Notes under the pieces: generated by a model
The model's input: only the letters and a program-made list of their open reading frames with translations
Databases searched by the model: none
What the model was told of the DNA's origin: nothing
Position numbers and translations under genes: made by a program
Shown here: positions 1-42,444 of the stretch, in pieces
How positions within the stretch are numbered: position 1 is the first letter of the stretch
Layout: each line of letters starts with the position of its first letter
Source: a virus
Reading direction: 5' to 3' (one strand)
Virus record (IMG/VR): IMGVR_UViG_3300025949_000045
Location: 1-42,444 of that record
Length of the DNA stretch: 42,444 nucleotides

Positions 1-23
1 CTTGTGCGTCTATGACTGTGACC
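1..23. other. chimeric inverted contig end
   Basis: The first ~25 bases are the reverse complement of bases 79-104 and are absent from the second copy of this region at the contig end, where a different sequence precedes the shared part. This looks like an assembly fold-back and not biology. Confidence 0.8.
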
Positions 24-149
24 GGTTGGCCTCGTACAGGTCGATCAGGCGTTCCAGGTCACGCGGTTGCCGGGCCAGCCGGTCACAGTCATAGACGCAC
101 AAGCCCTCGATGGTGCCGTCTGCGAGGTCGCTGAGTAGTTGGTCGAACT
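24..149. repeat. terminal direct repeat (left copy)
   Basis: These 126 bases are identical to 42319-42444. Joining the ends there restores an uninterrupted integrase reading frame of 464 codons including stop. The simplest reading is an assembly overlap of a circular or circularly permuted molecule of about 42,295 bp. A true short terminal repeat inside a coding sequence is less likely. Confidence 0.85.
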
Positions 150-342
150 TGGGGCGCTTGGCCCGCCGCTTGTAGGCGCTGGCTTCATCGATGTACGGGA
201 CACCTTGCCAGCCTTTGCGCTCGGCTAGGGCTTGTGTGTCCACCTGTTGGCGCTCCAGACCCGACTGTTGGACCGGTTCACCTTCGGACGCGTCCGGGAC
301 CACAGTGACGAGCGACAGCCGTATATAGAGGGCTACTTTCAC
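24..342 (-). CDS. int: large serine integrase, N-terminal part (continues at 42318)
   Basis: This is the 5' third of a large serine recombinase; the rest lies at 41246-42318 across the circular junction, giving 463 aa. The GTG start at 342 puts the family's N-terminus at once (MKVALYIRLS), with the likely catalytic Ser at residue 10. A short insertion follows, then the QQVDTQALAERKGW helix and the conserved DRLARQPRDLERLIDL segment carrying active-site arginines. Such enzymes recombine phage attP with host attB without host factors and need a directionality factor for excision; no such factor is recognised here. No good Shine-Dalgarno precedes the GTG, and an attP-like dyad abuts it. The gene is GC-richer than most of the genome. 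Confidence 0.93.
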
Positions 343-394
343 GCTACATGTTTACCAGATGCGCTGATCTCAATCGATACATCTAGCATGTAGC
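343..394. promoter_or_regulatory. attP-like dyad next to integrase start
   Basis: An inverted repeat has outer arms GCTACATG (343-350) and CATGTAGC (387-394) and inner arms AGATG / CATCT, centred near 368. Its ~52-bp span and place beside a serine integrase gene match typical attP sites of this enzyme class. It could instead be an operator over the integrase promoter. The core dinucleotide cannot be assigned without the host attB. Confidence 0.45.
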
Positions 395-518
395 TCGGAA
401 CAACCTGGCGATTTGGTGTTGTTACGTCGGAGGTGAGAGACCCACCCACCTGACCCGCTGAACGGCCTACCTCCACGATGTACCGGGCAAACCTGGGCCC
501 ATCCCGGAAAGCTCCATT
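395..518. other. intergenic region, integrase to first rightward gene
   Basis: No convincing gene here. It contains short complementary stretches (GGAGGTGAG against CCACCTG) and leads into the first rightward gene. I see no clear -35/-10 pair. Confidence 0.4.
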
Positions 519-926
519 ATGGAAATCGAGGACTTAACCGACGAACTTCGCACCTTAGTCGGCTGGGGAGCACGACCCCACCGCCTGCCGCACCTCGCAA
601 CCTTGCGCGCCCTCACGGATATCCCGGAGGGCGCTTCGTTTCGGCGCACCGGTCAGCTCATGCGCGAGCAGATCAGAGCGGCCGTGGATAACCTCAATCA
701 CCCGACTTACGACTTTGAGGCGGGGACTTGCCCGCGCGAGGTCTTGAACCGCGTCCTGCGGTTGCTGTTTATCTTCGAGGGCACTGGTTTATGCGTGACC
801 GACCGCCGACACCGCGTGATGCAACTGCTGGGCCTGTCCTGGCCGATGGATCAGTGGCGGCGCTATAACAGTCCTGAGCGCCAGTTAATCCGGCTACTAG
901 CATCGGAGATGTATATGGGCGGCTGA
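519..926 (+). CDS. small helical protein resembling actinobacterial effector-associated domains
   Basis: 135 aa, no membrane segment. The pattern resembles a helical module that I recall at the N-terminus of many actinobacterial multidomain regulatory and defence-like proteins: an early 'LPHLATLRAL' helix, a middle 'REQIRAAVDNL' helix, and a C-terminal stretch where a short linker leads to 'TDRRHRVMQLLGLS' then 'WRRYNSPERQLIRLLASEMY'. In hosts this arrangement usually precedes another domain; here it stands alone. The first gene of the rightward arm, it lies between attP and the Acb2-like gene, a common place for accessory or anti-defence genes. The function is unknown; a decoy or adaptor role is only inference. 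The start is ATG 519, with a poor Shine-Dalgarno. Confidence 0.7.
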   Translation: MEIEDLTDELRTLVGWGARPHRLPHLATLRALTDIPEGASFRRTGQLMREQIRAAVDNLNHPTYDFEAGTCPREVLNRVLRLLFIFEGTGLCVTDRRHRVMQLLGLSWPMDQWRRYNSPERQLIRLLASEMYMGG

Positions 927-928
927 TG

Positions 929-960
929 TGTGATAATGGGGATAATTAAGGCGAGATAAC
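929..960 (+). promoter_or_regulatory. promoter with three GATAA repeats
   Basis: An extended -10 (TG-T-GATAAT, 929-937) is followed by GATAAT at 941 and GATAAC at 955. The last lies 5 nt before the ATG at 966, so a leaderless or very short-leader mRNA for the Acb2-like gene is possible. The threefold GATAA spacing could also bind a regulator. Confidence 0.45.
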
Positions 961-965
961 GCGAA

Positions 966-1235
966 ATGAATGAGCCCCTGAAAGATGCCCGCGAGTTAAC
1001 TTTTGGCGAAAAGGCCGTTGGCCTGACCTTTAACCCGTCCAGTAACCCCGACGTACAGAAGATTAAGGAGCAGTTTGCGACAGTGATCGACACGCTTAGT
1101 CAACTTCGTGGGGACGGTCCGGATGCTCCGAGCGTGGACCCAGGGCCTGAGGTTACCCGAATGCTTTCAGTAGCCATCACTGAGGCTCAGACCGCGCAGA
1201 TGTGGGCGGTTAAAGCCGCGACCTGGAACAGTTAG
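966..1235 (+). CDS. Acb2/Tad1-hairpin family protein, probable cyclic-nucleotide sponge
   Basis: 89 aa. The segment GEKAVGLTFNPSSN, then a helix (residues ~28-43, DVQKIKEQFATVIDTL), a short loop and a second helix with AITEAQTAQMWAVKA, match the two-helix hairpin of phage Acb2-type proteins. In characterised members this fold assembles into oligomers that bind cyclic di- and trinucleotides (CBASS signals) and in some cases Thoeris gcADPR, starving host effectors. The signature 'AIT.A..AQMWAVKA' corresponds to the conserved 'AL..LEEA.MWAN.AIA' of the family. The gene ends at a strong terminator (1254-1288). Assignment is from remembered family patterns; ligand range cannot be told from sequence. 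Confidence 0.75.
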   Translation: MNEPLKDARELTFGEKAVGLTFNPSSNPDVQKIKEQFATVIDTLSQLRGDGPDAPSVDPGPEVTRMLSVAITEAQTAQMWAVKAATWNS

Positions 1236-1253
1236 TCACCTAACCACCACACT

Positions 1254-1288
1254 TCCCCCAGTCTCAACGGCGAGATTGGGGGATTTTT
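1254..1288 (+). terminator. rho-independent terminator
   Basis: A 12-bp stem (TCCCCCAGTCTC with GAGATTGGGGGA, one G-T), loop AACGGC, then five T. It ends the Acb2-like transcript. The only Shine-Dalgarno-like sequence for the next gene (GGGGGA, 1278-1283) lies in the 3' arm of the stem. Confidence 0.9.
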
Positions 1289-1293
1289 GATGC

Positions 1294-1608
1294 ATGTACG
1301 AGATCGAGATCAGTGAACGTATTGCTGAAGCCGCGTATGAGATGCGCGAAGCTCCACCTGTACCAGATTCAGTGGTTCTATCCGACTACGAGGCCGACCT
1401 GGAAGCCTGGCGGGTTGACCGGCTCCTGGGCCTGCAGGCCCGCAAGCTGATGGCCGTCCGGCAGATGGCCCACTTTGTGATGGACACCAACGCGGAACTG
1501 GCGGCCAAGGTTACGAGCCCAAACTTAATCGTGTCGGTCGCTAATGAGCACGTTCTATCAAACTTCCTGACCGTCGCGGCCCGGATTATAGAGCAGGCCG
1601 GCGCATGA
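1294..1608 (+). CDS. hypothetical protein
   Basis: 104 aa, mostly helical, no membrane segment, no family recognised. The C-terminal half (ARKLMAVRQMAHFVMDTNAE then VANEHVLSNFLTVAARII) looks like a four-helix arrangement. ATG 1294 begins only 5 nt after the T-tract of the upstream terminator. Translation of the full-length mRNA may thus depend on opening that stem, or a later start is used. The stop overlaps the next start (ATGA), so it is coupled to the membrane protein and the VirD4-like ATPase downstream. Confidence 0.75.
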   Translation: MYEIEISERIAEAAYEMREAPPVPDSVVLSDYEADLEAWRVDRLLGLQARKLMAVRQMAHFVMDTNAELAAKVTSPNLIVSVANEHVLSNFLTVAARIIEQAGA

Positions 1609-1799
1609 TCGGCATTGTCATTCTGGGCGCGGTCGTCTTAATCGCCTGGGGTATTTGGGTTGTCATCGACGGCGAGTGGGTGGAACGGGACAAGGCCAAG
1701 GCGCGCAGGCAAGAGGTCATTGCTGAGGTGTCGGCGGCAGAGCGGGAGGTACAGGAAACCATAAACCGGCTGTGGGAGCAATTAAAGCATTACTATTAA
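1605..1799 (+). CDS. small membrane-anchored coiled-coil protein
   Basis: 64 aa. Residues 1-20 (MIGIVILGAVVLIAWGIWVV) form a single transmembrane helix; residues ~27-60 are charged and heptad-like (AEVSAAEREVQETINRLWEQ), suggesting a cytoplasmic coiled coil. It overlaps the previous gene by 4 nt and ends 6 nt before the VirD4-like gene. This gene order suggests an accessory partner of that membrane ATPase, though a spanin-like or unrelated role cannot be ruled out. Confidence 0.75.
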   Translation: MIGIVILGAVVLIAWGIWVVIDGEWVERDKAKARRQEVIAEVSAAEREVQETINRLWEQLKHYY

Positions 1800-1805
1800 A
1801 GCCTA

Positions 1806-3980
1806 ATGTTGTGGCGAAGCCTCGAAATACTTATCTTGCCCGTACTGATTTTTGGCCCTTTGATTGTAGGGATTCATTGCCGCCGACGATGGGAGCAAAC
1901 CAAGTTGGACGCACAGCACGTCACTTACGAGGTTATCTTTCCCGGCCCCGATCTAACGCTAGAGATGGCAAGCGACTTCTTCAGCCGGCTCAGTGGCCTT
2001 TATCCACCGATGAAACGGGCTAGCATTCATGGCCGCGAAACAGTACGGTTGGAAGTATTTGCCGATGAAGCGGGTATCCACCACTTGCTTAGTTTCCCGG
2101 AGCGCCTAGAAGACACTATCCTAGACATGATTATGTCGGCCGTCCCGGGACTCGGGATTGAGCCGGCCATGCCGATAACGCGACGCTGGAAGTACGGCGC
2201 AGAGCTTAGGCCCCAAACCCCCTCACCGCTGTTGACCGATCCACGTACTGGCAAACCCACAGTAAAAGATTTAGACCCTCGAGTGATCAGTGGATTGCTG
2301 ACTAGTCTGGGCCGTCTCCAAATGGGCGACGCCGTTATGGTTCAGGTGATATTTACTCCCACTGGCTATGACGGCAACTTCAAGGCCTCGGCCAAACTGG
2401 TGACCACGGCCCCACATGATATCCGTGCTCACAAACTAATCGCTAAAGTCCTGTCTGGCTACGGTCATCTACAGGTTTACAAACTCCGCAATATCCATTG
2501 GCTGGTGTTGGATAAGATTAGCCGTCACGAACCCCCGATAGAGCACTGGCGGCTCACGCTTCCGCCGAACGAGTTAGCCATTTTATGTGGTCTGCCCATT
2601 GGTGGCCCGAGTGTGCCCGGTCTGTCATACGGTAGGGGACAGCGCTTAATGGCCGAAGCCGCGACACCCACCGGCCCCATCGTGGTCGCTACGTCCAACT
2701 TCACTGGCTCTACCCGTGTTATCGGCTTTAGTCAGGCCGATAAGACCAAACACGTTCACGTCATTGGCACCCAAGGTTCAGGTAAATCAGCCTTAATGGA
2801 GAACTTATTTATTCAAGACGTGGAGCAGGGTGGGGGTGGCGCGTTTCTCGACCCACATGGTGACAGCTTCCACAACGTTCTAGATCGTATCCCCCGGGCA
2901 CGGATTAACGATGTCGTGGTGCTCGACCTGTCCCTCAGTGATAACCCGGTGGGCTTTAACGTCCTGGAGGGCGACCCCCACAAGGTCACTAATCAAGTCA
3001 TGGCCGTGTTTGACCGCTTATATGATATCTACAAACTCTCCACCACCCCGGACATTCTGCGCAATGTCACGCTCACCCTGGCCCACAATGGCTTGTCATT
3101 ACTGGATATCCCGGCTGCGCTAGCCCCAGGTGAGGGCGGCAAACGCTTCCGTGATGAGCTAATCAAGAAAGTCCCCGACGAGGCGGTCAAGAACTTCTGG
3201 AACCGCGAGTATAACCTCATGAAGCCGGAGCGCCAGGCCGATGCGATTGCACCCCTGCTTAGGCGGCTCAGACCATTTGAGACCTGGCCCAGCCTGCGGG
3301 GAGCACTCGGCCAAACCAAATCCGGCTTCAACTTTGATGACGTACTGGCCTGCAACAAGATCGTGCTGGTCAACCTGTCGAAAGAAGTGGGGGAGGAAGA
3401 GACCAAACTGTATGCGTCGCTACTACTAGCCAAACTGTGGGAGTCAGCCTTGCGCCGGGCACGCATTCCATTTGAGCAGCGCCGGCCGTTTGGTGTGTAC
3501 GTCGATGAGTTCCACAATTATGTCAACCTGCCCATGAGTTTCGCTACCGTTCTAGACGAGGCGCGCAAGTACGCCGTGAGCTTCACGCTGGCACACCAAC
3601 GCATGGCCCAACTGCCACCTGACTTACGTGACGCCGTGCTCGCCAACGCCCGTAACAAGATGTTCCTAGCTATGGGAGCAAATGATGCCTCTATCCTGGC
3701 CCGCGAGATACCGGCCCTATCGGCGACACTGCTTCAGAACCTCGGGAAGTTCGAGGGTGTATTTCGCCTGATAACTGGAGACGCAACGCTCAGACCGGCA
3801 ACGGGAGTGACGCTCGCACCAGGCAAGTCATGCAACACGGCCCACGCGGTCAGGATCGCCTCACAGGTGCAGTACGGCCGACCCCTAGCAATGGTTGATG
3901 CTGACATCACCCAGCGACAGCGAGTGGTCTGGGAACCTCAGCCCCGGGCCCAGAAAGGACTCCGGGTGGTGGAGGCATGA
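1806..3980 (+). CDS. VirD4/TraG-like type IV coupling ATPase
   Basis: 724 aa. An N-terminal hydrophobic helix (residues ~3-22) anchors it in the membrane. A long linker domain follows, then a RecA-like motor: Walker A GTQGSGKS (residues ~321-328), FLDPHGDS around 346-353, and Walker B-like YVDEFHNY near 563-570, with a late 'TLAHQRMAQL' sensor-like segment. This is the layout of coupling proteins that pump single- or double-stranded DNA through conjugation channels and of related ATPases in integrative elements. In actinobacteria such genes often sit beside a Replic_Relax gene, as here (4075-4752). Presence immediately upstream of a phage terminase is unusual. No relaxase (Mob) or other T4SS channel proteins were found, so it may use a host channel or serve another DNA-transport role. 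Confidence 0.85.
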   Translation: MLWRSLEILILPVLIFGPLIVGIHCRRRWEQTKLDAQHVTYEVIFPGPDLTLEMASDFFSRLSGLYPPMKRASIHGRETVRLEVFADEAGIHHLLSFPERLEDTILDMIMSAVPGLGIEPAMPITRRWKYGAELRPQTPSPLLTDPRTGKPTVKDLDPRVISGLLTSLGRLQMGDAVMVQVIFTPTGYDGNFKASAKLVTTAPHDIRAHKLIAKVLSGYGHLQVYKLRNIHWLVLDKISRHEPPIEHWRLTLPPNELAILCGLPIGGPSVPGLSYGRGQRLMAEAATPTGPIVVATSNFTGSTRVIGFSQADKTKHVHVIGTQGSGKSALMENLFIQDVEQGGGGAFLDPHGDSFHNVLDRIPRARINDVVVLDLSLSDNPVGFNVLEGDPHKVTNQVMAVFDRLYDIYKLSTTPDILRNVTLTLAHNGLSLLDIPAALAPGEGGKRFRDELIKKVPDEAVKNFWNREYNLMKPERQADAIAPLLRRLRPFETWPSLRGALGQTKSGFNFDDVLACNKIVLVNLSKEVGEEETKLYASLLLAKLWESALRRARIPFEQRRPFGVYVDEFHNYVNLPMSFATVLDEARKYAVSFTLAHQRMAQLPPDLRDAVLANARNKMFLAMGANDASILAREIPALSATLLQNLGKFEGVFRLITGDATLRPATGVTLAPGKSCNTAHAVRIASQVQYGRPLAMVDADITQRQRVVWEPQPRAQKGLRVVEA

Positions 3981-4075
3981 CTACCAAGACCAGTACCCCG
4001 ACAGCTACCGAGGTCGGAGGCGACAACCCCCGTATTTACTGGCCGAGACGTGTCTGTAACGGCCGGATTGGTTAG
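3977..4075 (+). CDS. tiny coupled ORF between ATPase and Replic_Relax genes
   Basis: 32 codons from ATG 3977, which overlaps the ATPase stop (ATGA), to TAG at 4073-4075, which overlaps the next start (TAGTG). The peptide begins MTTKTSTPTATEVGGDNP and ends with PRRVCNGRIG. The exact coupling at both ends suggests translation, at least as a bridge that delivers ribosomes to the next gene. No function is known. Confidence 0.5.
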   Translation: MTTKTSTPTATEVGGDNPRIYWPRRVCNGRIG

Positions 4076-4752
4076 TGGTTATGGCTTCCCATTTCCTCTC
4101 ACCTACCGACCACGACATCATTCGCGATGTGGCCAGGCTCAAACAAGTCACAACGTCCCAGCTCGGACGCCTCCACTTCTCCCACACCAGCCCAGCTTCA
4201 GACGGCCGGCAATGCCGAGACGTGCTCCAGCGTCTAGAACGCCTAGGCCATATCAGACCCTTGGAACGCAAGCTCGGGGGCCGACCACCTGGCGGCTTCA
4301 CATGGGTACGGGCTGAGTCAGACATCTATGAGAAGCGTGACCATGCCATTGATATCGCGGAGCTTTATACGCGCGTAGTAGAAGCGGAGCGAGCCGGACA
4401 GCTAACGATTTTGGGTGAGCCCAGCGTGGAGGATTACATTCGGGGAAGTCGAACCAAGTACGACCTCAATTTGTGGATTAGAGGCGCCGATGAGATTGAC
4501 TGGTACGTAGAGGTAGACCGGGGAAGTGAGGAAATGCCAGATGTGCGGGACAAGCTGCGCAAGTATGTTAATGCTTATAAGGCGGCCACAGTCGGGTTTC
4601 CACTGGTTATCTATGTCGTGACGTTTGCTTACCGCAACCGCTATGAACAACGGGTACAGGCCCTACGCCGGGAGATATCCAAACAAGAGGAAGCTAGTTT
4701 ATTCACCGTGTGTACGCTTGATGAGGCGGTTAAGACACTAGCTACAACATAA
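4075..4752 (+). CDS. replication-relaxation (Replic_Relax) family protein
   Basis: 225 aa. An N-terminal winged helix (residues ~8-75: LSPTDHDIIRDVARLKQVTT, then QCRDVLQRLERLGHI and a wing GGRPPGGFTW) is followed by a nuclease-like alpha/beta domain with 'DEIDWYVEVDRGSEEMPDVRDKLRKY' and the strand 'FPLVIYVVTF'. The acidic D/E-x-E pattern followed by a lysine-rich helix is usual for this family, which was linked to plasmid replication and copy control. Pairing with a VirD4-like ATPase matches actinobacterial integrative elements. The start may be GTG 4075 (overlapping the upstream TAG) or ATG 4081. Confidence 0.8.
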   Translation: MVMASHFLSPTDHDIIRDVARLKQVTTSQLGRLHFSHTSPASDGRQCRDVLQRLERLGHIRPLERKLGGRPPGGFTWVRAESDIYEKRDHAIDIAELYTRVVEAERAGQLTILGEPSVEDYIRGSRTKYDLNLWIRGADEIDWYVEVDRGSEEMPDVRDKLRKYVNAYKAATVGFPLVIYVVTFAYRNRYEQRVQALRREISKQEEASLFTVCTLDEAVKTLATT

Positions 4753-4869
4753 AACGCGATGGGGAAGTGTCGAAAATTCCGGGGTTTTCAATTTACTTTG
4801 ATGGCTTGATAGTTCGTGCAAGCCTCGATTGCTGTAACTTGACAAGATTTAGCCTTAGATCATAGCCAG
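4753..4869 (+). promoter_or_regulatory. intergenic region with candidate promoter before packaging genes
   Basis: A perfect -35 (TTGACA, 4839-4844) lies 17 nt before a weak -10 near 4862. A short GC-rich patch with T-runs (~4770-4795) might end the upstream transcript, but no clean hairpin was found. Confidence 0.35.
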
Positions 4870-4898
4870 TTGTTCAAACGTAACCAGTATGGCATATT
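4870..4898 (+). promoter_or_regulatory. promoter for terminase operon, likely leaderless
   Basis: TTGTTC (4870-4875), 17-nt spacer, CATATT (4893-4898). The -10 lies 7 nt before ATG 4906, so transcription should start at or next to the start codon. Confidence 0.5.
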
Positions 4899-4905
4899 AG
4901 GGCTA

Positions 4906-5292
4906 ATGGAAACTGCACAAAAAACGACAATTATCACGGCTCAGCAGCAAGCGTGGATTGACTTCTGTGCAACGGGCGGGACAATTATCACCCCTGAGGG
5001 TGAATTTAAGAAGATGAGCGCCGAGACTTTAGCCCAAGAGTTAAAGGTTGTTCGCACGACGCTCTATAACTGGCAGAAGACGATCCCGAACTTTTGGGAA
5101 GTGGTTTCCGAGCGTAGAAATCAGATATACGCCGGCTCTCGCATGTCTATGATCTACAAAGCTATGCTCCAAAAGGCGGTTAAGGGTGACGTGGCCGCAG
5201 CCTCATTGCTTATGAAGCAAGGCGGCATACTCAAAGCTGACAAGACTGAATCCAAAATCGAGCTACACAATATTGACGCGGTACTGGAGTGA
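4906..5292 (+). CDS. terS: terminase small subunit
   Basis: 128 aa from ATG 4906; an upstream TTG (4870) would extend it through the promoter and is less likely. Residues ~1-70 hold an HTH of the small-terminase type (WIDFCATGG, then SAETLAQELKVVRTTLYNW QKT). A helical oligomerisation part follows (MIYKAMLQKAVKGDVAAASLLMKQ). Family members bind the pac/cos DNA and load the large subunit. The stop overlaps the large-subunit start (GTGA), fitting translational coupling. The start lies 7 nt after a -10 box, so the message may be leaderless. Confidence 0.85.
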   Translation: METAQKTTIITAQQQAWIDFCATGGTIITPEGEFKKMSAETLAQELKVVRTTLYNWQKTIPNFWEVVSERRNQIYAGSRMSMIYKAMLQKAVKGDVAAASLLMKQGGILKADKTESKIELHNIDAVLE

Positions 5293-6920
5293 CTGAACTT
5301 GCATCAGCCAAACTCCAAAAGGGGACTGACGAATGGCGAAAGGCCAGAATCCTCGAGATTGCAGCAGATTTCCATGTTTACAATGAAAAGAACCTCTGTA
5401 TCCGTGACAAGGACGGAAGTATCGTCCCACTTTCCCTTAATTCTGTTCAACGTAAATTCGTGGCCGCAGTCTTGGCGGAACTTGAAGCCGGCCGACCTGT
5501 ACGATTTATTATCCTCAAGGCTCGACAAATGGGACTCTCTACGATCATCGAGGCCCTTATTTTCTGGTGGACGGCCACACACAAAAACCAATCGGCCACC
5601 ATCGTCGCCCACTTAGACGAAGCCGCTCGCAACATTTACGAGATGTTTCGCCGCTACTACGACAACGCCAAAAGCCCATTCCAACCTAGATTGAGGTACA
5701 ACACCAAGAAAGACCTGACGTTCGAAGTGTTGGGCAGCCAGATCAAAACAGGTAGCGCTGAGTCTAAGGAAATAGGACGCTCTAGCACTAATCAGATCCT
5801 CCACAATTCAGAGGTAGCGTTCTGGAGCAACGGTCAAGAGTTAGTGGCCGGCCTCATGCAGACCGTACCAATGCGGCCTAACACAATGGTTTTCCACGAG
5901 TCCACGGCTAACGGTATTGGAGGTTATTTCTATGAGACCTGGCAAGCGGCCAAACGCGGCGACAGCGTGTTTACGCCTATCTTCTACGCGTGGTATGACG
6001 CCGACGAGTACCAATTACCAGTGTCGGCTAACTTCTCACTAAGTGACACAGAGCAAAAGCTTAAGGACACCTACAACCTTAAAGACGAGCAAGTGATGTG
6101 GTATCGCATGAAGCTCAAAGAGTTCGGCAACGATGCTGACCGCATGCGCCAAGAGTACCCATCAAATGACATGGAGGCCTTTATTGCGTCCGGGCGGCCA
6201 AGGTTTGACATCAACGCCTTGCTTGAGTACGAAAAGGCGTCACTGCCAGGCGACTTCATCGAGCTAACCCAAGGTGAACACGGCTATGAACCACACAAGG
6301 TAGAGAAATCAGCCTTACAGGTGTGGAAATACCCGGATCGTTTAGGTCAGTACGTTATCGGTATCGACGTAGCTGAGGGTCTAGAACACGGCGATTACTC
6401 AGTCATTACCGTGCTGGACAAGAAGAACATGGAAACGGTCGCGCGCTGGCGTGGTCACTGTGATCCTGACCGCTTGGGAGACATTGCTTACGACATTGGC
6501 ATGTGGTATTTACGGGCGTTAATAGGCACTGAGGTGAACAATCACGGCCTCACCACACTCCAGCGCTTAAAGGATCGGCGTTACCCAACGCTCTACACCC
6601 GCGAACGCAACTATGAAAAGGAGTTGTGGGAGCAACCAGCCGCCATGCTCGGTTGGAAGACTGACCTTAGAACCAAGCCTTTAATGGTGGACTACCTGGC
6701 CCAAGCGATCCGCGAACATAGTTTGACAGACCACGACATTACCTTTGCACGTGAGGCTATGACGTATGTGATCGATGAGAATGGCCGCACCAATGCTCAA
6801 GAGGGCTGCTTCGACGATACAGTCATTGCAACCGCCATTGCCTTGCAGATGTTTCAATGGAGTTACACCGAACCCGAAACAGCCGATTACCAGTATGATC
6901 CGAACTTTATGCCTACCTAG
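5289..6920 (+). CDS. terL: terminase large subunit
   Basis: 543 aa, normal length. The N-terminal ATPase has a variant Walker A (KARQMGLST, residues ~77-85) of the T4-like 'R-x-x-G-x-S/T' type and an adenine/Walker B region around STNQILHNSEVAFW (~170-183). The C-terminal RNase H-like nuclease shows its first acidic motif in VIGIDVAEGLEHGDYS (~355-370), a second near LIGTEVNNHG, and the third in GCFDDTVIATAIALQ near the end. It powers DNA packaging into the prohead through the portal and cuts genome units from the concatemer. GTG start overlaps the small-subunit stop. Confidence 0.97.
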   Translation: MTELASAKLQKGTDEWRKARILEIAADFHVYNEKNLCIRDKDGSIVPLSLNSVQRKFVAAVLAELEAGRPVRFIILKARQMGLSTIIEALIFWWTATHKNQSATIVAHLDEAARNIYEMFRRYYDNAKSPFQPRLRYNTKKDLTFEVLGSQIKTGSAESKEIGRSSTNQILHNSEVAFWSNGQELVAGLMQTVPMRPNTMVFHESTANGIGGYFYETWQAAKRGDSVFTPIFYAWYDADEYQLPVSANFSLSDTEQKLKDTYNLKDEQVMWYRMKLKEFGNDADRMRQEYPSNDMEAFIASGRPRFDINALLEYEKASLPGDFIELTQGEHGYEPHKVEKSALQVWKYPDRLGQYVIGIDVAEGLEHGDYSVITVLDKKNMETVARWRGHCDPDRLGDIAYDIGMWYLRALIGTEVNNHGLTTLQRLKDRRYPTLYTRERNYEKELWEQPAAMLGWKTDLRTKPLMVDYLAQAIREHSLTDHDITFAREAMTYVIDENGRTNAQEGCFDDTVIATAIALQMFQWSYTEPETADYQYDPNFMPT

Positions 6921-6947
6921 ACAAGCGTTAGCTTTATAGCCTAGTAT

Positions 6948-9287
6948 GTGGGATATATGGCAGCCTCCAAGAAAAGCAAATCGGCCGCAGTAGATGGACT
7001 TTTTGAAAAGGCTCAAGCCGATATCAGCTCGGCCGCTAACTACATGACCGAATACAAGGAAACTTGGAGCCAGGCCGGGCAAATGTACCGAGGCGAGCGG
7101 GTCAACATTGGGTATCAATCGCAGATGGGTCAAAACCTATCCGACCCCATGACCTACAACAATATTGAAACCAACATTGCTAATACCTTTGGCTCTAAGC
7201 CGCGCATGATGTACTTGCCTACTCGTCTTGAACAGCAGATTGAGACCCGCGCGCTTAACCAGATGGCTGATTACACCTGGGACAAGAACGATATGTCGCT
7301 GGAGATCATACCCTTTGGCCGCGAGCTGTTTATCACTGGCAACGCCACGTTTTGGAGCACCTGGGACTATGAGACCGACTGGATCAAGACCGAGCGCAAG
7401 TCAATCAATGACTGCCTATTTGATCCCAATGCCACCAGTTACCGCAACTGGCGCTTTGCTGGTTATCGTTACCTGACCACAAAAGACGAGGCAAAGCAAG
7501 TTAAACGCTATGATGCTGAGTCTGATGAGTGGGTGCCGAAGTACGATCCCAATATGATTGATAAGATCCCGACCTGGACTAACGGCCAAGATGGGGAACT
7601 CGACAAGGAAATTAAGGACTGCTACGAGGGCAGCCAGGTCGACGGTGAAGCTAAGAAAGATCAGTTTGAGATCGTCTTGCTGTACTACGTTAAGGGCAAG
7701 TATGCCGGCAAGGTCATTGAGGTGGCTAACCGCACACTAAGCTTGTACGAGGGTGATAGCGTCTTCCAGAAGAAAGGCGAAAAGCGCAAGGTTCACTGTG
7801 CGCAGTTCAACGAGGACGGTACGCCTAAGACTGAACCCGACAACATGCCGGACGGTACGCCTAATCCTAAAGCTGGTCAGCCAGTCTTCAAGATGGAGGA
7901 GCAAGAGCTACCAGAGATCAAACCATTCGTACCAGTCGCGTTCCAGCGCAACACCATCGATGGATCATTGTTATTCGGCATAGGCGAGGTAGAGCCCAAC
8001 GCCGACAACCAGGAATTATTGAACGACACCATTACGCAGAAGCGCGACAACGTCACCCAGAACATTAACTCGATGATCCTGGTTGACCCGAAGTTCAAGA
8101 GCATGATCCCCGTGCTTAAGAACGTACCGAACGCGGTCTACGCTCTACCACCGGGCGCAGTTGAGTTTGTCCAAAAGCCTGACATGACGGGCGCGGCCGA
8201 CCTGGAAATCCAACGCATCAAAGAGAGCATGCGCAACACGGCCGCGATCGATGAGGTAACGGCTGGACTGGCCCCAGAGCACCGCTCGACCGCAACCCAG
8301 ATCACTCAGCAACTAGGACAGGCCAACCAACGCTTTAGCATCAAGCTTCAAGGGCTCGAGAATGAAGCCTTTAAGCAGCTGGCCGACATCTGGTTTAAGT
8401 TATTCCGCATCTTTGTGACTGAAGAGCAGGTCATTCGGGTAGCGGGTCGTAAAGGTGTGGAGTGGCTGAAACTCGATCCAGACATGTATTGGGGTGAGTA
8501 CGAACCCAAAGTAACGCTCGACCAGAACGCCAAGCAAATGCGTGACGATGAGATCAAGCGCATCGAGGGCGTGGCTAACATCTTGATGAATAACCCGTAT
8601 GTGGATCAAAAAGAGCTGACCCGCATCGTCACCACTCGCCTACTTGAGTACGACGACGATGAAGCTGATTCATTAATCGTCAAAGACTCCGACCTCGTAC
8701 CTCAAGGGCCGCCGCAAGGACAACCACAAGGCCAAGTCCCGCCTGGAATGGGTGCAATGCCAATGGGCCCACAGCAATCAGGCCCACAAATGCCAGGCGT
8801 TCCCAACATGCCCAACGGTCAACTACCCGCCAATCCGGTCGCAATGGCAGCACTGGCCAAAGCTCTCGGCAGCTCATCGGACAACCAAGGCCCGAAGACG
8901 ATACAAGAGCGCATTATAGAGTCCATCGATTACGCCGACCTCCCCGAAGACGCCAAACAGCAAGTCTTGTCACAGCAACTCGGCATTAACTCATCAATGG
9001 CGTCCCCGACCCAACAAGACTTCAACCTCAAGGCCATGCAAATCCAGCACGACCAGCGCAAACAAGACTTGGTTGAGGGTCAAGCTATGACTAAGGCAGC
9101 CTTAGACGCTCATAGCGCCTTACTACAGACGGCGGATCAACAACACAAGCAAGCGCTTGACGTGTCACAGCACACCCTAGACGCCCAGAACCAAGGCTTC
9201 ACCCAGGATCAGCAGACCCAAAACACGGCCTTTGAGCACGATATGGCTAAGCGCGAGGCCAAAGCCGCCGCGCGGAATAGCAAGTAG
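6948..9287 (+). CDS. portal protein
   Basis: 779 aa, large like P22-type portals. The core includes SQMGQNLSDPMTYNNIETNI near residue 50, a wing region, 'NADNQELLNDTITQKRDNVTQNINSMI' (~365) and the long crown/stem helices 'ATQITQQLGQANQRF'. After ~residue 580 a Pro/Gln/Gly-rich linker (PQGPPQGQPQGQVPPG) leads to an Ala/Gln-rich helical tail, which could form a barrel inside the capsid as in P22. It is the dodecameric DNA gate at the unique vertex. The start is GTG 6948 or ATG 6957. The stop overlaps the next GTG (TAGTG). Confidence 0.93.
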   Translation: MGYMAASKKSKSAAVDGLFEKAQADISSAANYMTEYKETWSQAGQMYRGERVNIGYQSQMGQNLSDPMTYNNIETNIANTFGSKPRMMYLPTRLEQQIETRALNQMADYTWDKNDMSLEIIPFGRELFITGNATFWSTWDYETDWIKTERKSINDCLFDPNATSYRNWRFAGYRYLTTKDEAKQVKRYDAESDEWVPKYDPNMIDKIPTWTNGQDGELDKEIKDCYEGSQVDGEAKKDQFEIVLLYYVKGKYAGKVIEVANRTLSLYEGDSVFQKKGEKRKVHCAQFNEDGTPKTEPDNMPDGTPNPKAGQPVFKMEEQELPEIKPFVPVAFQRNTIDGSLLFGIGEVEPNADNQELLNDTITQKRDNVTQNINSMILVDPKFKSMIPVLKNVPNAVYALPPGAVEFVQKPDMTGAADLEIQRIKESMRNTAAIDEVTAGLAPEHRSTATQITQQLGQANQRFSIKLQGLENEAFKQLADIWFKLFRIFVTEEQVIRVAGRKGVEWLKLDPDMYWGEYEPKVTLDQNAKQMRDDEIKRIEGVANILMNNPYVDQKELTRIVTTRLLEYDDDEADSLIVKDSDLVPQGPPQGQPQGQVPPGMGAMPMGPQQSGPQMPGVPNMPNGQLPANPVAMAALAKALGSSSDNQGPKTIQERIIESIDYADLPEDAKQQVLSQQLGINSSMASPTQQDFNLKAMQIQHDQRKQDLVEGQAMTKAALDAHSALLQTADQQHKQALDVSQHTLDAQNQGFTQDQQTQNTAFEHDMAKREAKAAARNSK

Positions 9288-9511
9288 TGGACGACGCCGG
9301 ACTCACTCAACTTAAGAAAGATTACCTCGTCTTTCGACGTAGTCCGGTCGCTGCTGACCTAATACTTTTCTTGAGTGAGCAGTTTGAACGGGCCTTGGCT
9401 GAGGCCCTGGACGAACCCGAACCCATCAAGGCTGTCAGTCGCTTGCAAAATGCTTCCGCTTATAAGACAGTAATGTCATACATAGACGATATGGCAGCAC
9501 CTACCGAGTAA
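9287..9511 (+). CDS. small hypothetical head-gene protein
   Basis: 74 aa, helical and acidic, beginning MDDAGLTQLKKDYLVFRRSP and ending YIDDMAAPTE. The GTG start overlaps the portal stop, so expression is coupled. Phages with P22-like portals often carry a small unnamed ORF here. Function unknown. Confidence 0.7.
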   Translation: MDDAGLTQLKKDYLVFRRSPVAADLILFLSEQFERALAEALDEPEPIKAVSRLQNASAYKTVMSYIDDMAAPTE

Positions 9512-9522
9512 TTGTTCATTGC

Positions 9523-9566
9523 GTTCCGGCTAAACCTCACTCCGAGATAGCCGGAACGGAGTGAGG
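9523..9566 (+). promoter_or_regulatory. two interlocked inverted repeats before scaffold gene
   Basis: Arm A GTTCCGGCTA (9523-9532) pairs with TAGCCGGAAC (9548-9557). Arm B CCTCACTCCG (9535-9544) pairs with CGGAGTGAGG (9557-9566). The two 10-bp stems are interleaved and cannot form together as plain hairpins. No T-tract follows, so this is not a standard terminator. The element lies 27 nt before the scaffold start and may set the scaffold/portal expression ratio. Confidence 0.6.
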
Positions 9567-9592
9567 AATTGACAACATAAAGGAGTTTTCTC

Positions 9593-10522
9593 ATGGACGA
9601 GACAACCACAACTGACCTCGTGGAAACACAAGGGACGGGCGCTGGGGTTCACGAGGGCATACTAGTTGATAGTGAGGGCAATGCCCTGACAGCCGAACAA
9701 GTTGCCTCTATGCGTGAAGAAGCGGAACCCGATACCGAGTCAGCGGAAGCCCGCCAGGATAACTCAACCGAGCTTGATCAGGTTGAGCGTTCTGCATCTT
9801 CTAACGACGACAAAGATACGCAAGACCTAATCAATTGGGCCCGGAAAAAAGGGGGCTTCGATACCGAAGACCTGTCACCGGGGGCAATTAAAGCCCTCAA
9901 GATTGCTCGTGCTCAAGATCAAGAGTTTCACAAGTATTCTTCACAGCAGTCCGAGTTGAAACGTGCGTTAGAGCAAGCTCGGCCGCAACCGCAGCCGATC
10001 CAATACCCTAACCAGCCGTATCAGTACCCGCAAAATACGGGTTTCGACGAATACGGACAACCCGTTTACAACGGCGTCAACCCACAACAGCAAGTGCCGA
10101 TGGTACAAGCTGCACCTGTGAATCAGGCTGACCCTAAGACTGCCATGCTGGAATTTCGCGTGATGCACAAAGACTTTGAAGACGGGAGCGAACTTGACCG
10201 CGAGATGGGTAATATCGTGGCCGAAGACCCCTATTTCTGGGCTGGTCGACTAGACCAGGCTTACCGCATTGCTAAAGCTAACCTTAGCGGTAGTGATGTA
10301 GAGACCCGAATTGAACAAGCCCGGCGCGAAGAGCGAGACCGCCTCACCCGCAAGTCAGTTCTCGCACAACCATCAGCTCAAGCTACTGTTGCACCCCAAA
10401 CGACCGCTATTAGGACTGCTGCTGAGGCCGAACGCTTTATGAATACGGCATCAAAGGAGCAGATCGCAGAGCGGCGCACCGAATTGGAGGCGGCATTAGG
10501 GCTAGAGCTTGGCCCGCGCTAA
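9593..10522 (+). CDS. capsid scaffolding protein
   Basis: 309 aa, hydrophilic, with an acidic N-terminus, a central Gln/Pro/Tyr-rich disordered part (RPQPQPIQYPNQPYQYPQN, ~residues 130-150) and helical ends (ARREERDRLTRKSVLAQPS; EAERFMNTASKEQIAERRTE). The place directly before the major capsid gene and the composition are those of scaffolds, which guide coat assembly and leave before maturation. A strong Shine-Dalgarno (AAAGGAG) precedes ATG 9593. Confidence 0.85.
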   Translation: MDETTTTDLVETQGTGAGVHEGILVDSEGNALTAEQVASMREEAEPDTESAEARQDNSTELDQVERSASSNDDKDTQDLINWARKKGGFDTEDLSPGAIKALKIARAQDQEFHKYSSQQSELKRALEQARPQPQPIQYPNQPYQYPQNTGFDEYGQPVYNGVNPQQQVPMVQAAPVNQADPKTAMLEFRVMHKDFEDGSELDREMGNIVAEDPYFWAGRLDQAYRIAKANLSGSDVETRIEQARREERDRLTRKSVLAQPSAQATVAPQTTAIRTAAEAERFMNTASKEQIAERRTELEAALGLELGPR

Positions 10523-10550
10523 TCAATTTAACTTAAGGTAATTTTTAACA

Positions 10551-11399
10551 ATGGCTCTTGGTACTAACCAACAGACCGCTACCACTGGCGCACAGTTTAG
10601 GCCCCAAATTTGGGCGAACGAAGTCATGGAAGCCCTGTATAACACCACCGTTCTTTTGAATCTCGTTCACCGCTACGACTCTGAGGTTTCCTCGCAGGGT
10701 CAAAGCGTAACTGTGCCGTTTATGCCGAATGTGGCCGCTAACGACAAGGTGGCGAACACCCAGGTCACGCTAAACGGTCAGACCGCGACCAGCGTTGTGA
10801 TCAACGTCAACAAGCACAAGGAGTCTTCAGTCGTAATTGAAGACTTCCTGAACGTCCAGTCGAAGTACAATCTTCGCTCTGAGTTCAGCAAGGGCCTCGG
10901 TCAAGCTATCGGTGTCGCCATCGACTCTGATATCTACACTGAGATGCTGGCTGGTATCTCGCAGACCTCAGGCACCTTTGGCACGCCGATTGCTGACGCG
11001 GCCATCTTGGGCGCCAAACTGTTGCTGGACAACGCGATTGCGCCGTTTACGGATCGCTCGATCGTGGTTGACCCGACCGGCAACTCTCAACTGCTTGCCA
11101 TCGACAAGTTCGTGCGTTACGACGCGCTTGGGACTGGTAAAGCGATTGAGGACGGCAAGCTGGGGACGATCTACGGCTTTACCGTTTACATGTCGCAAAA
11201 CCTGCCGACCGTTGCCGGTACGCCGGCGCAACACACTGGCGTTGTCTTCCACAAAGACGTTCAGGGTGTGGCCGTGCAGCAAAAGCCGCGTGTTCAGGCT
11301 CAGTACAAGCAAGAATACTTGGGCTGGCTCGTCACGGTTGACGCCATCTATGGCGTGAAGACCTTGCGCGCTACCTTTGGCGTCCTGCTGAAGTACTAA
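10551..11399 (+). CDS. major capsid protein
   Basis: 282 aa, probably HK97-fold. The N-terminal 'FRPQIWANEVMEALYNTTVLLNLV' helix, the beta segment 'GQSVTVPFMPNV', 'SVVIEDFLNVQSKYNLR' and the C-terminal 'VQGVAVQQKPRVQAQYKQEYLGW' are typical of coat proteins of short-tailed phages. Codon use looks even and favourable, as expected for the most abundant protein. A terminator follows at once (11421-11441). Confidence 0.93.
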   Translation: MALGTNQQTATTGAQFRPQIWANEVMEALYNTTVLLNLVHRYDSEVSSQGQSVTVPFMPNVAANDKVANTQVTLNGQTATSVVINVNKHKESSVVIEDFLNVQSKYNLRSEFSKGLGQAIGVAIDSDIYTEMLAGISQTSGTFGTPIADAAILGAKLLLDNAIAPFTDRSIVVDPTGNSQLLAIDKFVRYDALGTGKAIEDGKLGTIYGFTVYMSQNLPTVAGTPAQHTGVVFHKDVQGVAVQQKPRVQAQYKQEYLGWLVTVDAIYGVKTLRATFGVLLKY

Positions 11400-11420
11400 A
11401 CCCACTCGGTTTAACCAAAT

Positions 11421-11441
11421 CCCCGCTCCGGCGGGGCTTTT
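11421..11441 (+). terminator. terminator after capsid gene
   Basis: Hairpin CCCCGC-TCCG-GCGGGG followed by CTTTT. It probably trims capsid mRNA and insulates it from downstream genes. A -10-like TATACT (11444-11449) follows directly and may restart transcription. Confidence 0.8.
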
Positions 11442-11472
11442 GGTATACTAAACTCAATAAAGGATAACTAGT

Positions 11473-11718
11473 ATGTCTGTAACGATCACACTCGACAGCA
11501 CCAATGGTGAAACCCCCGACACTGTAGAGGCTAAGGTTCGTAATCTCGCCGCTAACCAAGGTCTGAACAACTTTGATATGTGGCAGAAGATCGACGCCGA
11601 AATCACCGCTGTGGCGGCCGCTCAGCCGACCAAGTACCGCAACACGGCAACTTACATTCAACCCACTTCAACATCTAACGGTGTGGCTCACACCGGCAAC
11701 AAACACGGCAATAAGTAA
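11473..11718 (+). CDS. small structural-region protein
   Basis: 81 aa beginning MSVTITLDSTNGETPDTVEAK, with a polar Thr/Asn-rich tail. Shine-Dalgarno AAAGGA precedes ATG 11473. No family recognised; placement after the coat gene suggests a head decoration or completion protein. Confidence 0.7.
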   Translation: MSVTITLDSTNGETPDTVEAKVRNLAANQGLNNFDMWQKIDAEITAVAAAQPTKYRNTATYIQPTSTSNGVAHTGNKHGNK

Positions 11719-11728
11719 ACATAACTGC

Positions 11729-11762
11729 TATAATGGCGTCATTATTAACTCGGAGTGACGCC
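11729..11762 (+). promoter_or_regulatory. promoter -10 with hairpin leader
   Basis: TATAAT (11729-11734) is followed by inverted arms GGCGTC (11735-11740) and GACGCC (11757-11762). The Shine-Dalgarno GGAG of the next gene lies in the loop. The arms could be an operator or a leader hairpin. Confidence 0.5.
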
Positions 11763-11764
11763 CC

Positions 11765-12055
11765 ATGGCGAAGTCCTTACTTGACCTAGACAAAGAGTGG
11801 GTAAAAAAATACGACCTGCCGCGTGAGTTTGAATTGCCGGACGAGGATAAGACGGCCTACATCAAAGAGCAAGCGGAGCAGGTTGCTAAGGTGTTGTGGC
11901 GCGTTCGAGTGGAACTCATGGCCCTTGAGGTGACGCCGGCCGAGAACGAAGAGCAGGAAGCTCACCGCCTGCAAGAGCGGGCCAAATTGTTGGGTGAGCT
12001 AAAGCAATACTCGGCCGCCATCAAAGCCTTTGATCGGATCATACAAGCGCTGTGA
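11765..12055 (+). CDS. helical hypothetical protein
   Basis: 96 aa, almost all helix (EQAEQVAKVLWRVRVELMAL; AHRLQERAKLLGELKQYSAA), likely a helical hairpin or coiled coil. It overlaps the following glycosyltransferase start (GTGA). No known family. Operon position suggests expression with the glycan cassette. Confidence 0.75.
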   Translation: MAKSLLDLDKEWVKKYDLPREFELPDEDKTAYIKEQAEQVAKVLWRVRVELMALEVTPAENEEQEAHRLQERAKLLGELKQYSAAIKAFDRIIQAL

Positions 12056-12642
12056 TCGCGGTTTGTATGCCGAGCCGGGGTTTGATCCACTCGCGCACGG
12101 TTGAAGCCCTTGCCTACCAGCTACAAGATCGTGAGTGGCGGTTGTATGTCAGTCACGACCTGCCAATCCCCGACTGTTTCAACGATGTGACTAGCCGAGC
12201 GCTGGAAGCGGGAGCGACCCGGCTGCTGTTCGTGGAAGAAGACATGCTGTTGCCGCCCGGCATCATTGACGACATCTTGAGCGCCGAGGGTGACATTGTG
12301 ACGGCCAATTACCCGGTAGCTGTGAGCAATCCAATCCCGGTGGTTCAGACGGTGGCCGGCAAGACGCTGTGTGGTACGGGTCTGACGCTAATCAAACGCT
12401 ACGTCTTCGAGCAGCTGGGCACACCATATTTTCGCAATACCACGCGCGACGGTAATACCTTGCAGCCCCTGGAACTACCAGGACGCTACGGGGGTCACGA
12501 TATCGACTTTTGTGTCAGGGCCCAGGAAGCAGGCTTTAATATCACGGTAATTGACAAGGTTGCCGGCCAATACCGGGTAATTGACTACGGGAAATATGAG
12601 ACTAACGATGGGTCGCACAATATTAAGGAGCTAGTATTTTGA
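12052..12642 (+). CDS. GT-A-fold glycosyltransferase
   Basis: 196 aa. The start 'IAVCMPSRGLIHSRTVEAL' is a nucleotide-binding beta-alpha unit; 'RLLFVEEDMLLPPGIIDD' (~60-77) carries an acidic cluster at the place of the DXD metal/UDP-sugar motif; 'GHDIDFCVRAQEAGF' (~147-161) resembles the acceptor-side catalytic region of family-2 type enzymes. No membrane segment, so it acts in the cytoplasm. It begins a three-gene glycan cassette (12052-13563) within the virion genes, so virion or host-surface glycans are possible targets. GTG start overlaps upstream stop. Confidence 0.82.
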   Translation: MIAVCMPSRGLIHSRTVEALAYQLQDREWRLYVSHDLPIPDCFNDVTSRALEAGATRLLFVEEDMLLPPGIIDDILSAEGDIVTANYPVAVSNPIPVVQTVAGKTLCGTGLTLIKRYVFEQLGTPYFRNTTRDGNTLQPLELPGRYGGHDIDFCVRAQEAGFNITVIDKVAGQYRVIDYGKYETNDGSHNIKELVF

Positions 12643-13070
12643 GTGTTCTAACGATAGGTACATTTGACCTGCCCCACTACGGTCACGCCAACATCATTAA
12701 GCACTGTTATGAGTTCTCGGACGATGTAATAGTGGGCCTGAACACTGATGAGTTTGTTGAGCAGTACAAGGGTGAAGCGCCGCTAATGACCTATGACGAA
12801 CGAGCGAAAGCCTTGCGCGCCTTTGGTGAAGAGTTCTACATTGAACCCAACGACGGCGCCGGCCGGGAGTTAATTCTTGATGCCCAACCTGACATTATCG
12901 TTGTCGGTTCGGATTGGGCGCGCAAAGACTACCTCAAACAGATCGACATGACCCAAGACGAGCTGGACGAGCTAGGGATTGCCATCTGTTACGTCCCCTA
13001 CACCCCCGGCATTTCAACCACTGAGCTAAAACAACGTGCAATCGATCGTAGTCGCGACCACGCCGAATAG
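12639..13070 (+). CDS. cytidylyltransferase-like nucleotidyltransferase (TagD-type)
   Basis: 143 aa. 'GTFDLPHYGHANII' (residues ~7-20) is the N-terminal signature with the HxGH motif, and 'ISTTELKQR' (~125-133) is the C-terminal ISTT-type motif of glycerol-3-phosphate / phosphoethanolamine cytidylyltransferases and RfaE-C relatives. Such enzymes activate a phosphorylated alcohol or sugar with CTP or ATP. The length fits TagD-like enzymes (~130 aa). A strong Shine-Dalgarno (AAGGAG) precedes the TTG start, which overlaps the previous TGA. The substrate cannot be told. Between two glycosyltransferase-like genes it probably supplies an activated group for them. Confidence 0.85.
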   Translation: MSVLTIGTFDLPHYGHANIIKHCYEFSDDVIVGLNTDEFVEQYKGEAPLMTYDERAKALRAFGEEFYIEPNDGAGRELILDAQPDIIVVGSDWARKDYLKQIDMTQDELDELGIAICYVPYTPGISTTELKQRAIDRSRDHAE

Positions 13071-13563
13071 TCCGTGGTTGGCCGATTGCCTAGCAAGCAT
13101 CGGCGTCCCTGATTATCCCCTCCTGATACTGAGTGATTTTTCGTGGGAAATGGGTAAAATCCGCTTCATCATGGAGCACACGGATATATCTGAGTTTTTC
13201 TTTGTTCAGGACACCTCCATTATCAAGGACACGTCCATCTTCAAGTTAGCCTTTGATTACCCACACAGCTTCGCCATGAGCAACCAGTTCAAGATGTTTA
13301 TAGGTAAGTACCAGCGCCGCTACGTCGAGCAGTGTGAGATTTGGACACCCACCAACAAGAAAGAATCAGTGCTGAGCGAGTCTAACTTTCATTGGGAGTA
13401 CTTGCGCGCCGATCCAGACACCCAGATTTGTGACAACCCGCTAGACGATCCGCCCGAATCCGAATGGGTGATTGAAGACAAGAATGGCCGCCGTAACCTC
13501 GTGGTGGAAAACCAGTACATCAAAAAGTGGAAATCGACCTGGCTATGGGAACACGTAGCTTAA
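13036..13563 (+). CDS. second glycosyltransferase-like protein
   Basis: 175 aa. The N-terminus 'SIVVATTPNSPWLADCLASI' is a nucleotide-binding unit and 'EFFFVQDTSIIKD' (~54-66) gives an aspartate at the DXD position, as in GT-A enzymes. The C-terminal half has several Trp/Tyr and acidic residues but no clear motif. The GTG start overlaps the cytidylyltransferase by 35 bp, so a later start could be used. Assignment is weaker than for the first glycosyltransferase. Confidence 0.62.
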   Translation: MQSIVVATTPNSPWLADCLASIGVPDYPLLILSDFSWEMGKIRFIMEHTDISEFFFVQDTSIIKDTSIFKLAFDYPHSFAMSNQFKMFIGKYQRRYVEQCEIWTPTNKKESVLSESNFHWEYLRADPDTQICDNPLDDPPESEWVIEDKNGRRNLVVENQYIKKWKSTWLWEHVA

Positions 13564-13568
13564 GCAGT

Positions 13569-13574
13569 TATAAT
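13569..13574 (+). promoter_or_regulatory. -10 box giving leaderless mRNA
   Basis: TATAAT in GCAGTTATAAT lies 8 nt before ATG 13583. The same 11-mer occurs on the minus strand at 37391-37401, suggesting a shared extended -10 type. Confidence 0.55.
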
Positions 13575-13582
13575 TGGCGCAA

Positions 13583-14467
13583 ATGGGACTCGCTGAGAAT
13601 TATCAAGAGAAATACGCTACCGATCGGGCGGCCCAGGCGCACACGACCGAGCATGACGAGCTTCTAACTGGCTTAGACCGGGTGCAGCGCGCCGTCTTAC
13701 AGGGCCACCAGGCCCAGATTGCAGCCCTAGCCTCGGTTGAGCCTCAGGTTACGGTTAAGAACCAAGTTGAGGCGGCTGGCCCCAAGGATATCAACAAGGT
13801 TGTTTCGACCCTCCAAGACCTAATTGCTGTCCAAAAGAAGCAGAAAGCCACTGATATTGCCCCGGTGGTCAAAGCGGTCAACCAACTCGTCCCATTGCTA
13901 CGGAATCTGCCAAAACAGATTGACATTCCTGACAATGAGACCGTTGAGGTGGCGAATCTGGGCGAATTAGGCGTCATTCTAGAGGATATTGCTTTGAGTC
14001 TGAAGCTGGCTAACGAGCGTGAATCTGCCGAGGCTGAGAAGACAATCACAGTGAATGCACCAGATGTTGTCATACAAGAGCGCGAACTAGACCTCTCACC
14101 CTTAATTGAGGCCCAAGAGCGTGTAATCGCAGCCATCAACGAGGCCAAGGTCGTGATCCCCGACGACGATGATAGTGCCGTGATAGCGGCTGTAGCCGAG
14201 GTTAAGGAAGCAATCGCCAATATCCGCTTCCCTACCCCTAACTTCATTGTTGACCCAACGATCAAGTACCGACCGGCTGACCTGGACAATACTGATGTAG
14301 TGCGCTATTTCGGTTTCACTGACGTATCTGGCCAGTGGTACATCATGCAGGAAGACACAACCCTAAACCCGACCACCGTGCGGTATATCCGGGGCACTAC
14401 GGACTACGTGACCAACTGGACTAACCGAGCTAGCCTGTCCTATGACTATTTCCACAACGTATTCTAA
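13583..14467 (+). CDS. virion structural protein with coiled-coil N-terminal half
   Basis: 294 aa from ATG 13583; an upstream TTG at 13574 overlaps the -10 box and is unlikely. Residues ~1-200 are helical and Glu/Lys/Ala-rich with heptads (LIEAQERVIAAINEAKVVIP; AVIAAVAEVKEAIANI). The last ~80 residues are beta-rich and aromatic (DVVRYFGFTDVSGQWYIMQ; NWTNRASLSYDYFHNVF). A coiled-coil stalk with a C-terminal beta cap suits a head fibre or tail component. Confidence 0.75.
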   Translation: MGLAENYQEKYATDRAAQAHTTEHDELLTGLDRVQRAVLQGHQAQIAALASVEPQVTVKNQVEAAGPKDINKVVSTLQDLIAVQKKQKATDIAPVVKAVNQLVPLLRNLPKQIDIPDNETVEVANLGELGVILEDIALSLKLANERESAEAEKTITVNAPDVVIQERELDLSPLIEAQERVIAAINEAKVVIPDDDDSAVIAAVAEVKEAIANIRFPTPNFIVDPTIKYRPADLDNTDVVRYFGFTDVSGQWYIMQEDTTLNPTTVRYIRGTTDYVTNWTNRASLSYDYFHNVF

Positions 14468-14495
14468 TGTGATTAAATAAGCAAAAGGACTATAA

Positions 14496-15053
14496 ATGGC
14501 AGCTACCTACGATTGGCAAGAGGACACTGGCACCGCAACCGGCTCACCGGCTAAGGGCACGACTAGAACGACCGGCGTAACTGACATTAACTGGAAGAAC
14601 AGCGGCACCCAGGGTACGGCTTACTCTGCCGCCCCGATCACGGCTGGTAACAACTCGTTTCAGAAAGCCACCTTTGCTAAGTTCACCAACGGCACCTTCA
14701 ACCAAGTATCCGGAGGTTTGTGGGCGCACACTGCCACCGCCTTTGGTACGGGGCTGACCCTTAAAGGTGGCATTTCTATCACGGCCGACACTGACCGCTG
14801 GCTGTACGTCACGCCCTCCGCTACAACTGACTCTAACCTGACAACCAATATGACCTCCGCTATCGCCATTGGATCGGGTGTCACCATCTGGTACGGCGCG
14901 ACTGGCCCAGAAGCCACGGGTAAAGCCGCCTCAGTCGATGGCTCCGTTGACCGCTTCTCTGTTTACCTGACCACCCAATTGCAAACAACCGGCTCGGCCG
15001 CTGCTGGTGACACGGCCACAGTCACGCTAACCCACCAATATAACGAGAACTAA
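14496..15053 (+). CDS. beta-rich virion protein
   Basis: 185 aa, Thr/Gly/Ala-rich and beta-strand-rich throughout, e.g. LTLKGGISITADTDRWLYV and DTATVTLTHQYNEN, consistent with a beta-sandwich head-decoration or tail protein. Shine-Dalgarno AAAGGA precedes ATG 14496. It begins a run of five closely spaced genes of similar beta-rich character. Confidence 0.75.
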   Translation: MAATYDWQEDTGTATGSPAKGTTRTTGVTDINWKNSGTQGTAYSAAPITAGNNSFQKATFAKFTNGTFNQVSGGLWAHTATAFGTGLTLKGGISITADTDRWLYVTPSATTDSNLTTNMTSAIAIGSGVTIWYGATGPEATGKAASVDGSVDRFSVYLTTQLQTTGSAAAGDTATVTLTHQYNEN

Positions 15054-15054
15054 G

Positions 15055-15345
15055 ATGCCAACACGCGAAATCTTTAACGCCAACACCCAACAGGTTGAGC
15101 CGGCTGAACTGACGGTTGACCACAATAACGATATCGTCGCTACGTTCCAAGATGGCTCGTTCCTGAAGTTCCCGGCCGGCCTAGACCGCCAACAGTTCGA
15201 GGATCAAATCAACCTGGTACAAGTCCACAACCAGGGCCAAGAGGTCATTACCCCTGAGTATGAAGCCGCCAAGGAAGCCGAGCGGGCCGCTAGCCTGGCA
15301 TTAATCGGAGATACTAGCGATGTTCCGCAAGAAAACGCCGGTTAA
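15055..15345 (+). CDS. small structural-region protein
   Basis: 96 aa: beta-rich N-terminal half (VDHNNDIVATFQDGSFLKF) and helical C-terminus (EYEAAKEAERAASLALIG). ATG directly follows the preceding stop. Family unknown; possibly a chaperone-like or linker protein of the neighbouring virion proteins. Confidence 0.7.
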   Translation: MPTREIFNANTQQVEPAELTVDHNNDIVATFQDGSFLKFPAGLDRQQFEDQINLVQVHNQGQEVITPEYEAAKEAERAASLALIGDTSDVPQENAG

Positions 15346-15790
15346 TCTCGGTTTCAAGTGGTTGTTCGTGGCCTTTTTCCAAGACGGTACGACGATCGTG
15401 CAGCGCGAGGAAGACGAAATTGGTCACTCCCGCATGATCGACGTGACGGCCAAAGAGAAAGAATCGCCCCTGATCGCCTTTGAGTTGCGGCACATCGACG
15501 GCAAGCAAGCTGTAACGGTTGATCTAGTTACCGGCGCTTTCGTGGTTAATGGCACGCCTCTTGAGGCCCAATCAGACTTCAGTTTCGAGGTGGGCCGCCA
15601 CTTCAACCCCATTGGTCAGAAGCTAGAACTAGCCTACTGGCGCGAAAAGGTCGAGCAAGCCAACATCACGGCCACGGTTCAAGACGACATGAGCGTGGAA
15701 TCGGAGCTTGAACCGACCGCGAGCTACATCAATCGCTACTTCATTGGCTGGAAGTGTGGTGATAAACAAGCAATCCTGGCGGTGGGCTAA
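15320..15790 (+). CDS. structural-region protein, beta-rich
   Basis: 156 aa with alternating strands (FKWLFVAFFQDGTTIVQREED; KQAVTVDLVTGAFVVNGTPL; YINRYFIGWKCGDKQAILAV). It overlaps the preceding gene by 26 bp; ATG 15320 has a GGAG ribosome site. Its end overlaps the next ATG (TAATG). No family recognised. Confidence 0.75.
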   Translation: MFRKKTPVNLGFKWLFVAFFQDGTTIVQREEDEIGHSRMIDVTAKEKESPLIAFELRHIDGKQAVTVDLVTGAFVVNGTPLEAQSDFSFEVGRHFNPIGQKLELAYWREKVEQANITATVQDDMSVESELEPTASYINRYFIGWKCGDKQAILAVG

Positions 15791-16293
15791 TGGCTGTCTA
15801 CCTTATTGGCAACGGCCCCCAGCAAACCACAGCCGCCTTTGCAACGGTCGCTACGGGTACGTCAATTAAGACCTTGCTTCAGATCAAGCCACTAACCGGC
15901 ATTGACCTGAAAATCAAGGAATGGGGCATCTCGTTCGACGGCTCCGCTGCTGCCACCCCGGGCAAGATTGAGCTGATTTTAACTGATGTAGCAGCCACCG
16001 TTACGGCTTCGGCTAGTGCCGATGTCACCAAACTAACCAATCCTGGCGGCCCAGCGGCCGACTCTGGCCTTATCTCGCTCGGTACGTCTGCTACCGGCTA
16101 CACGGCTTCGGCTGAGGGCACGATTACGGCTGTACGCAACTTTGACCTCCAACTGGTCGCTCCAACGAACCAGTACATCAAGCAATTCCCTCTCGGCAAT
16201 GAGCCGATTATTCAAGCGGGTAAGTTCGCTCGTATCCGCGTCACCTTTGGAACCACTGTTAACGCCTGGTGTTACATCGTATTTGAGGGCTAG
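15790..16293 (+). CDS. beta-sandwich virion protein
   Basis: 167 aa. The N-terminal strands (TTAAFATVATGTSIKTLLQI; KEWGISFDGSAAATPGKIEL) and the end 'GKFARIRVTFGTTVNAWCYI' suggest a jelly-roll or Ig-like decoration or tail protein. Coupled to the previous gene through TAATG. Confidence 0.75.
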   Translation: MAVYLIGNGPQQTTAAFATVATGTSIKTLLQIKPLTGIDLKIKEWGISFDGSAAATPGKIELILTDVAATVTASASADVTKLTNPGGPAADSGLISLGTSATGYTASAEGTITAVRNFDLQLVAPTNQYIKQFPLGNEPIIQAGKFARIRVTFGTTVNAWCYIVFEG

Positions 16294-16295
16294 CA

Positions 16296-17675
16296 ATGCC
16301 CACGACTACATTTGCAATAAATACCGCCTCAACGTCGAACGCCACCAGTTACGCTAGTGGCTCCTTTACACCAGCAGCCAATGACCTGCTAGTGGTGTTT
16401 GTGGTCGCCTCCGGCACAACTAGCCAGGGCGCAATGACCGACTCGCAAAGTCTAGGTTGGTACTTGGCGGGTACATCGGTCTACACGGCCAGTGGCAACA
16501 CCATTTACATGTTTGTAGCCGAGAAGTTAGCAGCCGCCTCGTCTATGACCGTCACATTTGACTGTAGTGACCACGCGGCCGCAACGGGTGCAGCCATTGA
16601 GGTTATCCGTGTGGCCGGCATGACCCTAACGGGAGCGGCCGCCGTATTGCAGACGGGCTGGAAGATTAACAGCGGTATCGGTACTCCGGCGATGTCGTTT
16701 ATCAACAACGCCAACACCAGTAACACGACTTTGGGTGTAGTTGGCAGTGGCACCAACCCGGCCGCCCTGACCCCGCCGACGAGCTGGACGGAATTATCTG
16801 ACAGTGGGTATGCGACCCCGACTGTGGGGGTTGAAACGGTCGCCCGCGATGGCGGGTTTACTAGCACAACGATCACTTGGGGGAGTTCTACCGCCACTAG
16901 TTTCGGTGGTTTTATTGCGGAACTGGACTCCTCGGCCAGTAGCAATTTGGTGCAGTCTAAATCTAGCCGCACGATGCCCACGACCACGACCGGAACCGTG
17001 GTCTTTGACCAAAATGTGACGGTTGGTAACACGATAGTTATTGCCACCAATGACAACTGGGGCGCAATCAACCAAGTCTCAGGCATCACTGACAGCCTCG
17101 GCAATGCCTATACGCGGGCTACTTCCGCCAGTGAGAGCAGTTTCGTCGATGGTGAGGTTTGGGTCGCCCCCGTGACCACTGGCGGGGCTTGCACGATCAC
17201 GGTCACGATTTCAAACGCCGGGGCCACCCTGATTATGACGGCACTAGAGTACACGGGCTTGGCTAGTTCGCCGGTTGATAAGACCTCATCATCATCGGCT
17301 GTCAGTGGTACGGCCGTGACATCGGGCGCAACCGCGACCACAACTCAAGCCAGTGAAGTCGTTGTCACCTTTGGACTGACTAACGGGACCGTAGCGACGC
17401 GCGCAACCCAGGGAGCGGGCTACAACCACGACAACAACTTCATCGATACGACCAACGACCTGTTCATTGCTTTTGCTGACAAGGTTGTCAGTTCTACCGG
17501 GGCCCAAACCGGCACCTTTACCCTGAGTGGGTCGGGGCATTGGGTCGGCATGGTCGTTACGCTCAAGATTTCGACCGGCCCCCCACCTGCGCCGATTGGT
17601 AAGAATGTGGGAGTGCTCAACAACAACTTTGGCGCATATGCGAGCCAGGCGGTTAACCGGGCGGGTACTTACTAA
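16296..17675 (+). CDS. tail or head fibre with tandem beta-sandwich domains
   Basis: 459 aa, Ser/Thr/Ala/Gly-rich. Two similar ~200-residue halves are visible: FTPAANDLLVVFVVASG... MTVTFDCSDHAAATGAAIEV in the first and NVTVGNTIVIATNDNWG... CTITVTISNAGATLIMTALE in the second. This looks like duplicated jelly-roll domains, as in adhesion modules. The C-terminus (PIGKNVGVLNNNFGAYA) may anchor it to the virion. It is coupled to the repeat fibre downstream (TAATG). Confidence 0.75.
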   Translation: MPTTTFAINTASTSNATSYASGSFTPAANDLLVVFVVASGTTSQGAMTDSQSLGWYLAGTSVYTASGNTIYMFVAEKLAAASSMTVTFDCSDHAAATGAAIEVIRVAGMTLTGAAAVLQTGWKINSGIGTPAMSFINNANTSNTTLGVVGSGTNPAALTPPTSWTELSDSGYATPTVGVETVARDGGFTSTTITWGSSTATSFGGFIAELDSSASSNLVQSKSSRTMPTTTTGTVVFDQNVTVGNTIVIATNDNWGAINQVSGITDSLGNAYTRATSASESSFVDGEVWVAPVTTGGACTITVTISNAGATLIMTALEYTGLASSPVDKTSSSSAVSGTAVTSGATATTTQASEVVVTFGLTNGTVATRATQGAGYNHDNNFIDTTNDLFIAFADKVVSSTGAQTGTFTLSGSGHWVGMVVTLKISTGPPPAPIGKNVGVLNNNFGAYASQAVNRAGTY

Positions 17676-18805
17676 TGGCACGCCTCGGACGCTCTCAACC
17701 ATTTAAGCCGCTGGTTCGGCTCAAGCGGATCGTCAACACTGTCACAGCCAAGACGATCACGGGTGTTGCTCGCATCACGGCGACTACCACCAAGACCTTA
17801 ACGGGTGTTTCGCGTATCCAGATAACCACGACCCAGACGCTAACTGGTAAAGCGAAACTTCAGGTTACTACCACCAAAACCCTTACCGGCCTCGCCCGCA
17901 TAACGGCCACAACCCTCCAGACCATCACCGGCAAAGCCAGGGTCACAGCGACTACAACGCAGACCGTGACGGGTAAATCACGCATTCAAATTACCACGCT
18001 TCAAACGATCACGGGCAAGAGTCGCATCACGGTCACAACTCTTAAGACTTTGACTGGTTTGGCCCGGATAACCGCGACAACCACCAAGACCATCACGGGC
18101 TTGTCGCGCATCACAGTCACTACCCTGAAGACCATTACTGGTGTCTCCCGAATTCAGATCACGACTGCGAAGACGCTGACGGGTGTTGCTAGAATCACGG
18201 CCACAACGACCAAGACCCTTACAGGCGTGGCCCGGATAACCAACACAACCGTTCAGACTATCACGGGTAAGGCGAAGCTTCAGGTTACGACTACCAAAAC
18301 TCTCACCGGCTTAGCCCGGATTACGGCTACTACAGTCCAAACGCTGACCGGCAAAGCGCGCGTCACCAACACCACCACGCAAACAATCACCGGCCACAGT
18401 CGGGTTCAGGTGACAACCACCCAGACACTTACGGGCCTGGCCCGCATTGGTCTGATCACAGCCAAAACCTTGACTGGTGTCGCCAGGATCACGAACACCA
18501 CGCTCCAAACCATTACAGGTAAAGGGCGAATAACTGCTACCTCGACCCAGACCATTACTGGCCGCTCACGGGTAACAGTCACCACCCTGCGAACCATCAC
18601 GGGTGTGGCCAATATTCTCGGCGGCGGCACGACCACTACCAAGACCCTGACCGGCAAGAGCCGTGTGACCGGCACAACCAAGCGCACTATCAAAGGTAAA
18701 GCGATGATCCTGTCTACCCACAGCGCGGCCCCGCCTGACTTTATCCTGCTCGATAACGGCCACCTCGTGCTTCGCCTCGATAACGGCTTGTACACGCACA
18801 GCTAG
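17675..18805 (+). CDS. repeat fibre, ~23 copies of a 14-residue unit
   Basis: 376 aa. After a basic N-terminus (ARLGRSQPFKPLVRLKR) the protein is almost entirely tandem 14-residue units of the type T-T-x-T-(L/I)-T-G-x-(A/S)-R-(I/V)-T-x-T, for example TTKTLTGVARITAT. Regular alternation of hydrophobic and Thr positions with an invariant Gly predicts a beta-solenoid or triple-stranded beta fibre. A short tail (FILLDNGHLVLRLDNGLY) follows, perhaps a tip. It probably forms a thin virion fibre whose length follows copy number. Confidence 0.85.
   Translation: MARLGRSQPFKPLVRLKRIVNTVTAKTITGVARITATTTKTLTGVSRIQITTTQTLTGKAKLQVTTTKTLTGLARITATTLQTITGKARVTATTTQTVTGKSRIQITTLQTITGKSRITVTTLKTLTGLARITATTTKTITGLSRITVTTLKTITGVSRIQITTAKTLTGVARITATTTKTLTGVARITNTTVQTITGKAKLQVTTTKTLTGLARITATTVQTLTGKARVTNTTTQTITGHSRVQVTTTQTLTGLARIGLITAKTLTGVARITNTTLQTITGKGRITATSTQTITGRSRVTVTTLRTITGVANILGGGTTTTKTLTGKSRVTGTTKRTIKGKAMILSTHSAAPPDFILLDNGHLVLRLDNGLYTHS
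17738..18713 (+). repeat. 42-bp imperfect tandem repeats inside fibre gene
   Basis: About 23 units of 42 bp encode the 14-residue repeats. The protein units are far more alike than the DNA: synonymous positions vary widely (ACC/ACG/ACT/ACA, CTG/TTA/ATC), so the array is old or selected against recombination. Confidence 0.85.
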
Positions 18806-18806
18806 T

Positions 18807-18835
18807 TTGACAACGCTTGTGCTTTTAGTCAGAAT
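18807..18835 (+). promoter_or_regulatory. promoter
   Basis: TTGACA (18807-18812), 17-nt spacer, CAGAAT (18830-18835), about 29 nt before ATG 18864. Confidence 0.6.
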
Positions 18836-18863
18836 TGAAAGTATCTAATTAGGACAAGAACTC

Positions 18864-19193
18864 ATGGCGGAAGCCTTTAAGACTTTGGAGGACGGCAGCG
18901 TCGTCAAAGTCACCGAGACCCCGGTGAGCACTGAGGAACTGACTTCAATTCAGGCACAGTTGCAAGCCAACGTCGACAACCTTAAGCCTCAGGTCGAAGC
19001 AGCGGTTGAAAGCTCAAACTCACTTCAGGCTCAGTTGCAGGAAGCGGAGGCTGCGCTGGTGGATTTCAACGCCAATGTTACCTTTCCTGCTCCCCAAACT
19101 GACCCCGGATCAACAGAGGGAGTTTCTGAAAGCGTGGACACCGCAGGCGATCCCACGGTGGATCAGGTAACCGAGCCCACGGTCACGTTCTAA
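18864..19193 (+). CDS. coiled-coil protein
   Basis: 109 aa. Residues ~20-68 form a Gln/Leu/Ala-rich coiled coil (SIQAQLQANVDNLKPQVEAA; SLQAQLQEAEAALVDF); the acidic C-terminus is disordered (DTAGDPTVDQVTEPTVTF). It has its own promoter and terminator, so it is a monocistronic late gene. Possibly a fibre chaperone or tail-associated protein; function unknown. Confidence 0.75.
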   Translation: MAEAFKTLEDGSVVKVTETPVSTEELTSIQAQLQANVDNLKPQVEAAVESSNSLQAQLQEAEAALVDFNANVTFPAPQTDPGSTEGVSESVDTAGDPTVDQVTEPTVTF

Positions 19194-19211
19194 CCCTTAG
19201 GGGAATATCGC

Positions 19212-19235
19212 AAGGAGCCGCAAGGCTCCTTTTGC
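19212..19235 (+). terminator. terminator
   Basis: AAGGAGCC-GCAA-GGCTCCTT, extended by flanking GCA/TGC pairs, ending in a TTTT run. Moderate U-tract. Confidence 0.7.
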
Positions 19236-19260
19236 GTAGCGTTAGCATTTTGGGTAAGAT
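19232..19260 (+). promoter_or_regulatory. promoter for tail operon
   Basis: TTGCGT (19232-19237), 17-nt spacer, TAAGAT (19255-19260), 23 nt before ATG 19284. It starts in the terminator's tail. Confidence 0.5.
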
Positions 19261-19283
19261 TAGGCTAACTAAGGGTCTCAATA

Positions 19284-19946
19284 ATGAGTTATACCGCCCA
19301 GGACATCGTAACCCAGGTTCAAAACAAGATCGGTGACGCGTCCTTTTCGTCCACAGACATTTTGCAGTATGTCAATCATGTCAACCGGGACGTACACAAT
19401 ACCTATGAACTGCGCTACATGCAGGCCACAAACGACTTCACGACCGTCACGAGTCAAAGCCTGCTTGGGACGCTCCCAACCGACATGCAGACGCCCTACA
19501 ACCTGCGGCGGACGGATAAACAGTACGCCGGCAAGCTGGAATACATGCCGTTTGATAAGTTCGATGAGCGTTACCCCGTCCCGACGCTCCAGGCTCCGGC
19601 TATCCCACTGATCTGGTATGACTTCGCCCAACAGATTTTCTTATTCCCCGCCCCATCGTTGCCATCGGGCTTGAGTGGCTACGGCATTGAGCTTCGCTAC
19701 CTCAAGAAGCCGACGACTCTAACCTCACTCAGCTCCACCCCGGATATCCCTGAGGAATTTCAAGAGATTTTGACCCTCGGCGCGCTCAAGCACGCTTACG
19801 AGAAGCGGCAGCGCTTCGATGTGTCGCAACTTATGGATCAGCAGTACCAAGATAAGGTGCTCGAACTCGTCCAGCGCTACGCCAACTCAGCTATGAGCCT
19901 GTCAGACCCCTACATCATGGAAGCGCCCGTTACTAGGGTCATCTAA
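19284..19946 (+). CDS. head-tail adaptor protein
   Basis: 220 aa. 'DIVTQVQNKIGDASFSSTDIL QYVNHV' at the N-terminus, 'IPLIWYDFAQQIFLFPAPS' in the middle and 'IPEEFQEILTLGALKHAYEK' near the C-terminus follow the pattern of adaptor proteins that ring the portal in short-tailed phages (T7 gp11 / P22 gp4-like role). Shine-Dalgarno AAGGG precedes ATG 19284. The stop overlaps the next start (TAATGA), pairing it with the nozzle protein. Confidence 0.82.
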   Translation: MSYTAQDIVTQVQNKIGDASFSSTDILQYVNHVNRDVHNTYELRYMQATNDFTTVTSQSLLGTLPTDMQTPYNLRRTDKQYAGKLEYMPFDKFDERYPVPTLQAPAIPLIWYDFAQQIFLFPAPSLPSGLSGYGIELRYLKKPTTLTSLSSTPDIPEEFQEILTLGALKHAYEKRQRFDVSQLMDQQYQDKVLELVQRYANSAMSLSDPYIMEAPVTRVI

Positions 19947-21931
19947 TGACGGTCTCCAAATTCCTCAACAAAGCGCCGGTCAAAATTACGCCCCCGAAAC
20001 AGCTGACGTTGCGCAAGTCTAACTTCGCCGGTGGCCAAGACACGCTGACCTCAATCGAGGAATTAGGCCCGAACGTGAGCCCGTACCTGCGCAACGTGCG
20101 CAACGTTCATCAGGGCTCGATCGGCACCAAGAAAGGGCCTGGCTTCTACGGGGTAGCACCCGGCCAGACCACAGGGGTAACTCAGACCTCGACCACTGGC
20201 GGCACTGATGTAGCGCTTACAACGACCTCTTGGGCCGCCAGCTCGTTCACAGCCGGCTCGACGGCCCGAATGCCCCGAGCGGACTTTCGCGTTAAGCAAG
20301 GTGGGACGGCCGGCACAGCTCCGATCATTGTGGAGCTGTGGAGCGATAGTTCAGGGCCGGCCGCTAAGCTCGCCTCTAGCTCGATCTCAGTGGCTTCCGT
20401 TACCTCAAGCTATCAACTGATCCAAGTTAACTTCATTGAAGCTCCGGCCCTGGTGAGCGGCACTAAGTATTGGTGGGTGCTGTACCAGCAATCCAACGGC
20501 ACGGGTGGTTACTTGTGGAGCGCGTCTTCGACCTATGCCAGTTCTGGCCTCACCTCCGTCAACTCCGGCACAACCTGGTCAAGTGGCAACGGGTTTAACT
20601 TCACCAACTACCTTGCAACTAATGGCGGGACGCTGGGCGGCGGCCGGTTTAATGTCGGCGGCACCAACTATGACGTGATTGCCATTAAGGAAGTAGCCGG
20701 GACTACCGGCGTGTATTGGATTAACCCCTCGACGGGCGCTTTGACCTCCATTTCGACGGGTCTAAGCTCGAGCGCGACGTATTACAGTTTTGCCTACAGC
20801 ACCGGCATACTGGTCTATTGCAACGGCTTTGACTCGCCCCGCCAGTGGAATGGGTCAACCGATGTGGCCATTGCTGTCGTTGATAGCGGCAACAATAACT
20901 TGCTCTCGGCCCCGGCGATGCTGGTGGTCAGCCACAAGAACCGCTGGTTTTTCCTGGAAAACGGAACCTCGCGGGTGGTCTTCTCCGAGGTTGGGACGGC
21001 CACGACTTACCTATCAACCAACTTCATCTATGTCCCCTCACCCAATAACGGCGACGCGCCTAACTCCATGTTCGAGTTGCAGGATTACCTGTGGTTTGGC
21101 GCGCGCAAGGCCAAGTGGGTACTATCCGGCTCCGATAGCTCTAGCTTCGTGCTACGCCGCAGCACGGCTAGCAAGGGCACTGTTACCCAACCCGCCGTTG
21201 TGGTGGACGGAAACTTTGCTTACTTTGCCTCTGACGATGGGTTCTATTCCTGTAACGGCACAACCGATACCATCATTAGCCGGGCGATAACCCCCGACTA
21301 TCAGGCCTTGGCCGACCTGACCAAGATTGTCATGGTGGTGTGGAACAACCAACTCCGTTGCTACGTCCCCTATGCCGGATCGCCGGTCAATAACGGCCTG
21401 ATGATGCTCGACCTCGTGAATGGTGGGTGGTTCCTAGACAACAACGCCTATGTGTCAGTGGCGTTTCGCTACCAGCAAAAGGGCGATCCCCTGCTCTTAA
21501 TCGAGTGCTCGTCACTGGTGGGGCAAGCGTTCAAGGCCGAGCAGCAATACAGCGATTTAGGCAAACCCATCAAACTCGAATACTACGACGCCCCGCAAGC
21601 TATGGGTGATCCCGGCTTGTTCAAGCAAGTGCTGTTCTACTACGTGCGGTTTGTGACCGAGGCCGGCTCTTACACCATTGATTGTCAGATGGACAAGGAG
21701 TTGCAGAACAGCCCGGCGTCTTACCCGGTCAACCTCCAAGGCGGTGGGGCCAAGTGGGGTACAGCCGTTTGGGGTTCATTCGTGTGGGGGCAGTCCAACT
21801 TTGACGAGTTTACCGTCCCGGTCTCAGGTGAGTACCGCTGGTTTCAGCCCAGGTTTGTGATTACGGGCGCGGATACTCCCGTGGAGCTCCAAGGCTACTC
21901 GCTGGTGTACTTGCTCGAACAACCCCGCTAA
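19946..21931 (+). CDS. tail nozzle/hub protein, beta-propeller-like
   Basis: 661 aa. 'LRKSNFAGGQDTLTSIEELGPNVSPYLRNV' type N-terminus (residues ~22-52) followed by repeated blade-like units: IAIKEVAGTTGVYWINPSTG, SFAYSTGILVYCNGFDSPRQ, DYLWFGARKAKWVLSGSDSS, GNFAYFASDDGFYSCNG, VVWNNQLRCYVPYAGSP. A C-terminal beta domain has repeated W/G (WGTAVWGSFVWGQSNFD). This resembles nozzle proteins of short tails (T7 gp12 / P22 gp10 role), which form the channel below the adaptor. Supports podovirus morphology. Confidence 0.82.
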   Translation: MTVSKFLNKAPVKITPPKQLTLRKSNFAGGQDTLTSIEELGPNVSPYLRNVRNVHQGSIGTKKGPGFYGVAPGQTTGVTQTSTTGGTDVALTTTSWAASSFTAGSTARMPRADFRVKQGGTAGTAPIIVELWSDSSGPAAKLASSSISVASVTSSYQLIQVNFIEAPALVSGTKYWWVLYQQSNGTGGYLWSASSTYASSGLTSVNSGTTWSSGNGFNFTNYLATNGGTLGGGRFNVGGTNYDVIAIKEVAGTTGVYWINPSTGALTSISTGLSSSATYYSFAYSTGILVYCNGFDSPRQWNGSTDVAIAVVDSGNNNLLSAPAMLVVSHKNRWFFLENGTSRVVFSEVGTATTYLSTNFIYVPSPNNGDAPNSMFELQDYLWFGARKAKWVLSGSDSSSFVLRRSTASKGTVTQPAVVVDGNFAYFASDDGFYSCNGTTDTIISRAITPDYQALADLTKIVMVVWNNQLRCYVPYAGSPVNNGLMMLDLVNGGWFLDNNAYVSVAFRYQQKGDPLLLIECSSLVGQAFKAEQQYSDLGKPIKLEYYDAPQAMGDPGLFKQVLFYYVRFVTEAGSYTIDCQMDKELQNSPASYPVNLQGGGAKWGTAVWGSFVWGQSNFDEFTVPVSGEYRWFQPRFVITGADTPVELQGYSLVYLLEQPR

Positions 21932-21947
21932 TATAAGGATAAGAACA

Positions 21948-22910
21948 ATGAACGTAACAATTACCCAACTGCAAAACGGCACTACGGCCGATGCCACAGT
22001 GGTAAACGCCAATCTAAACGCGCTTGCAGCCGCCGTTAATGGCGGGATTGACGCTACCAACATCACGCCCGGATCACTCACTGAGTCGCTTTTGGCCGCT
22101 GCTATTCAGCCCCACACCTATTTAAAGCAGATCACAGTACCATTTGTTGTGTCTGGGCTCACGATTGCCACCTCTGGATCACTCTCAACCACCATTGCAT
22201 CGGGCACCGCCATCATTAACGGCAAAGAGGTTACTCTGTCGGGCACACCCCTAACGGTCAGCGCTTCCAAAGACACCTACATCGATATCAAAGACGATGG
22301 CACGGTTGTTGCTGTCGCTGTCGCCAACAACGTCACCTCTGGTATGACGCTCACAACCAACTCAGACGGCTCTAACGCCCTGCGGATCGCCAAGGTGGTA
22401 AGTAGTGGCTCTGCCATCGTCCAGGTGCTTCAGAATGCCGCTAACAGCTCACCAGTATCACCTAACACCCTTAACTGGTTTGGCTTTGACCCACTTGGCA
22501 ACCCGGTTTACAACGGCGCGGCGCAACTAGTCAAGATCGGCTACGCGGAAACTACGGTTGCCCAAAACACAATTTCTACCGAAACCGATTTGACCAACCT
22601 TTCGATACCGGTCGTTGTTCCACCTGGCGGCCGCGACGTCAAAATCACCGCCATAGTCAACACGGCGTCGGGCTCGGCGGGTTCACTGGCCAGTCTTAGA
22701 ATCAAGGAGGGCTCGACTGTTCTAAAGGCGGGTCAATACGCGATGGTCAACACCGCTAACGCCGGCACGGTCATGCTCATTGTAAAGGTTTCGGCTCCAA
22801 CTGCCGGGGCGCACACCTACAAACTAAGCCTGGCCTACAGTGCCGGGACGGGCAACGCCTACGCCGATACGAGCGGCTTTACTAACTCCATACTCGCTGA
22901 GCTTGACTAA
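21948..22910 (+). CDS. tail fibre/appendage protein
   Basis: 320 aa. The N-terminal ~55 residues (ITQLQNGTTADATVVNANLN; DATNITPGSLTESLL) are typical of phage fibre attachment regions. The rest is beta-rich: 'IIQGTAIINGKEV'-like strands and a C-terminal jelly roll ('STVLKAGQYAMVNTANAGTV'). The 'PLGNPVYNG' segment is seen in base-like fibre proteins. Shine-Dalgarno AAGGA precedes ATG 21948. Confidence 0.78.
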   Translation: MNVTITQLQNGTTADATVVNANLNALAAAVNGGIDATNITPGSLTESLLAAAIQPHTYLKQITVPFVVSGLTIATSGSLSTTIASGTAIINGKEVTLSGTPLTVSASKDTYIDIKDDGTVVAVAVANNVTSGMTLTTNSDGSNALRIAKVVSSGSAIVQVLQNAANSSPVSPNTLNWFGFDPLGNPVYNGAAQLVKIGYAETTVAQNTISTETDLTNLSIPVVVPPGGRDVKITAIVNTASGSAGSLASLRIKEGSTVLKAGQYAMVNTANAGTVMLIVKVSAPTAGAHTYKLSLAYSAGTGNAYADTSGFTNSILAELD

Positions 22911-22918
22911 GGCAAACC

Positions 22919-23575
22919 ATGTACATTCTTGCTACCATAGTGGCAGGCTTATCATTAATCGCAGGACTCCACATGACAGACGTACCGGGTCGGCTCCAAA
23001 TTGGCGGCACATTTGAAGAGTCCATGCCGCTACTCAATCAGGTCTTAGACTCCCTTGATGGGGAGAACCGCACTAAGATCATTCGCAACGGCCCCACCCC
23101 CACAATCCTATTCGGCTACCAGCCGGACGGCTTTGGGGGCCTGGACTACGGCTTAAAGGTAGCGAAGCCGGGCGTAGACGTGACCACGGCCACCAACGAC
23201 CAACTGGCGTTTAACTCGGCCTTTGATAACTTCAAGATCGTTCAAAAGGGAACGTTGACCTTTAATATCGTCGGGGGCGATTACCAGGAAGTGACGGCCA
23301 ATCATGGGCTCAGCTACACTCCGGGCCTCGTCGCCTATGTTTCCCCGGTGAGTTATCAGAACTCTGACACCGGACACATCATGGGCGGCCGCAAGGCCGG
23401 TGCACACTACCCGACACCGTATTACGCGATCGATAACTCAACATTCGTCATTGACGGTTTTATCGCCGTCTACACCACGCCGACTCAGGTAGTCGGCCAG
23501 TTTATGACGAACCACCCGGACTTTGATGGAACCTACACGATCACCTATTACCTGCTCCAAGAGACCGCAAACTAG
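22919..23575 (+). CDS. tail fibre or receptor-binding accessory protein
   Basis: 218 aa. An N-terminal hydrophobic stretch (MYILATIVAGLSLIAGLHM) could be a membrane helix, or the true start is ATG 22973 (MTDVPGRLQIGG); AAGG before ATG 22919 favours the longer form. 'RNGPTPTILFGYQPDGFGGLDYGLKVAKPG' (~57-86) is a segment common at the distal end of phage tail proteins; the rest is beta-rich with several aromatic residues. Likely a minor tail tip protein. Confidence 0.72.
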   Translation: MYILATIVAGLSLIAGLHMTDVPGRLQIGGTFEESMPLLNQVLDSLDGENRTKIIRNGPTPTILFGYQPDGFGGLDYGLKVAKPGVDVTTATNDQLAFNSAFDNFKIVQKGTLTFNIVGGDYQEVTANHGLSYTPGLVAYVSPVSYQNSDTGHIMGGRKAGAHYPTPYYAIDNSTFVIDGFIAVYTTPTQVVGQFMTNHPDFDGTYTITYYLLQETAN

Positions 23576-23577
23576 TC

Positions 23578-23620
23578 TTGATATTGCTAACGCTTACTTA
23601 AATAGATATGCTTTAAGTAA
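23578..23620 (+). promoter_or_regulatory. promoter with 9-bp inverted repeat
   Basis: TTGCTA (23584) - 17 nt - TATGCT (23607) is a fair promoter; TTGATA (23578) may also serve. Arms TTACTTAAA (23594-23602) and TTTAAGTAA (23612-23620) form a perfect dyad across the -10, as for a repressor site or a leader hairpin. Confidence 0.5.
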
Positions 23621-23641
23621 CACCTCAAAAGGATATATGTT

Positions 23642-24304
23642 GTGGCTCAGGCCCTGAGTGATATCTATAACAGCCTTAATACGGCATACAACCCGCAACG
23701 CGACCTTTATAACAGCCAGATTGCCGGACTTGGTGCTCAGACTGATGCCCAGGTGCAGGGCCTAGGCCAGCAAAAGCAAAACGCCTTTAACGACATCACC
23801 AACGGCGCGAATGCTAACGGCATGTTCTACTCGGGCGCACCAGAACAAGAGCAGCAACGCTATGTTGGTGGTACTTACCTACCGGCTCTGGCTAACTTGC
23901 AGGCTAACGCTTCCAATCAGAAGTATGGCTTGGAGCAAGCTTTGGCTGGTGTCGGGGTCAACCAAACCAACCAAGCTAACCAGATTTACCAAAACCAAGT
24001 GGGCCAAGACGCCCAGAACAACTACTACAACCAGCAGTTGCAGATGCAGCAACAGCAAAATCAGGCCTACCTTAACCAGATGAAAGCCTACTCTGGCGGC
24101 TATGGGAGTAGCGCTCAGGCCGCTCCAACCCAAAATCAGGTCTTAGCGTCGGCCTTTAATGGCTATGACCCGACTAAACAGGGCCGTATGGCCAACTACA
24201 CTGAACAACAGATCGCACCGCAAATTCAGGCGGCGCTCAATCTTCCGTACAACCAAGCTCTTCAACTTGCTTACCAATATCGTAAGCAAGTGTACCACCA
24301 GTAA
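23642..24304 (+). CDS. Gln/Asn-rich internal virion protein
   Basis: 220 aa. Helical and low in complexity: 'AQTDAQVQGLGQQKQNAFND', 'NNYYNQQLQMQQQQNQAYL', ending 'LNLPYNQALQLAYQYRKQVYH'. This composition and place, just before a very long protein, match internal/ejection proteins of podoviruses. GTG start with AAAGGA ribosome site; the stop overlaps the next ATG (TAATG). Confidence 0.75.
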   Translation: MAQALSDIYNSLNTAYNPQRDLYNSQIAGLGAQTDAQVQGLGQQKQNAFNDITNGANANGMFYSGAPEQEQQRYVGGTYLPALANLQANASNQKYGLEQALAGVGVNQTNQANQIYQNQVGQDAQNNYYNQQLQMQQQQNQAYLNQMKAYSGGYGSSAQAAPTQNQVLASAFNGYDPTKQGRMANYTEQQIAPQIQAALNLPYNQALQLAYQYRKQVYHQ

Positions 24305-27300
24305 TGTACCCGAATGGACAACCTCTAGTCCGGCCGATTAACTCTTACATGTTGCCAATTGCGCCGCAGATGCAGCAACCGATGCCGGGCCCCAGCCAAC
24401 AGCAAATCAACTCATTCAAGTTCTTATTCAATAGCTCGACCCCTCAGCAGCGCCAACAGATGCTCCAGAACGCGCACCCGGCGTTTGTTCAAGCTGTAGC
24501 CGGCCAACCGATTAATGCACCCGTGCAGAACCAGACACCGGGCTTGGGCTGGCGCGATCAACTTACCAACGATGTCATTGGCATGGGTAAGGGCATTTGG
24601 AACGGCGCTAACAACCTAACCAACATTGGCCTAGGTGGTGAAGCTATGGCGGCCTCAGCGCTCGTACCAGGCGCGTCGCGGGTGCTAAACCCCTACATTA
24701 AGGGCACCATCGGTAGCGTTCCGTATGTGCAGAATGCGGCCGCTAATGTCCAGGGTGGTCGTCCGCTGGCGTCACAAGTCCCCCAAATCTTCGGAAACAC
24801 GCTTAGCGACGCTTCTAACGTTGCCTCAGTGCTCCCAGTCGGTGAGGCTGCTAGAGGGGTGACGGCCGGCCAAAGGTTTATCCCAGGGGTGGTCAACGGC
24901 TTTAAGAACGCGGCCATTTCCAACGTCCCTTGGGCGGTTGCTGGCGGCACAGGCCAAGCTCTAGCCGACCCCAACAACACTACTCCGGGACAAGTCCTTA
25001 AGAGCGCAGCCCTGAACTCGCTTGGCAATGAGGCGCTAGGTACGGCTTTAGGCGGCGTTGTTCATGGGACGGGATTGGCTGTCCCCCATATCGCCAACGG
25101 GATTGAAAGCATTACCCCCAAGCTTAACTCGGTTGTTCAGCACTACTCCGACCTTGTTGGTGGCGCGCTAAGGAACGAGAGAGGCAGCGTCCCCCTTGAC
25201 CCGTTAAGTCCCGGGCAACCACGTCACCCGGCCGGAGTAAGCGAGGGTGGCCAGTTCAGGCCCAATGAAGAGTACATTGCCCAACCCAAGAACAAGAACG
25301 ATCTAGTCTACAACATTGCCAAGGCGGTCGAAGACTTAAGTGATGTTAATAAGCTCCATGAGGGTGTCTTGTCTAGGATCAACAATAACTCGTTCGCTAC
25401 GGAGGCCCAACGCCAACAGCTTCTGAGCCACCATGCCGACCTTTATGAGGCTAACCGTGAGGCCGTCGGGGAGCGCCTAGACAACTTCATGCGCCAGTTC
25501 GAGGCCAAGTATCCCAACGGCCGGCTACCGAAGCAGTTAGAGACCGCGATGGACGCGGAGCTAACCCGCGTACCGCAAGCCAAGTACCAGTTGCCCGATG
25601 CCCAGACGCTTCACGAAATGAACGCGTCATTAGACAACGGCCAGCCTACACTCACCGAGGGACAACGGCCCATTAGTCCCGTTCAGACCCGTCAAAGTTT
25701 GCACCAGACGATTGCCGGCAACGTCTCTAACGCGATTGAAAAGGTCAAAAACATCCTCAACAACGACCGTGGCGCTATTGGCGGGTCAGAAGAGCCTGAG
25801 GTGTCACCAGACCAACCAGTAATCAACAAGGCTGAGGACTTTATCAACCGAGGCAAACAGGAAGACGCCGAGACTCAGGCGGCCATAGATGCTCAGAAGA
25901 ACGCCCCCGCCCCCTACCAGTTGCCTCAGGTACGCAACATTGGCGACGTTCGCAGCAACGGCTTTGCGGCCCCGGAAATAGTGAAGCAAAAGACCGTGGT
26001 CACAGCCAACGAACTAGACCGGGTAGTGGGTAAAAGCTACCGCAACGCCAACCTCTTTATTGACGCTATCGAACACCCCGACGAGGCGGCGGAAATAGCC
26101 CGTAAGATTAACCCCAAGAACCCTCAAGCCGCGCTTGATATGATTCTTAAGACAAAAGAAACGACCGACCTGGCCCACTCAATACGCAGTGGATCGGGCG
26201 AGATTTTGCCATACCGCCAACACTACTTCCAGCATCTATTGGATTTGAGTGACCCTGGCGATGCAGCTAAGTATGAGGACATGCGCCAAGGCAAGTTTAA
26301 GGGTATGGCGGCCCACGAACGTATCTTTAATACAGCTCGTGAAGCCCGCGCTGCCGGATTCAAACTTCAGAAAATGAGTATTGGCGACATGCTCCGCACC
26401 TATGGTCGCAGCGAAATGAAAGCGGCGCGGGTCAACGCCCTTATCTCCGGCGTGCAGAAACTTGACCCCAGGGGGATCGCCGATATCAACAGCGAGGGCT
26501 TACCGCGTGACGCTGAGGGCAAGAGCTTCATTCCATCGGGTATCTCTGGCATGGAAAACTACGCTCTCTCGCCCAAGTTGTACCGCTCATTACAGGGCTT
26601 CCGCAGCATCAATGTCGAGGGCATGACTACCCCCATGAGAACGATCCTTAAGAGCGTGTCAGCCCTTAACCGTGGTGGCAAGCAGACGATGCTTCTAGGT
26701 GGTGGGTTCCACGACGCCAACACTTCCATCCGGTTTGGCGGACAAGAACTGCTGAGCGCCACTCTATCCCCGACCCGAACCGCTGACAGCGTAGCGGCCA
26801 CCGCGCGTATGAACCACGCGTTTTTCAGCGAGAAAGCCTTTGACCAACGCGCCGAGTGGTTTAACCAACACGGTTGGGACGATCTGTTCGCCAAGGCTAA
26901 CCTAACCAGCTTCCAGGGAGTTGATGTTCGCAGCGCGCTTGATGCCCTTAAGGGTGGTGATCTAGAGAAGTTTAACCCCTACGCCTCGGCCCTGTTCGAG
27001 CGCAAGATTGCGCTGATGAAAAAAGAAACGATGCTGATGGAGGCCAAGCGCCTCGGCATAACCGATCCGGCGCGGGCAACGGCTGACCAGCTCGATAAGT
27101 TGCGCGGCGCGGCTGATGATGTCAACAACCGCTATGGGGGCCTTAACCTCCAAGTCATTAACCGCAATCCCGTGGTGCAGTTTGCAGCCCACATGATCGC
27201 ACTAGCTCCCGACTTTTGGGAGGGCAAAATTCGGACTTGGGCTAACGCCGTGGGTAAGGACGCGATTTACAACAACGCTACCGGGGCATGGTTCGCCCCC

Positions 27301-28674
27301 GATAAGGGCACCTTTAGTAAGGCGGGCATGGCCTGGCGTCAAATAATGGGTACGGCCATCTTCGTAGCCATAGCCACCGAGCTAGCGCGTAAGGCTACCA
27401 CGGGTCAGTTCTCCCAGAACCTACAACAAGGCTTCAAGAATGACGTGCTCGACCCCAACATTCCGCTACCGTTTACGAACCCCAAGGGCCAAAAGATCGT
27501 GGCCAAACTCCCCTCGACCGACTTGCCGGAAATCTACCGCGCCATTACCGATCCCGGTCATTACTTGTCGGCTCGCCTGAGCGCCGGCCTCTCTACCCTG
27601 GCCGAAGCGGCTACGGGTAAGGACTACTACGGCAAACCCCTCGTCGATCCGTTCAAGAACGCTAACCCCAACTTTGTTGATAACGTGGTGGGCGCGGTCA
27701 AAAGCAAAGTCCCGATCCCGGTGGGTCAGTTCAACAAGTACCAGTCGGGCAATCAAAACCTGGCAGAATCGGCCCTGAACGTTGCAGGTTTGCGGGTGGC
27801 GCGTGACCCCAATGACCCGGCCTACCAACAGGCGATTGCTTACGGCAAAAGCCTCACCAACTTTCAGAACTCGCTCAACCCCAATGAGTTAGCTTTGTTT
27901 AACAAGATTAACCCAACCAAAAAAGACGCCGATGGCAATCAGGTCTTCACCGCTAATAACCTCACCAAGCCGAGCGACTACGCCGACCTATTGTCGAACC
28001 CTGGCTTTACCACCAAGTACGTTCAGTGGCAGCTGTCGCAGCCGAACCACGATCCGTTATATGACCTGGCGGCCAACAATCCCCAAGCCTTTACTCAGTA
28101 CCTCGTGTACCAGGCCGGCAAGAAGCTCTTGCCGGGCCAGACCTACGACAAGAGCGGCAACACCCTGGCGACCGATCTGGGCATTACTGGCCCCAACGGG
28201 CAGCTAGCGCCGTGGTACAGCCAACTTACGGCCGCTCGCAGTCAGTGGGCCCAGTCATTGCCCCAAGGCGGCACTCAGCTAGCGAGCAATGTGACTCAGG
28301 GTCCAATAGCTAACCCCTATGTCCAAGCCCAAATGAACGCCGGGAACTTCAAAGACCCGCAAGTGCAGGCCTACCTCAATGCGTCCCAGGGCTACACCAA
28401 CCAACAGCGCGCCGGGTTGGGCCTGTCACAACTACCCCCGCAAGGATCAACGCCTAGCCAGTGGCAGCAGGGCTACGCCAGCGCCAAGGCCAATTACCAG
28501 GCATCTAAGGATCGCACCAGGCTCAAGAACGATATGAAGTATGCCTTTAAGGACGCCAAGTACAACGTCAAGCAATCCCAGAAGAAGACCGGCAAATTTA
28601 CTCACGCCTACCACGAGACCCAGACCAAAGGGTATCTGGCCAAGGCACTCACCACTCACCGTAATACTGCTTGA
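24304..28674 (+). CDS. giant internal virion (ejection) protein, 1456 aa
   Basis: The longest gene of the window. N-terminus Gln/Pro-rich, then Gly/Ala-rich segments with membrane-active character (residues ~90-230), 'HPAGVSEGGQF' near residue 305, a helical region with Gln/Asn-rich linkers, 'VVQFAAHMIALAPDFWEGKI' (~960), 'AGMAWRQIMGTAIFVAIATE' (~1010, hydrophobic helix), and a Gln-rich basic C-terminus. Size, order and composition resemble large ejection proteins of podoviruses; the region ~900-1120 also recalls C-terminal parts of phage 'large polyvalent' proteins. No lytic-transglycosylase motif was recognised. Confidence 0.75.
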   Translation: MYPNGQPLVRPINSYMLPIAPQMQQPMPGPSQQQINSFKFLFNSSTPQQRQQMLQNAHPAFVQAVAGQPINAPVQNQTPGLGWRDQLTNDVIGMGKGIWNGANNLTNIGLGGEAMAASALVPGASRVLNPYIKGTIGSVPYVQNAAANVQGGRPLASQVPQIFGNTLSDASNVASVLPVGEAARGVTAGQRFIPGVVNGFKNAAISNVPWAVAGGTGQALADPNNTTPGQVLKSAALNSLGNEALGTALGGVVHGTGLAVPHIANGIESITPKLNSVVQHYSDLVGGALRNERGSVPLDPLSPGQPRHPAGVSEGGQFRPNEEYIAQPKNKNDLVYNIAKAVEDLSDVNKLHEGVLSRINNNSFATEAQRQQLLSHHADLYEANREAVGERLDNFMRQFEAKYPNGRLPKQLETAMDAELTRVPQAKYQLPDAQTLHEMNASLDNGQPTLTEGQRPISPVQTRQSLHQTIAGNVSNAIEKVKNILNNDRGAIGGSEEPEVSPDQPVINKAEDFINRGKQEDAETQAAIDAQKNAPAPYQLPQVRNIGDVRSNGFAAPEIVKQKTVVTANELDRVVGKSYRNANLFIDAIEHPDEAAEIARKINPKNPQAALDMILKTKETTDLAHSIRSGSGEILPYRQHYFQHLLDLSDPGDAAKYEDMRQGKFKGMAAHERIFNTAREARAAGFKLQKMSIGDMLRTYGRSEMKAARVNALISGVQKLDPRGIADINSEGLPRDAEGKSFIPSGISGMENYALSPKLYRSLQGFRSINVEGMTTPMRTILKSVSALNRGGKQTMLLGGGFHDANTSIRFGGQELLSATLSPTRTADSVAATARMNHAFFSEKAFDQRAEWFNQHGWDDLFAKANLTSFQGVDVRSALDALKGGDLEKFNPYASALFERKIALMKKETMLMEAKRLGITDPARATADQLDKLRGAADDVNNRYGGLNLQVINRNPVVQFAAHMIALAPDFWEGKIRTWANAVGKDAIYNNATGAWFAPDKGTFSKAGMAWRQIMGTAIFVAIATELARKATTGQFSQNLQQGFKNDVLDPNIPLPFTNPKGQKIVAKLPSTDLPEIYRAITDPGHYLSARLSAGLSTLAEAATGKDYYGKPLVDPFKNANPNFVDNVVGAVKSKVPIPVGQFNKYQSGNQNLAESALNVAGLRVARDPNDPAYQQAIAYGKSLTNFQNSLNPNELALFNKINPTKKDADGNQVFTANNLTKPSDYADLLSNPGFTTKYVQWQLSQPNHDPLYDLAANNPQAFTQYLVYQAGKKLLPGQTYDKSGNTLATDLGITGPNGQLAPWYSQLTAARSQWAQSLPQGGTQLASNVTQGPIANPYVQAQMNAGNFKDPQVQAYLNASQGYTNQQRAGLGLSQLPPQGSTPSQWQQGYASAKANYQASKDRTRLKNDMKYAFKDAKYNVKQSQKKTGKFTHAYHETQTKGYLAKALTTHRNTA

Positions 28675-28711
28675 GCTGTGATAGAATCGACTTAAGTATA
28701 AGGACTTTAGT
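28675..28711 (+). promoter_or_regulatory. candidate promoter before lysis genes
   Basis: TTGAGC followed after about 17 nt by AAGTAT, with Shine-Dalgarno AAGGA before ATG 28712. Weak -10. Confidence 0.35.
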
Positions 28712-28816
28712 ATGAAAAAAGTTCCAGTCAAGCCTAAGGACAAAAACGGCCCACCCGCCAAATCCGTTCAGAAAGTTAAAGTAAGAGTTCAACGCACCGG
28801 CGTAAAGGGTGGCTAA
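28712..28816 (+). CDS. tiny basic protein
   Basis: 34 aa, MKKVPVKPKDKNGPPAKS followed by QKVKVRVQRTGVKGG: highly basic (Lys/Arg about one third) with no membrane segment. Shine-Dalgarno AAGGA; its TAA is followed at once by the endolysin GTG. Possibly a DNA- or RNA-binding peptide or an internal virion peptide; unnamed. Confidence 0.6.
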   Translation: MKKVPVKPKDKNGPPAKSVQKVKVRVQRTGVKGG

Positions 28817-29839
28817 GTGACTTTGCCGGGCATCTTCAGTCAACGTGATAGCAGGTGGAGCAATGCTGAACTGGGCTACAACACTGACCCTTATTACAAT
28901 ATTTATCATTTCGGGTGTCTTATTACTGGAATCGCCAATCTCATCTGGGAAACGACTGGCGACGCGTCTTGGACGCCGTTACGGGTTAATCAGTGGCTCC
29001 AAGACAATGCGGGATTTGCGCCGGGTGGCGGCCTCGTATCTGGTCGCAAGTAGCCAGCCTTCCTTAGCCAGTTCAGCATTCAGCCGGCCGGCTACTCGAC
29101 CGACCTAGCAGCGGTCAATCAGTTTCTAGCCGATGACAACAACTTTGCCATCGCTCAGCTCACGGCTCCGGGCTTCCCGATGCACTTCTCAGTCATGCCC
29201 TACGTGGACATGATCGCAGACTCGTGGGACGCCACTTTGAAGCACGTGGAGGCCTACAGTTTCATTGGTGGTCATCTGTACACCAAGTCCAGCCCCCAGC
29301 CGGTCACGATCCCCGCTGAACCGGTGCCGGCCGAGCAAACGCCCGTGGTTCCCCCGACGCCCGAAGTTATGTCAACCACCACGCCGATTCCCGCACCTGA
29401 ACCTGCTCCGACTTCCTCAGACGTTGTCAGTTCCACAGCTCCCGTGCAGGTCACGGGGCAGGCTTCAGGTGATGTGTCCGTGACAGTGGTGGACTCGCGC
29501 CCGGAATACGAGCGCAGCTATACCCCATTCGCTGACCCGACCGACAAGGTGTTGCAGCGCGCCGCGTTCGCCAAGGACTTAACTGGTGAGGGTCAGCCCG
29601 TCGAGTTCAAGGAGGGTACGCCAACTAAACTCGCGGGGGAGCTGACCTATGAGGGTAAAAAGTACTTCCGAGGTGCAGACAGTGCCAATAAGGGTGCTTG
29701 GTACTGCATCGAGGCCGAGGCTTATCAAAATGATCTTGCGAGCACGTTCCTGGGAATTGAACAGGAGGCCCAAGAACTACTCAGCAAAGCCGCTACGCCG
29801 TTGGCGAAGCTTATACGTTCGTTTGGTAAAAAGAATTAA
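28817..29839 (+). CDS. C39-like peptidase endolysin with in-frame amber codon
   Basis: One 341-codon frame broken by a single TAG at 29051-29053. Part 1 (78 aa) holds 'FSQRDSRWSNAELG' and the Cys loop 'HFGCLITGIAN' (Cys ~34) of papain-fold C39-like peptidases. Part 2 resumes in the same frame with 'MHFSVMPYVDMIADSWD', which supplies the family's His (~123) and Asp (~135). Then comes a Pro/Thr-rich linker and a C-terminal ~110-residue domain, perhaps wall-binding. The active site therefore needs both parts. Options: amber suppression/readthrough, a recent nonsense mutation (TGG to TAG possible), or a sequencing error. GTG start after the previous stop; holin-like gene follows. Confidence 0.75.
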
Positions 29840-29851
29840 AGGAGATTTATT

Positions 29852-30169
29852 GTGTTAGACTTCATCAAATCACTCAACACCGAGCAATGGGCCCTGATCA
29901 TCGGTGTGGTTAGCCCGATCGTCCACTATCTGGTTGGTAAGGTGGTTAACTTCAGCTCTACCCATAATTGGCTGGTGAGCTTTGCTCTGCCCCTAATTGG
30001 CGCCGTGGCTGTGTTCTTGCACGGCAACTCAGCCTTTAACACCATCGTCCCGATTTACGGCACAGTCTACGCGACCGGCCAGGTGATTTACTTCACCACG
30101 GTACGGTACTGGAAGCTCTACAACTCGCTATTGGCGACCCAAGCCAGTCAGCCTGAAACCAGCTTCTAA
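29852..30169 (+). CDS. holin-like membrane protein
   Basis: 105 aa with two to three transmembrane helices: residues ~11-30 (EQWALIIGVVSPIVHYLVG), ~40-60 (WLVSFALPLIGAVAVFLHG) and ~68-85 (IVPIYGTVYATGQVIYF). A short polar C-terminus follows. Shine-Dalgarno AAAGGAG, GTG start. Small multi-span protein right after an endolysin is the usual place for a holin, which permeabilises the membrane at lysis. Last gene of the rightward late region; convergent minus-strand genes follow. Confidence 0.72.
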   Translation: MLDFIKSLNTEQWALIIGVVSPIVHYLVGKVVNFSSTHNWLVSFALPLIGAVAVFLHGNSAFNTIVPIYGTVYATGQVIYFTTVRYWKLYNSLLATQASQPETSF

Positions 30170-30411
30170 GGGCAGTTCGAGCACCCTTTCACTTTCCACG
30201 ACGTGTGGTTGTTCCAGTGATGCTTAAACCAGGTGACATAGGTGGTCGAGACCCGCTTTTCAGTGGGCCGGAGGATCACGTCAGCTGCTAGCAACCACGC
30301 TAGCCGGCTCCCGCCTCCGATGATAAATCCGATCAGTCCCCGGTATAGGTCGTGGGTCGCCTCGTAGTAACCCAGGGTGTAAGCGAGGCCGAATATCAGG
30401 ACATATAGCAT
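30166..30411 (-). CDS. small membrane protein, leaderless
   Basis: 81 aa. Two predicted transmembrane segments (residues ~1-16, MLYVLIFGLAYTLGYY, and ~26-47, GFIIGGGSRLAWLLAADVI), a basic/aromatic tail with CSNC near the end. TATAAT on the minus strand (30418-30423) lies 6 nt before the ATG. Its end overlaps the holin-like gene's end on the other strand by 4 bp. Confidence 0.6.
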   Translation of the reverse strand: MLYVLIFGLAYTLGYYEATHDLYRGLIGFIIGGGSRLAWLLAADVILRPTEKRVSTTYVTWFKHHWNNHTSWKVKGCSNCP

Positions 30412-30417
30412 AAGAGA

Positions 30418-30423
30418 ATTATA
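30418..30423 (-). promoter_or_regulatory. -10 box giving leaderless mRNA
   Basis: Minus-strand TATAAT, 6 nt from ATG 30411. Confidence 0.55.
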
Positions 30424-30426
30424 TGC

Positions 30427-30726
30427 TTAGAGATGGTAAAAATGCACGATCAGATAGATGGCAAACCAGCCTAAGCCGGTGGCAACACCCCAGGTCAGAT
30501 AGTACCTACTCTGAATCTTCCGGGCTCGTTCGTGTATAAGCTCGTGATTGCCGTCGCAGTAAGGGATCGTAACCCGTTTCCCGAATTGACCGCGCGCGTT
30601 TCTCGGCTGATATACGACCTCCCTTGGTTCCAGCAGTTCGGGCAAGCTCTCGGTTATACGAAAATCCGCCTCCGCTGGATATTGAGCCACCCTTTCCCCC
30701 GATAATTTTAAAAAAGTCTTCCCCAT
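30427..30726 (-). CDS. hypothetical protein with C-terminal membrane helix, overlapping KGG gene
   Basis: 99 aa, +1 frame relative to the KGG gene, with which it shares ~220 bp. N-terminal part contains 'EPREVVYQPRNARGQFGKRV', and the C-terminus is a transmembrane helix (WGVATGLGWFAIYLIVHF). If real, this is a true overlapping gene; alternatively it begins later, or an indel separates one ancestral gene into two frames. Confidence 0.45.
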   Translation of the reverse strand: MGKTFLKLSGERVAQYPAEADFRITESLPELLEPREVVYQPRNARGQFGKRVTIPYCDGNHELIHERARKIQSRYYLTWGVATGLGWFAIYLIVHFYHL

Positions 30727-30781
30727 AGCGTTGTTTGTTAGTCTTGGCGGCTTGTCGTCCTCCCTCGATTGTTCCCGCCAT
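30506..30781 (-). CDS. KGG-repeat (stress-protein-like) protein
   Basis: 91 aa. 'AAKTNKQRYGEDFFKIIGGKG' and 'NRELARTAGTKGGRIS' are two copies of the KGG pattern found in small stress-response and phage proteins, often DNA- or RNA-associated. Residues after ~60 are not family-like. Good Shine-Dalgarno (AAGGAGG) before ATG 30781, and a promoter upstream (TTTACT-16-TATAAT). Confidence 0.7.
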   Translation of the reverse strand: MAGTIEGGRQAAKTNKQRYGEDFFKIIGGKGGSISSGGGFSYNRELARTAGTKGGRISAEKRARSIRETGYDPLLRRQSRAYTRTSPEDSE

Positions 30782-30808
30782 TACTGAGCCTCCTTAATCA
30801 TAAGCCTT

Positions 30809-30836
30809 ATTATAGCTAAGTCAGGGGCCTAGTAAA
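30809..30836 (-). promoter_or_regulatory. promoter for KGG operon
   Basis: Minus-strand TTTACT (30831-30836), 16-nt spacer, TATAAT (30809-30814), inside the 3' end of the preceding gene. Confidence 0.55.
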
Positions 30837-31081
30837 ACTCTCTTGATGTCGAATGTTTTTCGCTTTGCTTGGGGCTGAGTACCCGCTCCGGTATCGGTCG
30901 ACAGAACCGGGTACATGTCTTTTAAACTTTCCAGGCTCCCGATCAGGTAGCACATATAGGCCTCAGCCTGCTTGGTGTCGCCGGCCTGCTGCTTTTCGTA
31001 GGCGTTTTTGGCGTACTCTAGGTTACGCTCTGATATTTTGGCTATCCAATCCGTTTCGTAGTTGTATTGGTCTTGGTTCAT
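30821..31081 (-). CDS. hypothetical protein
   Basis: 86 aa, helical (YAKNAYEKQQAGDTKQAEAY; YLIGSLESLKDMYPVL) with a basic C-terminus (QAKRKTFDIKRVLLGP). No family recognised. Part of the minus-strand gene chain. Confidence 0.6.
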   Translation of the reverse strand: MNQDQYNYETDWIAKISERNLEYAKNAYEKQQAGDTKQAEAYMCYLIGSLESLKDMYPVLSTDTGAGTQPQAKRKTFDIKRVLLGP

Positions 31082-31093
31082 ACGTTATTCCAG

Positions 31094-31249
31094 TTATGGT
31101 TTAACCTTACCAATTTTTAGGGGTAAAGTCTCAGGCTCGACGGACAGGACGTGATTACAGTCAAGGCAAACTACCTGCTTCCACCAAGCGTTTGTAATGT
31201 CCTCCTTAAACCGATTGATGCTTGTGTGAATATGCTTACACGTGCTCAC
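31094..31249 (-). CDS. small zinc-ribbon-like protein
   Basis: 51 aa from GTG 31249, chosen because AAAGGAG lies 7 nt upstream. Pairs C-K-H-x-H near the start and CLDC in 'WKQVVCLDCNHVLSVEP' suggest one zinc site. It overlaps the HTH gene by 14 bp. Function unknown. Confidence 0.6.
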   Translation of the reverse strand: MSTCKHIHTSINRFKEDITNAWWKQVVCLDCNHVLSVEPETLPLKIGKVKP

Positions 31250-31424
31250 TCTCAAGCTCCTTTCTAGCTTTATGCCACCAGTCAAACGCGCGCCGGGTGC
31301 TGATGCCGAGCTTGGCCGCTAGCTCCCTGTAATTGCCCCCGCGCGTGACGAATGCCTTGCACTCGTCCCAGCTCATCTTGTTTTGGTATTGAAATTCAAA
31401 GTAGTCTCCGGGTTTTCTGTTCAT
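31236..31424 (-). CDS. small HTH protein
   Basis: 62 aa from ATG 31424, with AAAGGAG 6 nt before it (a longer frame to 31529 lacks such a site). 'GGNYRELAAKLGISTRRAFD' is a helix-turn-helix, followed by WWHKARKEL. It could be a DNA-binding regulator of this early operon or a small terminase-like or excisionase-like protein. Confidence 0.65.
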   Translation of the reverse strand: MNRKPGDYFEFQYQNKMSWDECKAFVTRGGNYRELAAKLGISTRRAFDWWHKARKELESEHV

Positions 31425-31672
31425 ATCGGGCTCCTTTCTAGTTAAGTGTTCGGGTCGCACAATGTAGACTTTACGGCGTGGGTTTGAGGCTACGAGCCTC
31501 GGAAGTGGAAAAACATAGTTATAACACATTGGATTTCCCCCGTGACCAATCCTGTCATGTCACTCTTGGGGCGATCGGTCAACGTGGCTATGTTCGGTAC
31601 CCAAACCTCCAATCTTTAACCAAGTCCGTCAAGCCTGGCGTGTTAAATTTATAGTGCCACATTCCGACGACG
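31425..31672. promoter_or_regulatory. divergent promoter region between HTH operon and Lsr2
   Basis: About 250 bp without a supported gene. Rightward, TATAGT (31650-31655) may be the -10 of Lsr2. It contains the small dyad ATTGG / CCAAT near 31530-31550. The leftward promoter for the HTH operon is not clear. Confidence 0.4.
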
Positions 31673-32008
31673 ATGGGAGTTCCCGTGGCACAGGCAATTG
31701 TTGACGACCTGGACGGCAAGGCTGGGGCCACAGTCTTTCGTTTCAGTGTTGCCGACCAGCAGTTTGAGATTGACCTGACCGACTCTAACCAGCAAATGTT
31801 CTGGGAAGCGGTCAGACGGTTCACCGACAAGGCCCGCAAGGTCTCTGGTAAGGGCGGTACCCGCAAGCGGCGATCCGCCAAGCCGGCCCAACCGGGTAAG
31901 CAATCGGCCGCTCGTGCCTGGGCCAAGGCCAACGGTCACACCGTGCCGGAGCGGGGCCGACTCCCCAAGGCCGTTCAAGAAGCTTATGAAAGAGCGCACG
32001 CCGCCTAA
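31673..32008 (+). CDS. lsr2: Lsr2-family nucleoid-associated protein
   Basis: 111 aa. N-terminal dimerisation domain shows the family pattern: 'VDDLDGKAGATVFRFSVADQ' then 'FEIDLTDSNQQMFWEAVRRF' (acidic 'DD.DG', 'EIDL'). A basic linker (GKGGTRKRRSAKPAQPGK) leads to the C-terminal AT-rich DNA-binding domain 'ARAWAKANGHTVPERGRLPK AVQEAYERA' with its RGR hook. Host Lsr2 is an actinobacterial xenogene silencer; phage copies can compete with it or silence the prophage's own genes. It is the only rightward gene in this leftward block, with its own terminator. No Shine-Dalgarno is obvious. Confidence 0.93.
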   Translation: MGVPVAQAIVDDLDGKAGATVFRFSVADQQFEIDLTDSNQQMFWEAVRRFTDKARKVSGKGGTRKRRSAKPAQPGKQSAARAWAKANGHTVPERGRLPKAVQEAYERAHAA

Positions 32009-32013
32009 TCCGT

Positions 32014-32044
32014 CCCCCGTTACAGTGTTGTAGCGGGGGTTTTT
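32014..32044 (+). terminator. terminator after Lsr2
   Basis: Ten-base-pair stem CCCCCGTTAC with GTAGCGGGGG, then TTTTT. Confidence 0.9.
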
Positions 32045-32054
32045 CTATGCCTGC

Positions 32055-32186
32055 TTATTGATTTAGCCACCACACCATTGCCGCAAGCGCCAATGTAGTT
32101 CCAACACCAAGCGTCACGACTAAGATGGTGACAAATTCCTGCATCAACTCCGCGTGGTAATCGTATGGTGTCTTAATCTTTCGCAT
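32055..32186 (-). CDS. 43-aa single-span membrane protein
   Basis: Starts at ATG 32186 behind GGGAGGAAAC, overlapping the preceding gene by 14 bp. Residues ~17-38 (FVTILVVTLGVGTTLALAAMV) form one membrane helix. Function unknown; similar tiny membrane peptides occur at 33604 and 37222. Confidence 0.6.
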   Translation of the reverse strand: MRKIKTPYDYHAELMQEFVTILVVTLGVGTTLALAAMVWWLNQ

Positions 32187-32487
32187 CGTTTCCTCCCTCC
32201 CCATCGGCGGGGGTGTTAGATTTATTGACAGCAACCCTATTCTTAGCCGGTAGCTGGTCAGGCTCGGTAATGTCTCGGGTAAGCTCCACCCAGAAAGCCA
32301 TCGAAACAACTTTCCAATACTCATTTTCATACTTAGCTACTTGATCTTTGCGCGCCTTGGCTAGTGCCTCTTGCTCGGTTCTACCTTCAGCAACGACCGT
32401 GGGCCTGGAGCGCATACGATCTGTTTCTTTCGATTGCCTATCCTGGACTACCACGTCAACGGTGGCATGGAATACAAACTTTCTCAC
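32173..32487 (-). CDS. hypothetical protein
   Basis: 104 aa: an N-terminal strand (MRKFVFHATVDVVVQD), a helix 'RTEQEALAKARKDQVAKYEN' and a polar tail. It overlaps both neighbours (ATGA), so it is in the operon. No family recognised. Confidence 0.65.
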   Translation of the reverse strand: MRKFVFHATVDVVVQDRQSKETDRMRSRPTVVAEGRTEQEALAKARKDQVAKYENEYWKVVSMAFWVELTRDITEPDQLPAKNRVAVNKSNTPADGEGGNDAKD

Positions 32488-32828
32488 TTGTCTGCCTCCT
32501 TGGTGTTAAGTTTCAGCCACAAATTTGCTAAAGCCTCAGCCATGGTGTCTGCCTCGGCCGTTTCATTTCCAGCTAATGCCCGGTACATGCGCGGAAAGTC
32601 CGAACGAGTATGACCGGCGTATAAGCGCACAGTTTCATGGTCCGGCAGCTGGTCGGCTATCTCCTGAGCCGTCCACGCGCGTTGCTGGTCTTCCTCGCCC
32701 GTGTAGGGCGCCACGTAAGCTGGAAACTCATCACCCTCTACCTCGAACCAAGCAAGCGCTGGGTCTGTAGGAAATCCTGCCGCATCAAGCTTCTTCGCCG
32801 TCTCCAAACTTACACAATTATTTTCCAT
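32484..32828 (-). CDS. hypothetical phage protein
   Basis: 114 aa. Pattern 'ALAWFEVEGDEFPAYVAPY' then 'AWTAQEIADQLPDH' and 'TMAEALANLWLKLN' resembles small proteins common in many phage accessory regions; those have no known function. Overlaps the downstream gene by 4 bp. Confidence 0.7.
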   Translation of the reverse strand: MENNCVSLETAKKLDAAGFPTDPALAWFEVEGDEFPAYVAPYTGEEDQQRAWTAQEIADQLPDHETVRLYAGHTRSDFPRMYRALAGNETAEADTMAEALANLWLKLNTKEADK

Positions 32829-33086
32829 TCAATCCTCCTTGGTGTTTTTATGCTGGAGTTGGGCTAGCCTATCTTCGAGCTGTACCCGCCAGTTATGGCT
32901 GTTTGCCAGGGCTTGTAGTTCGGCTACTACCGCTTCTTTCCGGGCCTGAGCGATTAACTTGGGGTGTTCCTGCTCCAACCAGTCGGGTAGGACTTCCCAA
33001 GCCATACAGGTGAAGCAGTGGGGTTCGAACTCCTTACACTTCTTCCCGGCAAAAACCGTAACGGCGGCTGATATCTTATCTTCCAT
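32829..33086 (-). CDS. hypothetical protein with Cys/His cluster
   Basis: 85 aa. 'KKCKEFEPHCFTCMAWEVL' gives C-x7-C-x2-C, a possible metal site; a helix 'ARKEAVVAELQALANSHNW' follows. ATG 33086 overlaps the upstream gene's end. No family recognised. Confidence 0.6.
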   Translation of the reverse strand: MEDKISAAVTVFAGKKCKEFEPHCFTCMAWEVLPDWLEQEHPKLIAQARKEAVVAELQALANSHNWRVQLEDRLAQLQHKNTKED

Positions 33087-33381
33087 CTCCGCCTCCTTTC
33101 AATTGACTTAGTCTGGCGCGTTGCTCGAACCTGAGTCTGTTTCGCTGAAGATTTATACTGGGGGCAAGGTCTGGATTGCTCAGGTCATCTTCCCCGATTA
33201 CTTGCTCTACTACCTGAGTGATGAGGTTCTTCAGGGCCTGAACCGGGGATCGCGTTTCCCTGAACCAATCGTCTGCCGGAACCGGCCCTTGGCCGTATAA
33301 TCGTCCAGCGGTGAAGACGTCATTTATGATTCGCTCTAGGCATTCGTCCAGTGTTGGCTCGTTCGTTGGGGTGGGATTCAT
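33076..33381 (-). CDS. hypothetical protein
   Basis: 101 aa, helical (LDECLERIINDVFTAGRLYG; VQALKNLITQVVEQVIGED), no recognised family. Overlaps both neighbours. Confidence 0.65.
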   Translation of the reverse strand: MNPTPTNEPTLDECLERIINDVFTAGRLYGQGPVPADDWFRETRSPVQALKNLITQVVEQVIGEDDLSNPDLAPSINLQRNRLRFEQRARLSQLKGGGDGR

Positions 33382-33611
33382 TTGAATCTCCGCTTAAGCC
33401 AATACTTAAATCGATGCAATGGGTCGACGTGTTTCAGCCACCAATCGTAAGTGATGGGATAACCGGAATTCGACCCACACGCGCTACAAGTAATACCGAC
33501 CGGGGCTGTGCGCCATGTTTGCTTTAGTTCCGGGCACTCCGGCAGGCGCTCATGAGGGGAATACGGGGCTGTCTCACAGTTGGGGTTGGTGCAGAGTTCT
33601 GGGTTAGTCAT
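33378..33611 (-). CDS. small zinc-ribbon protein
   Basis: 77 aa. Cysteines at LCTNPNCE, LPECPEL and ITCSACGS make a likely zinc ribbon; the C-terminus is basic and aromatic (DPLHRFKYWLKRRFK), suggesting nucleic-acid binding or membrane contact. Confidence 0.65.
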   Translation of the reverse strand: MTNPELCTNPNCETAPYSPHERLPECPELKQTWRTAPVGITCSACGSNSGYPITYDWWLKHVDPLHRFKYWLKRRFK

Positions 33612-33708
33612 GGAATGTCTCTTTAAGTAGCGCTACTATGACAAGCCCAAGCATGCAGACTAGGGCAAAGCCGGTACCCGCCCAAACTACAACTAGATCC
33701 GTTGTCAT
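33604..33708 (-). CDS. 34-aa membrane peptide
   Basis: ATG 33708 overlaps the upstream stop (ATGA), and its TAA lies 8 bp inside the next gene. Residues ~4-28 (DLVVVWAGTGFALVCMLGLV) are one membrane helix, ending KETFHD. Tight coupling on both sides supports it. Confidence 0.55.
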   Translation of the reverse strand: MTTDLVVVWAGTGFALVCMLGLVIVALLKETFHD

Positions 33709-34196
33709 GATTCTGGCACCTCAAACGCTTTGCCAAACTTGGAATACCACTCCCTAGCGGCTGCTTCCGTGGGGTGGCAGTTACCTATCCAGTAGTTGGT
33801 CTTGTCAACTACGTATAACTGAGGATCGAATGTCGCCGCCCTCTCGAACCGGCCCTCCCGCTGCGCATACCAATACCGCCCCCCATCTCCCGGCCGCCAG
33901 CGCTGGGCCATTGACTGTAGGCGTAGTTTGTGGAGTTCGGCTTCGGCTTCGGTTTTGAATACGTTGCCCATCGATCTCGCCTCGCGGTCCCTAGCGTCGT
34001 TCTCCCACGCGTGGTTTAAGAGAACACCGCTAGCAGTGACGCACCAATACTCATCTCCCTCTTTCGGCCATTCCTCCGCGCCCTCTAACTTGGCATTAAT
34101 CCTAGCTATCTGCTTGGTAATAGAGTCGGCTAGGGCTTTAAATGAGCTGTAGTCCTCTTTGAACTCGTCTAGTTCCTGTTGTTTAGTTAGTTTCAT
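33705..34196 (-). CDS. hypothetical phage protein with paired WYV-like modules
   Basis: 163 aa. N-terminal coiled coil (KADSITKQIARINAKLEG-like region), then two related modules: 'GDEYWCVTASGVLLNHAWEN' with 'GNVFKTEAEAELHK', and 'GGRYWYAQREGRFERAATFD' with 'GNCHPTEAAAREW'. This duplicated 'YW.V...G......W..D.....GN.F.T..EA' pattern is widespread in phage accessory proteins of unknown role. Confidence 0.7.
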   Translation of the reverse strand: MKLTKQQELDEFKEDYSSFKALADSITKQIARINAKLEGAEEWPKEGDEYWCVTASGVLLNHAWENDARDREARSMGNVFKTEAEAELHKLRLQSMAQRWRPGDGGRYWYAQREGRFERAATFDPQLYVVDKTNYWIGNCHPTEAAAREWYSKFGKAFEVPES

Positions 34197-34897
34197 GCTA
34201 CCTCCTTACTTAACATTTCCAATGCCCCCTTGTCGGTCTTAACCAAGATGCTCATAAGCTCGGAGCCTTGGGCTTCGGACAGCTCAGTTAAGGGGGTGCT
34301 GTATTGGGACGCGGCCAGGTTGTTTAGTATCCCGTCCACTTTGGCTTTGTCAGTGAAGCCCTTGAGCTTCATGCCGCCAAATAACTTGGTCAAAGTTTCC
34401 TTGGTCACGGGCACATCTTCATGGATATCGATGGCCGGCTCTTCCGGGAATACATCGGGCTTCCGGGCCGGGTAACGCTTAGGGGCGCTCTTGGTTTCAC
34501 CCTTGCCATCGGCGCTGCGGCCTGAGGCCGTATTGCCATCGTCGTCTTCATCGGCGGTAATGCCGATCACGGCACAGATGGCGTAGCGCCGGGCGTAAGT
34601 CACAGCGCTCCCCAACTGTTGCATGTTGTCTTGGGTGAGCCGGAGCCTCAAGCTGCCCTCTAGGGTGTCGCCGGATACGTGGATTAGGCGGTAGTTCAAA
34701 ACATCGTTGCCGGCCTCATCAGTCCCGATCAGGGTTGTCCAGGCCAGGCCGTGACTTGAAAGAATGGGAAATACTGCCTCGTGGATACTATCTAGATCGG
34801 CGTAGGTGCCATAGTTGGCATTCTTGTTCCTGGGGATTTTCGGTAACTCCCCTTGGACTTTGGCCAGGGCCGTAGCTAGGTTGGTTGTCTCAGCCAT
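34193..34897 (-). CDS. erf: ERF-family single-strand annealing protein
   Basis: 234 aa. The N-terminus 'ALAKVQGELPKIPRNKNANYGTYADLDSIHEAV' and the central 'QQLGSAVTYARRYAICAVIG' plus 'TADEDDDGN' (~96-122) are the ERF signature. These ring-forming proteins anneal complementary ssDNA and promote genome circularisation and recombination. The basic linker and C-terminal helical domain (~165-234) are as in family members. The only recognisable recombination gene of the early operon; no partner exonuclease is seen. Confidence 0.93.
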   Translation of the reverse strand: MAETTNLATALAKVQGELPKIPRNKNANYGTYADLDSIHEAVFPILSSHGLAWTTLIGTDEAGNDVLNYRLIHVSGDTLEGSLRLRLTQDNMQQLGSAVTYARRYAICAVIGITADEDDDGNTASGRSADGKGETKSAPKRYPARKPDVFPEEPAIDIHEDVPVTKETLTKLFGGMKLKGFTDKAKVDGILNNLAASQYSTPLTELSEAQGSELMSILVKTDKGALEMLSKEVA

Positions 34898-35055
34898 TAA
34901 TCTAATTCCTTATGGCGGTCATTAAGCCGGGCTTCCTGAACCTTTTTGATGTAGGCTGCTTCCCTATCTTTCAAATAAGCGGAGCCGGGTTTGAAGTCAA
35001 TGATAAACTGCTCGATCATTTCCTGAGCTATTTCGCGTTCGGTCTTGGGCTTCAT
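34897..35055 (-). CDS. 52-aa hypothetical protein
   Basis: ATG 35055 with GGAGAT upstream; TAATG overlap with ERF start. Charged and helical: MKPKTEREIAQEMIEQFI then LKDREAAYIKKVQEAR. Function unknown, but translation is coupled to ERF. Confidence 0.65.
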   Translation of the reverse strand: MKPKTEREIAQEMIEQFIIDFKPGSAYLKDREAAYIKKVQEARLNDRHKELD

Positions 35056-35219
35056 CGAAATATCTCCTGAGCTATTTTCCGGGCCTGTGCGTGGTCGGGG
35101 GCGTCAAACTGGCCCAAGTAGCGCCGCCAGACTTTGCGCGCGTCCTGAACCTCTTGTGGACTCATAAGACGCTTCACAATTAAGTTGTTCTGGCGATCGA
35201 CGTACGAGTAAAAGGTCAT
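35052..35219 (-). CDS. 55-aa hypothetical protein
   Basis: MTFYSYVDRQNNLIVKRLMS start, then helical 'PQEVQDARKVWRRYLGQF'. ATG 35219 has a GGAGGAAAG ribosome site and overlaps the upstream stop; its own stop overlaps the next ATG. No family recognised. Confidence 0.65.
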   Translation of the reverse strand: MTFYSYVDRQNNLIVKRLMSPQEVQDARKVWRRYLGQFDAPDHAQARKIAQEIFR

Positions 35220-35467
35220 ACTTTCCTCCCCAACCAGGCTTTATAGCCCTTACCAAATTCCTCAGTGTTGTTGTCTAGGCACTCAATGGAGCAATACGGG
35301 TTGTTGTGATCGCTCCAGAGCAGAAAGTTAAACGGAACGCGATTACCACAGTAGGTGCAGGCTTCTTCTTCGCTAACTTCACTGAACGGGATTTCATATT
35401 CGTCGAGCATTCGTTCTAGTTCATCGGTCAAGGGCTTAACGTAGTCGTTAAAGTATTCGCTAGGCAT
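35216..35467 (-). CDS. zinc-finger hypothetical protein
   Basis: 83 aa. 'ACTYCGNRVPF' and 'NPYCSIECLDNN' make a C-x2-C...C-x3-C treble-clef-like zinc site. N-terminal helix 'VKPLTDELERMLDEYEI'. Unknown role. Confidence 0.7.
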   Translation of the reverse strand: MPSEYFNDYVKPLTDELERMLDEYEIPFSEVSEEEACTYCGNRVPFNFLLWSDHNNPYCSIECLDNNTEEFGKGYKAWLGRKV

Positions 35468-35800
35468 TTACGCGCCAACCTTTACTTTGGTGCCGGCGAA
35501 CCCCCACTCATTCTCCCCCACGTTGCCACGGGCGGATTGCTCGTAACGGGTGTGATAGTTGTCCACGTGCGCAGGCCCAGCCGGGTCGAGAAAGACAATG
35601 TTAGAGCCTTTGAAGATCGGGACTAACAGGCCCAGCTCGTGACTAATGAACTTCACATAGCGCGGGAACAAGAGTTTGGTGGCGTAGCCGGAACGCTTAA
35701 TAATATAGATGCTAAACCGGGCCGAATAGATGATGGTGGCGAGCATGTAATAGAGCAGCTCAAGCCCACCCAGATCGGTTTTTGTTAAGTTGTTTTGCAT
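35468..35800 (-). CDS. hypothetical protein, first gene of early operon
   Basis: 110 aa from ATG 35800, chosen for the AAGGAGA 10 nt upstream; ATG 35824 is possible and would be almost at the transcription start. Helical and hydrophobic in part (GGLELLYYMLATIIYSARFS), then 'LGLLVPIFKGSNIVFLDPAG'. No family recognised. Confidence 0.6.
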   Translation of the reverse strand: MQNNLTKTDLGGLELLYYMLATIIYSARFSIYIIKRSGYATKLLFPRYVKFISHELGLLVPIFKGSNIVFLDPAGPAHVDNYHTRYEQSARGNVGENEWGFAGTKVKVGA

Positions 35801-35828
35801 TTTTAGTAAAGTCTCCTTGTACATATTG

Positions 35829-35857
35829 AACTTAACACAGGTTGACAGGGGTGTCAA
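35829..35857 (-). promoter_or_regulatory. early promoter with 16-bp operator
   Basis: The palindrome TTGACA-GGGG-TGTCAA (35842-35857) contains the minus-strand -35 (TTGACA), 17 nt from TAAGTT. A close copy, TTGACGGGTATGTCAA, lies at 37529-37544. A dimeric repressor binding here would block polymerase. Confidence 0.6.
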
Positions 35858-35865
35858 TACTAAAG

Positions 35866-36309
35866 TTAGGTTGATCCTTTAATTCCATTGCACACCAGAT
35901 GTACGGGCTGAATATTGGAATCGGTATAACGCAAATCAGGCCGCCTAGACCGAGGCAGAATGTGGTCTAGGGTAACTTCGGTGACGTGAACAAACTGCCC
36001 GCAAATGCCGCAGCTATAGTTCCCTTTCCAGTCTGGCGGGTGTCGGTTAAGCCAGCCGGCTCGGTAAGCTGTCCATGTCTGAGCAACTTTCCCCTGCTGC
36101 TTTAGCCGGGATTTACGCAGCGTCTTACCTGACCCACTTTTACCCACTATCGGGGTTTTGCGAGTGAGAGGTTTGCTTTCCTTAATCTTCTTGGTTGGTT
36201 TGGGTATCACAATAAATCGCCCAGGTTTAATGCCCTCCGGGACGGCTCCCGTGTCCAAAATCCTTTGGACGCCTCTTGTTAGCCCCACTCGGGTTGCACG
36301 GTACTCATG
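35866..36309 (-). CDS. HNH endonuclease
   Basis: 147 aa from ATG 36309 (156 aa from 36336). The C-terminal ~50 residues hold the HNH fold: CGICGQ, 'VTLDHILPRSRRPDLRYTDS' with the metal/general-base His, then 'NIQPVHLVCNGIKGS'. The basic middle (residues ~50-85) may bind DNA. The start region lies in a perfect hairpin (36304-36339). Phage HNH proteins may nick DNA during packaging or home; its place next to a structured RNA also allows a mobile-element origin. Confidence 0.85.
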   Translation of the reverse strand, partial: HEYRATRVGLTRGVQRILDTGAVPEGIKPGRFIVIPKPTKKIKESKPLTRKTPIVGKSGSGKTLRKSRLKQQGKVAQTWTAYRAGWLNRHPPDWKGNYSCGICGQFVHVTEVTLDHILPRSRRPDLRYTDSNIQPVHLVCNGIKGST

Positions 36310-36339
36310 CATAGGTTTATCAAAAAATCTATGCATGAG
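36304..36339 (-). promoter_or_regulatory. hairpin over HNH start codons
   Basis: Perfect 11-bp arms CTCATGCATAG and CTATGCATGAG, 14-nt loop. Both possible ATG codons of the HNH gene lie in the arms, so folded RNA would hide the start. Confidence 0.6.
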
Positions 36340-36344
36340 CGGGG

Positions 36345-36836
36345 GACGCCTCTGGTCTCGGCGAGTGCTATACCGTTATGCGCTTGTGTTCGTAGGCTGG
36401 TAGTAAGAGGCGAAGATTTGCCGAGACGTTTCCCTACAGTTGTCGGCCGAAGCCACGTTTCCGGTACTTTGCAACTCGTATAGTCACTTCGCATGGGTTC
36501 TGGTTACGGGGCGAGCTATACGCCCCTCTATGCACAGACTTTAAGGGCTCTGGCCAGACCACAATTGGCGACCCCTCGCGGTAGCTACCCAACAGGTGCG
36601 CTAGCGTTTACCTATTCCGCCACTCTTACTATCAACCTATGAATGTACGCTGTCGCGGACGGTGCCGGTACGGATTGCTTCACCCCTGGTGATAGCAGGT
36701 TATTCCCAGAAGAGACCTGCCAATCTCCCCTATTGGAAGCCGGTAGCGGCCGGCCGGGGTATCTCTACCCCCATCAGAGGTGAATCTCAGACCGTAAAGT
36801 ACTGGACCGTGAGAATAGTGCTGCCAGTCGTCGGAG
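36345..36836 (-). ncRNA. candidate large structured phage ncRNA
   Basis: About 490 nt without a credible gene. Read on the minus strand it contains GGGGTA-GAGA-TACCCC (36756-36771, GNRA loop), GGC-UUCG-GCC (36445-36454), GGGGCG/CGCCCC (36508-36526) and GCAGGT/ACCTGC (36695-36720). It also has long-range helices TAGTAAGAG/CTCTTACTA (36623-36631 with 36401-36409) and GTCTCGGC/GCCGAGAC (36420-36427 with 36355-36362), which cross as a pseudoknot. Both tetraloops are canonical only on this strand. A tRNA-Leu-like D-arm (GGCGGAATAGGTAAACGC) and CCA after CTCTTACTA are present, but no T-arm. Size, phage setting and tRNA-like parts recall ornate RNAs such as GOLLD or ROOL; I cannot assign a class. 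Ends are approximate. Confidence 0.6.
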
Positions 36837-36862
36837 AAAAAAGAAAAACCCCCGGAGGGGTT
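36837..36862 (-). terminator. minus-strand terminator
   Basis: AACCCC-TCCG-GGGGTT followed by TTTCTTTTTT on the minus strand. It separates the origin from the ncRNA. Confidence 0.8.
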
Positions 36863-36864
36863 AA

Positions 36865-37085
36865 TCGATCAAGTATCGCTAAGAAAAGCTTAACACACCT
36901 GACTTTCTCGGTCAACAACCCTCAACTATTCTGTTGGATTAGTGATCGAGTTGCGATACTTAATCACTGTATGGATAGTACCTTATCCAAAGCTAAAGCG
37001 TCAACTAATCCCCAGCTTTGGCGGTTTATACACAGTTTTCTGTGGATAACTCATGTTACTATGTGCGTAGACGATGCCAGTCGTC
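36865..37085. other. putative replication origin with DnaA boxes
   Basis: Two facing DnaA boxes, TTATACACA (37026-37034) and TGTGGATAA (37041-37049, reverse of TTATCCACA), 6 bp apart, plus a near-box TTATCCAAA (36983). Inverted repeats: GATCAAGTATCGC (36867) / GCGATACTTAATC (36953), TGGATA / TATCCA (36972-36988), CCAAAGCT (36987) / AGCTTTGG (37014). The 11-mer TGCCAGTCGTC flanks the region directly at 36822 and 37075. No initiator gene is adjacent. Confidence 0.65.
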
Positions 37086-37179
37086 AATAACCAGGCCCAG
37101 GTTCAAGTGTAGGCGTAGCTTCAGAGAGCTACTCGGATTGTGGGGGACATGCCCGCAGCCAGCTTGTAAGAGGAATAAG
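37086..37179. other. non-coding stretch beside origin
   Basis: GC-rich, with small hairpin GTAGCT-TCAGAG-AGCTAC near 37113-37130. No gene or clear promoter seen; may belong to the origin. Confidence 0.4.
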
Positions 37180-37223
37180 AATTAAATAACTCCCCTGCGT
37201 ATGACAGTGGGAGTTATTTAATT
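37180..37223. terminator. bidirectional terminator-like hairpin
   Basis: Perfect 15-bp arms AATTAAATAACTCCC and GGGAGTTATTTAATT, 14-nt loop. It overlaps the stop of the 47-aa gene and shields the origin from minus-strand transcription. Confidence 0.7.
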
Positions 37224-37365
37224 ACTTGCGGGCAACCAGAGCAACACCGATGATGGCGGCCACCACTCCAACCAAGAGGCCGGGTGCGACCCAGATTGCA
37301 AAGTCGGCCAGCGCGATCAGGGCAAAGTAAATAATTAGAAAGATCGTGGAAATAGCATAGGGCAT
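37222..37365 (-). CDS. 47-aa two-span membrane protein
   Basis: ATG 37365 with strong ribosome site GAGGTGAG. Residues ~4-22 (AISTIFLIIYFALIALADF) and ~25-43 (WVAPGLLVGVVAAIIGVALV) form two helices, ending ARK. Own -10 (37391-37396) and a terminator. A toxin-like or superinfection-exclusion peptide is possible, by inference only. Confidence 0.65.
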   Translation of the reverse strand: MPYAISTIFLIIYFALIALADFAIWVAPGLLVGVVAAIIGVALVARK

Positions 37366-37390
37366 TAGACACTCACCTCTTTATATAGTC

Positions 37391-37396
37391 ATTATA
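37391..37396 (-). promoter_or_regulatory. -10 box of membrane-peptide gene
   Basis: Minus-strand GCAGTTATAAT, same 11-mer as at 13564-13574; 25 nt before ATG 37365. No good -35. Confidence 0.45.
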
Positions 37397-37402
37397 ACTG
37401 CT

Positions 37403-37438
37403 CCACAAAAATAGAGCCCGCCAGCAGGTAGGCTCTAT
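37403..37438 (-). terminator. minus-strand terminator or attenuator
   Basis: Stem ATAGAGCC with GGCTCTAT, followed by TTTTG, between the upstream promoter (37511) and the 47-aa gene. Confidence 0.7.
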
Positions 37439-37505
37439 AACGCAAGGGGAGGTGAGGCCCCAAATAAGGAGACGGCCACGAAAAGGATTACAAGTTCTTT
37501 TCGTG
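37403..37505 (-). ncRNA. candidate small RNA or leader with anti-ribosome-site segment
   Basis: From an extended -10 promoter (TGTTATAAT) to a terminator (ATAGAGCC / GGCTCTAT, 37411-37438, then TTTTTG). It has a 5' hairpin CACGAAAAG / CTTTTCGTG (37479-37507) and the single-stranded segment CTCACCTC (37449-37456), exactly complementary to the ribosome site GAGGTGAG of the 47-aa gene (37372-37379). Confidence 0.45.
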
Positions 37506-37510
37506 CTTTC

Positions 37511-37544
37511 ATTATAACATTGTGCGACTTGACGGGTATGTCAA
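37511..37544 (-). promoter_or_regulatory. extended -10 promoter with operator
   Basis: Minus-strand TG-T-TATAAT (37511-37519). Upstream palindrome TTGACGGGTATGTCAA (37529-37544) matches the operator at 35842-35857. Confidence 0.55.
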
Positions 37545-37553
37545 CGATTCCGA

Positions 37554-37820
37554 CTATTGGGTCGGGACGTACTGCAAATTGGGCACTCCCGTTTTGAACT
37601 GTGAGGGATCATAGCGGAGGTAGTTATCACAGCCCCATTGCTTGAACCGTAGCTCCAACTTCCCCACTGACATTACGGTCATGTAATCGCCATAGTAGTG
37701 CTTGCCCTGTAAGCAGGCGTACTCTTTGGTATTCCAAAACAGAATGCCGACGACAAACAACATGCCGGTCAGACAACCCGCAATAATCAGCACGAGCCGG
37801 ATCGGTATTAGGCTGCTCAT
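37554..37820 (-). CDS. membrane-anchored hypothetical protein
   Basis: 88 aa from ATG 37820, which overlaps the upstream stop (ATGA). Residues ~8-30 (RLVLIIAGCLTGMLFVVGIL) form one membrane helix; the exterior or periplasmic-like domain contains two Cys (YACLQG, QWGCDNY) that could pair. Unknown function. Confidence 0.65.
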   Translation of the reverse strand: MSSLIPIRLVLIIAGCLTGMLFVVGILFWNTKEYACLQGKHYYGDYMTVMSVGKLELRFKQWGCDNYLRYDPSQFKTGVPNLQYVPTQ

Positions 37821-38020
37821 TGAATCACCTTGAGCATCACCAGTGAATCGTCTAGCGGTACATTGTTCGTGCGCCACATGCACTCGCGGCACAGTTCATA
37901 TTCTTCTAACATCGCCAGCGCCAGCACCGCGTCGAGCAAATACTTTATACGCTTATCGCAAAAGACACACACAGTCCAGCCGCTCATAAATTGGCGGGAG
38001 TCATAGCGAACGAGCTTCAC
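37817..38020 (-). CDS. small zinc-finger protein
   Basis: 67 aa from GTG 38020 (overlap GTGA with the ParB-like gene). 'TVCVFCDKRIKYLLDAV' and 'YELCRECMWRTNN' form a C-x2-C...C-x2-C site. Nucleic-acid binding is likely. Confidence 0.65.
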   Translation of the reverse strand: MKLVRYDSRQFMSGWTVCVFCDKRIKYLLDAVLALAMLEEYELCRECMWRTNNVPLDDSLVMLKVIQ

Positions 38021-38571
38021 GGCAACCAACTTATAAATTGCTCGGCGGCAGCGGGGTCGACGTAGTTGCCGGCAAAGTCCATTAACTGCTCTTTGGTGTA
38101 TGACTTAGGTCGGTCGGCCTTTTGCTCCGCGTCGTCCTTTAGTTCATCGTCGACAAAGCCGTCTTGGAGTTTCAAAATCTCGTCCTCTCCCCAGCCCGTC
38201 AACTCGCGGTCTAGCTCTTCCATGCTCATCAAAATTTCCACCAGCGCCGACGTGTCGTCCTCCCCACTGGCTTTGTTCATGCGCACGTTAATGACTTTCT
38301 CTTTGTCCAGCGGCACCGAAATAATGTGGCATGGGGCGTCAGTATGTCCGACCGCTTTCATGGCCTCGAGCCGTTGGTTGCCACTAACCACCACGAGCCG
38401 GCCGTTACGTTGGTTAACGATTAAGGGCTCTAGCATGTCCAGCTCATCGATGCTGCGCTGCAAGTCTTCAAAGCGGCCCTGGCTCAATGTCCGGGGGTTG
38501 TATTCGGCATGGGTCAGCTGTCCGACTGGAACATAAGTGATCGTCATTTTTTGAGCATTAGAATTATCCAT
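38017..38571 (-). CDS. ParB/sulfiredoxin-fold protein
   Basis: 184 aa. 'YVPVGQLTHAEYNPRTLSQG' and 'LEPLIVNQRNGRLVVVSGNQ RLEAMKAVG' are ParB box-I/II-like (GNQRLEA instead of GERRxRA). The C-terminal part lacks the HTH and dimer domains of partition ParB and ends acidic. In phages such single-domain proteins are often nucleases or adaptors for DNA-modifying enzymes. No ParA is present. ATG 38571 lies 8 nt after its -10, so mRNA is probably leaderless. Confidence 0.82.
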   Translation of the reverse strand: MDNSNAQKMTITYVPVGQLTHAEYNPRTLSQGRFEDLQRSIDELDMLEPLIVNQRNGRLVVVSGNQRLEAMKAVGHTDAPCHIISVPLDKEKVINVRMNKASGEDDTSALVEILMSMEELDRELTGWGEDEILKLQDGFVDDELKDDAEQKADRPKSYTKEQLMDFAGNYVDPAAAEQFISWLP

Positions 38572-38579
38572 TTGACAAC

Positions 38580-38609
38580 ATTGTAAGACGGTTGGGTTAT
38601 CGTTACAAT
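38580..38609. promoter_or_regulatory. symmetric bidirectional promoter
   Basis: Dyad ATTGTAA / TTACAAT. On the plus strand it reads TTGTAA-17-TACAAT (38581-38609); on the minus strand exactly the same motif (38608-38580). Each -35 overlaps the other's -10. It would drive the ParB-like gene leftward and the HNH gene rightward, never both at once. Confidence 0.7.
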
Positions 38610-38622
38610 TATGGCAATAAAA

Positions 38623-38662
38623 GACGCGGATTGCGCCCGCGTCGTAGTCTCTATACTACGAC
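38623..38662 (+). promoter_or_regulatory. two leader hairpins before HNH gene
   Basis: GACGCGG / CCGCGTC (38623-38643) and GTCGTAGT / ACTACGAC (38641-38662), sharing three bases, in the 5' leader before ribosome site GGGGAG. May control translation or protect the mRNA. Confidence 0.5.
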
Positions 38663-38692
38663 CCCCGGCACAGTTCGCAAAGGGGAGTTTGT

Positions 38693-39253
38693 ATGAATCG
38701 TATGTGTGGTGAATGCGGCAAGCCTAACAATAGAGCCGAAAGTGCAAAGTGGTGCAGCAAGAAATGCAGCAAGCGGGTAGAGCACCGTTTACGGCGGGAG
38801 CGTCTTAATGCACTTAAACCACCGCGCCCACCCAGGCCCCCGCGTGAGCCAAAGTTGCCGGCGGTTAATTTAGGCGATTGTCGTTTGTGTGGCGCTAGTC
38901 TCCTTGGCCTTAACCCCGCTCGTAAATATTGCAGCGATGAGCATGCCAGGCGCGCTCATTATGAATATGAAAAACGTCATCGGAGTGAGTACGTGATTGC
39001 TCACTACGCCGTTACTTATTGTGTCAAAAAAGGGTGGCTTAAACCGTCTCCAACGTGTGACCATTGCGGCTCAACAGTCGGCCGAAGCACCGGGCGAATG
39101 AGTGCTCACCATGAAGATTACAGCAGACCATTAGAGGTAATTTGGTTGTGCAATCCTTGTCATGTTAGACACCACCCAGGCGCAAGAACTGACTACCCCA
39201 CTCCAACTAAAAAGGCTACCAAAAATGCTATGTTACGGCTAAAAAGCACCTGA
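38693..39253 (+). CDS. HNH-family endonuclease with zinc fingers
   Basis: 186 aa. N-terminal zinc finger (MCGECGKPNN ... WCSKKCSKR), a Pro/Arg linker (PPRPPRPPREPKLP), a second finger (CRLCGASL ... KYCSDEHARR), then the HNH-like domain 'CDHCGS', 'SAHHEDYSRPLEVIWLCNPC HVRHH'. Such proteins are frequent free-standing or homing nucleases in phages. Preceded by a symmetric promoter and leader hairpins; ends at a hairpin (39252-39288). Confidence 0.82.
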   Translation: MNRMCGECGKPNNRAESAKWCSKKCSKRVEHRLRRERLNALKPPRPPRPPREPKLPAVNLGDCRLCGASLLGLNPARKYCSDEHARRAHYEYEKRHRSEYVIAHYAVTYCVKKGWLKPSPTCDHCGSTVGRSTGRMSAHHEDYSRPLEVIWLCNPCHVRHHPGARTDYPTPTKKATKNAMLRLKST

Positions 39254-39288
39254 GACCAAGGCATCCACTCGGGTGGGGGAGTGGTCTC
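39252..39288 (+). terminator. hairpin after HNH gene
   Basis: GAGACC / GGTCTC (outer) and CCACTC / GAGTGG (inner) share two bases; no U-tract. Possible weak terminator or processing site. Confidence 0.4.
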
Positions 39289-39412
39289 TATATCTGGTAG
39301 CTCATATTAGACAATATCAAAGTCCCCCCGTCAAATAATCCCTTGAACATAAAAGTTATACACCCAAAACGCCCCTAAAAACCGCATAAGAATTTTGTGC
39401 GATAATGGCCGC
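39289..39412 (+). promoter_or_regulatory. intergenic region with leaderless promoter
   Basis: Extended -10 TG-C-GATAAT (39398-39406), 6 nt before ATG 39413. Also holds TTATACACC, one mismatch from a DnaA box, near 39356. Confidence 0.5.
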
Positions 39413-39655
39413 ATGAGACTAAAGCTCATACTCTCGGTGATACTGTGGATCGCCAATGGTATCGCCGCAACTCAGACCATTAAGCTCGGCCTAAAGGCTG
39501 ATGCAGCGGTCGCCAAGTACCGTGATGTGAGTGGGGAAGTGAATGAACTGACCGTCGAAGCGGCCCAGGCCAAATCACTCCACCAAACGCAAACCTACGC
39601 TAAGGCGGACGGTCTTAAGACCACCGCCCCTGTTTATATTTCGTCGGGTCTTTAG
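39413..39655 (+). CDS. small protein with N-terminal membrane segment
   Basis: 80 aa from ATG 39413 (GTG/ATG further up lies in the promoter). Residues ~3-20 (LKLILSVILWIANGIAAT) are a signal anchor; the rest is polar and helical (AAVAKYRDVSGEVNELTV). Function unknown. Its 3' end overlaps the convergent nuclease gene by 41 bp. Confidence 0.6.
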   Translation: MRLKLILSVILWIANGIAATQTIKLGLKADAAVAKYRDVSGEVNELTVEAAQAKSLHQTQTYAKADGLKTTAPVYISSGL

Positions 39656-40028
39656 CCCAGCGTTTCGTTTCACGTTTCACTTCACGCGGGTAATCCCGCA
39701 CAAGCCGGAACTGCCAATGCAAAACACTGTAACCCCTCCGATGCAAGAAGCTGTCCCGCTGTTGCTGGTAGTCCCAAAACTCTTGGAGTTTAACAACGTC
39801 CTTGGGCTCCTTGGTTTTGCCGTCGATTTCGATGATGAGCCTTTTTGTGTAACTCACAAAGTCCGGCCGGTAGGGGCCAACGGTGCCTTGGTGTTTGAAG
39901 TTGTGTCGCCAAAAGAACCACTGGCCCATAGTCTGAATGAATAGCCGCTCTGAATACTCCGGCCATACGCGGTCGTGCAAATTGGCCAGGGCTTTGAGGT
40001 ATTGGGGATACTTGCGTTTATTGCCCAT
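39615..40028 (-). CDS. PD-(D/E)XK-like nuclease (DUF559/Vsr-like)
   Basis: 137 aa from ATG 40028, 6 nt after TATATT; an in-frame ATG 40100 would add 24 residues but lies across the promoter. 'NLHDRVWPEYSERLFIQTMG' then 'FKHQGTVGPYRPDFVSYTKR LIIEIDGK' is the D...(I/E)xExDGK core of Vsr/DUF559-type endonucleases; 'RDSFLHRRGYSVLHWQF' matches the family's next helix and strand. Phage members may cut DNA or assist restriction; the true substrate is unknown. Confidence 0.75.
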   Translation of the reverse strand: MGNKRKYPQYLKALANLHDRVWPEYSERLFIQTMGQWFFWRHNFKHQGTVGPYRPDFVSYTKRLIIEIDGKTKEPKDVVKLQEFWDYQQQRDSFLHRRGYSVLHWQFRLVRDYPREVKRETKRWAKDPTKYKQGRWS

Positions 40029-40100
40029 AGTTCTAATATAGGCATAAGCGTAACCGCTTGCACCAATAGGACTAGAACCATAAGCGTTCGCAAAATCCAT

Positions 40101-40207
40101 CTGTCGGTTTCACCATAGAAATTTCGTCACAACTAAATAACTATTCCACCTCACCGAAAATCTCGATTGCTCCGGCTTCTAGTCCCCGGAGCAGGGCACA
40201 AGAAAAA
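40101..40207. other. non-coding stretch
   Basis: No gene. Inverted repeat TGCTCCGG (40168-40175) / CCGGAGCA (40186-40193), possibly a hairpin in the mRNA tail. Confidence 0.4.
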
Positions 40208-40229
40208 CCCCGCTCACTTTCGAGCGGGG
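40203..40229 (-). terminator. terminator of DUF2637 gene
   Basis: CCCCGCTC-GAAAGT-GAGCGGGG followed by TTTTTC on the minus strand. Confidence 0.9.
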
Positions 40230-40262
40230 CTTGTGTTTTATAGGCGCGCCGCGTGCGCGCCG

Positions 40263-40907
40263 CTAGTCGGCCACGAGTTCCAGTCCGGCGTCCTGGTCAC
40301 GCATGACGGCCAGGATTCGGCGGGCGTCCCGTTCGCTGATCTCGTGGCCTTGGGCCGCGAGTGCCCGCGATAGCGTTCCCCCGGTCACTTCGCCGGTAGC
40401 TGAGGCGCTTTCCAGGGCCGTCAGCAGTGGCCCCAGGTTCACGCCTGAAGATCGAATGGCCGCCCCCGCGCCGCCACTAGCGCCGGGGCCGAGAAATAGG
40501 GCCTCCTGGCGTCTCACGGCGCGCCTCAGTTCGGTCAGTCCCAGCTCCACGCAGAGCACGAGCGCCGCAGGCGGCACAAGGGCGATACACCAGGCTCCGA
40601 TGTGGTGCGGAGAGTGGGCCAGGTTGAAGCCGGTAGAGGTCACAGCGGACAGCCCGACCACGACCAGGACACGCCCGGCCCGCTCCCCCTGAAAGCTGCG
40701 TACGAGCCACAGCACGGAGGCCATGACGGTCGCACAGTCGATGATCAACGGAATGGCCCAGGCCAGTGCCGGCCGCACCGCGCCGGTCTTGGCCGCGAAT
40801 GACGAGATCGCCTCAAACGAGGTTACAAACGCCAGCCCGACAATCATTATCAGCATGGCCGAGCCGATCTGCCAGGCTAGGCGTTCGGCAACGCGCGCGC
40901 TTTTCAT
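40263..40907 (-). CDS. DUF2637 membrane protein with C-terminal winged helix
   Basis: 214 aa. Four membrane helices: residues ~13-33 (IGSAMLIMIVGLAFVTSFEA), ~42-63 (RPALAWAIPLIIDCATVMAS), ~77-97 (RVLVVVGLSAVTSTGFNLAH) and ~103-122 (AWCIALVPPAALVLCVELGL). A basic segment (TELRRAVRRQ) leads to a C-terminal helical domain (GGTLSRALAAQGHEISERDA RRILAVMRDQ) like a winged helix. DUF2637 occurs almost only in actinobacterial plasmids, integrative elements and some phages, often near conjugative spread (Spd) genes. AGGA ribosome site; clearly GC-richer than the phage genes, suggesting separate acquisition. Confidence 0.85.
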   Translation of the reverse strand: MKSARVAERLAWQIGSAMLIMIVGLAFVTSFEAISSFAAKTGAVRPALAWAIPLIIDCATVMASVLWLVRSFQGERAGRVLVVVGLSAVTSTGFNLAHSPHHIGAWCIALVPPAALVLCVELGLTELRRAVRRQEALFLGPGASGGAGAAIRSSGVNLGPLLTALESASATGEVTGGTLSRALAAQGHEISERDARRILAVMRDQDAGLELVAD

Positions 40908-41035
40908 AAGCCCGATCCTGCGGGGTTGAGGTTGGGAGATATGGGGAGGGTTTGGAAATTAGGCATAACAGCTCCAATGTTAAGGGTCTATTGAACTGTT
41001 ATGCGCCGAGCGAAAGCGCATTGCAAGCACGAAAA
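40908..41035. promoter_or_regulatory. DUF2637 promoter region with 9-bp dyad
   Basis: GCATAACAG (40963-40971) / CTGTTATGC (40996-41004), 24 bp apart. Candidate minus-strand promoter TTAACA-16-TAATTT within. Likely operator, or a second recombination-protein site. Confidence 0.45.
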
Positions 41036-41063
41036 AACCGCCCTAATAGCTTTGAGGGCGGTT
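41032..41063 (-). terminator. terminator after integrase
   Basis: AACCGCCCT / AGGGCGGTT, followed by TTTTTT on the minus strand. A T-tract is also present a few nt beyond the stem on the plus strand (GGCCTTTTT), so some bidirectional action is possible. Confidence 0.85.
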
Positions 41064-41106
41064 GGCCTTTTTCGGAGCCTATAGGGAAATTGCTGAAACC
41101 CACAGG

Positions 41107-41159
41107 CTCGACCAGAGAGCAATTTAATTATACCAAATCCCCAAACCTCAACCAGAGAG
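41107..41159 (+). promoter_or_regulatory. direct repeats 40 bp apart around -10
   Basis: CTCGACCAGAGAG (41107-41119) and CTCAACCAGAGAG (41147-41159) flank an AT-rich TTAATTATACC segment. Forty base pairs is about four helix turns, as for cooperative binding on one face of DNA. Confidence 0.5.
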
Positions 41160-41163
41160 GGAA

Positions 41164-41424
41164 GTGATAGAGCGTTCCACTGGAGGCATGGATTGGGTTC
41201 AGGCGCAGCTTAGGGCCGCTCCCCCGTTATCGGAGCGCCAGTGGGCTAAAGTCTGCCAAATACTTCTATCCGTGAAGCGTCAAAGCGCCGACCCTGCTTC
41301 CGTGTTGCCGGGTGAATCGTCACCGGAGGCAACACCGCCGCAATCACATCCCGCCACTGTTCCATCGCCAGCGTTGGCCACGCCGACGTTATGTCAACCG
41401 GCAACGCGCGAACCTGCCGCCTGA
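41164..41424 (+). CDS. small actinobacterial-plasmid-type protein overlapping integrase 3' end
   Basis: 86 aa from GTG 41164. 'MDWVQAQLRAAPPLSERQWA KVCQILLS' resembles short proteins (W-x-x-E-Q-x-A-x-A-P-P-L-x-x-x-Q) common beside integrases and in actinobacterial elements. Residues after ~35 are Pro/Ser-rich and antisense to the integrase 3' end (179-bp overlap), so the real gene may be cut short. It could be a remnant or a regulator; RDF function is only a guess. Confidence 0.5.
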   Translation: MIERSTGGMDWVQAQLRAAPPLSERQWAKVCQILLSVKRQSADPASVLPGESSPEATPPQSHPATVPSPALATPTLCQPATREPAA

Positions 41425-42444
41425 CGTAGGACGATTGTTCTGACCGCAACTCAGCCGCCCGGCGCTCTAACTCTTCAACCGCCGCAAACACGACCGACCC
41501 GGACAGACGCCGCGAGGTGTAGGCCGCCATCAGCTCGGCAATCTGGGTCGTGACCGCTTCTAGTTCGGTGTCGTCCCACGTCTCAGGCTTAGCCTCCACT
41601 TGCCGGTTAGCCAGATAACCCAGGACCAATTTTGTGACCAGGGCGTCCGTCTTAGGCCCGGCAATCGCCACGCCTCCACAGCCCCGGCACTGGTAGTAAT
41701 AGGTTTTCCACTTGGCGTCGGCGTTGCCTCGCATGAACGCTCCACACAATGCACAACGGGCGATACCGCTAAGTAGGTATTTCCGCCCCCCGTAGTGAAC
41801 GTGTGGCCCCGACCTGGCTGGGTCGAGAATGACAGCCCTGACCGCTTCCCACAACTGCACGTCCAAGATCGGCTGGTGCTGACCTATAACTGGTTGGCCG
41901 GACTCATCGGTGGCGATCTCGCGCCGGTAGACCCGGAACCCCGCCAAGCGAGGCGACAGCATGACGTTGCGCAAGACGGGTTTCAGCCACAGGTTGCCCC
42001 TGGGTGTGGTTATCCCCTGTAGGTTCCACTCTCGGCAGATCGTATGAAGTCCTTTACCGGCGATGATGTCCGTGGCTGCCTGGCGGATCAGGGTGGCCTC
42101 ATCGGGTTCAAGAGCGCGTTTGTCGGCCGACCAGCCAAAGGGTCTGGAACCGCCAACTGGTATGCCCGCTTGCGCGTTCGCAAGATGTGCCCTGGCGACC
42201 CGGCGGGAAGTGTCGGCGCTGCTTTTGTTAGCCACGTTGATCAAGATGCGGGCCATGAACCGACCGTCTGCTGTGCCTAAGTTGATATCTCCCTGGCAGG
42301 TGGCAAACACTAGTTTGGGGTTGGCCTCGTACAGGTCGATCAGGCGTTCCAGGTCACGCGGTTGCCGGGCCAGCCGGTCACAGTCATAGACGCACAAGCC
42401 CTCGATGGTGCCGTCTGCGAGGTCGCTGAGTAGTTGGTCGAACT
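41246..42444 (-). CDS. int: large serine integrase, main part (5' end at 24-342)
   Basis: The frame is open from the contig end to TAA/TAG at 41246. It carries the rest of the catalytic domain (FMARILINVANKSSADTSRR), the recombinase domain (GIPVGGSRPFGWSADKRALE; TTPRGNLWLKPVLRNVMLSP), the zinc ribbon 'CALCGAFMRG' with 'YYQCRGCGG', and a C-terminal coiled coil (TQIAELMAAYTSRRLSGSVV) then 'PVTIHPATRKQGRRF'. This is the full large serine integrase architecture (463 aa). Terminated at 41032-41063. Confidence 0.94.
   Translation of the reverse strand, partial: FDQLLSDLADGTIEGLCVYDCDRLARQPRDLERLIDLYEANPKLVFATCQGDINLGTADGRFMARILINVANKSSADTSRRVARAHLANAQAGIPVGGSRPFGWSADKRALEPDEATLIRQAATDIIAGKGLHTICREWNLQGITTPRGNLWLKPVLRNVMLSPRLAGFRVYRREIATDESGQPVIGQHQPILDVQLWEAVRAVILDPARSGPHVHYGGRKYLLSGIARCALCGAFMRGNADAKWKTYYYQCRGCGGVAIAGPKTDALVTKLVLGYLANRQVEAKPETWDDTELEAVTTQIAELMAAYTSRRLSGSVVFAAVEELERRAAELRSEQSSYVRRQVRALPVDITSAWPTLAMEQWRDVIAAVLPPVTIHPATRKQGRRFDASRIEVFGRL
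42319..42444. repeat. terminal direct repeat (right copy)
   Basis: Identical to 24-149; contig overlap that closes the circle. Confidence 0.85.

Follow-up and report, generated by a model that had tools for sequence, protein, structure and literature searches.

The question raised by this locus is whether a phage that carries a VirD4/TraG-type ATPase and a Replic_Relax protein beside its packaging genes has two transfer routes, virion packaging and cell-to-cell movement of its DNA, as was proposed in a sequence-only reading. The window, i.e. the whole stretch of 42,444 nucleotides that was analysed, is IMG/VR record IMGVR_UViG_3300025949_000045. The record opens with a 23-base artefact ahead of a 126-bp terminal repeat (24–149 = 42319–42444) and is circular, the circle measuring 42,295 bp. 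The phage is temperate. Its serine integrase gene, on the minus strand, crosses the circular junction to about position 342; the larger C-terminal part lies at 41246–42397 and the N-terminal part at 10–342, as joined from the open reading frame list and the junction. On the plus strand, the terminase small subunit (TerS; 4870–5292) was assigned from Pfam, PHROG and context, the large subunit (TerL; 5289–6920) from PHROG and context, and the major capsid protein (10551–11399), which served as the query for finding related phages, from Pfam and PHROG. The placement of the ATPase and Replic_Relax genes directly upstream of packaging and capsid genes thus stands for TerS, TerL and the capsid; the 779-residue protein that had been read as the portal matched nothing in Pfam or PHROG and is assigned by position and by its likeness to neighbours of related capsids. 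A gene of the Acb2/Tad1-hairpin type was observed at 966–1235. The DUF2637 membrane protein was found where it had been noted, near the other end of the circle (40263–40907, minus strand, 58.4 bits; PHROG 733, 'excisionase'). Together with the Lsr2 genes that adjoin the ATPase gene in two related phages, it indirectly indicates an actinobacterial host. In 396 sampled Actinomycetota genomes no close capsid match was present, and six gave a distant match (E 1e-10).

The cassette (1294–4752, plus strand) consists of five tightly packed open reading frames, immediately 5' of the terminase genes. A terminator-like hairpin of 12 pairs followed by a T run (1254–1283, plus strand) parts it from the upstream genes, although such sites are no commoner in this region than in shuffled sequences and the hairpin is weak evidence. 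The first frame (1294–1608) encodes a 104-residue protein with no match in Pfam, and its stop overlaps the next start (ATGA). The second (1605–1799) encodes 64 residues, for which hydropathy indicates a single membrane helix at the N terminus, followed by a charged tail. The 724-residue membrane-anchored ATPase follows (1806–3980; Pfam, fold, profile search and motifs). A 32-residue mini-ORF (3977–4075) overlaps the ATPase stop (ATGA) and ends at the start of the 225-residue Replic_Relax protein (4075–4752; Pfam), for which an alternative start ATG lies at 4081. The frames of the two larger genes, both located at the coordinates claimed for them, are therefore joined by overlaps through the mini-ORF, which may be a mere coupling leader.

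The product of 1806–3980 was confirmed, from sequence and predicted structure, as VirD4/TraG-type and kin to the coupling proteins of type IV secretion systems (T4SS). The family is known to form hexamers. The Walker A motif, GTQGSGKS, occupies exactly residues 321–328, where it had been read, and Walker B ends at Asp567–Glu568; the N-terminal membrane helix that had also been claimed was recovered as helix 2–36 of the model, with a hydropathy peak of 1.82 at residue 2. Pfam scores were low: TraG-D_C was passed marginally (22.1 bits, cut-off 22), and TrwB_AAD_bind (18.6, cut-off 20.5) and T4SS-DNA_transf (12.4, cut-off 20.1) were not reached. These scores are backed by three further results. 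The model superimposes on TrwB with Z 28.7 (363 residues, 4.1 Å), with VirB4 and DndH domains within 1 Z unit of TrwB and HerA at 24.6. DotL and TrwB were the best PDB families in a profile search, in which T4SS coupling proteins ranked above HerA, itself matched weakly. Lastly, the ATPases of two related phages, G013 and G008, both pass TrwB_AAD_bind, and that of G008 also passes T4SS-DNA_transf (scores up to 31.1 and 25.6, respectively). The best PHROG was 5156 (140 bits, 1.5e-40), compared with 39.7 bits for the terminase-labelled phrog_2666. The profile comparison that had been suggested therefore places the protein on the coupling-protein side and not in a phage packaging family. A role as the packaging ATPase was ruled out by the separate TerL, and an FtsK/TraB-type pump was rejected on the FtsK_SpoIIIE score (12.9, cut-off 24) and on Z values of 18.9 or less for FtsK chains. 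When viral contigs were scanned with one protein at a time, neither the ATPase nor the portal candidate returned a match.

The Replic_Relax assignment of 4075–4752 also held (PF13814; 43.2 bits, cut-off 25.3). The sequence-only reading had recognized no relaxase; this has to be corrected, since PF13814 is, in the available part of one survey, MobC, the signature of MOBC relaxases (PMC5357655), and a relaxase-type gene is therefore present. The protein is predicted to comprise a winged helix and a PD-(D/E)XK nuclease-like domain (model pLDDT 83.9). Nuclease folds head the structural list (Cdn1 10.4, BstEII 10.3), the N-terminal portion of the profile has winged-helix regulators among its matches, and Foldseek gave no match to the model at E under 0.001. 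The nuclease-like domain carries Asp130, Glu146, Asp148, Lys160 and Tyr164; Asp130, Glu146 and Lys160 are kept in 56 of 59 aligned Replic_Relax rows, the other three being gapped there. The catalytic residues of MOBC relaxases are D…E-x-K. Here the third position reads E-x-D (residue 148 is Asp) and a lysine lies 12 residues further on; judging from the alignment, Lys160 may stand in for the missing one. The CloDF13 sequence as deposited, intended as the MOBC yardstick, has a broken mob region with no clear MobC frame. Repeats were sought around the cassette as a sign of an oriT; those present were short, in two copies each, and formed no array.

Among 50 capsid-related records examined, the ATPase occurs in two and the Replic_Relax gene in one. 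In the circular phage G013 both are retained but are not linked: its serine integrase gene lies about 1.5 kb from the ATPase gene, and the Replic_Relax gene adjoins an ERF recombinase gene. The fragment G008 retains the ATPase. Small membrane genes lie 5' of the ATPase in the window, G013 and G008, as a function at the membrane would predict. A separate two-helix gene precedes it in the latter two, and a 66-residue protein encoded two genes before the G013 ATPase resembles the 64-residue protein in architecture only. The G013 and G008 cassettes are oriented against the late genes. The window ATPase shares 27–36% identity with these two, and the three group together with SH-aLRT 97 in a tree that omits the short pieces L099 and L100, a value to be taken with caution because three long branches meet there. 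Two of the alignments drew on 22 of the 59 Replic_Relax rows and 24 of the 99 ATPases. Record G007 (the source of locus L101), a candidate phage, has both genes; three of its large proteins were scanned and matched no PHROG. A serine recombinase lies within 3 kb of the ATPase in only five of 98 ATPase loci; linkage to an integrase is therefore not a general feature. Among cellular relatives, the nearest occupy 52 actinomycete loci, where Replic_Relax is directly downstream in 46 and VirB4-like, PrgI-like and VirB6-like genes are found in 44, 41 and 37, respectively. Relatives thus do not occur with virion genes alone.

We tentatively favour the reading that the pair is a mobilization-type module, nicking and pumping, on a temperate phage and acts on the phage's own DNA. 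The integrase would excise the phage as a circle, the Replic_Relax protein would bind and nick a site on it and pass the nicked DNA to the ATPase, and the ATPase would pump this DNA across the membrane. For a channel the phage would depend on the host or on some other element, because it encodes none: as had been noted, the window frames gave no match to VirB4, PrgI, VirB6-like or NlpC proteins. Mobilizable elements commonly lack a channel of their own, and one may act in trans. In its relation to such a channel the phage would be an integrative mobilizable element (IME), in addition to producing virions. The TrwB-like fold, the Replic_Relax score with its nuclease-like fold and conserved Asp130, Glu146 and Lys160, the overlapping frames, the T4SS-like loci of cellular relatives and the retention of both genes in G013 argue for this, as does the class 8 IME core described below. 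Against it stand the missing channel gene and oriT-like array, E-x-D in place of E-x-K, the unlinked pair in G013, the rarity of nearby serine recombinases and the tie with VirB4 and DndH. Similar pairs also occur in the SPO1 group, whose phages are lytic and for which virion-free transfer makes little sense.

These Bacillus pairs, published for the Tyroviruses also, make intracellular DNA handling a serious rival and a distinct possibility: the Replic_Relax protein would be an initiator or nickase at a phage origin, and the ATPase a translocase that unwinds, resolves or segregates DNA, with no export. Phage G, the SPO1-group phages and a B. subtilis plasmid (24.7 kb, typed as non-mobilizable) all have a VirD4-like ATPase paired with Replic_Relax, and Pony has Replic_Relax with an FtsK-type partner; PHROGs labels SPO1-type members 'replication initiation by nicking', and the ERF neighbour in G013 fits the same role. 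Set against this, the actinophage ATPases have either a membrane anchor of their own or small membrane genes ahead of them, for which replication has no obvious need, the window cassette heads the late genes and is not grouped with ERF, and coupling proteins are not known to serve as replicative helicases. In favour of the intracellular role, the available part of the Tyrovirus account adds that ParM and a replication initiator are encoded close to the Thrax pair (PMC9703825). A membrane gate for or against incoming DNA (superinfection exclusion, HerA–nuclease-like defence or entry of the phage's own genome) is unlikely. HerA–NurA, HerA–SIR2 and HerA–DUF4297 complexes are structural relatives (Z about 19–25), PADLOC gave weak matches (mad8, 42.5 to 79.3 bits; HerA, 30.1), the Acb2/Tad1-hairpin gene is close by, orientation against the late genes, as in G013 and G008, is frequent for lysogeny genes, and DNA entry was proposed for the Pony FtsK in the available part of its description (PMC3853050); yet the ten proteins scanned with PADLOC included no further partner from a MADS or HerA system, and coupling proteins outrank HerA in the profile search. 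That the genes are passengers, left from a plasmid module that has decayed or become neutral and now serves no purpose, is very unlikely despite their rarity among the capsid-related records, as both frames are open with catalytic residues conserved and the cassette persists, together with small membrane genes, in two related phages at a divergence that speaks for long selection.

Of the two-route proposal, the kinship with coupling proteins and the T4SS-like loci of relatives survive, and the second route is not supported as stated. In the limited literature consulted, transfer is unreported for Bacillus phages with VirD4-like or FtsK proteins paired with Replic_Relax, and because of such pairs at least two other uses compete with transfer. 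If the pair does move phage DNA between cells, one element would have two routes, prophages could travel on conjugation machinery, and genes borne by phages could pass between cells with neither lysis nor a receptor match. If it works inside the cell, a function would be gained for PHROG 5156 and the Replic_Relax families, recurrent in phages without a known role, and an element typed as having a 'relaxase' or a 'coupling protein' would not in every case be one that transfers. A broader form of the nick-and-pump reading, doubtful at present, is that a temperate actinophage lineage carries an IME core (serine integrase, anchored coupling protein with small membrane subunits and MOBC-type nickase) and spreads both by virions and, after excision, as circles that pass through the T4SS-like channels encoded by many actinomycetes.

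Several known systems resemble the window phage in part. The actinomycete VirB6–PrgI–VirB4–VirD4–Replic_Relax–NlpC loci (an Embleya plasmid and the 52 genome loci) are the closest cellular relatives, with 32–37% identity over the match among the matches listed and the same order of ATPase then Replic_Relax; they have channel-type genes, which the phage lacks. In the SPO1 group, gp27.4 and gp27.3 (PHROGs 5156 and 9381) are likewise an adjoining VirD4-like ATPase and Replic_Relax protein, but identity is 22–24% and no membrane helix was detected in the SP8 copy. The temperate Tyrovirus Thrax has adjacent type IV secretion-type and replication-relaxation proteins (gp17 and gp18), for which its authors suggest a conjugative-plasmid origin; Tyroviruses are large Bacillus phages, the module is not beside the terminase, and small membrane genes are not described in the available part of the account (PMC9703825). 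The Streptomyces linear plasmid SLP2, whose transfer genes are known according to the part of the source available (PMC2782261), was rejected as a carrier of VirD4 and Replic_Relax: its annotation has FtsK/SpoIIIE-domain, spdB2-like and ATP/GTP-binding proteins instead. Thermus TdtA and NurA also combine a membrane DNA pump with a nuclease, on the donor side of cell-to-cell transfer, but TdtA is HerA-like, NurA belongs to another nuclease family and there are no virion genes (PMC5365140). Prophage Phi1207.3 is reported to move by a process fitting the definition of conjugation; the mechanism is given there as unknown and the word relaxase is absent from the text (PMC4260502). Streptococcal class 8 IMEs have a core of MobC (PF13814), VirD4 and a serine integrase in the available part of the survey, three gene types common to the window phage; they have no virion genes, and the integrase gene of the window is divergently oriented at a distance of a few genes (PMC5357655). 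Compared with these systems the pair itself is already known from phages and plasmids, here in a membrane-anchored form on an actinophage.

The module that the sequence-only reading placed at 1294–4752 (plus strand) coincides with a unit of five ORFs joined by overlaps or short gaps. These encode proteins of 104 residues, 64 residues (one membrane helix and a charged tail), 724 residues (the VirD4/TraG-type ATPase, 1806–3980), 32 residues (a mini-ORF) and 225 residues (the Replic_Relax protein, 4075–4752). A terminator-like hairpin, which is weak evidence, immediately precedes the unit. The ATPase has a Walker A motif at residues 321–328 and a Walker B motif (DE) at 567–568, and the columns that are invariant among 24 aligned sequences include H316, G321, G324, G326, K327, D567, E568, R587, Q598 and Q602. 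Pfam TraG-D_C scored 22.1 bits, barely above its cut-off of 22; other Pfam models of type IV coupling proteins (T4CPs) fell below their cut-offs on this protein and above them on those of two phage relatives with related capsids (G013, circular, and G008, a fragment). A model was generated with AlphaFold2 from the 24-row alignment (pLDDT 83). Its best structural match was TrwB (Z = 28.7 over 363 residues), in a tie with the DndH ATPase domain (28.3) and VirB4 (28.1); HerA scored 24.6 and FtsK 18.9. In a profile search of PDB sequences, DotL (8.1e-10) and TrwB (5.6e-9) led, with HerA chains below. On predicted fold and profile we file the ATPase as T4CP-type; no channel gene was found in the window.

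The Replic_Relax protein scored 43.2 bits against PF13814, and its model (pLDDT 83.9) has a winged helix with an alpha-beta core after it. Foldseek returned no match to this model at E < 0.001. A second structural comparison was headed by nuclease-fold chains (Cdn1, 10.4; BstEII, 10.3), with further matches of this fold to Can2, EcoO109I, EndoMS and the nickase N.BspD6I (7.4); the list also holds Ras-like GTPases at Z = 7–8. In an alignment of the window protein with 58 relatives, Asp130, Glu146 and Lys160 are kept in 56 of 59 rows, the remaining three being gapped there, and Asp148 and Tyr164 in 52 and 54, respectively. Across nine widely divergent members from phages, plasmids and chromosomes, Gly74, His90, Asp130, Glu146, Lys160 and Tyr164 do not vary. 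The acidic motif of the window protein is E-x-D rather than E-x-K. The earlier statement that no relaxase was recognized does not hold, because the protein lies above the PF13814 cut-off, PMC5357655 equates this family with MobC relaxases, and a 2025 review (PMC12857230) describes MOBC TraX as a protein that starts with a winged helix and whose active site is akin to that of restriction endonucleases. We infer that the window protein may nick DNA.

The window, an IMG/VR virus record, represents a circular molecule of 42,295 bp, because its ends repeat (24–149 and 42319–42444; 126 bp); bases 1–23 are a copied inverted stretch, an assembly artefact. The circular junction is crossed by a serine integrase gene, identified by domain matches. 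Profiles supported TerS, TerL and a P22-type (Phage_capsid_2) major capsid protein. Among named phage records, TerL (5289–6920) best matched an uncultured phage of Manatee Spring, at 45% identity, and the capsid protein (10551–11399) is approximately 27% like those of Anabaena phage A-4L and several actinophages. Profile searches gave no match for the 779-residue protein at 6948–9287, which was called the portal from its position and its likeness to neighbours of related capsids. The 89-residue product of 966–1235 scored 38.9 bits for the Acb2/Tad1 hairpin domain, above the cut-off of 27, and is a candidate sponge of cyclic nucleotides against CBASS or Thoeris. A DUF559 protein (39615–40100; 36.9 bits) lies between the ParB_N and DUF2637 genes.

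Neither gene of the pair was found in the fetched stretches around 80 related capsids. Whole records, many of them fragments, were searched for 50 of 81 (the 80 and L009, a capsid-related record); two of the 50 carry the ATPase (G008 and G013) and one carries Replic_Relax (G013). The G013 genome also closes into a circle (127-bp repeat, 37,031 bp) and encodes a serine integrase, ERF, a portal-like protein and a capsid protein. Within it the ATPase gene (12050–14260, minus strand) lies about 1.5 kb from the integrase, and the Replic_Relax gene (24471–25289, plus strand) is away from the ATPase; retention of both though unlinked argues that both are in use. The G013 ATPase is preceded by genes for 108, 66 (one helix and a charged tail, resembling the 64-residue window protein) and 59 residues (two helices), and that of G008 by 104-residue and 56-residue membrane genes; hydropathy found no membrane helix within either ATPase. 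ATPase identities are 26.6% (window–G013), 28.3% (window–G008) and 36% (G013–G008). An Lsr2 gene, convergent to the ATPase, adjoins it in both phages (79.4 and 50.2 bits; L190 11733–12053 and L192 14982–15329; both domains over the cut-off), pointing to probable actinobacterial hosts.

A single genome scan, for which the window and two Embleya sequences served as seeds, yielded 151 confirmed cellular loci; the best 80 were retained, a sample biased to Actinomycetota (52 of the 80). In 46 of these 52, Replic_Relax follows closely on the ATPase; five of the other six stop at most 37 bases past the ATPase stop codon, and in the sixth Replic_Relax follows about 5 kb further on. VirB4-like (44), PrgI-like (41), VirB6-like (37) and NlpC-like (33) genes were counted among the 52, many of which are truncated; the same profiles found none in the 28 non-Actinomycetota loci. 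Judged by these neighbours, the pair in its nearest cellular relatives, among the best 80 of 151, is part of T4SS-like loci. Replic_Relax exceeded the cut-off in 56 of 396 sampled Actinomycetota genomes. In two compared stretches (L095, 44–8290; L085, 241–4933) a serine recombinase follows the ATPase within 100 bp, and L095 also starts with a Replic_Relax frame, an IME-like arrangement.

A tblastn search of 50,697 phage records with the window ATPase gave matches in 25, every one a phage of Bacillus, Lysinibacillus or Microcystis; matches of the G008 ATPase were limited to two phage G records. The pair in a phage is not unique to the window, because the ATPase adjoins a Replic_Relax gene in the SPO1 group (18 records at ≥93% identity; SP8 Replic_Relax, 50.1 bits), Pony has FtsK and Replic_Relax, Thrax phages likewise carry gp17 and gp18 (PMC9703825), and both genes occur in the IMG/VR records behind L097 (TerL present) and L098 (tape measure protein present). 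The Thrax authors consider that gp11–18 was acquired by transfer, a conjugative plasmid being a possible source (PMC9703825). The novelty here lies in the form of the module, which is membrane-anchored, sits in an actinophage beside integrase or terminase and has small membrane partners; no description of the pair in an actinophage was found in titles and abstract openings, most subscription journals being outside the search. Bacillus phage G (JN638751.1, 85564–99081) encodes VirB6-like gp153, VirB4-like gp155, VirD4-like gp156 and Replic_Relax gp146 in a stretch of about 8 kb, giving this giant phage a large part of an inner-membrane T4SS set. The 22-kb record of Microcystis phage Mwe-JY31, a phage according to its deposition, has 18 annotated genes that are all hypothetical or ParA-like. 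It encodes a VirD4-like ATPase, matches Replic_Relax below the threshold and may instead be a plasmid or satellite.

Three uses of the pair stay in consideration. Mobilization leads, though it is less likely than not. In its favour are the T4CP fold of the ATPase, its membrane anchor and the accompanying membrane genes, a partner of relaxase type, the surroundings of the pair in its nearest cellular relatives and the gene set of class 8 IMEs; a channel would have to be supplied in trans. A role in replication or segregation is only slightly less probable: it fits the presence of the pair in lytic phages such as SPO1 and in a plasmid typed as non-mobilizable. DNA entry, exclusion or defence, which fits the HerA kinship of the ATPase and the neighbouring Acb2/Tad1-hairpin gene, is improbable. 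A relaxase gene or oriT is reported absent in all but two P1-like phage-plasmids (PMC10879196). The bolder proposal of two transfer routes, virion packaging and cell-to-cell DNA movement, has some precedent, because the Thermus membrane pump TdtA and nuclease NurA serve DNA donation (PMC5365140) and prophage Phi1207.3 is reported to move by a conjugation-like process (PMC4260502).

Follow-up and report, generated by a model that had tools for sequence, protein, structure and literature searches.

The minus strand at 36389-36643 of the window, i.e., the 42,444 nt of viral record IMGVR_UViG_3300025949_000045, almost certainly codes for an RNA of a family that is widespread in phages. Judging from sequence comparisons, this family keeps the acceptor/T-arm stack of tRNA-Leu together with its D-arm and its D-loop and T-loop motifs, whereas the anticodon arm is replaced by a variable domain. 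The family appears to split into two subclasses, and the one to which the window RNA belongs (type II) has in addition an insert within the T-loop and a basal helix that runs past the acceptor. An initial annotation had flagged 36345-36836 on the minus strand as a structured non-coding RNA of about 490 nt, either of a new class or a divergent GOLLD or ROOL; its observations were partly confirmed and its interpretation is partly supported. The region is non-coding as claimed, with no coding character in any frame across 36340-37210, and the main idea, that the phage carries a structured RNA outside the classes in the libraries searched, holds; no known family matches. The actual unit is smaller (ca. 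255 nt), and neither the GOLLD nor the ROOL covariance model matches it.

A tRNA-like family with two types in phages

Whole-region blastn gave no match, and only permissive blastn of a sub-stretch exposed the family: positions 36440-36650 (minus strand) returned a 31-nt match (90% identity, E 0.06) to Enterococcus Schiekvirus genomes, where it immediately follows the tmRNA in DNA without annotation. The Schiekvirus element consists of a 7-bp acceptor, U8 G9, the D-arm of a tRNA-Leu, a variable middle part and the T-arm GUAAGG-UGCAAAU-CCUUAC. A scan with the D-arm motif exposed further members in which an insert, GUGACUAUACGAGU...CUCG[G/U], followed by CAAAU, interrupts the T-loop. By such motifs the family is present in hundreds of phage sequences. 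For the window phage itself, the collections searched contain no close sequenced relative; single-protein searches with ERF and ParB returned no close relatives, the terminase search recovered relatives at about 52% identity or less only, and in the records of these terminase relatives the RNA was not found by DNA similarity.

Type I, with the uninterrupted loop UGCAAAU, comprises 201 distinct cores; it occurs in SPP1 and phi3T as well as in phages of Enterococcus, Lactobacillus, Listeria, Leuconostoc, Lacticaseibacillus, Brochothrix and Latilactobacillus. The type I T-arm pattern was met in at least 120 stretches of viral contigs and at least 119 stretches of bacterial genomes, mainly Bacillota by record title. 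For type II, the insert motif was found in 114 stretches of viral contigs (IMG/VR contigs are often fragments), from which 79 distinct complete members were extracted, that of the window included. A sample of about 800 bacterial genomes from two phyla gave no occurrence of the type II motif, and this type looks confined to phages, the bacterial sample being thin. The 69.7-kb viral record IMGVR_UViG_2877079323 carries three type II copies. No feature is annotated at the family matches in the GenBank phage records examined, i.e., a conserved tRNA mimic in many phages, including SPP1 and phi3T, has apparently been overlooked, and phage annotators now have a clear motif to use.

Core alignments were concatenated around the fixed motifs, and positions fixed by the scan patterns carry no covariation evidence. 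In the type II alignment (17 members, 20 pairs) 99.7% of cells are paired vs 84.1% after shuffling, 13 of the 20 pairs show two-sided changes, and the covariation score is 0.475 vs 0.139; when the partner is slid by 1-3 columns, pairing drops to 35-55%. The type I alignment (50 members, 16 pairs) reaches 98.0% vs 73.2% shuffled, with a covariation score of 0.696 vs 0.187. Covariation, named by the initial annotation as a check on its reading, is thus strong in both types. Pairing is also evident in sets that were not selected for complementarity: the 201 type I cores form 6.77 of 7 acceptor pairs vs 3.74 with shuffled partners, and the acceptor and T-stem positions of the 79 type II members are 95-100% paired across 69 distinct acceptor sequences. 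The stem of the insert occurs in compensatory forms (CGAG/CUCG, CGAA/UUCG and CAGG/CCUG), with two-sided changes at three of its four pairs among 17 members. In both types the variable domain is closed more often than in shuffles by a helix immediately 5' of the AU that precedes the T-stem (57-59% vs 22-30%); for type II, helices of at least 6 bp are found at this place in 57% of members vs 22% in shuffles.

What lies outside the acceptor is, as far as the alignments can tell, the clearest functional difference between the types. Outward extension of the helix is near background in type I, whereas in type II the paired fraction is 0.85 falling to 0.59 over 14 positions, vs about 0.40 in shuffles. 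Since the type II acceptor helix continues outward for ca. 14 bp, these RNAs probably have no free acceptor or CCA end; they might also be processed so that the acceptor end becomes free. CCA is encoded in three of the 201 type I cores. Position 73 is fixed in neither type, being A in 116 of 201 type I cores and A, C, T and G in 31, 21, 17 and 10 type II members, respectively.

The window RNA as a full type II member

On the basis of its motifs and pairing, the window RNA is a full type II member (Table 1), with exact insert ends in register with the D-arm, T-stem and acceptor. All six T-stem pairs and all seven acceptor pairs form, as do 12 of 14 pairs of the outward extension. Its D-arm matches the family motif UGGCGGAAUAGGUARACGC with 0 mismatches and is identical to, or within 2-3 changes of, that of hundreds of family members; it is also the sole match in the window at up to three mismatches, where 0.01 would be expected. 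The insert end CUCGKCAAAU is present as CUCGGCAAAU at 36416-36425. At the 3' end of the variable domain, a constrained fold gives a probable helix of GUGGUCUGG with CCAGAACCC. Enforcing the family fold on the window RNA yields -85.3 vs a free minimum of -90.7, a cost of 5.4 kcal/mol.

Table 1 Features of the type II RNA in the window and the adjacent downstream gene
Feature	Position	Strand	Details
Whole type II tRNA-like RNA unit	36389-36643	-	255 nt, long basal helix at bounds; from family search, alignment and inverted repeat
Basal helix, 5' strand	36623-36643	-	21 bp; pairs with 36389-36409
Acceptor equivalent, 5' strand	36623-36629	-	GUAAGAG, 7 bp; paired 95-100% in 79 type II members
U8 G9 and D-arm	36604-36622	-	UGGCGGAAUAGGUAAACGC; stem GCG/CGC, loop with the GG of tRNA D-loops
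Variable domain replacing anticodon arm	36495-36603	-	Constrained fold
AU preceding T-stem	36493-36494	-	
T-stem, 5' strand	36487-36492	-	GCGAAG; 6-bp T-stem paired 97-100% per position in 79 members; covariation
T-loop insert, conserved start	36474-36487	-	GUGACUAUACGAGU; exact motif, single match in window
Insert stem-loop	36422-36478	-	Closed by CGAG (36475-36478) and CUCG (36422-36425); interior sequence variable
T-loop 3' half and T-stem 3' strand	36410-36421	-	GCAAAU (36416-36421), CUUCGC (36410-36415)
Basal helix, 3' strand	36389-36409	-	CUCUUAC is the acceptor equivalent; UACCAGCCUACGAA continues the helix
HNH endonuclease gene, downstream of RNA	35866-36336	-	PF01844, E 1.5e-8; same strand

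Several elements of the earlier reading reappear in this fold in another role. The mimicry of a tRNA-Leu D-arm was correctly seen, and the GNRA- and UUCG-capped hairpins, GGGGUA-GAGA-UACCCC and C(UUCG)G, are both readable in the sequence. The supposed CCA-ending acceptor is located inside the 21-bp helix and is not a free end, and the T-arm that had been thought missing is present, as the T-stem GCGAAG/CUUCGC with a loop interrupted by the insert. Two long-range perfect helices had been described as crossing in a pseudoknot. The 9-bp one (36623-36631/36401-36409) can be read; it is no separate element, and forms part of the conserved 21-bp imperfect helix. The complement of the 8-bp one (36420-36427/36355-36362) is likewise readable, and a conserved pseudoknot was rejected, its partner being missing downstream in 77 of the 78 members tested.

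On its own, most of the structural evidence in the initial annotation is at chance level. Dinucleotide shuffles of the flagged stretch are expected to give 1.57 perfect helices of at least 8 bp and 0.37 of at least 9 bp, where two and one were found, respectively. The minus-strand fold has a z-score of -0.8 to -1.1, and 497-nt windows elsewhere in the genome have a mean of -0.9 (sd 1.4). The inverted repeat 36389-36409/36623-36643 (21 nt, 86% complementarity), which contains the 9-bp helix, needed comparative support because 6% of shuffles also reach at least 19 of 21 pairs in such a repeat. The plus strand of the region folds better than the minus strand (z about -3); a plus-strand RNA was nevertheless rejected, the conserved motifs being on the minus strand only. 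Upstream of the unit, no conserved motif was found at 36644-36836.

Known RNAs, possible function and rival explanations

None of the 4227 families of Rfam 15 matched the region at gathering scores, and no relevant match was seen at E ≤ 10. The models that the initial annotation had singled out, i.e., those of GOLLD, ROOL, tmRNA and group I introns, are all without a match: GOLLD (RF02032) at E ≤ 10, ROOL (RF03087) at E ≤ 10 in both the all-family search and a single-family search (the latter run without a positive control), tmRNA (RF00023) in the window, and group I introns in that no Rfam group I model is among the matches at E ≤ 10. ARAGORN found no tRNA or tmRNA in the region and called none in the family members checked, and neither ARAGORN nor the Rfam tRNA model (RF00005) recovered a cloverleaf with an anticodon arm. 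In the open literature, subscription journals being outside the scope, no description of the motif sequences or of a phage tRNA-like RNA family was found. In the sources searched, the family thus seems not to have been described, and whatever its function it adds a tRNA T-loop insert that these sources lack. Mimicry of tRNA itself is a known kind of RNA strategy.

The closest likeness is to tRNA-Leu, with which the phage RNA shares the 7-bp acceptor equivalent, U8 G9, a Leu-type D-arm with GG, and equivalents of C56 and A58 in the T-loop. Unlike tRNA-Leu, it has no ordinary anticodon arm, its T-stem is of 6 bp rather than 5 bp, and its T-loop either has UG instead of U-psi at positions 54-55, as in type I, or is interrupted, as in type II. 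In tmRNA, too, tRNA-like ends are kept and the anticodon arm is replaced, and in Enterococcus Schiekvirus the tmRNA and a type I member are 3 nt apart, but the phage RNA differs in its true D-arm and in lacking an apparent tag reading frame. YrlA is similar in being a non-coding RNA with a tRNA-like domain on a stem and a proposed role as decoy or scaffold; the phage RNA differs in its conserved sequences and in being phage-borne. GOLLD and ROOL are non-coding phage RNAs of unknown function that are often near tRNA genes (PMC12286853), but at 600-800 nt they are longer than the phage RNA of about 255 nt, and their fold differs.

We tentatively propose, at somewhat less than an even chance, that the RNA may act in trans during infection as a tRNA-elbow decoy or scaffold. 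It would present a tRNA-like elbow on a long helix, would be unable to decode and, in type II, would probably not be aminoacylated; it could then occupy elbow-recognising proteins, e.g., host-defence tRNA nucleases, enzymes that modify or process tRNA, or a protein of the phage. A tRNA-like elbow with no decoding and, in type II, probably no charging makes a trans-acting mimic the best explanation, and the lack of a conserved neighbour gene fits action in trans. Taken as a whole, a widespread tRNA-like phage RNA acting as a trans-acting elbow mimic comes close to an even chance of being correct. It is rather doubtful that this undescribed and widespread class, with a phage-only insert subclass, specifically serves, as a mimic of the tRNA elbow, to decoy host defences that target tRNA, or that it diverts host tRNA enzymes during infection. 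If the RNA does bind tRNA enzymes or block tRNA-cutting defence, it would be an RNA-based tool of counter-defence or host takeover, for which test systems are easily made.

The strongest rival, which we consider unlikely, is that the elements are cis-acting processing punctuation at which polycistronic phage mRNA would be cut, by RNase P or RNase Z in type I or by RNase III on the long helix in type II. Members do lie between co-oriented genes (e.g., genes 9 and 11 in SPP1), an Rfam rliG match stops 4 nt before the Listeria type I member, and type II has its long basal helix; the excess of downstream neighbours on the same strand (64 to 10) would also fit such an element, though phage genes are generally co-oriented. 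However, RNase P or Z would find no tRNA-like end in type II, the neighbours vary, and the conserved T-loop insert and D-loop would be left unexplained by a processing signal alone. A Y-RNA-like scaffold, i.e., a tRNA mimic of the YrlA type whose stem would link a nuclease to a ring or adaptor protein, has the same general architecture of tRNA-like domain plus stem as published for YrlA (PMC7790460), but it is improbable given that RF02553 has no match in the window and that a Ro60/TROVE gene was found in none of the 16 type II records searched, several of which are fragments.

Less probable still is an RNA derived from tRNA-Leu that would be charged with leucine and serve off the ribosome or in a tmRNA-like way; this would be most plausible for type I, in view of the Leu-type D-arm and the frequent A73, whereas in type II position 73 is mixed and an extended helix takes the place of a free 3' end. 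Were type II a precursor with a small T-loop intron, excision between UG and CAAAU would leave precisely the type I loop UGCAAAU, and the ends of the insert are indeed conserved; yet we judge this very improbable, as the window insert, of about 64 nt, is much smaller than a group I intron, known splicing signals are absent and splicing would leave the extended basal helix in place. A decayed tRNA-Leu gene or a chance structure would agree with the near-chance fold energy of the region alone but is hardly credible, being contradicted by covariation across unrelated phages and by a conserved insert that no tRNA has.

Neighbouring genes and other tRNA-like elements

No conserved neighbour gene was found, and the genes flanking other members vary. 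The HNH endonuclease was considered as a conserved partner, which was not supported: HNH genes adjoin some members, yet a crude motif test gave no excess, with 2 of 66 vs a background of 2.3%. A strong hairpin at 36304-36339 (15-nt arms, 6-nt loop) overlaps the annotated HNH start and could hide the start codon. On the minus strand at 36836-36967 lies a candidate for a separate small RNA, with a promoter-like TTGACG-18-TACTAT at 37004-36975, a closing 13-nt inverted repeat (36953-36965/36867-36879, 92% complementary) and a terminator-like hairpin (36862-36847) followed by a T-run. Two DnaA-box-like sites, TTATACACA and TTATCCACA, stand face to face in non-coding DNA at 37026-37049; 25 of 100 shuffles give two such sites in the window. 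A TraG/VirD4-like ATPase and a weak replication-initiator match occur beside terminase and major head protein genes, together with a serine recombinase (1806-3980, 4075-4752, 10551-11399 and 41246-42397), and this set of genes suggests a temperate or plasmid-like phage.

Odd tRNA-like elements of other kinds were also seen. They flank the type I RNA of Lacticaseibacillus phage R29.1 (1136-1191 and 1742-1821 of the excerpt) and occur downstream of the type I element in SPP1, with ordinary GGTTC-type T-arms, truncated D- or anticodon arms, and weak tmRNA and mascRNA model matches only. In Flavobacterium phage FL-1 (about 794-980 of the excerpt), an element combines tRNA-Leu-like ends and an ordinary GGTTCGA T-arm with a long insert; it may be a tRNA with an intron or belong to another tRNA-like class. 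In the excerpt of Listeria phage vB_LmoS_188, the rliG match and the type I element lie at 1251-1398 and 1403-1533, and rliG may be a leader that is cut off upstream of the type I element.
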